Virus record (IMG/VR): IMGVR_UViG_3300042445_001158
Coordinates: 1 to 31,445 of that record
Strand: one strand, 5' to 3'
DNA: 31,445 nt
Source: a virus
The position numbers and the translations under genes were made by a program. Positions 1 to 31,445 of the stretch are shown here, in pieces. Within the stretch, counting starts at the first letter, position 1, and every line of letters begins with the position of its first letter. A model generated the notes under the pieces. The model worked only from the letters and a program-made list of their open reading frames with translations. It was not told where the DNA came from and searched no databases.

Positions 1-840
1 ACCAGCACCGCCAACAGTTCCTGATGCAAAAACAGAACCATTGCCTGCAACACCACCACCACCACCACCAGCACCATTACCTAAACCAGTTCCTGATTGA
101 CCACCACCACCAGTAGTTATTGCACCAGTTAAAATATTTATTCCATTACCACCAGTACCACCATTACGAGTACCAGTATTTCCCCCCGCAGGTGCACCGC
201 CACCACCTACCAAACCTGAGCCACCATTACCTGCTGTATTTGTCTGTGCACCTGATGCCGTAGTACCACCACCACCGCCACCTGAAATTCCATTTCCACC
301 ATTACCGCCAATTACACCAGCAGACGAGGTAGAAAAACCACCGCCTCCACCACTACCATTTCCACCATTTAAAGAATTTGATGTGCTAGCAGCACCACCA
401 GGTATTCCCCAATAATTAGTACTGCCAGTATTGCTAGGACCAGCACCACTACCCAATATTCCAGCGCCACCAGTTCCAGTAGTACCACCGCCAGCAATAA
501 TGTTGCCATAGCGGGTATAGCCGCCTGACGTGCTAGCAGCACCACCTGCTCCAACTATGCAAGTTGGATTTGCTAATGTCCAACCCCAAGCAACACCTCC
601 TGCACCACCACCACCTGCACCATTGCTTGCACCACCACCGCCACCACCAACTGCTATGGCATAAACAAAATTTATTCCAGCAGGAATTGTTACTGATGTT
701 GTTCCAGCGTTAATTGTTTGTTGTAAGCGTAAGCCATAAGGCAGAACAAAGTGAGTATTAGAAAAAGGGGTATAGGTATCCCCTTGCATACCAGTTGAAA
801 CTGGATTACCTGCTTGCCCCCTGCGGTTTGGATTAGCCAT
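1..840 (-). CDS. Glycine-rich tail fibre-like protein, 3' end beyond the window
   Basis: This frame is open from an ATG at 838-840 to the left edge, giving at least 280 codons with no stop, so the C-terminus lies outside the window. About the first 60 residues are ordinary sequence (MANPNRRGQAGNPVSTG at the N-terminus). The rest is dominated by runs of Gly with Ala, Asn, Ser and Thr, for example six Gly in a row near residue 70. Such proteins are common at the distal tail of phages, where glycine-rich loops or polyglycine helices pack into receptor-binding tips; that role here is inference. The start overlaps the stop of the next upstream gene by one base (TAATG), so the two are probably translationally coupled. 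Reverse-frame ORFs here are shadows created by the GGT/GGC codons. Confidence 0.8.
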   Translation of the reverse strand, partial: MANPNRRGQAGNPVSTGMQGDTYTPFSNTHFVLPYGLRLQQTINAGTTSVTIPAGINFVYAIAVGGGGGGASNGAGGGGAGGVAWGWTLANPTCIVGAGGAASTSGGYTRYGNIIAGGGTTGTGGAGILGSGAGPSNTGSTNYWGIPGGAASTSNSLNGGNGSGGGGGFSTSSAGVIGGNGGNGISGGGGGGTTASGAQTNTAGNGGSGLVGGGGAPAGGNTGTRNGGTGGNGINILTGAITTGGGGQSGTGLGNGAGGGGGGVAGNGSVFASGTVGGAG

Positions 841-1202
841 TAGGAAATCCTATTGATATATCCTGAAATTGTAATTACGGAAGCGGTTGCTGCAAAGGCT
901 GCAACTGTATTTGCTGCTGCACCTGTTCCTGTTAAAGGTAAACCTGCAACGATTAAAACATCACCTGATTGTGGAGCGAGAGTAATTGGTTTAGCGTGTT
1001 GTACTGCGCCAGTGCCACCGAATTGAACGGTAAGTAATACTGGAGAGGTAGAAGTATTATTAGCGTATAACCAAACCTCATCAATAGTTGTAGCAGATGT
1101 ACCTGTAGCATGGATAGTTGTACCAGTAGATGCTGTTTGAACTACCGTGATTGGTTGACCCTGTGTTGAGCCTGATAAAAGTACCTTAGTATATGTTGCC
1201 AT
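840..1202 (-). CDS. Small tail-associated structural-type protein
   Basis: The 120-residue protein is rich in Thr, Ser, Ala, Gly and Val and looks all-beta, with a central WLYANNTS stretch and an Ile-rich end (ITISGYINRIS). I recognise this as a type of small protein often found next to fibre genes in phages of environmental bacteria. It has no established function that I know. A good Shine-Dalgarno (GGAG, six bases before the ATG) supports the start. It lies between a 53-residue gene and the glycine-rich fibre gene in one transcription unit and overlaps the latter by one base. A virion or fibre-attachment role is inferred from position only. Confidence 0.7.
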   Translation of the reverse strand: MATYTKVLLSGSTQGQPITVVQTASTGTTIHATGTSATTIDEVWLYANNTSTSPVLLTVQFGGTGAVQHAKPITLAPQSGDVLIVAGLPLTGTGAAANTVAAFAATASVITISGYINRIS

Positions 1203-1212
1203 TTATTTCTCC

Positions 1213-1374
1213 TTATCCGAATACTTGCATTGAAATTACTGCCTGATCTGAATCAGGGGCTGAGGTCTCTGGCAGGGCAGCAAGAGTGTCAATCATGTCT
1301 ATATAATCAGATGATCGTGGATAATCTCCAGCCTCAAATTTTGCTTTGATATTTTCTATGTTAACAATAGCCAT
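1213..1374 (-). CDS. Small hypothetical protein (53 aa)
   Basis: A short ORF begins with MAIVNIENIKAKFEAGDYPR and ends with a TAA ten bases before the next gene. It is acidic in the middle and has no membrane segment or cysteine motif. The start is supported by a TGATATAAT extended -10 element placed six bases upstream of the ATG, and by tight spacing to the following structural-type gene whose Shine-Dalgarno lies in the gap. It is probably the first gene of the unit that runs into the glycine-rich fibre. I do not recognise a family function. Confidence 0.6.
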   Translation of the reverse strand: MAIVNIENIKAKFEAGDYPRSSDYIDMIDTLAALPETSAPDSDQAVISMQVFG

Positions 1375-1380
1375 TTTAAC

Positions 1381-1389
1381 ATTATATCA
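1381..1389 (-). promoter_or_regulatory. Extended -10 promoter, leaderless layout
   Basis: On the minus strand TGATATAAT is followed by six bases and then the ATG of the 53-residue gene. No convincing -35 is seen. With usual start-site spacing, transcription would begin at or next to the A of the ATG. Confidence 0.6.
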
Positions 1390-1418
1390 TGTTTTATACC
1401 CGCCGAACTTAAAGCGAA

Positions 1419-2231
1419 TTAATCCTTATATCCCCAGATACCTCTAAATTCTCTATCTTCAGGACGAAATCCACCAGTAACAGCGTGGGCTAACTTAAAC
1501 AAATCTGGAATTACTAAGTCACCTTGTTGCCATCTATGAACTATTCTTATATCTTCATTGTTCCAAACTATATCTTCTATTTTTCTAATTAATGTTTGAA
1601 AATATCTTAACTCACTTTTCTTTGGGGATTCGCTTTTATATGATACTAAGTCTACTATCATAGGTGCTGGTAAGATTGTAAATCTAATTACTGGCTTACC
1701 CGTTAACCAGTGTTTAGCAATGATTGGGTAGTTGTCTGCTAGGCTAGTGTGTTCATTTATAAATCCCGCCCTTAATTGTGAATCTTTTACAATTTTTGGC
1801 TCAGTAATAATACTATTAGTTAAGAACTCTTGCTCTTCATTTGAAAGCATGTCAAATATAAGACTAGTGTCTACAAAATATGTCTTTCCATTTTCTGGAT
1901 TTGTCTTAAAGTTATACATGTTCCAAGTTGAAGCCACTATTGGGTTTGTGTAATATGTATGTTCAACATGCCATTCAACTATAACATCATCTGGTCCAGA
2001 AACAATATCAGATTTGCGGACATGATTTTCTATATATTTGTTAGTATTATCAAGCAATGACCAGCCTATATTTTTACCAAGTCTTTCAGCCAAATCAAAC
2101 TGTTCTTTTTCTGTCAAATTGGCATTTCTAAAACATATAACAGAGTCATAGATCAACTTGTCTTTGTAATATTCTGAGTTGTTTATTACGTTTTCAATAC
2201 CAGGAAATTCTATAGGACTTACATTTATCAT
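1419..2231 (-). CDS. TauD/clavaminate synthase-like Fe(II)/2-oxoglutarate dioxygenase
   Basis: The 270-residue protein has the layout of the TauD/TfdA/clavaminate synthase superfamily. An N-terminal VICFRNANLTEKEQF segment is typical of the family's first strand and helix. The metal-binding pair is WHVE (His88, Glu90), the HxE variant used by clavaminate-synthase-like enzymes. A WxxGDLVIPD strand leads to the distal His249 in AHAVTGG, and Arg260 or Arg263 could bind the 2-oxoglutarate carboxylate. The expected reaction is oxidative decarboxylation of 2-oxoglutarate coupled to hydroxylation of an unknown substrate in the cytoplasm. The start has GGAGG six bases upstream and a TGATATAAT promoter. 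It is divergent from a luciferase-like monooxygenase homologue. The fold is fairly sure; the substrate is unknown. Confidence 0.75.
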   Translation of the reverse strand: MINVSPIEFPGIENVINNSEYYKDKLIYDSVICFRNANLTEKEQFDLAERLGKNIGWSLLDNTNKYIENHVRKSDIVSGPDDVIVEWHVEHTYYTNPIVASTWNMYNFKTNPENGKTYFVDTSLIFDMLSNEEQEFLTNSIITEPKIVKDSQLRAGFINEHTSLADNYPIIAKHWLTGKPVIRFTILPAPMIVDLVSYKSESPKKSELRYFQTLIRKIEDIVWNNEDIRIVHRWQQGDLVIPDLFKLAHAVTGGFRPEDREFRGIWGYKD

Positions 2232-2262
2232 TTTATACCTCCATATTTTATATTCATACTAT

Positions 2263-2271
2263 ATTATATCA
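2263..2271 (-). promoter_or_regulatory. Extended -10 promoter for the TauD-like gene
   Basis: The minus strand reads TGATATAAT, with a weak TTAATA about 17 bases upstream. The predicted leader of about 25 bases contains GGAGG at 2238-2242, so this promoter gives a conventional leader. Part of it lies in the perfect 6-base inverted repeat ATATCA/TGATAT at 2266-2279. Confidence 0.55.
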
Positions 2272-2301
2272 TCTGATATTTTTCCTATTAAGGTTGAAGT
2301 G

Positions 2302-2310
2302 TGATATGAT
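2302..2310 (+). promoter_or_regulatory. Extended -10 promoter, leaderless layout
   Basis: TGATATGAT lies seven bases before the ATG at 2318. There is no Shine-Dalgarno in the short gap and no clear -35. It is divergent from the promoter of the TauD-like gene; the two share the 86-base intergenic region. Confidence 0.5.
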
Positions 2311-2317
2311 TTAAATT

Positions 2318-3034
2318 ATGAATATTTACTGGTTTGGTCGTCACGATAACAAAGACTTTGAATATGTTTCAGATTTATTAGAAGATTCTGGATTTTTTGG
2401 TTGGCTATTACCTTATGCAGCAGGAATGCGAGATCCTTTTATAAGAATAGCAAGGGGACTTAAAACAAATCAAAAGTTAAAATATTTAGTTGCTGTTCGA
2501 CCATACAATATTTCTCCTCAGTATTTATTGGCTATTTCTCATTCATTAGATTTAATTCAGGAAGACAGGGTTAGAATTAATTTTGTACCTGGACATATTT
2601 TTAATGATTTTGAAAAATTTTTTGGCGGTAGCGGAATATCAGAAATTAATGATAGCAGCAATTGGGAAGATAGAAAAAAATATTTTTGTTCTTATATTGA
2701 ACAATTTTATAATTTAGAAACTAAAAAACCATATAAAAAACCATATACTTACGTATCTGGATTTCCAGATGATTTGTGTCCACAAATGAGTAATTTTGGG
2801 GATTGTAACATAGTTTCATATGGAAGGTTGGTTGAGGGAAAACTTAATGACCTTGATAAAAATAAGGTAATATTTTTTCCTGTTTATAAAATTGAACAAT
2901 TTAAAGAAAGAATGGAGCATATAAAACAAAATGGATATAACAATATAATGATTCACACTGATGGCGAAAAAGATTTTGATCTTGCTTTAGAAGTGTTTAA
3001 TGAAGTTAAAAAATTAAAAAATCAAATTACTTGA
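2318..3034 (+). CDS. Luciferase-like (SsuD-type) flavin monooxygenase homologue, short
   Basis: Residues about 55 to 92 contain KYLVAVRPYNISPQYL, then a Ser at 76, an Arg at 84 and INFVPG. This matches the pattern LxAxRPGxxSPxxxA...R...N.VxG of alkanesulfonate monooxygenase SsuD and related bacterial-luciferase-family TIM barrels. At 238 residues it is well short of SsuD (about 380), so part of the barrel or the substrate cap is missing or strongly diverged. It is clearly paralogous to the 287-residue protein at 10529-11392. If functional it would use reduced FMN and oxygen; catalytic competence is not shown. The start follows a leaderless-type promoter. The stop TGA lies inside the TTGACA box of the next promoter. 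Confidence 0.6.
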   Translation: MNIYWFGRHDNKDFEYVSDLLEDSGFFGWLLPYAAGMRDPFIRIARGLKTNQKLKYLVAVRPYNISPQYLLAISHSLDLIQEDRVRINFVPGHIFNDFEKFFGGSGISEINDSSNWEDRKKYFCSYIEQFYNLETKKPYKKPYTYVSGFPDDLCPQMSNFGDCNIVSYGRLVEGKLNDLDKNKVIFFPVYKIEQFKERMEHIKQNGYNNIMIHTDGEKDFDLALEVFNEVKKLKNQIT

Positions 3035-3059
3035 CATCTATCAAGATTTTTGCTATACT
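3031..3059 (+). promoter_or_regulatory. Consensus promoter, leaderless layout
   Basis: TTGACA at 3031-3036, a 17-base spacer, then TATACT at 3054-3059, preceded by TGC (extended -10). Six bases later comes the ATG at 3066. The upstream gene's TGA stop is inside the -35 box. This is one of the two best promoters in the window. Confidence 0.8.
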
Positions 3060-3065
3060 GAATAT

Positions 3066-3167
3066 ATGGCTCATATAATAGTCTGTCCAATATGTAAAAG
3101 GGAGATAGAGTCTAGGTCTAGCATGGCATCACAAACTTTAACAAACCACATGAGGGAGCATAAATGA
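3066..3167 (+). CDS. Tiny C2H2 zinc-finger protein (33 aa)
   Basis: The predicted protein has CPIC at residues 7-10 and HMREH at residues 28-32, which gives a C-x2-C...H-x3-H arrangement, so essentially the whole protein is one zinc-finger-like module. It starts six bases after a consensus promoter and its TGA overlaps the next ATG (ATGA), so translation coupling to the 68-residue gene is likely. DNA or protein binding is plausible for a C2H2 module, but no target can be read from the sequence. It would be missed by gene callers with a 50-60 codon cut-off; the promoter, coupling and motif together support it. Confidence 0.6.
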   Translation: MAHIIVCPICKREIESRSSMASQTLTNHMREHK

Positions 3168-3370
3168 ATAAAGATTTTATTAGAAAAGAAAAAACTAATA
3201 ACCTAATATTAAGATTTATAGGAAATATTTGTGGATCAATATTTACCTTTTTTCTTATTAAAGAGATTAAGTCTGAAAATAAAAATCACATTATAAGAGC
3301 AAAAATGTTTGCTAAAATATGTAATCCTTTTGGAAAAGCACAAAACAAATGGGCTACTTACTATATTTAA
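3164..3370 (+). CDS. Small basic protein with hydrophobic segment (68 aa)
   Basis: The start overlaps the stop of the zinc-finger gene by four bases, and GAGGGAG lies just upstream. The protein is Lys- and Asn-rich, with a hydrophobic stretch at about residues 15-32 (LILRFIGNICGSIFTFFL) that may be a membrane segment, and two Cys. I do not recognise a family. It belongs to a run of very small genes between the monooxygenase homologue and the DHH-like gene; such clusters in phages often hold early host-interaction proteins, which is inference here. Confidence 0.5.
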   Translation: MNKDFIRKEKTNNLILRFIGNICGSIFTFFLIKEIKSENKNHIIRAKMFAKICNPFGKAQNKWATYYI

Positions 3371-3377
3371 GATAGTT

Positions 3378-3386
3378 TGATATACT
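3378..3386 (+). promoter_or_regulatory. Extended -10 promoter, leaderless layout
   Basis: TGATATACT is followed by six bases and the ATG at 3393. It starts eight bases after the stop of the 68-residue gene. The -35 region (TTACTA at 17-base spacing) is weak. Confidence 0.55.
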
Positions 3387-3392
3387 AAATAC

Positions 3393-3485
3393 ATGGAAAA
3401 ACTACTTGGTATATTTATTGCATTTTTAATTTCTTTTGGTCTTTGGAAATTATGGACAAAGTTAGTTGATTCTTTTTATGAGTAG
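3393..3485 (+). CDS. Single-span membrane micropeptide (30 aa)
   Basis: The 30-residue product is mostly one hydrophobic helix (LLGIFIAFLISFGLWKLW) followed by a short charged end. It has its own leaderless-type promoter and its final codons overlap the ATG of the next zinc-ribbon micropeptide, consistent with coupling. It is too short for homology-based naming. A membrane location is a direct reading of the hydrophobicity; function unknown. Confidence 0.45.
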   Translation: MEKLLGIFIAFLISFGLWKLWTKLVDSFYE

Positions 3486-3585
3486 TTATTGTGATCGTTG
3501 TGGTGGCAAACTGTTTAACAATGATTGTGGATTTTGTTTAAATAATTCTAATGCGTTAAGAGAGTTTGAGGATCAAGATGAGTAA
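3478..3585 (+). CDS. Zinc-ribbon micropeptide (35 aa)
   Basis: The sequence MSSYCDRCGGKLFNNDCGFC gives two CxxC knuckles (Cys5, Cys8, Cys17, Cys20) and therefore a complete four-cysteine zinc ribbon in 20 residues, followed by an acidic tail. It overlaps the upstream membrane micropeptide by eight bases and the downstream 70-residue gene by eight bases, as expected for a compact phage operon. Role unknown; zinc ribbons of this size commonly contact nucleic acid or protein partners. Confidence 0.5.
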   Translation: MSSYCDRCGGKLFNNDCGFCLNNSNALREFEDQDE

Positions 3586-3790
3586 TTGGACTGAAGAACT
3601 ATCAGATAAACACAAAGAACAGATTTGGCATTTTATTGTAGAAACTGTTAAAGAAATTCGTGAACAAATTGCTCAGGACATTGAAGGTACCAATGACCTA
3701 TGGAAGGCTAAGGGTCTTAACAAGTCTCGTCGCACTTCTAAAGCATTTCAAATATCTGCAGCCATAGCAAGGGGACAAAATGAAATTTAG
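3578..3790 (+). CDS. Hypothetical helical protein (70 aa)
   Basis: The ATG at 3578 is chosen over an upstream TTG because GAGG lies six bases before it and because it overlaps the preceding stop in the usual compact manner. The protein begins MSNWTEELSDKHKEQIWHFI and is predicted to be helical and charged throughout, with a basic SRRT segment near residue 50. No cysteine motif or membrane segment is present. I do not recognise the family. Confidence 0.55.
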   Translation: MSNWTEELSDKHKEQIWHFIVETVKEIREQIAQDIEGTNDLWKAKGLNKSRRTSKAFQISAAIARGQNEI

Positions 3791-3866
3791 TGATTTTATT
3801 AAGAACATTTTAATTTCTGCTGTTATAATTTTTATTGCAGCAATATTTTTTAGCACTAAAGATTAA
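3780..3866 (+). CDS. Single-span membrane micropeptide (28 aa)
   Basis: The product begins MKFSDFIKNI and is then almost entirely hydrophobic to residue 23, ending in a short polar tail. The ATG overlaps the end of the 70-residue gene by 11 bases, and AAGGGG lies upstream at 3769-3774. Like the 30-residue peptide at 3393 it would be a one-helix membrane peptide. Function unknown; support comes from position, start signal and hydrophobicity only. Confidence 0.4.
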   Translation: MKFSDFIKNILISAVIIFIAAIFFSTKD

Positions 3867-3868
3867 TT

Positions 3869-4138
3869 ATGAATGCAGAAGAAATAATCCAAACCATAAA
3901 AGATCAGTATTACCTTTGTCCTAACATAGATGAAGATGTTTGTTATACTTGGTGGAAGCATGAAGGGTGTGAAGCATTACGATCACTTCTTTATACCGTC
4001 ACAAAAGATCCAAAGTATGTTGAACCATTAAGTAAGTTAAGACCAAATGTAAAAGAATCTATTGAAGAAATGCTTAATGATCCAGAGCACCATGCATTGA
4101 TGGAACGCTTAAAATATATGGAGGATAATGGAATTTAA
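3869..4138 (+). CDS. Hypothetical acidic protein (89 aa)
   Basis: A soluble, acidic protein with a Cys/Trp-rich middle (CYTWWKHEGC, residues about 25-34) and a helical C-terminal half. It starts two bases after the preceding stop and its last codons overlap the ATG of the DHH-like gene, with GGAGG formed inside its own coding sequence serving that gene. I do not recognise a family. Confidence 0.6.
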   Translation: MNAEEIIQTIKDQYYLCPNIDEDVCYTWWKHEGCEALRSLLYTVTKDPKYVEPLSKLRPNVKESIEEMLNDPEHHALMERLKYMEDNGI

Positions 4139-4910
4139 TTTAAAAACCAGCATATTAGATACACTAGAGTATTCTAAAAAATTAATTATTTCTCCTGACA
4201 TCGATGGATTTATGACTGCCAAGTTAATTAATCGATACAATGGATCAGTTGTTGTTGGGGCATACGATAAAAATATTTTAACTATTGCTGATGGAATTAA
4301 TCCAGAAGACTGTCTTTTTGTAGATTGTGATATGAATACACCAGAGTTTGTTTCTATTGGCAATCATATGCGATTGCTTTCTGACAACATTTCTATTAAT
4401 TCTTTTAATCCAAATTTACATTTTGAAGTAACAAAATATACAGATAAATTTCCTTATGCTACTTGTTTTTTAATAACATTTGCGACTGGTGTATTTACAT
4501 CTGATCTTGATAAGAATTTTATGGCTTACGCAGATTCCACATACAAGAATTTAATAAATTATGAAAGAAATATGAAGAGTTGGTCTACAAGAATATATCA
4601 CAATGAGGTAGAAAGAGTGTTAAATCCAAAGCCTTCTGATCACAACGAAAGACTATGGATAGAAAAAACATATCCAAAACAATCATTTCTTTCAAAACAA
4701 TTTGGCAAAACTAGGTATATACAAGCATTAAATAATTCATTAGAGTCAGAAAAAATAAAACATTTGCCAATTATGCATGGTAAAAAATATAAAACAGGTT
4801 TAGTAGATAGGAATACTGTGACACGATATAACAAGGATATGATCTCATATGCAGAAATATACTCTGGAGAATATTCTGTTACATATAATCAAATAGCCGA
4901 TTGGGAATAA
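4128..4910 (+). CDS. DHH-like phosphoesterase-type protein (divergent)
   Basis: The N-terminal half resembles the DHH superfamily. SPDIDGFMTAKLI (residues about 22-34) corresponds to the SHxDxDG motif, FVDCDMN (about 64-70) to the second acidic motif, and IGNHM (about 77-81) takes the place of DHH. These would form the binuclear metal site of enzymes such as RecJ and cyclic-nucleotide or oligonucleotide phosphodiesterases. The substitution of Asp-His by Gly-Asn makes activity uncertain. The C-terminal half (residues 130-260) is unlike known DHHA1 domains. GGAGG lies three bases before the ATG. It ends three bases from the convergent Stealth-like gene, with no visible terminator between them. 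Confidence 0.45.
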   Translation: MEFNLKTSILDTLEYSKKLIISPDIDGFMTAKLINRYNGSVVVGAYDKNILTIADGINPEDCLFVDCDMNTPEFVSIGNHMRLLSDNISINSFNPNLHFEVTKYTDKFPYATCFLITFATGVFTSDLDKNFMAYADSTYKNLINYERNMKSWSTRIYHNEVERVLNPKPSDHNERLWIEKTYPKQSFLSKQFGKTRYIQALNNSLESEKIKHLPIMHGKKYKTGLVDRNTVTRYNKDMISYAEIYSGEYSVTYNQIADWE

Positions 4911-4913
4911 GTA

Positions 4914-5603
4914 TTAATTTTCATAGATAGTTTTATTTTGAAACATATTACTTAAAACTTTATCAAGTATACCTTTAAAGGCTTGATCTTCCGTTGATAG
5001 GTATATAGATTTTTCTGTGATTTCATTAGATCTAGCCAAATGTCTTCGATTTGTATAAACCTTTACGTCATTTGTTTTTGTACCACCAACACTATATATA
5101 TTTCCATAAATAGATCTCCATAAACAACTTGGATATTTTTTAAGTATTAAACGAAGTTTATCTTTTTCCATGGGCATTGGGGTATGCAACTCATAGTCAT
5201 ATGGTAGTTCTATTCCGTTTTGAATTAGTCTAGAGTTTGTTAATATTAATTTTTTAATGTATAGTGATGATCCAGTTATCTTAACATATCTATTTATCTT
5301 ATCTAACAATAAACCTCCATGAAAATGCTCAATCTTATCTATTTTTTTAATTATAAAAAAATCATCATTCATTAATATAAAGTCGTTTGGTATTTTGTCA
5401 GAGTTGCATAAAGCCTGTAAGTTATTTAAAGCATTAGTGTATTTATTATGATTTTGTTCTACTGGTATATGGTATCCAGAATACCATTTTGGCTTTCCAC
5501 CTACCAGCCAAACCTTTGCATCTGGAAAACTATTTATGACAGATCTAATAGAGTACCTTAACTCTTCATTATCTCCGTCACGACAAATGTAAACAAAATC
5601 CAC
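4914..5603 (-). CDS. Stealth-like sugar-phosphate transferase
   Basis: The N-terminus VYICRDGDNEELRYSIRSV matches the first conserved region of Stealth proteins (VYTWVDGxDxE...ELRYSLRS), followed by a W-V-GGKPKW segment and the second-region signature MNDDFF (Asp80, Asp81). Stealth proteins are hexose-1-phosphate transferases used in capsule and wall glycan synthesis. At 229 residues only the first two conserved regions can be recognised, so this is a compact version. The start is a GTG with GCGGGG upstream. It is divergent from the glycosyltransferase operon, and the two promoters face away from each other in a 62-base gap. A role in modifying surface glycan fits the neighbours. Confidence 0.65.
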   Translation of the reverse strand: MDFVYICRDGDNEELRYSIRSVINSFPDAKVWLVGGKPKWYSGYHIPVEQNHNKYTNALNNLQALCNSDKIPNDFILMNDDFFIIKKIDKIEHFHGGLLLDKINRYVKITGSSLYIKKLILTNSRLIQNGIELPYDYELHTPMPMEKDKLRLILKKYPSCLWRSIYGNIYSVGGTKTNDVKVYTNRRHLARSNEITEKSIYLSTEDQAFKGILDKVLSNMFQNKTIYEN

Positions 5604-5624
5604 TAAATACCCCGCTTTATTATA

Positions 5625-5647
5625 AGTATATCAGAATCTGGTATACT
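5625..5647. promoter_or_regulatory. Back-to-back divergent extended -10 promoters forming a 23-base palindrome
   Basis: On the minus strand TGATATACT (5625-5633) points to the Stealth-like gene. On the plus strand TGGTATACT (5639-5647) points to the glycosyltransferase operon. Only five bases separate them, and together they form an inverted repeat with 10 of 11 positions matching around one central base. Each polymerase footprint would cover the other promoter, so the two should compete; a repressor could also use the palindrome. Confidence 0.55.
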
Positions 5648-5665
5648 GATATAAAGACAGAATAG

Positions 5666-6631
5666 GTGGACTCCTTGGCTAATATAGTATTTCTTGGTAA
5701 CTTTGAAGTGCCTTATAGTAGTGAGAATCATCATGCTAATTCTTTAGAGTCTCTTGGACATACCGTGCAAAAATTGCAAGAAAAAAAAGCGGGTAGTTCT
5801 GAGATATTAAATGCAGCACTAAAATCTAATCTATTCATTTGGGTACACACACATAGATGGCAAACTCCAGGATCTAGATCTATGACAGATGTATTAAAAC
5901 AATTAAAGGCTGCTGGCATACCAACTATGACTTATCACTTGGATTTGTGGTTTGGCATTGAGCGTGAAAAAGATTTAAAGAATGATGATTTTTATACAAG
6001 CATAGGTCATTTTTTTGCTACAGATAAGTTAATGTGTGATTGGTTTAATGAAAACACACAGGTTAAAGGACATTTCTTGCCTGCTGGCGTATATGATAAA
6101 GAGTGTTATGTACATCAAGATTACGATCCACATAACTTTGAACATGACATAATTTTTGTTGGTAGCAGAGGATATCATCCTGAACATAAATATCGTCCAC
6201 AATTAATAGATTTTTTACGAAAAACATACGGTAAAAGATTTTTACATGTTGGTGGCGATGGAGACACTGGCACAGTTCGTGGAGATGCGCTTAATCGTAT
6301 TTATGCAAAAAGCAAGGTAGCAATAGGTGATAGTCTTAACATAAATTTTAACTATCCATACTACACAAGTGATAGATTGTTTGAAAGCACTGGTCGTGGT
6401 GGTTTTACTATTTATCCCCGCATTAAAGGTCTTGATAAATATTTTGAAGATGGTAAAGAAATTATATTTTATGAACATGGTAATCTTGAAGACCTTAAAC
6501 AAAAAATAGATTACTACATCTTAGATGGATTAACTAGAGAAGAGATAAGGTTTGCTGGTCATGAACGAACTAAAAAAGAACACACATATGTCCATCGTTG
6601 GGCAACTATCATAAAGGAGTTAGGTCTATGA
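5666..6631 (+). CDS. CgeB-like GT-B glycosyltransferase
   Basis: The protein begins with a Rossmann-like strand (NIVFLGNFEVPYSSE) and a SLESLGHTV segment typical of CgeB/GT4-type GT-B enzymes. A GSRGYHPEHKYR segment follows the domain boundary. The C-terminal donor site region reads SDRLFESTGRGGFTIYPRIKGLDKYF, corresponding to the family pattern RxFExxxxGG. The start is written as GTG at 5666; a TTG nine bases downstream, with GGTGGA before it, is an alternative. It is the first gene of a plus-strand unit of sugar-related genes and overlaps the FkbM gene by four bases. Donor and acceptor sugars cannot be read from sequence. Confidence 0.75.
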   Translation: MDSLANIVFLGNFEVPYSSENHHANSLESLGHTVQKLQEKKAGSSEILNAALKSNLFIWVHTHRWQTPGSRSMTDVLKQLKAAGIPTMTYHLDLWFGIEREKDLKNDDFYTSIGHFFATDKLMCDWFNENTQVKGHFLPAGVYDKECYVHQDYDPHNFEHDIIFVGSRGYHPEHKYRPQLIDFLRKTYGKRFLHVGGDGDTGTVRGDALNRIYAKSKVAIGDSLNINFNYPYYTSDRLFESTGRGGFTIYPRIKGLDKYFEDGKEIIFYEHGNLEDLKQKIDYYILDGLTREEIRFAGHERTKKEHTYVHRWATIIKELGL

Positions 6632-7380
6632 ATTTTATAGAAAGATCAGATATTAAATGGAAGACAGTACCATATTTGCGTCAAGGACAAACAAAAAACT
6701 ATGATTACAGACTAAAACTAAATGAGCCATTGGCTAATTGGGATGTTTGGGATTATTGGGAAAGTGAAAGAATTTATAGCATGCAGCAACACCTTAAAAA
6801 GGGTGATGTATTTTTTGATATTGGAACAGAGGCTGGATGGTGCAACTTAGTTTATGCTGACATTGTTGGACCAGAAAACATGGTACTAATTGAGCCAACT
6901 CCTGAGTTTTGGGCAAACATTCATGCCCTATGGTATAAAAATTATTCAGTAGATCCTTTAGGTTGTTATGCTGGACTAATGAGTGATGAAACAACAGACA
7001 CTCGCAAAGGTAGTAATTTAAATGCCTGGGGAGAAAAACATCTTGGACCGATTATTGATAGAAATAAATATGTATATATTCATGACAACACAGAAAGCAT
7101 ACCAATGATTAAAGTAGATGACTATGTTTCTGAAGTTGGCATTATTCCAAATGTCTTAAATATTGATGTAGAGGGTGCAGAACTTCTTGTATTTAAAGGT
7201 GCAGAAAAAACATTACGAGATAATAATTTAAAAATATTTGTATCAATTCATGATGATTTAGGTATTCGTGACTATGACACAACTCCAGAAGATACTATTT
7301 CATATTTACAATCTTTTGGTTATGTTGGAGAGTTTTTAGCAAAAAATCATGAAGCACATTGGTATTTTGAGAAAAAGTAA
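6628..7380 (+). CDS. FkbM-family methyltransferase
   Basis: Residues about 48-60 (KKGDVFFDIGTEAGW) form the S-adenosylmethionine-binding motif I, ENMVLIEPTPEFW is motif II, and NVLNIDVEGAELLVFKGAE (about 190-208) is the diagnostic FkbM segment, followed by a strand with a conserved His (FVSIHDD). FkbM enzymes O-methylate sugars or other hydroxyls. The ATG at 6628 has AGGAG ten bases upstream and overlaps the previous stop; an in-frame upstream codon exists but lies inside the previous gene without a start signal. The 250-residue length is usual. In this operon it likely methylates a product of the flanking glycosyltransferases. Confidence 0.85.
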   Translation: MNFIERSDIKWKTVPYLRQGQTKNYDYRLKLNEPLANWDVWDYWESERIYSMQQHLKKGDVFFDIGTEAGWCNLVYADIVGPENMVLIEPTPEFWANIHALWYKNYSVDPLGCYAGLMSDETTDTRKGSNLNAWGEKHLGPIIDRNKYVYIHDNTESIPMIKVDDYVSEVGIIPNVLNIDVEGAELLVFKGAEKTLRDNNLKIFVSIHDDLGIRDYDTTPEDTISYLQSFGYVGEFLAKNHEAHWYFEKK

Positions 7381-7383
7381 TAA

Positions 7384-8232
7384 ATGATAAAGGCATACCT
7401 GTATTCTTTTAATGAAGAAGATTGTGCTGCGGATAAATGGGACTACGGCTTATTAAAAGAAATATTTGATAAATACGAAATTGAACAAATAAAAGTAAAC
7501 TCATTACCTAATACTGATAGAGCATTTGTCGTAATTCCTGGACCTCAAAATCTTGGTTATGAAGAACACATTAATAAAGAATTACAAAAAATAAAAAGAG
7601 TAGTTTTATTTTTTACAGGGGATGAAGAAGTTAGATTTAAATTAGATAAAATTAATCATCCTAACATAGAGATATGGCTTCAGACTCCACACAAACAACA
7701 TCAAAATTATAACAAATTGCCACTTGGAGTTCCACAACATTTTAAAAAATTTTTACCAGAGTACGGACCTAAAAAATATAATGTATATTTTGGTGGACAA
7801 ATTACGCATTCAAGAAGAAAGGAATTGGCTAAGGCTATGCAAACAATACCCAATGCCCTGTTTAAGCCAACAGAAGGGTTTGCACAAGGTGATCATCCAA
7901 AAGACTACTATAGTAACCTAGCCAGTACAAAGATTGCTCCAGCACCATCTGGTGCGGTTGTAATAGATTCTTTTAGATTTTATGAAGCAATAGAAATGTT
8001 ATGCTTTCCAGTAGCGGATTCCCTTGATCCAAAGGGTAATCTTATAAAATACTATGATTTTATTTATGATGATATAACTCCAATAAAAACGGTAGACAAT
8101 TGGTTTTTATTAAAAAACTTAATCCCACAAATATTAGACAACTATCCTAATAATATGCATAAGGTTGTTTGTTGGTGGATTAAATATAAAAGAGATTTAG
8201 GAATTAAGATTATGAGGCAAGTCAATGCATAG
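7384..8232 (+). CDS. GT-B type glycosyltransferase-like protein
   Basis: A 282-residue protein whose middle (YNVYFGGQITHSRRKEL, about residues 131-147) resembles the linker region of exostosin or CgeB-like glycosyltransferases. Its C-terminal site reads IAPAPSGAVVIDSFRFYEAIE and then FPVADS, close to the family pattern CPRGxxxDSFRxxEAxxxGCIPV. The N-terminal domain is short and diverged. It lies four bases after the FkbM gene and overlaps the next glycosyltransferase gene by eight bases, so it is part of the same operon. Activity is likely by motif; specificity unknown. Confidence 0.6.
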   Translation: MIKAYLYSFNEEDCAADKWDYGLLKEIFDKYEIEQIKVNSLPNTDRAFVVIPGPQNLGYEEHINKELQKIKRVVLFFTGDEEVRFKLDKINHPNIEIWLQTPHKQHQNYNKLPLGVPQHFKKFLPEYGPKKYNVYFGGQITHSRRKELAKAMQTIPNALFKPTEGFAQGDHPKDYYSNLASTKIAPAPSGAVVIDSFRFYEAIEMLCFPVADSLDPKGNLIKYYDFIYDDITPIKTVDNWFLLKNLIPQILDNYPNNMHKVVCWWIKYKRDLGIKIMRQVNA

Positions 8233-8986
8233 TCGAGATGTAACAATTATAATTCCAACTTCGATTCTTCCAAGTCATCCAAGCACATCAATAATTGATG
8301 AAACAATCAAATCTATACGCTACCATTTTCCAAATAATGAAATTATTTTACAGATAGATGGCTTGCGTGAAGAAAGAATAAATCGTAAATCAGACTATGA
8401 TGAATATAAAAACAGAGTTTTGTGGAAGTCTATGCATAAATGGAAAAATGTTTTACCAATAATTTTTGATAAACATAGTCATCAAACTACAATGATGAAA
8501 GAAACAATTAACCTTATAGACACTTCTGTTTTACTTTATGTTGAAGGAGATGCACCATTAACTGTAGATTACGAGATTGATTGGCAAAAGTGTTTAGATA
8601 TGTTAGAATACAACAAGGCTAATACAATACGTTTTCATTTTGAAGCAGAGATTCCAGAGCCACACCAACATTTAATGTTTGGAATAGAAAATGGTTTTAT
8701 GAAAACTGCACAATGGAGTCAAAGACCACATTTGAGTACAGTTAAATATTATAGAGATATTGTTTTACCATTTTCTAATGAACAAACTTTTATTGAAGAT
8801 AGGTTTCATGGTAAAATTCAAGATGATGTTTTACCATATGATAGTTTTGATCAAGAAGGTTGGGACCAACACAAACTTTGGATTTATCATCCAGAAGGAA
8901 ACATTAAAAGATCTTATCATTTAGATGGTCGTGATGGTACTAAAAAATTTACAAAGGATGATGATGTTTGGGGATATAAAGAATGA
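8225..8986 (+). CDS. GT-A type glycosyltransferase-like protein
   Basis: The N-terminal strand VTIIIPTSILPSHPSTSIID and the turn YHFPNNEIILQIDG are typical of GT2-like GT-A folds that bind the nucleotide sugar. LLYVEGDAPL (about residues 103-112) sits where the DXD metal motif belongs, with Glu-Gly-Asp in place of Asp-x-Asp. A second acidic segment, FIEDRFHGKIQDDV, is in the acceptor half. GAGG eight bases upstream supports the ATG, which overlaps the previous gene. The stop overlaps the next ATG (ATGA). Length of 253 residues fits a minimal GT-A enzyme. Confidence 0.65.
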   Translation: MHSRDVTIIIPTSILPSHPSTSIIDETIKSIRYHFPNNEIILQIDGLREERINRKSDYDEYKNRVLWKSMHKWKNVLPIIFDKHSHQTTMMKETINLIDTSVLLYVEGDAPLTVDYEIDWQKCLDMLEYNKANTIRFHFEAEIPEPHQHLMFGIENGFMKTAQWSQRPHLSTVKYYRDIVLPFSNEQTFIEDRFHGKIQDDVLPYDSFDQEGWDQHKLWIYHPEGNIKRSYHLDGRDGTKKFTKDDDVWGYKE

Positions 8987-10020
8987 GATTAGGAGTTATT
9001 GCAAGATCTGATAATACTGGACTTGGTAATCAAACCAAGGAACTTGTAAAAATGTTAAATCCAGACAAGATTCTTTTAGTTGACTCTACATCTTTTAATA
9101 ATAACAGGCAACATCCAGACTGGTATAAACAATATGATGTAATAAAAACAATTAAGGGTATGCCTAGGACAAAAGAAATTTTAGCATTTTTAGAAAATAT
9201 AGATGTTGTTATAAGTTGTGAAACATTTTACCATTTAGACTTTGTGGATATAGCAAGAAAAAGAAATATAAAAACAATATTGCAATATAACTATGAACTA
9301 TTTGGAAATTTAGTTCATCCAGAGTGGCCGTTACCAGATGTATTATTATCACCAAGCAGTTGGAATATAGATGTTGTTAAAGAAAAGTTTGGATCAAAAT
9401 GCAAGGTATATCATATACCACCACCAACAGATACATCATTGTTTAATGCTGCAAGAGAAAATAACCTATCAAAAACCCATAAACGAATACTTCATGTTGC
9501 TGGTAAAAAAGCAGCCAAAGATAGAAATGGAACTAACACCGTAGTAGAAATGCTTAAACATTCTAGTGCAGATTATGAACTTGTAATAGCAACACAAACC
9601 CCTCTAGACTTTATAACTAAAGATAGCCGTTTAAAAATAAACAAAGATAATATTAGAAATAGAGAAGATCTGTATAATGACTATGATGCTATGGTTCTTC
9701 CTAGACGTTATGCTGGTCTTTGTTTGCCTATGAATGAGGCTCTTTTAAGTGCCCTGCCAGTTTTTATGACTGACATATCTCCCAATAATATTATACTTCC
9801 TAAAGAGTGGTTAGTAAAATCAGATAAAATTGGAGAGTTTAAGACTAAGTCAATGGTAGATATTTATGAGGCTAACCACGAAGAATTAGGAAAATCTATT
9901 GACAACTATTTTAATAATATAAACATCTATGATAGCAAACAAAAGGCTATAGAAATTGGATTTAATAATTTTTCAGTTGAAGTATTAAAAGATAAATATT
10001 TAAAAATTATTAATCAATAA
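8983..10020 (+). CDS. GT4-like GT-B glycosyltransferase
   Basis: The protein starts MRLGVIARSDNTGLGNQTKE, a glycine loop like that of GT4 enzymes. The inter-domain region KRILHVAGKKAAKDRNGTN is followed by VIATQTPL. The donor-site motif is YDAMVLPRRYAGLCLPMNEAL, matching the family pattern in which a Glu (ExxxCG...PxxEAL) contacts the ribose and diphosphate. Length of 345 residues is normal for the family. It is the last gene of the plus-strand sugar operon, coupled to the previous gene by ATGA, and is followed by a hairpin shared with the convergent unit. Confidence 0.75.
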   Translation: MRLGVIARSDNTGLGNQTKELVKMLNPDKILLVDSTSFNNNRQHPDWYKQYDVIKTIKGMPRTKEILAFLENIDVVISCETFYHLDFVDIARKRNIKTILQYNYELFGNLVHPEWPLPDVLLSPSSWNIDVVKEKFGSKCKVYHIPPPTDTSLFNAARENNLSKTHKRILHVAGKKAAKDRNGTNTVVEMLKHSSADYELVIATQTPLDFITKDSRLKINKDNIRNREDLYNDYDAMVLPRRYAGLCLPMNEALLSALPVFMTDISPNNIILPKEWLVKSDKIGEFKTKSMVDIYEANHEELGKSIDNYFNNINIYDSKQKAIEIGFNNFSVEVLKDKYLKIINQ

Positions 10021-10051
10021 ACAGAAAAGCCAGCCTATTTCTAGACTGGCT
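10021..10051 (-). terminator. Hairpin terminator between convergent units
   Basis: A ten-position stem (one mismatch) at 10028-10037 and 10042-10051 closes a four-base loop. Read on the minus strand it is followed by TTTTCTGT, so it best serves the minus-strand unit ending at 10069. The plus-strand side has no U-tract, so termination of the sugar operon here is less certain. Confidence 0.6.
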
Positions 10052-10068
10052 ATCTGATAAAAAATAAA

Positions 10069-10365
10069 CTACTTTACAGCGAAACGGCCTCCGCCACCTG
10101 CGCTTTTTTTGGTAGTTTTCTTTGCTGGTGCCTTTGCAGACTTAAGAGCCTTTGCTACTTCAGCAGCATCAGGTAAAATACCAAATGCTTTGTCATTTGG
10201 ATTAATTGCTCTCAATGCGACGGGCGCAATAGCAGCAACGAGTGCTGTCCATAGATCTTTTGGATCTGTTACGCCAGCCATGTAAAGCGCAATTCCTGCA
10301 CCAAGAACAGATCGTCCATATGATGCTAGCATTGCTTTAGTCTTATCATTGATTAGGTTATTCAT
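10069..10365 (-). CDS. Small membrane protein with basic tail, holin candidate
   Basis: The ATG at 10365 is chosen because a perfect AGGAGG precedes it; longer upstream frames only overlap the XapX gene. The 98-residue protein has two hydrophobic stretches (GAGIALYMAGV, about 23-33, and LWTALVAAIAPVALRAI, about 38-54), a conserved-looking NPNDKAFGI turn, and a Lys/Ala/Gly-rich tail. Proteins with the pattern SYGRS...LAGVTDP...NPNDKAFG recur in environmental phages and are often called holin-like or hypothetical. Here it is far from the endolysin, so a lysis role is only a possibility. Confidence 0.65.
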   Translation of the reverse strand: MNNLINDKTKAMLASYGRSVLGAGIALYMAGVTDPKDLWTALVAAIAPVALRAINPNDKAFGILPDAAEVAKALKSAKAPAKKTTKKSAGGGGRFAVK

Positions 10366-10373
10366 TATTCCTC

Positions 10374-10532
10374 CTAGGATATAATTTGTGTTAGTATTGT
10401 AAAGCCAATCCATAAACCAATAATTCCTGCGACTCCCGCAAAAACTGGTGGTGCTGGTACTGGCAATTTGAATGCAGCAAACACGACACCGCATCCAAAA
10501 CCTGTTATTGTTGATAAAATTATTTCTTTCAT
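10374..10532 (-). CDS. XapX-like small membrane protein (52 aa)
   Basis: The sequence contains GFGCGVVFAAFKLPVPAPPV and then AGVAGIIGLWIGF, which matches the XapX pattern of two hydrophobic helices joined by a LxxPxPAPP turn. XapX proteins are small inner-membrane proteins of unknown biochemical function. The ATG overlaps the TGA of the monooxygenase homologue (ATGA), and the last codons carry the Shine-Dalgarno of the next gene. This gene lies in a different frame from the longer ORF that can be drawn through the region, and the family match makes it the better reading. Confidence 0.7.
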   Translation of the reverse strand: MKEIILSTITGFGCGVVFAAFKLPVPAPPVFAGVAGIIGLWIGFTILTQIIS

Positions 10533-11392
10533 GTGACTTTTTCTGATTTGCAATATTCATTTACATAATGCTTAATTACTTGAAACTCTCTATTAGGATA
10601 AGAATTTAATAATAATTGAGTTATACCTCTTTTTTCAGCATCTTTTATAAAAGAAACAAATTGATCATAAGTAAAAAATTCAACATCTGACACTTTATTT
10701 AATGTTTCTCCTTTACGCCAAACTGGACGATATGCATAATCTTCTGGTAATTTTTCTAATGAAGAAATATTTTTTCTAATAACAGGAGTTATTGCTAACA
10801 TAACTTTATTATAGTTTAAATTTAATGGGTTTTGTAAAATGGTTTTTCCACTCCATTTATCAATTTCTTCCCAGTGCTGAGCCTTGTAAACTTTATAAGG
10901 TAAAATTATTTTACTATTATATTTATTTGCTGCTTTTTCTACAGTAGGATTAGTTGTTGATATATAAAAGTCTAATGGATTATTCTTATTTCCTCTCATT
11001 TTATTTAAAATATCTACATATTTAATAAGATAATTAGATCTATCAATGTTGCTTGGTGGAGCCGTAGACTCAGCAGATTCTTCAAAAAGTCCTCCAAAAC
11101 CTTCTTCATGATTTTTTAAATATCCAGAAATAAAATTTATTTGCAATCTATTACCATTTAATATTTGAGTCATACTATTATTAATCATACAAAGATATTG
11201 TGGAGAAATTGCATACGGTCTTATTGCAATTAAATATTTTGTTTTTTGATCTGGATTTGCTAATTTTGCTAATTTTGTAAATATATCCCCTTGAGTTACA
11301 TCATATGTAAACATAAGACCTGTAAATTCAGATTCATCTATTTCGTCTAAAAATCCTGGTGCAAAATTTCCACCAAAATAATAAAATTCCAT
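10529..11392 (-). CDS. Luciferase-like (SsuD-type) flavin monooxygenase homologue
   Basis: Residues 52-90 read KYLIAIRPYAISPQYL, then a Ser at 73, an Arg at 82 and INFISG, the same signature as the 238-residue protein at 2318 and as SsuD-type luciferase-family monooxygenases. The 287-residue length is nearer to a full TIM barrel but still short of SsuD. The C-terminal part (FFTYDQFVSFIKDAEKRGIT) looks like the last barrel helix and strand. If active it would oxidise a substrate with reduced FMN and oxygen; no flavin reductase is visible nearby. It overlaps its upstream neighbour by one base and XapX by four, so it is embedded in the small-gene operon. Confidence 0.6.
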   Translation of the reverse strand: MEFYYFGGNFAPGFLDEIDESEFTGLMFTYDVTQGDIFTKLAKLANPDQKTKYLIAIRPYAISPQYLCMINNSMTQILNGNRLQINFISGYLKNHEEGFGGLFEESAESTAPPSNIDRSNYLIKYVDILNKMRGNKNNPLDFYISTTNPTVEKAANKYNSKIILPYKVYKAQHWEEIDKWSGKTILQNPLNLNYNKVMLAITPVIRKNISSLEKLPEDYAYRPVWRKGETLNKVSDVEFFTYDQFVSFIKDAEKRGITQLLLNSYPNREFQVIKHYVNEYCKSEKVT

Positions 11393-11820
11393 TATGTGTT
11401 ATTTATTTCTGATTCATTTGGTAAAAACTTTTTTAAATCTTGATATGCAATAGATATTTTTTTCATACTATCATGTAGTGGATGACCTTCAGATAAAGTG
11501 CTAAATTCTGAAAAATAGTTAATACTTGGATCAACTTCTTCAACAAACTTGGTTAAACCGTTTTGAACATCTTCAATGTATGTAAAAGCCCAGTCACGAG
11601 AATCTGATAAAAATTTTATAAAATTTTCTCTATGTATGTCGTTGTTAGTTAATTCTTGGTTTGCTTTAATAGATTCAACATGTTGATTAAGTTTAAAATT
11701 TTCTAAAAATAATTGAGCAGAAGTTAAACTAAGTTTGTTTAATTTGGATAACATTGTTAAATACGATATGGCAAAAGAAACAGACAAAACTATAAAAAAT
11801 ATTAAAATAACATCTTTCAT
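11392..11820 (-). CDS. Membrane-anchored coiled-coil-like protein (142 aa)
   Basis: An N-terminal hydrophobic helix (VILIFFIVLSVSFAISYL, residues 4-21) is followed by a Leu/Lys/Glu-rich, probably helical region up to residue 140. No cysteine or catalytic motif is visible. The start overlaps the preceding stop by one base (TAATG). I do not recognise the family. The layout, one anchor and a cytoplasmic or external helical domain, is the only structural statement the sequence supports. Confidence 0.6.
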   Translation of the reverse strand: MKDVILIFFIVLSVSFAISYLTMLSKLNKLSLTSAQLFLENFKLNQHVESIKANQELTNNDIHRENFIKFLSDSRDWAFTYIEDVQNGLTKFVEEVDPSINYFSEFSTLSEGHPLHDSMKKISIAYQDLKKFLPNESEINNT

Positions 11821-12050
11821 TATTTAATAGCCTCCCTAGTAATCATTACGATTGCTCCATTGCTTTCTAAAGCCTTTTTTACTCTTACCATATATTCTAC
11901 AGCATGTCGCTTCTCTGTGTCAAATAAACGCATAAACATAGCCTCATTAGCCTTAATGGTTATAAAATGATCGTTGTCAATAATGTCTACCTTAAAATTT
12001 TTAGGTGCTGGAATAGAATGAAATGCCATTTTCATTTTATCTGTATACAT
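11820..12050 (-). CDS. Hypothetical protein (76 aa)
   Basis: The ATG at 12050 is chosen over an upstream TTG because it forms the TAATG overlap with the WhiB-like gene, the coupling used throughout this operon. The product is a small alpha/beta protein with a central VDIIDNDHFITIKANEAM segment and no metal or membrane motif. Family not recognised. Confidence 0.6.
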   Translation of the reverse strand: MYTDKMKMAFHSIPAPKNFKVDIIDNDHFITIKANEAMFMRLFDTEKRHAVEYMVRVKKALESNGAIVMITREAIK

Positions 12051-12334
12051 TATTTTTCCATTGTTAAAGATTGCCAGGTATTGGACCAATCTTCTTTACT
12101 CTTGTGTTTGTTAAACTCTCTAGATACTTCTCCGCCTTCTAAATATACTCCGCCCCAAACACCCCATTCTTTACCTGAAATGCCTACTGCAAAACACGTC
12201 TTTGCTACTGGACATTGTTGACACATTGAATCAACAATTGCCCTGCCAGATTCATTATCTTCATATTTATCAAAGTAAATATTTGTATCAAGACCTAAAC
12301 AAATTGCGTTATCTTTCCATAAATGCTGTTTCAT
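12050..12334 (-). CDS. WhiB-family Fe-S transcription regulator
   Basis: Four cysteines are spaced as in Wbl proteins: Cys12, then Cys38, Cys41 and Cys47 in MCQQCPVAKTC, followed by the GVWGG turn (residues 58-62) and a basic C-terminal end. Wbl proteins carry a [4Fe-4S] cluster, bind the primary sigma factor and change promoter choice; they occur in Actinobacteria and their phages. The ATG at 12334 is favoured over an upstream GTG that lies in the neighbouring gene. The predicted protein is 94 residues, a normal Wbl length. It could redirect host transcription during infection, and it strongly supports an actinobacterial host. Confidence 0.9.
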   Translation of the reverse strand: MKQHLWKDNAICLGLDTNIYFDKYEDNESGRAIVDSMCQQCPVAKTCFAVGISGKEWGVWGGVYLEGGEVSREFNKHKSKEDWSNTWQSLTMEK

Positions 12335-12336
12335 AA

Positions 12337-12546
12337 TTATTCTCGATACTTGTTTGGTATATCCCACCCATTACGACCAGGAGAATAAACTTTATGAATG
12401 TACCATTTATCTTTAACTCTAATACCTTTTGGAGATGTTTTGGCAATGTCAGATTCTTTTAAATCAATAACATCCCAACCATTCCAAAGTAAATTACTAT
12501 TTTTAGAAACAATTTTTTCCATAGTGTTTAAACTTCTAATAAACAT
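12337..12546 (-). CDS. Hypothetical protein (69 aa)
   Basis: The start has GGGGG five bases upstream. The protein is small and basic, with three Trp in WNGWDVIDL and KWYIHKVY segments, suggesting a compact beta fold. It sits two bases before the WhiB-like start. No family is recognised. The spacing and start signal support it as a real gene. Confidence 0.65.
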   Translation of the reverse strand: MFIRSLNTMEKIVSKNSNLLWNGWDVIDLKESDIAKTSPKGIRVKDKWYIHKVYSPGRNGWDIPNKYRE

Positions 12547-12555
12547 AAATACCCC

Positions 12556-12906
12556 CTAGTATTTAAATATACCAACTTCTACATTTTTTAATTGTGCTTC
12601 TGAAACTAACCTTGAAGTTTTTTCATTAGGCTTACTCAAAAAAGCAAAATAGTTAAGTTGATCTAAATTTTCTTGCATCCAAACTGGAGCAACTTTATAA
12701 AATTTAATTTTTTTACCTCTTGCTTTCATTCCTCTTTCAGATAAATTAGAAAACTCGGAAACAAAAGAATTTATTTTAGCAGGACCAGCAGAGTAAATTA
12801 TAAACTCTTTGTCATCCTTGTGCATATTTGACATGGCAACGCCCATAGAGCGAATAAACACATTATAGTCGTTAAACTCATTTGTGCCCTGAACCGCCAC
12901 GATCAT
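12556..12906 (-). CDS. Conserved actinophage-type alpha/beta protein (116 aa)
   Basis: The protein starts MIVAVQGTNEFNDYNVFIRS, a strand, a GTNxF loop and a helix, like a Rossmann or SLOG-type nucleotide-binding fold. IIYSAGPAKINSFVSEFSNL and SERGMKARG follow and the end is VEVGIFKY. I recognise this as a recurrent hypothetical family in phages of Actinobacteria. No function is established to my knowledge. The inner ATG at 12906 has GGATGG eight bases upstream; an ATG at 12918 in frame lacks a spaced Shine-Dalgarno. It overlaps the previous gene by 29 bases in another frame. Confidence 0.65.
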   Translation of the reverse strand: MIVAVQGTNEFNDYNVFIRSMGVAMSNMHKDDKEFIIYSAGPAKINSFVSEFSNLSERGMKARGKKIKFYKVAPVWMQENLDQLNYFAFLSKPNEKTSRLVSEAQLKNVEVGIFKY

Positions 12907-13297
12907 CTCTTTTACCATCCTTTAAACTGTCTAATATAAAAAGCATTTTATCTAGGTCACCCTTTGATAAAGTACTAGTATCAATTGGTTTAGCGGTGTG
13001 GCGTTGTACCTCACCATCTATAGCCTCTGCAACATAAAAAATATTATTAGATATCCAGTATGCCTCGTTGCCTAAAACAATAACCTTAATTGTACCCTTT
13101 TCTTTATGTTTTGTCAATTGAGAAAAGTTTTGTTGGTTATTTGATAAAGGCATAGAAAAAAATAATTTTAACAACCTGTGCGTGTCGCTTTGTTTATGCA
13201 AGGTTCTTGAAAAAAGTTTTTTCTTATTACTTTTACCTACTTTAAGTATAAACCAAGCAAGAGACAATGTCAAGCCTAAAACTATTAACTCTTGCAT
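12878..13297 (-). CDS. Membrane-anchored hypothetical protein (139 aa)
   Basis: An N-terminal hydrophobic helix (LIVLGLTLSLAWFILKV, residues 4-20) is followed by a basic segment, a Ser/Gln/Asn-rich linker, a beta-rich domain (TIKVIVLGNEAYWISNNIFY, about 69-88) and a final helix containing LDKMLFILDSLKDG. The C-terminus is charged and Gly-rich. The start has AGG upstream and lies 13 bases after the stop of a 52-residue gene. Family not recognised. Confidence 0.6.
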   Translation of the reverse strand: MQELIVLGLTLSLAWFILKVGKSNKKKLFSRTLHKQSDTHRLLKLFFSMPLSNNQQNFSQLTKHKEKGTIKVIVLGNEAYWISNNIFYVAEAIDGEVQRHTAKPIDTSTLSKGDLDKMLFILDSLKDGKRDDRGGSGHK

Positions 13298-13310
13298 TAT
13301 TCAAACCTAT

Positions 13311-13469
13311 TTACTTTTTAACTTCTGGTTTTGTTTTTATTGGATCTTGAACAGATATAGTCCTATTTAACTTTATTTGCAATTGCAATAAATTAAACTC
13401 AAGATCTACAGATTTTTGTTTATAAAACATAACTAACTGCTTTACTTCATCAATAGTTAAATCCTCCAC
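13311..13469 (-). CDS. Small helical protein (52 aa), GTG start
   Basis: The GTG at 13467-13469 has AAGGGG seven bases upstream, placed within the end of the previous gene, and starts two bases after that gene's stop. The product (MEDLTIDEVKQLVMFYKQKS at the N-terminus) is a two-helix, Leu-rich, probably coiled-coil peptide ending in Lys residues. I have seen similar short helical proteins in environmental phages as hypothetical proteins. It fills what would otherwise be a gap between two genes. Confidence 0.55.
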   Translation of the reverse strand: MEDLTIDEVKQLVMFYKQKSVDLEFNLLQLQIKLNRTISVQDPIKTKPEVKK

Positions 13470-13471
13470 TT

Positions 13472-13843
13472 TTACCCCTTTCTAAAACTAAATGGGCTAT
13501 TTGCCCAAACCTTTTCTACTTGCTTTTTTTCTCTTTCTACAATTGCACGGCTCCATGAAAATCCTGCATCTCCACCCCAAGCATCCCACATAATTCTTCC
13601 ATTAGATGGGAACTCTGGACCATCGTAAAAACCTTTACCTTTTTTATCTACTTCATGACGGGAAAAAAAAGAAAACATTCTTTTAACAGTACTAAGAGAC
13701 ATTGCTCTACCAGCAACTATATCTGTTGCTCTACCCCAACCTACAGGAGTTCCTGCACCAGTTGCTTTTCCATCTTCTTTCCACTTTAATGCACGTCTAG
13801 CAGCAGCCTTCATACCAGAGGTAGGAGTATATGTATCAGCCAT
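13472..13843 (-). CDS. Phage protein with capsid-polyprotein-type domain (123 aa)
   Basis: The ATG at 13843 (MADTYTPTSG) is preferred over an upstream GTG that lies in the neighbouring gene. The middle has AAARRALKWKEDG, then a GWGRATDIVAG loop and EFPSNGRIMWDAWGGDAGFS. This set of motifs recurs in phage and giant-virus proteins, often fused to head maturation or portal proteins, and has no established function that I know. Here it stands alone. It is probably a virion or assembly accessory protein; confidence in the family pattern is higher than in the role. Confidence 0.65.
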   Translation of the reverse strand: MADTYTPTSGMKAAARRALKWKEDGKATGAGTPVGWGRATDIVAGRAMSLSTVKRMFSFFSRHEVDKKGKGFYDGPEFPSNGRIMWDAWGGDAGFSWSRAIVEREKKQVEKVWANSPFSFRKG

Positions 13844-13946
13844 TTTTTTTATCCCGCTTTTGTTGTTTAGCAACACGTTTTTCTTTAAGAGTCATCTTAG
13901 GCTCTTTTTTTGTATTAACATTACCCTTTTGTTCTTTATTTGCCAT
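13836..13946 (-). CDS. Small lysine-rich protein (36 aa)
   Basis: A short ORF encodes a very basic, Lys/Gln-rich peptide (MANKEQKGNVNTKKEPKMTL at the N-terminus). GGGG lies eight bases before the ATG. It overlaps the previous gene by 11 bases and the next gene by eight, as neighbours here do. Composition suggests an unstructured nucleic-acid-binding or filler peptide; no family is recognised. Confidence 0.45.
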   Translation of the reverse strand: MANKEQKGNVNTKKEPKMTLKEKRVAKQQKRDKKNG

Positions 13947-14094
13947 GACTTACCCCTGCCTTTGTTTTTGGATACGGACCAAGATCTGCCTTTACAGTAC
14001 CGTCTTTTCTTAAACGAACAATCCTGCCATTTTTAATTTGTAAAGAATTAAATCCGTAATTTTTAAAATAAGAACCTGAAGATCTGTTAGCCAT
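13936..14094 (-). CDS. Small basic protein (52 aa)
   Basis: The ATG overlaps the last base of the previous stop (TAATG). The sequence begins MANRSSGSYFKNYG and contains GRIVRLRKDGTVKADLGPYP, a short beta hairpin that I have seen in phage small proteins lying beside head-associated domains. No function is known. It is coupled to the 136-residue gene before it and the 36-residue gene after it. Confidence 0.55.
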   Translation of the reverse strand: MANRSSGSYFKNYGFNSLQIKNGRIVRLRKDGTVKADLGPYPKTKAGVSHGK

Positions 14095-14504
14095 TATTTT
14101 TTAAACCTTAAAGGATTAAAAGATCCATCCCAAATACTTTTTGTTGTAGATTGTGACTCTGCTTTGTATGTACCACCACGACGCTTATACTCTTGTACTA
14201 CCCAAGAATTAGCAACTGCAGATGGATAAACATCAAACTTATCTTTTGCTGCTTGTACAACTCTTGCATATAGTTTAGGGTCTGATGGTGTTGATCCACC
14301 CCTACGTGGTTTAATAAAATCTTCATAATTAGGTTTTGCTTTTGCCATTTCATTTTCCATTTCTTCTAATTTACCAACGGGAACGCAATTAGGAACCATA
14401 CGCCCACCTTTATCTTTCATGCCACGTTGTTCATATCCAGACCAACATGCTTTTGTCATGTTGTCCCATTTATCTTCTTCTTCGTTATCTGAGTAGTATG
14501 TCAT
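14094..14504 (-). CDS. Phage protein with two head-associated-type small domains (136 aa)
   Basis: The start at 14504 is chosen because an extended -10 element (TGATATAAT) lies seven bases before this ATG, whereas upstream in-frame starts are inside the previous gene. Two recognisable small modules follow: CWSGYEQRGMKDKGGRMVPNC (about residues 20-40) and YARVVQAAKDKFDVYPSAVANSWVVQEYKRRGG (about 82-114, quoted here as its start YARVVQAAKDKF and end WVVQEYKRRGG). Both recur in phage structural polyproteins, where they are often fused behind protease or portal domains. As a free protein it may be an assembly accessory; role unproven. Confidence 0.6.
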   Translation of the reverse strand: MTYYSDNEEEDKWDNMTKACWSGYEQRGMKDKGGRMVPNCVPVGKLEEMENEMAKAKPNYEDFIKPRRGGSTPSDPKLYARVVQAAKDKFDVYPSAVANSWVVQEYKRRGGTYKAESQSTTKSIWDGSFNPLRFKK

Positions 14505-14511
14505 ACTATCT

Positions 14512-14520
14512 ATTATATCA
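14512..14520 (-). promoter_or_regulatory. Extended -10 promoter inside the operon, leaderless layout
   Basis: The minus strand reads TGATATAAT, then seven bases and the ATG at 14504. The TGA is also the stop codon of the upstream 111-residue gene. No good -35 is visible. Confidence 0.55.
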
Positions 14521-14853
14521 GGCTTTGGGGTGCAAAAGTCGTATGATTTCAAAAAGGTTCCACCTGTTTTTTTTGGATAAACCCTCCACTGCAACTTGAT
14601 CAAAAGCCTTTTTAGATAGGGTAATGATGGGTTCTGAAGCAAAAAAATCTATTTCTAAAAAACCTTTTTCCCATAATTCCATAACGCAAGAATTCACATC
14701 TGTTATGTGCTCATTGTATAAATCTGGCATAAGATTTTTAATTTTAGGAGTAAAGGAATACAGCAATTCACCAGTTTCTTCGTCAACTCCTACAGTTTCT
14801 AACCCCCCATCGAGAATAAGTTTTTCAATTATTTCTTGTTCTTCGTTACTCAT
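14518..14853 (-). CDS. Conserved phage hypothetical protein (111 aa)
   Basis: An acidic helical protein with GGLETVGVDEETGELLYSF near residue 16-34 and a helix-rich remainder that ends near a basic IIRLLHPKA. I recognise this as a recurrent hypothetical family of environmental phages, in which the segment 'DGGLE..G.DE.TGE.LY.FTP' is conserved. The overall layout suggests a winged-helix-like fold, but this is inference. It overlaps the thioredoxin gene by eight bases, and its stop codon is part of the next promoter. Confidence 0.65.
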   Translation of the reverse strand: MSNEEQEIIEKLILDGGLETVGVDEETGELLYSFTPKIKNLMPDLYNEHITDVNSCVMELWEKGFLEIDFFASEPIITLSKKAFDQVAVEGLSKKNRWNLFEIIRLLHPKA

Positions 14854-15097
14854 TATTTATAAACTCTAACAAAGACTGTTGAGTTTGTGCACCAACTATA
14901 CGCTTAATTTCTTTTTCATTTTCAAATAATATAAAAGTAGGAACTGACATTATCTCAAACCTTTTAGCAAGTAGTTGCTCATAGTCAGCATCAATTATTT
15001 GAAACTGATAACCATCTTTTTTTAATTTTTCAACAATTGGTCGTGTTTTTTTGCAAGCACCACACCACTCTGTTGTAAAATAAAAAACTGTTTTCAT
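14846..15097 (-). CDS. Thioredoxin-like protein
   Basis: At 83 residues this is a minimal thioredoxin. It has the active site WCGAC (Trp11, Cys12, Cys15) after the first strand, a cis-Pro loop SVPTF (Pro53), and the final IVGAQTQQSLLEFI helix. The dipeptide between the cysteines is Gly-Ala rather than the classical Gly-Pro. It would reduce protein disulfides in the cytoplasm using host thioredoxin reductase, and could serve the phage peroxidase-like proteins or a nucleotide reductase outside the window. It overlaps the nuclease gene by four bases. Confidence 0.9.
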   Translation of the reverse strand: MKTVFYFTTEWCGACKKTRPIVEKLKKDGYQFQIIDADYEQLLAKRFEIMSVPTFILFENEKEIKRIVGAQTQQSLLEFINNE

Positions 15098-15501
15098 TTT
15101 TTAGATCTTTCTCTAGCCTTTTTTAATGCCTCAAAATCTTTTACTTTGGCATCTCCCATGTATCCCCAGGCATAGCCATCATTAATCATTTTATCATTGA
15201 CAGATTCTGTATCGTCATTAATGTATAGCCATCCTAAAATACGACCAAACTTTTCGGTTGAATTTATTTTTTCAGTTTTAATTACAATAGATTTGGCATC
15301 CTTTAAATGCTTTTTTAAGTGCTCCTTAGATTCAAGTCCAAGAGCCTTTTCAGCCTTATCTGTTGTGCGTGATTCTGGAGTATCAATACCAGCCAAACGT
15401 ACACGAGATGAAAATAAAATATCAAACCCTAAATCAATAATTACATCAATAGTATCTCCATCAACAACATTCTTTACTTCTTTTACAAAATACTCATACA
15501 T
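15094..15501 (-). CDS. Staphylococcal-nuclease-like (thermonuclease) protein
   Basis: The catalytic residues of the SNase fold are all present and even fall at the classical numbers: VDGDT (Asp14, Asp16), RVRLAGIDTPE with Arg35, Asp40, Thr41 and Glu43, and KFGRILG with Arg87. The end of the fold, VNDKMINDGYAWGY, is also present. The enzyme would hydrolyse DNA or RNA with calcium. At 135 residues it is a bare nuclease domain with no signal peptide, so it would act inside the cell, for example in host DNA breakdown. It sits between thioredoxin and a zinc-binding protein with one- and four-base overlaps. Confidence 0.9.
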   Translation of the reverse strand: MYEYFVKEVKNVVDGDTIDVIIDLGFDILFSSRVRLAGIDTPESRTTDKAEKALGLESKEHLKKHLKDAKSIVIKTEKINSTEKFGRILGWLYINDDTESVNDKMINDGYAWGYMGDAKVKDFEALKKARERSKK

Positions 15502-15773
15502 TATATTGCCCCAATCGCTCTATTCTCTACTAATTTTTCACGCTCATCAATAACTTCTAGCATAAAAGCCATCATTTTTTTATATGATTCTGGTTTATTC
15601 ATTATTTTGTCATAATGATGGCTACAAAACATTAACTCTCCAGAGGCGCCTTTTACTTTAACTAACGCTTGGGCTAGGCATTTATCGCAACGATCTTTTG
15701 AGTTTAAAACCCATTGTTTAGGTTTTACGCTTGGATGATCTTTTGTAACACTGTCCATAGTTCTATTATACAT
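15501..15773 (-). CDS. DUF7455-like zinc-binding protein
   Basis: The segment DRCDKCLAQALVKV, then GELMFCSHHYDK, gives Cys29, Cys32, Cys50 and His53 (or His52). This is the pattern of the small DUF7455-type proteins common in Actinobacteria and their phages (DRCDxCGAQA...GGxLLFCxHH). Their function is not established. AGAGG seven bases before the ATG supports the start at 15773. A C-terminal helix of about 35 residues follows the zinc module. The family fits an actinobacterial host. Confidence 0.75.
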   Translation of the reverse strand: MYNRTMDSVTKDHPSVKPKQWVLNSKDRCDKCLAQALVKVKGASGELMFCSHHYDKIMNKPESYKKMMAFMLEVIDEREKLVENRAIGAI

Positions 15774-15777
15774 CCAA

Positions 15778-15963
15778 TTACCTCTTTCTATTGTCGGTTG
15801 AATAAAATCCAGTACCGTTAAAAATTGATCCTATATTAGAGTATACACGAACTAGCGATCTATTGCAAGTTTCACAACTATATCCTGGATCAAAATCATT
15901 AATAGATCTTTCTTTTATTACTCTAGTGCCACAAGGCATACAGTCATATTCATATGAAGCCAC
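15778..15963 (-). CDS. FmdB-type zinc ribbon protein
   Basis: The sequence MASYEYDCMPCGTRVIKERS, a second pair in SCETC, and the ending FNGTGFYSTDNR match the FmdB/CxxC-CxxC family of small zinc ribbon proteins (family pattern MPxYEYxCxxCG...GSGFYxTD). Cysteines are at 8, 11, 30 and 33. The start is GTG with AGGAG seven bases upstream. The first gene of the long minus-strand unit that ends at 10069. FmdB proteins are suggested regulators but a biochemical role is not settled. Confidence 0.85.
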   Translation of the reverse strand: MASYEYDCMPCGTRVIKERSINDFDPGYSCETCNRSLVRVYSNIGSIFNGTGFYSTDNRKR

Positions 15964-16016
15964 TAAATACTCCTTTTTTATAATAGGCAGTTTTACAACA
16001 TGCCCAGGTTGTTTTT

Positions 16017-16436
16017 TTACTTGATTTTAATTATTTTGGGTTTTTTGTCTTCAGGAACAACACGAACAATATTAATTGTAAGCATGCCATCCTTAAGTTC
16101 AGCACTAGATACTTCCATATATTCACCAAGGGCAAATGTGCGAGTAAATTTACGAGCAGCAATTCCCTTATGAACAACTTCGGCATCTGTTACTTCTGCT
16201 ATTTCACCTTTAATTATTAATGTTCCATTATCTACTGAAACATCAATATCTGTTTTTGAAAATCCAGCAACAGCCAAAGATAGTTTATATGTATCTTCGT
16301 CTAGTTTTAAGATATCGTATGGCGGATATGCCTGACGAGTTGCTAGATTGTGTACTGTACTTAAACGGTCCAATTCACGATTGAAACCAATAAAAAATGG
16401 ATCCTTAAAAAGATCCAGTGTAAATGAACTTACCAT
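16017..16436 (-). CDS. Hsp20/alpha-crystallin small heat shock protein
   Basis: A 139-residue protein with an alpha-crystallin domain at about residues 37-128, including YPPYDILKLDEDTYKLSLAV, a KTDIDVSVDNGTLIIKGE strand pair and the diagnostic AELKDGMLTINI, followed by a C-terminal IKI that fits the I-x-I oligomerisation motif. It is an ATP-independent holdase. Hsp20 genes occur in many aquatic phages, where they may protect virion proteins during assembly. GGAG lies seven bases before the ATG, within a 54-base leader that may begin with a hairpin. It is transcribed from its own extended -10 promoter. Confidence 0.92.
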   Translation of the reverse strand: MVSSFTLDLFKDPFFIGFNRELDRLSTVHNLATRQAYPPYDILKLDEDTYKLSLAVAGFSKTDIDVSVDNGTLIIKGEIAEVTDAEVVHKGIAARKFTRTFALGEYMEVSSAELKDGMLTINIVRVVPEDKKPKIIKIK

Positions 16437-16469
16437 TTTATTTTCTCCTTTTCAGCGAGTTTCATTTTT

Positions 16470-16490
16470 GTACCCCCATTTGGCAGGTAC
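16470..16490 (-). promoter_or_regulatory. 5' leader hairpin of the Hsp20 mRNA
   Basis: The inverted repeat GTACC/GGTAC encloses an 11-base interior that may pair further. With the usual distance from the -10 element, transcription would start at the first base of this hairpin. It could stabilise the mRNA; it does not obviously sequester the Shine-Dalgarno, so a classical RNA thermometer is not evident. Confidence 0.35.
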
Positions 16491-16496
16491 ATATAT

Positions 16497-16505
16497 ATTA
16501 TACCA
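16497..16505 (-). promoter_or_regulatory. Extended -10 promoter of the Hsp20 gene
   Basis: The minus strand reads TGGTATAAT, 60 bases before the ATG. No clear -35 is seen. It overlaps the 3' end of the carbamoyltransferase gene region. Confidence 0.55.
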
Positions 16506-16507
16506 GA

Positions 16508-17932
16508 TTAGGACAATATAGGAAAATTATATTGTTTTTGCCATTTTTCTATATCTAATCTATCATTTAATAGTGGTTGCCCTTTAATATTTAAACTAGT
16601 ATTAAGTAGTATTGGGATTCCAGTAATTTTATACCAATTAGATAAGACATCGTAAAGTCCAGAATGTTGGTCTTTATTTACAGTTTGAACTCTTGATGTG
16701 CCATCAATATGTACTACAGAAGGGATCTTTTCTGGCTGTAAGCACTTGACTGTATACTGCATATAAGGGCTTGTAAAGTCCATATCAAACCATCTGGAAG
16801 CATATTCTTCCATAACTACTGGAGCAAATGGTCTAAACAATTCTCTTTGTTTAATTAGATTAACCTTGTTTTTAATTAATGGATCTCTTGGGTCTGCAAG
16901 AATACTTCTATTTCCTAATGCTCTTGGACCAAATTCTGCACGTCCTGTTGCCACTGCTACTATTCCATCTTTTAATATACCGTCCACAATTTTCTGAATA
17001 GGATACTTTCCACCAAGGTCATAGCCAAGGTACGGATCCTTCCATTCAAGATGTTTCCCATAAAGTGCTGCTGCTGCACCAAGAGAAGACCCTGCGTCTC
17101 CTGGATTTGGCATAATCCAAATTGTATCAAAGATATTCCATAGCAACGTATTAGCAGAAGAGTTTAGAGCGCATCCACCCATAAACACTAAATTGTTTTT
17201 GCCCGTAACTGACTTTGCCATACGCATAAAGTCGTTTAGTCTTTGTTCGTATACAACTTGAACGGCTGCTGCTATATCAAATTTATCCTGTTCTGATATT
17301 TCTATACCCCAATCATAAATTCCTTTATGAAAGTTATATTTTTGTTTTGAGTAAGATGGAAAATACTTGTCTACTTTTTTATAGTATTTTTTCCAATCTC
17401 CATAGGCAGCCATACCCATCATAATGTATTCTTCTTGGTTTGGCATTAGGCCAATGAGTTGTGTAAATGCTGAATAAAATAATCCAAAACTAACTGGATA
17501 ATTTTGCTTATATTTTAATTTTATTTTTTTGCCTTTACCAACCCATATTGTTGATGTGTTATATTCTCCTATTGCATCAATAACAACAATACAGGCACTA
17601 TCAAGGTCGCTTGTGTAGTATCCCGCTGCTGCGTGAGAATAGTGGTGGCTAAAAGATTTTCTTGGGATGCCATCAATATTGAACCTTGGTTTCCAATCCC
17701 CAGACCCACCCCTTAGAGCCAGTCTAGAGGCTTTTAAAAGAGGCTTCTCGTAATAGGCAATATAGTTTGGTGTGCCATACTGCAAAACATCTTTTATTAA
17801 ACTATCATTAATGTACCAGTCATTTTTTTGTTTGCTATATCTTTCTGCATGCCCTGCAAATAATATTTTCCCGTTTTTAATCAGAGAGACAGAAGCATCA
17901 TGCGATGTTTCATTAATTCCAAGAATTATCAT
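16508..17932 (-). CDS. NodU/CmcH-type carbamoyltransferase
   Basis: The N-terminal domain is Kae1-like: ILGINETSHDASVSLI, the metal and substrate site SHHYSHAAAGYY (His96, His100) and VVIDAIGEYNTSTIW. FMGGCALNSSAN lies near the domain end. The C-terminal domain has RAEFGPRALGNRSILADPR and RELFRPFAPVVMEE, the family hallmarks, and ends with ILLNTSLNIKGQPL. Such enzymes transfer carbamoyl from carbamoyl phosphate via carbamoyl-AMP to a hydroxyl on a sugar or natural product. The 474 residues are somewhat fewer than TobZ or NodU (about 570). The next gene upstream is SGNH-like, so glycan decoration is plausible; a DNA base target is an alternative. The start region is very A-rich with no strong Shine-Dalgarno. 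Confidence 0.92.
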   Translation of the reverse strand: MIILGINETSHDASVSLIKNGKILFAGHAERYSKQKNDWYINDSLIKDVLQYGTPNYIAYYEKPLLKASRLALRGGSGDWKPRFNIDGIPRKSFSHHYSHAAAGYYTSDLDSACIVVIDAIGEYNTSTIWVGKGKKIKLKYKQNYPVSFGLFYSAFTQLIGLMPNQEEYIMMGMAAYGDWKKYYKKVDKYFPSYSKQKYNFHKGIYDWGIEISEQDKFDIAAAVQVVYEQRLNDFMRMAKSVTGKNNLVFMGGCALNSSANTLLWNIFDTIWIMPNPGDAGSSLGAAAALYGKHLEWKDPYLGYDLGGKYPIQKIVDGILKDGIVAVATGRAEFGPRALGNRSILADPRDPLIKNKVNLIKQRELFRPFAPVVMEEYASRWFDMDFTSPYMQYTVKCLQPEKIPSVVHIDGTSRVQTVNKDQHSGLYDVLSNWYKITGIPILLNTSLNIKGQPLLNDRLDIEKWQKQYNFPILS

Positions 17933-18010
17933 TAATAAATAAAATCTTTCTTTTTTCTTTTTTTATTTTTAAAAAGTATAATTATTTTGTAATAATACCA
18001 CCTAATATTA

Positions 18011-18916
18011 TTAATCATTTTTTATTTTTTCATATTTGTTAAGAAATACATTTGACATATGTTTGTGTGTATGAATTCCCCAATGCCCAATCTGTTTTTC
18101 TGGATTATAGTCTGCAGCCCAATAATACAATTTATGATCTTTAAATTCTTCACAACAATTTCTATCTGATGCTCTTTGTGTCCATACAACTTCTTCAGAT
18201 GTTTTTATATAGTTTTTTAAAATATTAGGTGTGGTGTTTATAAAGTACTCAATATTTGTGTCATCGTATATGCTCCATATAAATTTAATATTATGGGATT
18301 TACAATATTGCTCTAGCATTGCTATAAACATAAAGTTGTAAAATATTGAAAACTCTCTTGGAAGAACATATACTGGATCATGTGGGGCCCTAGAAATTTT
18401 TGTTAAATACTCCTCATAAAAGTACGCTACGCCTATACTATTACTGTCTATATTTTTTTTGTGTTTTTCTTGGTTCCAAAATGTTGGGGATAATAGTTTG
18501 TTTGGAACCATACTATACTCTAGCCTGTATAATGGAAACAATCCTAAAACTATTTCTGGATTTCCAACCTCTTCAAAATATTTAAACGCTTTATATACTT
18601 GACCATTAATGCTATCTCCAGGTGATGCAATTCTTGAGTATTTTTTATTTATAGAATTAGAAAAAATTTCTGGCCAAGTAAACTTGTTTGGCATTCCACA
18701 ACCATATGTATTAGAACAGCCCAGCACTAAAACTTCATTATTTTTATCAAACTTATCAGACCTATAGCCATATTCATTAATGCTATATTCAACTTTTTTT
18801 ACAATATCTTGAGGAGAATTAATTTTTGTACCATATAAATGTGATGGTGTATTTTTTGCGTTTGCTAAACTTCTATAAAAAAAAGTTCTTTTATTGTCTT
18901 TGTCGTATTCTTCCAT
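18011..18916 (-). CDS. SGNH/GDSL-like hydrolase-type protein
   Basis: VLVLGCSNTYGCGMP contains a GxSxT block I (Ser68 with this start) in place of GDSx, SPGDSINGQ fits the Gly block, and IHTHKHMSNVF near the C-terminus can supply the catalytic His. These are typical of SGNH-fold esterases or acyltransferase partners that act on glycans. Two ATG codons are adjacent; the second (18916) stands six bases after a TGTTATAAT extended -10 element. At 301 residues it has no signal peptide. It is placed just upstream of the carbamoyltransferase gene, suggesting a shared glycan or small-molecule target. Confidence 0.65.
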   Translation of the reverse strand: MEEYDKDNKRTFFYRSLANAKNTPSHLYGTKINSPQDIVKKVEYSINEYGYRSDKFDKNNEVLVLGCSNTYGCGMPNKFTWPEIFSNSINKKYSRIASPGDSINGQVYKAFKYFEEVGNPEIVLGLFPLYRLEYSMVPNKLLSPTFWNQEKHKKNIDSNSIGVAYFYEEYLTKISRAPHDPVYVLPREFSIFYNFMFIAMLEQYCKSHNIKFIWSIYDDTNIEYFINTTPNILKNYIKTSEEVVWTQRASDRNCCEEFKDHKLYYWAADYNPEKQIGHWGIHTHKHMSNVFLNKYEKIKND

Positions 18917-18922
18917 CATTAT

Positions 18923-18931
18923 ATTATAACA
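18923..18931 (-). promoter_or_regulatory. Extended -10 promoter, leaderless layout
   Basis: TGTTATAAT on the minus strand, six bases before the second of two adjacent ATG codons of the SGNH-like gene. A TTTGAT lies 15 bases upstream as a weak -35. Confidence 0.55.
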
Positions 18932-18991
18932 CCTTTGGCGGGAATCAAACTTAAAATAAACGTATTATAGATCCTATACTATTTTTTTGAA

Positions 18992-19429
18992 TTACAAAAA
19001 TATAATATTTGAAACTTGATAGGATGATGGGTAATGCTTAATAGATCCATCAGTAGATATTAAAAATTTTTCAAAGTTCCAGGCTATATCTTTACCCCCA
19101 GTAGCCTTTTCCTTGCAATATTTGTAAATTGGGTGAGCATCTGGACCATTAACATAAATTTTTTCAGCAATAGGAAATGTTATACTAAAATTACTTGTAC
19201 AAAATTCTTTTATTTCTTCGTTTGTTCCTGGTTCTTGATTTCCAAATTGATTGCATGGAAAACCAATAACCACTAAAGAATCATTTTGTATTTTTTGTAA
19301 GTCAGCATATTGAGATGTATATCCACAATGGCTTGCGGTATTAACAATAAGTATGTTTTTATTTTTAAATTGTTTTAATTCTATAACATTTTTATTATTA
19401 TCTATAAATGATAAATCATATATGCTCAT
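18992..19429 (-). CDS. Glutathione peroxidase-family protein (cysteine type)
   Basis: All parts of the family active site are visible: NTASHCGYTSQY with peroxidatic Cys35, FPCNQFGNQEPG with Gln65, and WNFEKFLI with Trp117 and Asn118. Two more cysteines (Cys59 in FPCN and Cys77 in EFC) match positions in thioredoxin-dependent plant and bacterial members, where the latter is the resolving Cys. It would reduce hydrogen peroxide or lipid peroxides in the cytoplasm, likely with thioredoxin. Length (145) is slightly short and the C-terminal helix is truncated. AGGGG is upstream of the ATG. It follows a larger paralogue by 23 bases. Confidence 0.9.
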   Translation of the reverse strand: MSIYDLSFIDNNKNVIELKQFKNKNILIVNTASHCGYTSQYADLQKIQNDSLVVIGFPCNQFGNQEPGTNEEIKEFCTSNFSITFPIAEKIYVNGPDAHPIYKYCKEKATGGKDIAWNFEKFLISTDGSIKHYPSSYQVSNIIFL

Positions 19430-19452
19430 AAAAATTCCCCTATATTTTAAAT

Positions 19453-20256
19453 TTAAACAGCAATTAATTCATGTGCATGATCATACGCTGGATTAATAAT
19501 TGATTTTTCTCCAGCCATAAGTTTTTCAATATGATCACGAATAACAGCATTTTCTTCATTAAAAATGTACTCAGATCTATCTGGACCCATTTTTGCTGGG
19601 ATTCCTTGTGCCGCAAGGTCTTCTTTTAGAGTACGCTCTACATCCCAGTTTAGTGTTGTAGCAGGATAATGCTTAACTACATAACCATCTTTGTCAATTA
19701 AATACTTTTCAAAGTTAGCGTTCATCATAAATCCACCGTCATGCTGGTTTAAATAACGTGACTCGTAATCTGTTTTTTCAACAATTCCAAGTTTATTTTT
19801 TTTATCTTGTATTGCTTTAATTTGTTTTGAAACCTCTAAATAAAGTTCATGTCTTTCTCCAAAGGGTTGGCCATTACCGTTAAGTCCTGGACCTTTACCA
19901 AGCCATGGTGCCTCTAATGGGATTTCTGCGGGATTAGAAACAATCATTTCTGAGAATGGGAATGTAACACCATAAACATCTTCTCCGTACAACTTAGAAT
20001 CCATACCGCAAGTAATACCTTGTGACCATTTACCTTTTGTGATGCTTGGACCACAAAAATCGTTAGTAGGAATTGCTACAACAGTAAAATTTTCTCCTGC
20101 CATATCTTCTTGAATCCATTCAATAGACTCCATTTGACCAGCGTTTCCACAACCAACGGTTGTGTTAATTAACATAATTGTTTTGCCTTTAAATTGTTGC
20201 AAAAAATTTGGAGTACCTTCGGCAGAATCTAACTCAATATCATATATAGATTTCAT
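19453..20256 (-). CDS. Divergent glutathione-peroxidase-like protein (267 aa)
   Basis: The protein aligns by eye with glutathione peroxidases: INTTVGCGNAGQM keeps Cys36, AIPTNDFCG occupies the FPCNQF place, VTFPFSEM matches the later strand, and MNANFEKYLIDKDG matches WNFEKFL. The catalytic Gln segment (QEPG) is absent and Trp is replaced by Ala180, so peroxidase activity in the classical sense is doubtful. There is an insertion of about 60 residues before the NFEKYL part and a 60-residue C-terminal extension. The ATG lies six bases after an extended -10 element. It may be a redox chaperone or a peroxidase with changed chemistry. Confidence 0.7.
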   Translation of the reverse strand: MKSIYDIELDSAEGTPNFLQQFKGKTIMLINTTVGCGNAGQMESIEWIQEDMAGENFTVVAIPTNDFCGPSITKGKWSQGITCGMDSKLYGEDVYGVTFPFSEMIVSNPAEIPLEAPWLGKGPGLNGNGQPFGERHELYLEVSKQIKAIQDKKNKLGIVEKTDYESRYLNQHDGGFMMNANFEKYLIDKDGYVVKHYPATTLNWDVERTLKEDLAAQGIPAKMGPDRSEYIFNEENAVIRDHIEKLMAGEKSIINPAYDHAHELIAV

Positions 20257-20262
20257 AGGTAT

Positions 20263-20271
20263 ATTATAACA
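20263..20271 (-). promoter_or_regulatory. Extended -10 promoter, leaderless layout
   Basis: TGTTATAAT on the minus strand lies six bases before the ATG at 20256, in the 20-base gap after the P4H-like gene. It probably drives both peroxidase-like genes. Confidence 0.6.
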
Positions 20272-20276
20272 TAACT

Positions 20277-20960
20277 TTAACAGTCATCTGCCGTGCTGAC
20301 TGGGGCTGTTTCAATATTTATAAATGAATTGCCATATAGAGTATGTCTTGAGTTGGGGCCAAGTACTTTATTTACTTTATGCCTGTATTTGTCTCCGCCA
20401 GGAATTACAGCCAGCATGCCAGCCTCTGGCTTTACTTTAATTGGTAAATTTCCAAACTCTAATTCTCCACCTTCAAAATCATCATTAAGATAAAGGCTAA
20501 AAGAAGCATTAATATTGCTTTCTGCTCCAGGATCTTGATGCCAATACATTGCAAAATCAATGTCTTCTACAGAAATATTATATTCTTCTAAAGCAGATAA
20601 ATTTGCATTTTCTCTAATTTCTTCATCTGTCATATATTTAAAGGTTTGTAATGTTGCATGTCGCTTGTATGTTAGAGGTAATACAGAATCAAGTCTATCC
20701 CACACACCACCTGGATCAGAAAATATTGGAAGATCAATAACTTCTGAATCTTGATTTGGAAAAACAATGTTACGAGTTTCATCATATTTAGGAATAATAT
20801 TTAAAAATTTATTTAAAATGTTTTGGTATGGAGATCTCATTGTTGGATACCATCCATTTTTATCATCTGTTTGAGTTTTGAACCATGCTAATTCTTCTTG
20901 GGTAAGAAAATTTTTAATAATCCAAATTTGTTTATCATCATCTAAATATATTTTTTCCAT
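20277..20960 (-). CDS. Prolyl-4-hydroxylase-type Fe(II)/2-oxoglutarate oxygenase
   Basis: The C-terminal half has the double-stranded beta-helix signature: YWHQDPGAESN with His141 and Asp143, FSLYLNDDFEGGELEFGN, and AVIPGGDKYRHKVNKV with distal His194, followed by Arg205 to hold 2-oxoglutarate. This is the standard layout of the phage and bacterial P4H/PKHD-like family. Many phages encode such enzymes and their substrates are mostly unknown; candidates are virion proteins or host proteins. The ATG lies six bases after a TGATATGAT extended -10 element and there is no Shine-Dalgarno. The product is 227 residues. Confidence 0.85.
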   Translation of the reverse strand: MEKIYLDDDKQIWIIKNFLTQEELAWFKTQTDDKNGWYPTMRSPYQNILNKFLNIIPKYDETRNIVFPNQDSEVIDLPIFSDPGGVWDRLDSVLPLTYKRHATLQTFKYMTDEEIRENANLSALEEYNISVEDIDFAMYWHQDPGAESNINASFSLYLNDDFEGGELEFGNLPIKVKPEAGMLAVIPGGDKYRHKVNKVLGPNSRHTLYGNSFINIETAPVSTADDC

Positions 20961-20966
20961 ACTATA

Positions 20967-20975
20967 ATCATATCA
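20967..20975 (-). promoter_or_regulatory. Extended -10 promoter, leaderless layout
   Basis: TGATATGAT on the minus strand, six bases before the ATG at 20960. The same nonamer precedes the luciferase-like gene at 2318. Confidence 0.5.
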
Positions 20976-21005
20976 TAATTTTTTATGCAGTATTAATAAA
21001 ATTAG

Positions 21006-21077
21006 TACCCCCAAGGGGAATTGAACCCCTGTTACCACCGTGAAAGGGTGATGTCCTAACCACTAGACGATGAGGGC
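21006..21077 (-). tRNA. tRNA-Glu (TTC anticodon)
   Basis: The minus strand folds as a 72-base cloverleaf. The acceptor stem starts GCCCTCA and pairs with TGGGGGT (two G-U pairs), with discriminator A. The D arm is TCTAGTGGTTAGGA, the anticodon stem-loop is CACCCTTTCACGGTG with TTC, and the T arm is CAGGGGTTCAATTCCCCTT. No CCA is encoded. The invariant GTTCAA of the T loop is present. It probably compensates for codon use in this A+T-rich genome, where GAA is common. Confidence 0.95.
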
Positions 21078-21081
21078 TTAG

Positions 21082-21152
21082 AGCGGATAGCGGGAATCGG
21101 ACCCGCACATTAACCTTGGCAAGGTTACGCACTACCACTATGCAATATCCGC
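21082..21152 (-). tRNA. tRNA-Gly (GCC anticodon)
   Basis: The minus strand gives a 71-base cloverleaf: acceptor GCGGATA with TATCCGC and U as discriminator (usual for bacterial tRNA-Gly), D arm GCATAGTGGTAGTGC, anticodon arm TAACCTTGCCAAGGTTA with GCC, and T arm GCGGGTCCGATTCCCGC. CCA is not encoded. It lies four bases from tRNA-Glu, so the two are probably cotranscribed. Glycine supply suits the glycine-rich fibre at the left end, an inference. Confidence 0.95.
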
Positions 21153-21159
21153 AACACTA

Positions 21160-21951
21160 TTATGGAAGAACTTTAACTACCATATCTGTTAACTGTCCTT
21201 GTGTAATCCATTGAGCAGCAACTGCAGCAGTTGCAGATGATGTTGTTTGTGGAATAGACCCAAAGATAGAGGATGTGTAGTTATAGATTTCAGTTGATGC
21301 TACATATTTTGTATTTTTATCAAATGAATGTCCACTAACAACTTTACCAGAACTATTTCTTTCACCAGTGCTTACTGATACTGAGTCAGCAATACATGCT
21401 GGATAATCAATCTTTGTTCCAGGCTTGTTACCAGTTGCAATAAATACTGAAACATTTTTAGACTTTAAACTTACAATTAATGCACGTATAGTTGCATCAG
21501 CACCTCTGACCCCACCATAAGAAGCAGTATTTGTAGGCGCTACGGAACATTCTCTGTTTCCATTAAAAAATCCTGAAAAAGATACTGCAGAAACCTTTGT
21601 AGAATTTTTATCTACCCAACGTAAAGCATCAATAAAATTTCCAGCATTTACAGGAGAGTTTGGTCCAGCACTATATAATCCAATAATTTTAATATTTGGA
21701 TTTTGTTTTTTAGCGACCTCTACCATGGCATTTCCATGATTAACTGGACTTACTAATGAAGTAGAAAGTGGAAGTCTTGCTGTATAAGAGCAAGCAGTAT
21801 CTTGAGGTGTTACACAAGATACATTTCCATTAACTACTCTTGAATCAAAATATGAATCAATAATTACTAAAGATTTTTGTTCTGAAGCAAAAGTTGGTTG
21901 AACTAAAACTAAACCAATTATTGCTACAAGCCCCATTGTTATTTTTTTCAT
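21160..21951 (-). CDS. Secreted subtilisin-like (S8) protein
   Basis: An N-terminal signal peptide (MKKITMGLVAIIGLVLVQPT, cleaved probably near residue 23) is followed by a subtilase-like core. LVIIDSYFD supplies Asp32, NHGNAMVEVAKK His72, IATGN the oxyanion Asn175, and QTTSSATAAVAA the Ser238 in the place of GTSxAxP. So the triad and oxyanion residue can all be assigned, though the motifs are diverged and the usual pro-domain is missing. Four or more cysteines suggest disulfides outside the cell. It would act on the host envelope or neighbours; whether it is active is uncertain. AGGGG is upstream of the ATG. Confidence 0.7.
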   Translation of the reverse strand: MKKITMGLVAIIGLVLVQPTFASEQKSLVIIDSYFDSRVVNGNVSCVTPQDTACSYTARLPLSTSLVSPVNHGNAMVEVAKKQNPNIKIIGLYSAGPNSPVNAGNFIDALRWVDKNSTKVSAVSFSGFFNGNRECSVAPTNTASYGGVRGADATIRALIVSLKSKNVSVFIATGNKPGTKIDYPACIADSVSVSTGERNSSGKVVSGHSFDKNTKYVASTEIYNYTSSIFGSIPQTTSSATAAVAAQWITQGQLTDMVVKVLP

Positions 21952-21963
21952 TTTACCCCTTTA

Positions 21964-22182
21964 TTAGTTGTTTTGTATTTTAATTACTACCTGACAAGGG
22001 TCTCCGCCCTTTTCCCACTCTTGTGCTTCTTCATCACTCATATAGGGATCTCCCTCATGAGTGTTACAGAACGGTTCTGTTACCCATCCCCGCTCAATTC
22101 CATTAGTTAACCAAATCTCAAACTCATCAAGACTTGATGCTTCATCTTGTAGATCTTTTAATATATCGTCAAAGTTTGTCAT
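21964..22182 (-). CDS. Conserved small acidic protein of actinophages (72 aa)
   Basis: The protein has a FEIWLTNGIERGWVTEPFC segment, a THEGDP loop and a WEKGGDPCQVVIKI end, a pattern I recognise from many actinobacterial phage and host hypothetical proteins (NGIEKGWxSxPxCxTHDG...E..EWEEGGDPC). The function is unknown. The conserved Cys and His (Cys39, His42, Cys63) could bind metal. It has one of the two best promoters in the window, with the ATG six bases after TATAAT. Confidence 0.75.
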   Translation of the reverse strand: MTNFDDILKDLQDEASSLDEFEIWLTNGIERGWVTEPFCNTHEGDPYMSDEEAQEWEKGGDPCQVVIKIQNN

Positions 22183-22188
22183 ATATAA

Positions 22189-22217
22189 ATTATACTTTGA
22201 ACTGCTATCTTTGTCAA
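22189..22217 (-). promoter_or_regulatory. Full consensus promoter, leaderless layout
   Basis: The minus strand reads TTGACA, 17 bases, TATAAT, six bases, ATG: a perfect match to the sigma-70 consensus in both boxes. The TGA stop of the cupin-like gene is formed inside TTGACA. Confidence 0.85.
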
Positions 22218-22843
22218 CTTTTATTTTTGTCTTCTGAGTATAATAAAACTCCAGCCCTTGGACCTTCTCCCCAAACTTCGTGAGTTAGTTCGTGTGGCAA
22301 TAAAAGCATATCTCCTGAATTTAATACACATATATCGTCGTGTTTTTCAATTTTCCAAAAAGATTTTCCTACTAATTGAATATATCCAGCATCAAAAACA
22401 TCTCTGTGCTCATTAATCAAACGACTTGCCAAAGAAACTATCAAACCTTCTGAGTGCCATACGCAACCACAGTTGCAATCTCTGTAGGATGTTTCACTAT
22501 AGTACTGACAGTTTTCAAATGCCGTTGCACTACCAAAATCACTGTTTAGTTTAATTAAAAAATCTTTTAATTCTGGAAGGTCTTTCCAAACTTTTCCACT
22601 TAAAGTTTTAATCCATAGTGGATGGTGTACTGATAACTCACCCTTTACTGTTATAAAAAGATTTCCTTCTGGAACTACTTTAGAAAAATTTTTCTTATTT
22701 TTTTCTCCTATGTCTTCAATAGAAGATGCTTTATATATAAAGTTTAATATGTCTTCCCAAGTAATATTATTTGGAAAATAGGATCTTTCTACTATAAATG
22801 TATTATTTTCTTTTGCTTTTTTAAATTTATTTTTAAGATTCAT
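22214..22843 (-). CDS. Cupin/JmjC-like oxygenase-type protein
   Basis: The C-terminal half has the cupin signature EHRDVFDAGYIQLVG with the metal pair His146 and Asp148, the strands SFWKI and LNSGDMLLLP, and a distal His (His184 or His188 in HELTHEVW), as in JmjC/cupin_8 2-oxoglutarate oxygenases. Such enzymes hydroxylate ribosomal proteins or other targets. An unusual cluster CNCGCVWH (residues 123-130) just before the cupin could bind a second metal. The N-terminal 70 residues are basic and helical. It overlaps the Ntn hydrolase gene by one base and shares its promoter. Substrate unknown. Confidence 0.6.
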   Translation of the reverse strand: MNLKNKFKKAKENNTFIVERSYFPNNITWEDILNFIYKASSIEDIGEKNKKNFSKVVPEGNLFITVKGELSVHHPLWIKTLSGKVWKDLPELKDFLIKLNSDFGSATAFENCQYYSETSYRDCNCGCVWHSEGLIVSLASRLINEHRDVFDAGYIQLVGKSFWKIEKHDDICVLNSGDMLLLPHELTHEVWGEGPRAGVLLYSEDKNKS

Positions 22844-23367
22844 TAAATACTAACTACATCAATAGGTCCCATACACGATGGGCTAAACTTAATAGCAGAA
22901 GAAACTGCACCTACAACTCTTTTGCGGGGATCTTTAGATTTTTCGGTAGCATTTAAATACCCATAAGCATATTCAGCGCCAGAACCCATTGCTAAATAAT
23001 CTAAATTATACTTAGATAAAGACATATCAATAGCATTATGCTCATATATTTGACCTTTAACACAAATAATAAGACCTAAATCACCTTCTTTGGTAGTATC
23101 TACCCACCAGTTATTATAAAAATCTCTAAGTTGTTTAATAAATTTAGTTTGCATAAACTTATCTAAATCTTTTATATCTGGAATATATGGATTAAAATTA
23201 TAACGAATACGTTCACCGTCTAGCGCTCCAGCATACCCAATTAAATATGGACCAAGTTTCCAAACCTTTGGAGAAGTTAATGGAAGAATGGTATTATCGT
23301 CTGAGGCACCACGATCACCAGCCATATAGATTTTATTTTCATGACGGACTACAGCAAGAACAGTCAT
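22843..23367 (-). CDS. Proteasome/HslV-like Ntn hydrolase
   Basis: The N-terminus MTVLAVVRHENKIYMAGDRG places Thr2 as the nucleophile after removal of Met. In mature numbering Thr1, Asp17 and Lys33 (SPKVWKLG) fall exactly on the catalytic positions of proteasome beta and HslV subunits. KLGPYLIGYAG and a late MGSGAEYAYGYL loop are also like HslV. At 174 residues it is close to HslV length. It could form a protease ring or a self-compartmentalised hydrolase that uses host ATPases; partner and substrates are unknown. It has GAGGGG upstream and is the first gene of a two-gene unit. Confidence 0.8.
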   Translation of the reverse strand: MTVLAVVRHENKIYMAGDRGASDDNTILPLTSPKVWKLGPYLIGYAGALDGERIRYNFNPYIPDIKDLDKFMQTKFIKQLRDFYNNWWVDTTKEGDLGLIICVKGQIYEHNAIDMSLSKYNLDYLAMGSGAEYAYGYLNATEKSKDPRKRVVGAVSSAIKFSPSCMGPIDVVSI

Positions 23368-23396
23368 ACAGAAATCCCCTCAGAGTTTACCCTTTA

Positions 23397-23425
23397 AGTA
23401 TAGCAAATGATTATTGCTTAGTCAA
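23397..23425 (-). promoter_or_regulatory. Near-consensus promoter of the Ntn hydrolase unit
   Basis: Minus strand: TTGACT, 17 bases, TATACT preceded by TGC. The predicted leader of about 23-25 bases holds GAGGGG before the ATG at 23367, so this promoter gives a conventional leader. Confidence 0.75.
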
Positions 23426-23431
23426 ACACCT

Positions 23432-24007
23432 TTATTTAATATTTTGACCGCATGCTGAGCATGTTTTAGGCTTTGCAGCAGCCTTTTTAGCAGTACCCGC
23501 AGGGGCAGAGCCAAACTTAGGTCTACCAAACCCTACAATAGAAACCATAATTCCTTTTTTATTTTTCTTAAAGGCACGAAGTTTTTTGCAAACCTCTCCA
23601 CCATTACGTTGGCTACCTTTAGGATCTCCAGACGTATTACCTTCAATGCACCAAACTGTTCCGTCTTCGTTGTCTTTAACGACAATGGCTACGTGAGATA
23701 TTCTGTCTACCCCGTCAGATGGGAAATCAAAATAGGCGATGTCTCCTGGCTCTGGATCTGCTAAGTCTCCGTCAATCCATGATCCTGCTTTTTTAAATGC
23801 TTGTGCTCCACCTGGAGTGTAAACGGTATTAGGAATCTTTACTCCTGCTTCATTACCGCACCAGTTTACAAAAGAACCGCACCATGGTTGAAAATCTGCT
23901 TTAGTAAATTTGCCATACTTGGTTTCATTATCTTTAGGACCTTCAATAGTTCCTATTTCTGCTTCAGCGACTTCAATAAGACGTGCTGCTGTTCCTTGTT
24001 CTGCCAT
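23432..24007 (-). CDS. CHAP-domain endolysin
   Basis: A CHAP amidase/endopeptidase domain covers about residues 8-160: PWCGSFVNWC with catalytic Cys43, ISHVAIVV with His105, and WCIEGNTSG with Glu122. It would cut the peptide part of peptidoglycan. A short Ala/Lys linker leads to a final CSACG zinc-knuckle-like tail instead of a known wall-binding repeat. There is no signal peptide, so a holin is required. It follows two membrane-protein genes and a lipoprotein gene with one-base or short overlaps, which supports its role as the lysin of a lysis cassette. Confidence 0.88.
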   Translation of the reverse strand: MAEQGTAARLIEVAEAEIGTIEGPKDNETKYGKFTKADFQPWCGSFVNWCGNEAGVKIPNTVYTPGGAQAFKKAGSWIDGDLADPEPGDIAYFDFPSDGVDRISHVAIVVKDNEDGTVWCIEGNTSGDPKGSQRNGGEVCKKLRAFKKNKKGIMVSIVGFGRPKFGSAPAGTAKKAAAKPKTCSACGQNIK

Positions 24008-24213
24008 TACTTTACCTTGCTTCCAAATTTAGCCCAAACTCTTTCATGTAAAAAGTATCCAAGTGCTTCCCATCCAATATAAATAAGGGCGCCAAGGCTT
24101 GCATACTCCCATTCACGAGTAAATAAATAAATAACACCAGCAACTCCTACCAAATGAAAAGTTTCCCAACTTAATGTCTTTAGTAAAGTTTTTCTTGTAG
24201 AATCTTTTGACAT
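24007..24213 (-). CDS. DUF2061-like membrane protein
   Basis: The 68-residue protein has two hydrophobic helices (HLVGVAGVIYLFT, about 20-32, and ASLGALIYIGWEALGYFLHE, about 38-57) and the ending LHERVWAKFG, which matches the DUF2061 pattern (KxLTWR...YYLHERVW). The N-terminal part RKTLLKTLSWETFH also fits. The family is of unknown function. Placed between a two-helix membrane protein and the endolysin, with one-base overlaps on both sides, it is a holin or antiholin candidate by position. Confidence 0.75.
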   Translation of the reverse strand: MSKDSTRKTLLKTLSWETFHLVGVAGVIYLFTREWEYASLGALIYIGWEALGYFLHERVWAKFGSKVK

Positions 24214-24620
24214 TACTTATTCCAATCTGTATCAACTGGTTGTTCTTCTGGCATTGCTCCGTCTGGCTTAGAAAGTCTACGTGCTTTTGCTTCATCAATT
24301 TCTGACTCTAATTTTTTATCTGCCATTGTATTTTTGGCATCAACTTCTTTGTTTGCAATCTGTGCTGCCATAACATCTTTAGCACCAGATGATCCAATAA
24401 GAAGACCAGCAAGTGTTCCTGTAATAAATGTTGCTACGCTACCAAGAACATTAAAAAACATTTTATCGTTTTCTGATTGTCCTGTAATTGGTTGTGTAAC
24501 AAATATAAGGGCATACATTATGCCTGTTGCAGTTATAAATAAAATTGATCCTAGTGTGATACCTAAGATAAACTTAAGTCTTGCATCTAACTCTTGAGGA
24601 GTTAATCTTTCTTTAGCCAT
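24213..24620 (-). CDS. Two-helix membrane protein, holin candidate
   Basis: Two transmembrane segments (about residues 16-41, ILGITLGSILFITATGIMYA onward, and 58-77, VLGSVATFITGTLAGLLIG) are followed by a long charged helical C-terminus ending in DTDWNK. The layout, a small protein with two helices and a soluble charged tail lying before the endolysin, is typical of class II holins but the family is not certain. It overlaps the lipoprotein gene by eight bases and the DUF2061-like gene by one. Confidence 0.6.
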   Translation of the reverse strand: MAKERLTPQELDARLKFILGITLGSILFITATGIMYALIFVTQPITGQSENDKMFFNVLGSVATFITGTLAGLLIGSSGAKDVMAAQIANKEVDAKNTMADKKLESEIDEAKARRLSKPDGAMPEEQPVDTDWNK

Positions 24621-24819
24621 TTTGTGTTCCCTCCACCTTTGGTTGTTCTGTTAAATCTTCTGGGCATGCCCCGTTAGCAGTACAAATTGGTGGTTTGCAT
24701 TCTGCTGATTCCCAATTTTTTGGGTCTTGGCATGGATATCTATAGTGACCATCATATCCACAACCAGACAATCCTAGTGCTAGGATGCTTGATAGTAGGA
24801 GTATGCGTAGTTTTGACAT
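24613..24819 (-). CDS. Small lipoprotein (68 aa)
   Basis: The signal peptide ends in a lipobox, LGLSGC, with Cys20 as the lipidated residue. The mature part is about 48 residues with YPCQDPKNWESAECKPPIC, a Cys-rich motif I have seen in small phage lipoproteins of aquatic bacteria. It may have disulfides outside the membrane. Positioned first in the lysis-like cassette, it might resemble an outer-leaflet spanin, but an actinobacterial host would not need one; superinfection exclusion is another possibility. The ATG stands six bases after TGGTATAAT. Confidence 0.75.
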   Translation of the reverse strand: MSKLRILLLSSILALGLSGCGYDGHYRYPCQDPKNWESAECKPPICTANGACPEDLTEQPKVEGTQNG

Positions 24820-24825
24820 ACTCCC

Positions 24826-24834
24826 ATTATACCA
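24826..24834 (-). promoter_or_regulatory. Extended -10 promoter, leaderless layout, of the lysis-like cassette
   Basis: TGGTATAAT on the minus strand, six bases before the ATG at 24819. The six bases are GGGAGT, which could act as a Shine-Dalgarno only if too close to the start, so leaderless initiation is more likely. Confidence 0.6.
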
Positions 24835-24837
24835 AAC

Positions 24838-25014
24838 TTATTCGTCTTCTTTACGGATTCCTATGGTTGCAAACCATATGGCTACTGATGCTAGGGTTAC
24901 ATACCCAACCACCGTCTTTGCGCTACCCTCTAAAACCACCCATGCTACAAAGAAGCCAAGGAATGTAAAGTTTTCGTTTAGGGCTGCCATACCCCATTCT
25001 TTTAACTTTTTCAT
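24838..25014 (-). CDS. Small two-helix membrane protein (58 aa)
   Basis: The start is the ATG at 25014 with AGGAG six bases upstream, which is formed by the end of the large secreted protein gene. Two hydrophobic helices (FTFLGFFVAWVVLEGSA, about 17-33, and VVGYVTLASVAIWFATIGI, about 36-54) are followed by a charged RKEDE tail. Another holin-sized candidate; family not recognised. It is 18 bases upstream of the lipoprotein gene but the latter has its own promoter. Confidence 0.6.
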   Translation of the reverse strand: MKKLKEWGMAALNENFTFLGFFVAWVVLEGSAKTVVGYVTLASVAIWFATIGIRKEDE

Positions 25015-25015
25015 T

Positions 25016-27736
25016 TTATCTCCTTCTTCTAGGTGCAGCAGCAACAATTATTTGACCAGCAATAATTGTTACAACCACAATATCTTCTGCTTTTTCACGT
25101 TCTGGAATAGACATATCAGCACCTATGCTAAGCAAGGCTTTGCCTAACTCACATTTTTGCTCTTCTGTCAAACCTTCAATTGCTTCATCTGGATTAAAAC
25201 AAGTAGCAACTGCATCTAATAATGCTGCTGGATTTTCTAGTACAAGCAATGCTGAAGCCACTTCTGCATTAATAACAACAGGGTTACCGTTAGCATCTTC
25301 TCTTACTTCTACTGGTATTAATGGAGGAAGATCACGATATTCAAGTCCCGCCGATTCTATGTTTGCAGCAGTTACTGGTTCTCCCTCTGCTGATGACACC
25401 AACACATCTGCAACTAAATCTTTTTCTGCCAAAGTAAACTTGCCGTCTTCAGATAAGGCTTCAGATAAATTAACAACTTCTGCAGTTGTTATTTCTCCAT
25501 CCGCAGAAAGCATTTCTGTAATAAATGCTGCTTCTGTTTCTGTTAGTCCGCCCTCTGATAAAGATTCAGATACTTCAGCAGCAATTTCTGCAGACACTTC
25601 TCCACCTTCAGCAATTGCTTCTAGTACTGCAGAAACTTCAGATGCATCTAAAGTGCTATCACTAATTAAATCAGTAACAATTTCTTCAACATCTTCTACA
25701 GAAAGATTTGCACCACTTTCTGATATTTCTTCAATAGAGGCTTCGCTTTCTTCAAATACAACTTCTACCTCTTCGCTAACTGAAAGTTCTTCTACAGGCT
25801 CTGTATTAATGGGTTCAGTTTCAACTGGTTCTGTATCTATAGGCTCCGTCTCAACTGGTTCTGTATCTACAGGCTCTGTTTCAACTGGTTCTGTGTTTAC
25901 AGGCTCTGTTTCAACTGGTTCTGTGTTTACAGGCTCTGTTTCAACTGGTTCTGTGTTTACAGGCTCTGTGTCTACAGGCTCTGTGTTAATTGGTTCAGTC
26001 TCAACTGGTTCTGTGTTTATAGGTTCTGTATCTACAGGAGTTGTATCAATTGGAGTTGTATCTACAGGATTTGTATTAATTGAACCGCCAGTAGTTAAAT
26101 TAGAACCTTGTGGTGCTGGTATAGAAACAACGACTTCTGCATATTCACTTACAGGCCCTGACCAGTTAGCAACTCTAATAGAATATGTAGCACCTTGTGT
26201 TAAACCAGTTAATTCAATAGATTCTGGAGCACCACTTGTATTATAAGTACCACCTTCATATGGATTTTCTGCACTAGGATCTTCAGTTTCTACCTGATAA
26301 AACCAAGTATTTGCTGCATACCCTGTTGGAAGTTCTGGCGCTATGGTAACTGTTGTACCCTGAACGACTGTTTCTAAAATTACTGGAGCAGGAGTAGGAA
26401 TGTTGGTGCTAATTGCTGTAATTAACTCTTGAGCATTTGTATTTAATTGTGTCTGTAAGTTTGTTTTACTAGATACCGCTGAGTTTACGGTATTAGTTAA
26501 AGATGTTGTATTAATAGCATTTATTGTTGATGTGTTTGTAGTATTTTGAGCAACTACTGGAGTAAGACTTGAGTTTAACTGTGCAATTGTAGCGTTTGCA
26601 GAATCTACTGCTGCTTGAATTGTTGAAGTATTTGGGTCTACATATGGAGTAAACTCTGCACCTTGACTTATTTGTCCAGCAAATCCAGTACCAGTATTAG
26701 TGTTAGTAATTTCTGTTACCGTTCCATTGGTTGTTTCTCTATAATTAAATCTTGCTCCATTAGGTATTGGTCCATTAGCAGTTACATTTGCTATCCAAGC
26801 ACCATCATTTGGATTAACATCAGCATTAAATCTTACTTGAACCATTTGTGTTGAAGCATCCTGTTGTGGGTATGGACGTAGGTCCCAAGCAATATCTAAA
26901 CTTGTACCAGTTGTTGCATAGGTAATACCTGTTCCTGTGCTCCAGGTTGTCCAGTCCCATCCCGCTATAGATACGGATGGGGCACTTGGAGTTGTATGGT
27001 ATACGCCACCCTCATTTACACCAAATGTTATTGTTGCATTAGACCCAACATAAACGTTGTTATAAACAGTTCCACCCATCTGCATTCCAAACGGAAGGTT
27101 CATTTGAACACCAGCATCATCTACGCCAGCCAAAACATTTGTGCTAGTTCCAATGGTGGCTTGCAAATTATTAACTGCTGTTTGTGCATTATCAATTGCA
27201 ATGTTGGCTTGAGTTAGTTCGGTTTGTGCGGTGGCTTGTGCTGTTGTTGCTGTTGTTTTTGCTGCAACGGCTTCAGATATTTGTACCTGTGCAGTTGATG
27301 TGTCAATATTATTTATGGAGGTTTGTGCTGTTGTAATTGTATTTTTTGCATCTATAACTATTTGAGAACTTTGATCTATTGGTGTAACAGATAAATCTAC
27401 AGAACTAATTGTGGCTGTTGCTGTGTCTACTAAGGCTACGTCTAATTGTGCTACTGCTACTGTGGCTGTCACTGTATCTACCGCTGCCTGAGCCTCTACC
27501 CTTTCAGCAACTGCTACTGTTATGGTGGCAGTGGCAGTGTCCGTGGCTGTAATAGCCTGTTGAACCTCTGTAGTGGCTGTTGCAAGGGCTGTATTAACTG
27601 CTTGTTGAGCAGGGCTTACAACAACTTGTTCTTGATTTTCTGTAGCATGAGCACGATTAGGAGCCATTATCCCAAAAATTGTTAAACACAACCCTACCCC
27701 AAAGGCTAATACTAGTCTTCGTTTGAGATTGGTCAA
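25016..27736 (-). CDS. Large secreted surface-type protein with Fn3-like domain and TEP repeats (906 aa)
   Basis: A signal peptide (RRLVLAFGVGLCLTIFGIM, cleavage after AHA near residue 32) is followed by long Thr/Ala-rich helices (about 40-195). Next is a beta domain resembling nidogen or PA14-type folds (GGTVYNNVYVGSNATITFG), another helical stretch, and a fibronectin-III-like domain (about 450-540, with ELTGLTQGATYSIRVANW). Then come about 100 residues of five-residue repeats, V-[DEN]-T-E-P, and an acidic Glu/Ser-rich helical region. The end is hydrophobic with RRRR at the C-terminus, like a wall-sorting or membrane anchor but without LPxTG. The start is TTG with AGGAG upstream. It may be displayed on infected cells or be an adhesin; signal peptides on virion proteins are unusual. 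Confidence 0.8.
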   Translation of the reverse strand: MTNLKRRLVLAFGVGLCLTIFGIMAPNRAHATENQEQVVVSPAQQAVNTALATATTEVQQAITATDTATATITVAVAERVEAQAAVDTVTATVAVAQLDVALVDTATATISSVDLSVTPIDQSSQIVIDAKNTITTAQTSINNIDTSTAQVQISEAVAAKTTATTAQATAQTELTQANIAIDNAQTAVNNLQATIGTSTNVLAGVDDAGVQMNLPFGMQMGGTVYNNVYVGSNATITFGVNEGGVYHTTPSAPSVSIAGWDWTTWSTGTGITYATTGTSLDIAWDLRPYPQQDASTQMVQVRFNADVNPNDGAWIANVTANGPIPNGARFNYRETTNGTVTEITNTNTGTGFAGQISQGAEFTPYVDPNTSTIQAAVDSANATIAQLNSSLTPVVAQNTTNTSTINAINTTSLTNTVNSAVSSKTNLQTQLNTNAQELITAISTNIPTPAPVILETVVQGTTVTIAPELPTGYAANTWFYQVETEDPSAENPYEGGTYNTSGAPESIELTGLTQGATYSIRVANWSGPVSEYAEVVVSIPAPQGSNLTTGGSINTNPVDTTPIDTTPVDTEPINTEPVETEPINTEPVDTEPVNTEPVETEPVNTEPVETEPVNTEPVETEPVDTEPVETEPIDTEPVETEPINTEPVEELSVSEEVEVVFEESEASIEEISESGANLSVEDVEEIVTDLISDSTLDASEVSAVLEAIAEGGEVSAEIAAEVSESLSEGGLTETEAAFITEMLSADGEITTAEVVNLSEALSEDGKFTLAEKDLVADVLVSSAEGEPVTAANIESAGLEYRDLPPLIPVEVREDANGNPVVINAEVASALLVLENPAALLDAVATCFNPDEAIEGLTEEQKCELGKALLSIGADMSIPEREKAEDIVVVTIIAGQIIVAAAPRRRR
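25790..26085 (-). repeat. Minisatellite coding the TEP repeats
   Basis: Imperfect tandem 15-base and 30-base units code for alternating VETEP and VNTEP pentapeptides. The 30-base unit at 25891-25920 is repeated exactly at 25921-25950, with partial copies on both sides. The near-identity at DNA level suggests recent expansion by slippage or recombination. Confidence 0.85.
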
Positions 27737-27772
27737 TTGAGTGGTGGTCTCCTATGTGTAATTATATTAGTA

Positions 27773-27781
27773 ATTATACCA
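27773..27781 (-). promoter_or_regulatory. Extended -10 promoter of the 906-residue protein gene
   Basis: Minus strand TGGTATAAT, 36 bases before the TTG start; a leader of about 30 bases contains AGGAG. It follows directly after the terminator of the upstream gene, so this gene is separately transcribed. Confidence 0.6.
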
Positions 27782-27793
27782 TTTTTATGCAAT

Positions 27794-27823
27794 AAAAAAG
27801 AGGGTAGAAATTAATCTACCCTC
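27794..27823 (-). terminator. Rho-independent terminator of the 532-residue protein gene
   Basis: A perfect 9-base stem (GAGGGTAGA/TCTACCCTC) with a six-base loop, followed on the minus strand by six T. It lies 19 bases after the stop codon and is the strongest terminator in the window. Confidence 0.93.
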
Positions 27824-27841
27824 AATTTTTATAAGGAGTTG

Positions 27842-29440
27842 TTAAGCCTTAACCTTTTTCTGAATCTTTAATACAAGATTAGTCAAGGTTGTGATTAATG
27901 TCTTAAGTTGTGCAACGGTTACAGTTAATGCAGCCACAGCAGCAAGTGCTTGTGATGCTGAATCAGTTACTGTTGCAGATGCTGACACCTTTACTTGACC
28001 TGCTGCTGGTAAATCAGTTCCACCAGTTGCGCTGATAGTAACTGCTCCTGCAGATAATGGCATATAAACTTTGTAAGTTTTTACACCATTTGCGTCAGTT
28101 GTAATAGATGTTGCAGTAATGGTATCGCTTGATCCACCAAAGGAATAACTTGTAGTAATTCCTGTAGAAGCAAGTAGGCTAGCATATGTCTTTCCAGACA
28201 ATACTGCACCTGTTGCATCAACTGGTGAAAGAGTAATTGTGGCTTGCTCTCCTGCTACATAGTTTGCTTTATCAAAAGCCAACTTAATAGAAGCAACAGC
28301 AGCCTCTACACGCACAGTAACTGTGTCTGCAGAGATTGTTCCACTCTTTACTAATACACCTGCTGAACCAGTTTTAACACCAGCCAAAGAAAACAACGCT
28401 TCACCATTAGAAATAGAAGCAGTTGTTGCTGAGTTGCTGATTACTGTAAGATCATTTGAAGTAACTGTTAGTGTTCCTGCTCCTACAACTACGCCAGCAG
28501 CATCATATGCTACGGCAGAAATTGCGTCTGCGTTAGAACCTACAGCAATTGCTGGCTTTTTTACAGTTGTAACAACTTTGGTGATATCACCATAAAATGT
28601 TACTTTCTCTGTTGCTAACAATGCTCCAGATTGTGAAGTAAGAGTAATTGTTCCTACGCCAGATGTTCCATCAGAGAATACTCCAATGTAGTTTCCTGCA
28701 GGTACAACTAATGATCTACCAAGACCGTTAATTGTTGTATGGTTTGTACCATACCCCAACATACCCGCTCCTGAAATTGTTGCTGTAACAGATTCTGAAG
28801 CAGAAGCATTAACAGCATTCTTTTGAGTTAAAACAATAACTGCTGCTGCATCAGATGAGACTGTCTTTGAAGCATATACAGTAGCATCTGTTGTTGCTGA
28901 AATTGTTTCTCCAGTATTAATAAAAGATGTTGTATAAGCAGTTGATGCCTTAAGGTCTGGAGCGGTAACAGTAACTGTCCATGTAATGGCAGCAGATGTA
29001 ACTGAACCAGATGCGCTAGTCAATGTAGGGATAAATCTAACTACATATGATCCAGCGACGGTAGGCACATAAAATGATGATGTCAACTTTGCAGTAACAT
29101 AACCAGAAGTATTAGTTGCTGGAGATACTGCTGCTGTTTTTGTGTCTGCTGATAGTGCCACTGTTGCGCTAGATGTTTCTGTAACGGCAAACTGTGGAAC
29201 GCTAGCAGTAGATGGGGCAGATAGTACTGCAGATATTACCGAAACGGTATCTCCAATACTTGTTCCCAAAAATGATACTGATACTACTGCTGTTGCAGTC
29301 TCACCAGGATTAATTGTATCTGCTACGGCATCAATGGTGACAACGTCAGCATATACTGTAGCCTGTGTCGGAAGTGCCGACATCACGCCAAGTGTCAAGG
29401 CTGCAGCCAAGACTGTGGCAAGTTTCTTAAATGAATTCAT
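27842..29440 (-). CDS. Large secreted Ser/Thr/Ala-rich beta-repeat surface protein (532 aa)
   Basis: A signal peptide (KKLATVLAAALTLGVMSALP, cleavage near the ATVYA segment) is followed by several Ig-like beta domains rich in Thr, Ser, Ala and Val. Examples are INPGETATAVVSVSF, SYVVRFIPTLTSASG and KANYVAGEQATITLSPVDATG. The final 40 residues form a Leu/Val/Ala helix (AQLKTLITTLTNLVLKIQKK) that looks like a coiled coil. This overall layout resembles S-layer-type proteins of planktonic Actinobacteria. It has only 16 bases from terL, a GGAG start signal and its own strong terminator, so it should be highly expressed late. A role in cell-surface replacement or decoration is inference. Confidence 0.82.
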   Translation of the reverse strand: MNSFKKLATVLAAALTLGVMSALPTQATVYADVVTIDAVADTINPGETATAVVSVSFLGTSIGDTVSVISAVLSAPSTASVPQFAVTETSSATVALSADTKTAAVSPATNTSGYVTAKLTSSFYVPTVAGSYVVRFIPTLTSASGSVTSAAITWTVTVTAPDLKASTAYTTSFINTGETISATTDATVYASKTVSSDAAAVIVLTQKNAVNASASESVTATISGAGMLGYGTNHTTINGLGRSLVVPAGNYIGVFSDGTSGVGTITLTSQSGALLATEKVTFYGDITKVVTTVKKPAIAVGSNADAISAVAYDAAGVVVGAGTLTVTSNDLTVISNSATTASISNGEALFSLAGVKTGSAGVLVKSGTISADTVTVRVEAAVASIKLAFDKANYVAGEQATITLSPVDATGAVLSGKTYASLLASTGITTSYSFGGSSDTITATSITTDANGVKTYKVYMPLSAGAVTISATGGTDLPAAGQVKVSASATVTDSASQALAAVAALTVTVAQLKTLITTLTNLVLKIQKKVKA

Positions 29441-29456
29441 TCTTCTCCTTATTAGT

Positions 29457-31232
29457 TTATATAATGTTTAATCTATCAAGAAAATCTCTAACATCTTTAG
29501 GCATTTCCTTGTTGTCTAATTCTACCATATCTCTCTGTTTCTCTGCAAGTCGTGCAGAGGTAGACCAAGTATGAATCTCAATCTCATGGTTAGAATCTTT
29601 AGGTGTATGTGATATTGCTCCAAATACAGCGCCACATACAGCATCTGCTAGGTCCTTAGATTTTTTACGTGGATGATCAACCCTAGTATTTTTCATAATT
29701 TTGAGTTCTGACATCTCTTCCAGTAATAAAGGAATTCTTGGTATTGCAACTCTTTCTTCATATACCATCATTGCTAAGTCTTCGTAGTGTTTTTTAGCAA
29801 CAGAAACAGTATCAGTTTTGATTCCTACTGCCTTTAATTCCTGTTGAATATCAAATGACTGCCAACGGTCAAAAGAAACAACCCCAATATTAAATCCCTG
29901 TCTGCGTAAATTAATGATCCATTGCTTTACTTCTGATAAATTAACTGGACCTTCCGCTTTTGGTTCCCACCAGGCAACTGCATCAACAATAACCATTGGT
30001 GCTACTTGCTCATAATCTTTAATAACTTGAATGTTTACCCATTTATCTACGTGAGCAATTGCTACAGCACACTTGTCATGCTTTTGTGCAAGGTCAGCGT
30101 GAATATAGTATATCTTTTCTGGATCAGGTTTAAATGATTCATCAAACCTTCTAAAATTATCAACTGGATTTCTTAATGTCATTACTTTTTCTAATTTTGC
30201 TTTATCTTTAAAAAATGCATCTGATGCAAATGTTGGCGTACAGGCAAAGCGCATCATGGCATCACCAAGGTCTGTATAGAATGCTAACTTAAAATCATCT
30301 ATTTTTCTAGTAGGATTTACATCCCACGTTGTTTTTTTAAGTGCTAAAACTTTTGGAACCTTGTAAGAAAGAATAGTATCTTCGTCCCATGAAATTTCAA
30401 ATTGATTATTTGGATCATCGTGTGGCAAGTCTTCATTCATAATAAAAAGATGTTTCTTTTCAATAGTTTCTTTTTCTGCAATAACATCTTCATATCTTTT
30501 AGAAATAAAGTCACCTTGATAACGGGGGAATGAAAGCAATACCACTTTTCCTAAATCTGGAAAACGAGAATCTACAGACCCACGAAATGCTTTATAAATA
30601 TTTTCTGCAGTCTTGCCTTGCTCATTACCAGTTCCAACCTCAGATGCAAAACCAGAAATTTCATCAAGAACTGCAAGTAATAAGTTTAAACCTTCGTGCG
30701 ATTCTCTTTCTGAGTGTCCAGAGTAAACGGTAATTGATTTGTCAAACTCAATACTGTCAGCCTTTGCGTTATACTTTCCTGCAAACCATGGTGATTTCTC
30801 TATCTTAGTTTTAAATCCTTTAAAAAATACGTTCTTTGCTTGTTGTGCGTTAATGGCTACGTTTATGATATCAATTGCATCCCCGCTTGGTTTTCCATAA
30901 TACCTAGCGGGATCTTTAAGGCATAGCAGTTTATACACTATGTATGCACAGGCTACAGTTGATACAAAGTCTTTTCCAGATCCCTTGCCAAGTTGCAAAA
31001 TAATTTCATTTTTAGTATATTTGTCAAAATATTGAGCACCAAGAACAGATCCAAATATTTCTTGTAATTCTTCTTTACGATAAATTTGACTCATTGCTTC
31101 TACAATTTCATATTGAATTAAGGATAGTTGTGGCTGTCCAAGATAATCAGCAGACTCAACAAATGTCTTTGCGTCTACTGGAATTTCGTCAAATTGATTT
31201 TCTTTTAAAACCTCTAAGAAATCATTAAACAT
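29457..31232 (-). CDS. terL: Terminase large subunit
   Basis: The ATPase domain has Walker A LGKGSGKDF (about residues 81-89) and Walker B LLLAVLDEI (about 184-192), with coupling segment residues beyond. The nuclease domain has IHADLAQKHD (Asp380), SFDRW (Asp455) and KDLADAV (Asp527 and Asp530), fitting the RNase H-like metal site. The enzyme packages DNA into proheads. The ATG at 31232 gives 591 residues; a TTG nine bases upstream with GAGAGG before it is an equally possible start. It overlaps the upstream small gene. The genome's packaging end is thus at the right edge of this window. Confidence 0.93.
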   Translation of the reverse strand: MFNDFLEVLKENQFDEIPVDAKTFVESADYLGQPQLSLIQYEIVEAMSQIYRKEELQEIFGSVLGAQYFDKYTKNEIILQLGKGSGKDFVSTVACAYIVYKLLCLKDPARYYGKPSGDAIDIINVAINAQQAKNVFFKGFKTKIEKSPWFAGKYNAKADSIEFDKSITVYSGHSERESHEGLNLLLAVLDEISGFASEVGTGNEQGKTAENIYKAFRGSVDSRFPDLGKVVLLSFPRYQGDFISKRYEDVIAEKETIEKKHLFIMNEDLPHDDPNNQFEISWDEDTILSYKVPKVLALKKTTWDVNPTRKIDDFKLAFYTDLGDAMMRFACTPTFASDAFFKDKAKLEKVMTLRNPVDNFRRFDESFKPDPEKIYYIHADLAQKHDKCAVAIAHVDKWVNIQVIKDYEQVAPMVIVDAVAWWEPKAEGPVNLSEVKQWIINLRRQGFNIGVVSFDRWQSFDIQQELKAVGIKTDTVSVAKKHYEDLAMMVYEERVAIPRIPLLLEEMSELKIMKNTRVDHPRKKSKDLADAVCGAVFGAISHTPKDSNHEIEIHTWSTSARLAEKQRDMVELDNKEMPKDVRDFLDRLNII

Positions 31233-31445
31233 CTTGGACAATGGTAATTACCTCTCCCTCTTTAGCAATTTGAGAAAGACGCTTCATAATTAAATCACGA
31301 ACCTCTGGGTGAGTTGAAGCAATATCTCTTAAGATTTCAACAAGAACCTCTTGTCGCCTTTCAATTTCAACCATTTCTTCTGCAAGTTCTTTGTTTTCTA
31401 AAAGCCCTGCTTTTTGTAACATTTCAATTCTAGATTTTTCAATAT
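31225..31445 (-). CDS. Small helical protein upstream of terL, 5' end beyond the window
   Basis: The frame is open to the right edge, with at least 72 residues, so an internal ATG at 31422 need not be the true start. The visible part is helical and Glu/Leu/Ile-rich (EMVEIERRQEVLVEILRDI), ending in EGEVITIVQDV. Its position directly before terL with an overlap suggests a terminase small subunit or other DNA-packaging partner, but no DNA-binding motif is visible in the part at hand. Confidence 0.5.
   Translation of the reverse strand, partial: IEKSRIEMLQKAGLLENKELAEEMVEIERRQEVLVEILRDIASTHPEVRDLIMKRLSQIAKEGEVITIVQDV

Follow-up and report, generated by a model that had tools for sequence, protein, structure and literature searches.

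Pared-down luciferase-like proteins carried as accessory cargo by probable viruses of actinobacteria

The window analysed here, the whole stretch of 31,445 nucleotides that makes up IMG/VR record IMGVR_UViG_3300042445_001158, encodes two short proteins bearing a signature of the luciferase-like monooxygenases (LLMs), a family of enzymes that oxidise small molecules by means of O2 and a reduced flavin. The locus raises two questions: whether such proteins truly belong to the bacterial luciferase superfamily and, if so, what they might do for a virus. The first protein, P0001 (238 amino acids, predicted to form a minimal TIM barrel), is encoded at 2318–3034 on the plus strand and has relatives at 61–71% identity in IMG/VR. 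Its signature, KYLVAVRPYNISPQYL (2480–2527, plus strand), lies on strand beta3 and contains A59 and R61, equivalent to A75 and R77 of MsuD, and RVRINFVPG (2567–2593, plus strand), on strand beta4, supplies N88 and G92, equivalent to MsuD N104 and G108. The second, P0002 (287 amino acids, predicted to form a complete TIM barrel in which a short segment joins beta7 to alpha7), is encoded at 10529–11392 on the minus strand and carries KYLIAIRPYAISPQYL (11192–11239, minus strand; A56 and R58) and RLQINFISG (11123–11149, minus strand; N86 and G90); its IMG/VR relatives share 34–84% identity with it, and one identical copy is found on IMGVR_UViG_3300044678_001534. A preliminary description of this DNA placed both open reading frames and gave both motifs exactly as we find them, leaving unmentioned only that the second gene is on the minus strand.

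Family membership and distribution

That a single phage carries two paralogues, as the preliminary description had it, is borne out by BLASTP, in which P0001 and P0002 match each other with an E-value of 2e-19 and 34% identity over 131 amino acids. Some 7.5 kb of the window separates the two genes, which are not adjacent and are read from opposite strands, a layout common to contigs G001 and G002 (71%/59% identity). Calling the pair duplicated is correct insofar as they are paralogues, but a duplication within this phage in the recent past was rejected, since the two proteins fall in different deep clades of a family that has one to three copies per contig, often in tandem.

As single sequences, both proteins are divergent. 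Searched against the PDB with phmmer, P0001 matched MsuD with an E-value of 4.5e-5, and P0002 matched MsuD/SsuD only marginally (0.057); against Pfam Bac_luciferase (PF00296) the E-values were 6.8e-4 and 0.31, respectively, and both proteins missed the family cut-off of 27.9 bits (19.5 and 10.8 bits), which is an annotation threshold and not a structural feature. We also used a profile of 56 viral relatives, drawn from 82 distinct proteins of 224–298 residues. PF00296 was matched at E ≤ 0.01 by 39 of these 56 sequences, and the NCBIfam model alk_sulf_monoox (TIGR03565) by every one of them at the same threshold (best E-value 2.2e-15), with weaker matches to SfnG (52/56, E ≤ 0.01) and RutA (23/56). 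The equivalog cut-off of TIGR03565, 518.2 bits, is not reached, P0002 scoring 22.4 bits. Compared with the PDB, the profile found MsuD (7e-12) and SsuD (2e-8), followed by RutA and sulfoquinovose monooxygenase. The likeness to the SsuD/luciferase-family signature that had been noticed by eye is thus above chance. A profile-profile comparison, proposed in the preliminary description as a check, was made with hhalign against 11 cellular LLMs spread from SsuD to RutA-like distance; it aligned the viral profile with them at a probability of 98.6% and an E-value of 5.1e-16 over 220 columns, which is approximately the whole barrel and extends beyond the N-terminal motif. By fold and profile, then, these proteins are members of the PF00296 superfamily, but they fall outside SsuD/MsuD.

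Relatives are numerous in viral metagenomes. Scans of IMG/VR with the two single proteins gave 9 and 51 loci, an alignment scan gave the best 80 of 317 stretches, and the pattern A-[IMV]-R-P-Y-x-[IMV]-S-P-Q-Y-L, written as degenerate DNA, occurs in at least 119 stretches. The same pattern had no exact match in cellular genome contigs (84,980 species), and a separate alignment scan of genomes was likewise empty. Since no cellular motif carrier was found by two different patterns, both of which more diverged cellular homologues would escape, no donor can be named, and an origin from an identifiable cellular donor was dropped. Among cultured phages, INPHARED holds no full-length relative: P0002 had no match there, and P0001 had only local matches of 27–30%, in records that bear the name Acinetobacter or Pseudomonas phage; those with an annotation are called SsuD. 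The two top BFVD matches, A0A6J7WQ01 and A0A6J7WN64 (251 and 249 residues; uncultured Caudovirales), resemble P0002 in being viral, of similar size and of the same fold, but share only 16–26% identity with it and bear the automatic name 'Luciferase-like domain containing protein', so the domain has already been noticed by automatic annotation. Further, one paper (PMC11849493) counts F420-dependent LLMs among the putative auxiliary genes that archaeal viruses carry. The earlier remark that such phage proteins are not described thus holds for this viral LLM family, of which we found no description in the literature, but not for the domain or for LLMs of viruses in general. The family is large and has so far been seen only in probable viruses of actinobacteria, and its diagnostic motif, A-[IV]-R-P-Y-x-[IVM]-S-P-Q-Y-L, lets it be counted in any metagenome.

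A predicted bare barrel and its putative active site

AlphaFold2 models built with the viral alignment (pLDDT 88.4 and pTM 0.87 for P0001; 92.5 and 0.90 for P0002) have eight strands alternating with helices in barrel order, so that the complete TIM barrel sought by the preliminary description is predicted for both proteins. The top Foldseek match in the PDB was MsuD in each case (3.9e-10 for P0001 and 2.8e-10 for P0002, probability 1.00), followed by SsuD, SfnG, the F420-dependent KvPepI, RutA and bacterial luciferase; for KvPepI, a compact F420 enzyme, the TM-score by target was up to 0.65. Large rmsd values in these comparisons are probably due to insertions found in the targets only. Several parts of SsuD are missing from the viral proteins or strongly shortened in them: the extension that follows beta1, the hairpin that precedes beta5, a segment of about 100 residues between beta7 and alpha7, which provides the lid and the sulfonate loop in MsuD (insertion segments as defined in PMC8234197), and the C-terminal extension. 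The suggestion of a reduced substrate cap is supported by these models, and the viral proteins are about 90–140 residues shorter than MsuD and SsuD, the group C, FMNH2-dependent alkanesulfonate monooxygenases with which they share the fold and the beta1–beta4 signature. The lowest-confidence stretch in both models is the loop after beta4 (residues 104–107 of P0001; block 101–110 of P0002), which carries a conserved GG..G.VND.S, with G101, D108 and S110 of P0002 nearly invariant, and which is probably a lid.

To compare active sites, residue roles were taken from MsuD structures (PMC8234197) and transferred by a joint alignment that is less secure in the C-terminal half than in beta1–beta4. The positions around the flavin ring and dioxygen are kept in the viral set: A75, N104 and G108 in 56/56 sequences and R77 in 55/56. 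D55 is kept as well (56/56), as is R126 in the form of Arg or Lys (56/56), and V106 and L46 are represented by similar residues, whereas the position of T49 in the dioxygen motif is mostly Tyr. The viral proteins thereby share the NxV-A elements of the dioxygen motif with the RutA/SfnG branch, from which they differ in length, in having mostly Tyr at the motif's T/S position and in substrate residues, which are not conserved. The FMN phosphate site, which the preliminary description had also sought, is not preserved in its MsuD form: H123, Y127, S177 and S178 are not kept among the 56 viral sequences, being replaced by N/S, S, T and N in most members and by F/W/L, K and variable residues in the P0001 clade. 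The sulfonate-binding R225 and R296 and the RGGA loop of MsuD are absent from the viral members in the joint alignment, and W195 is not conserved, although the alignment is uncertain there by about one column and an adjoining Tyr (Y166 of P0002) is near-invariant.

Flavin and dioxygen contacts are modestly enriched among the columns identical to SsuD (p 0.013) but not significantly so among all conserved columns (p 0.18), and this enrichment is therefore supportive, short of decisive. With changed phosphate-site side chains and mostly Tyr at the T49 position, the viral proteins could bind FMN differently or not at all, P0001 above all. Pairwise dN/dS ranges from 0.07 to 0.33 in the P0001 clade and from 0.33 to 0.67 in the P0002 clade, with several dS values approaching saturation. 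These ratios suggest that purifying selection acts on both genes, less strongly on that of P0002.

Host, neighbourhood and cargo slot

The large terminase subunit of the window (29457–31241, minus strand) is 53–54% identical over its full length to those of Streptomyces phages such as Yaboi and Genie2 (about 131 kb). A WhiB-like regulator, an actinobacterial host marker, is encoded at 12050–12367 on the minus strand (Pfam Whib, 3e-11); WhiB is a known marker of actinophages (PMC6802176, PMC10202952), and its presence in 32/32 LLM contigs, as against 1/14 control genomes (Corynebacterium), makes Actinobacteria the likely hosts. The habitat is probably freshwater, as suggested by what has been published on such phages and by the window's low G+C.

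P0002 sits in a block comprising SNase, thioredoxin, WhiB, a TM protein, the LLM, XapX/DUF1427 and a small Lys-rich protein. A 142-amino-acid protein with an N-terminal hydrophobic stretch (11395–11820, minus strand), whose family recurs in 100 fetched loci and lies directly upstream of the paralogue-2-block LLM gene or genes in the loci listed, forms the upstream border of a cargo slot. Downstream of P0002, a small hydrophobic XapX/DUF1427-like protein of 52 amino acids (10374–10532, minus strand; Pfam DUF1427 E-value 6.9e-5, below cut-off) has an ATG that overlaps the P0002 stop codon (ATGA). The slot is bordered downstream by a small hydrophobic protein with a lysine-rich tail (10069–10365, minus strand), conserved in 83 loci, without a match in Pfam or PHROG and holin-like by appearance only. 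A longer open reading frame, 10069–10560, spans the DUF1427-like one in a different frame; the part of it that lies upstream of its ATG at 10365 is probably an artefact.

The constancy of this block came from a survey selected for LLMs. When loci were instead fetched by a neighbouring gene (12556–12918), an LLM lay downstream in 5 of the 56 with enough sequence, and a role as core gene of these phages was therefore rejected. In 63 loci, the slot, bounded by the TM protein and the Lys-rich protein, was empty 49 times, held one or two LLMs 5 times and other genes 9 times. The LLM gene is accessory cargo. Other occupants include a tryptophan-halogenase-type flavoprotein (L295) and an IMPDH/GMP-reductase (L324). 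Halogenase-type genes were found in actinophage contigs at L295:6578–8125, L282:1108–2673 and in L332–L337, several of them within a few kb of an LLM, with Pfam E-values down to 6.5e-97 in the two scanned; the idea that halogenase and LLM are mutually exclusive occupants was abandoned, because they occur together in 8 of the 32 LLM contigs. The same slot also holds a family of proteins of about 240 amino acids that begin with an IPDWFKKLP-like stretch and match nothing in Pfam (L314:7930–9385, L327:8966–9682, L282:3035–3742).

Further genes of the window may be recorded here. Between the LLM copies (4917–10017) there are glycosyltransferase-like (Glyco_trans_1_2, GT1), FkbM methyltransferase and Stealth-CR2-like genes. 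The minus strand encodes a 474-amino-acid carbamoyltransferase of NodU/TobZ type that is conserved in relatives (16508–17932), an adjoining pair of glutathione-peroxidase-family genes (18992–20256; 145 and 267 amino acids) and a 174-amino-acid protein starting MTVLAVVRHENKIYMAGDRGAS (22843–23367), possibly an HslV/proteasome-like Ntn hydrolase (Pfam Proteasome E-value 0.0013, below cut-off). Tandem repeats of 15/30 bp at 25791–26082 encode (D/N/E)TEPV-type repeats in a 906-amino-acid protein, beside a 532-amino-acid surface-like protein; the tandem-repeat scan returned nothing bearing on the LLM genes.

Possible function and assembly

Given that the sulfonate arginines are missing and the phosphate site is changed while the flavin-ring and dioxygen residues are kept, these proteins are probably flavin-dependent oxygenases and not alkanesulfonate monooxygenases. 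With some reservation, we therefore favour the reading that P0001 and P0002 act on a non-sulfonate substrate and represent a virus-restricted, pared-down branch of group C (SsuD/MsuD/RutA type) that actinophages, probably of fresh water, carry as accessory cargo. The bare beta/alpha barrel would bind reduced flavin, in all likelihood FMNH2, at its top and react it with O2 to give a peroxyflavin in the conserved A75/N104/V106-type pocket, from which oxygen would be passed to a small substrate other than an alkanesulfonate; the flexible, conserved loop after beta4 would probably stand in, as a lid, for MsuD insertion IS-4, which is lost. The purifying selection on both genes and the flavin-dependent halogenases found in or near the slot also speak for this reading. 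MsuD and SsuD differ again in that no reductase was detected with the viral LLMs, a point against this reading: PF03358 (FMN_red) and PF01613 (Flavin_Reduct) are absent from 27 LLM contigs and both are found in 13/14 control genomes, so the reduced flavin would have to be supplied by host reductases. The purpose of such a reaction would presumably be metabolic, as for an auxiliary gene.

How the proteins assemble is a separate matter, on which copy number and pairing bear. The ten LLM contigs of at least 80 kb, which are linear and possibly incomplete, carry 2, 1, 3, 2, 2, 2, 1, 2, 2 and 1 copies. In the first survey, 44/128 loci have a tandem LLM pair, spaced by −4 to +7 nt with one exception; this count includes several contigs that overlap or are near-identical. 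Most of the pairs combine members of different clades. These tandem pairs speak for a luxAB-like heterodimer. Such an assembly, whose partner genes would lie apart in the window, is possible, is compatible with the oxygenase reading and is not required by it; that it is obligate seems rather unlikely. Three of the ten long contigs have a single copy, and both partners keep the active-site residues, so that there is no inactive beta-like partner. Moreover, the pairs run short to long (252+283/293), long to short (285+254, 283+254) or long to long (284+292), and this variation in order and clade composition, with members in different clades, implies that pairing arose more than once.

The preliminary description also considered a binding protein evolved from the fold. 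A non-catalytic counterpart would be LuxF (non-fluorescent flavoprotein), a luciferase-family paralogue shortened to about 230 residues, whose barrel is without one strand and several helices and which is thought to sequester myristylated FMN (PMC4432964). P0001 is similarly short, and the substrate-binding arginines and the cap are gone, as they might be in a protein that binds up a by-product of flavin chemistry or adjusts the level of free reduced flavin in the course of infection. However, LuxF is without core barrel elements, whereas all eight strands are predicted in both models here, and a LuxF-like truncated barrel was accordingly rejected; in addition, A75 and N104 of the dioxygen pocket are invariant, as mere binding would not need. 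Because the flavin-ring and dioxygen residues are invariant, we consider a binding role unlikely.

It is quite unlikely that the cofactor is F420 and the proteins are oxidoreductases dependent on it. WhiB points to actinobacterial hosts, which may supply F420, so that a flavin reductase would be unneeded, in line with the absence of FMN_red and Flavin_Reduct from the phage contigs, and the compact KvPepI is a good fold match. Against this, the nearest sequences are the FMNH2 enzymes MsuD, SsuD, RutA and SfnG, and the O2 pocket is conserved, while hydride-transfer F420 enzymes need no such pocket.

Sulfur chemistry would be suggested by the closest solved relatives, which act on organosulfur compounds, and by the TauD-type 2-oxoglutarate dioxygenase gene (1419–2231, minus strand; Pfam TauD, 2.6e-17) that is the divergent neighbour of P0001. 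Sulfur scavenging is the presumed role of cysC/cysH genes in freshwater phages, and APS-kinase-like genes lie nearby in relatives. In many of these phages the same block holds a CysC-like gene (L285:6812–7570 and its family, a cluster of 253 amino acids usually accompanied by a 67-amino-acid gene). True alkanesulfonate or organosulfur monooxygenases scavenging sulfur for the phage are nevertheless very improbable, as R225, R296 and the sulfonate loop are missing, for which reason alkanesulfonate monooxygenase function was rejected, as P0002 falls far short of the TIGR03565 cut-off (22 against 518 bits), and as TauD adjoins the LLM only in the nearest relatives (L003/L004 type), for which reason a TauD–LLM sulfur pathway was rejected too.

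Returning to the flavin-dependent oxygenase, a bolder extension, which we offer tentatively and with low confidence, is that the luciferase barrel was stripped to its core in a virus-only family and re-expanded to one to three co-resident paralogues, some of them tandem-encoded partners, which would modify a molecule of the phage or the host by means of flavin and O2, without any known cellular counterpart enzyme. If true, freshwater actinophages would possess a flavin-chemistry cargo set to which both the LLMs and the flavin-dependent halogenases of the same slot belong. If active, these bare barrels would be, in our judgement and not by survey, among the smallest complete luciferase-type oxygenases and would help to show how much of the fold flavin-peroxide chemistry requires, and they would add a recurrent redox function to the viruses of abundant freshwater actinobacteria.
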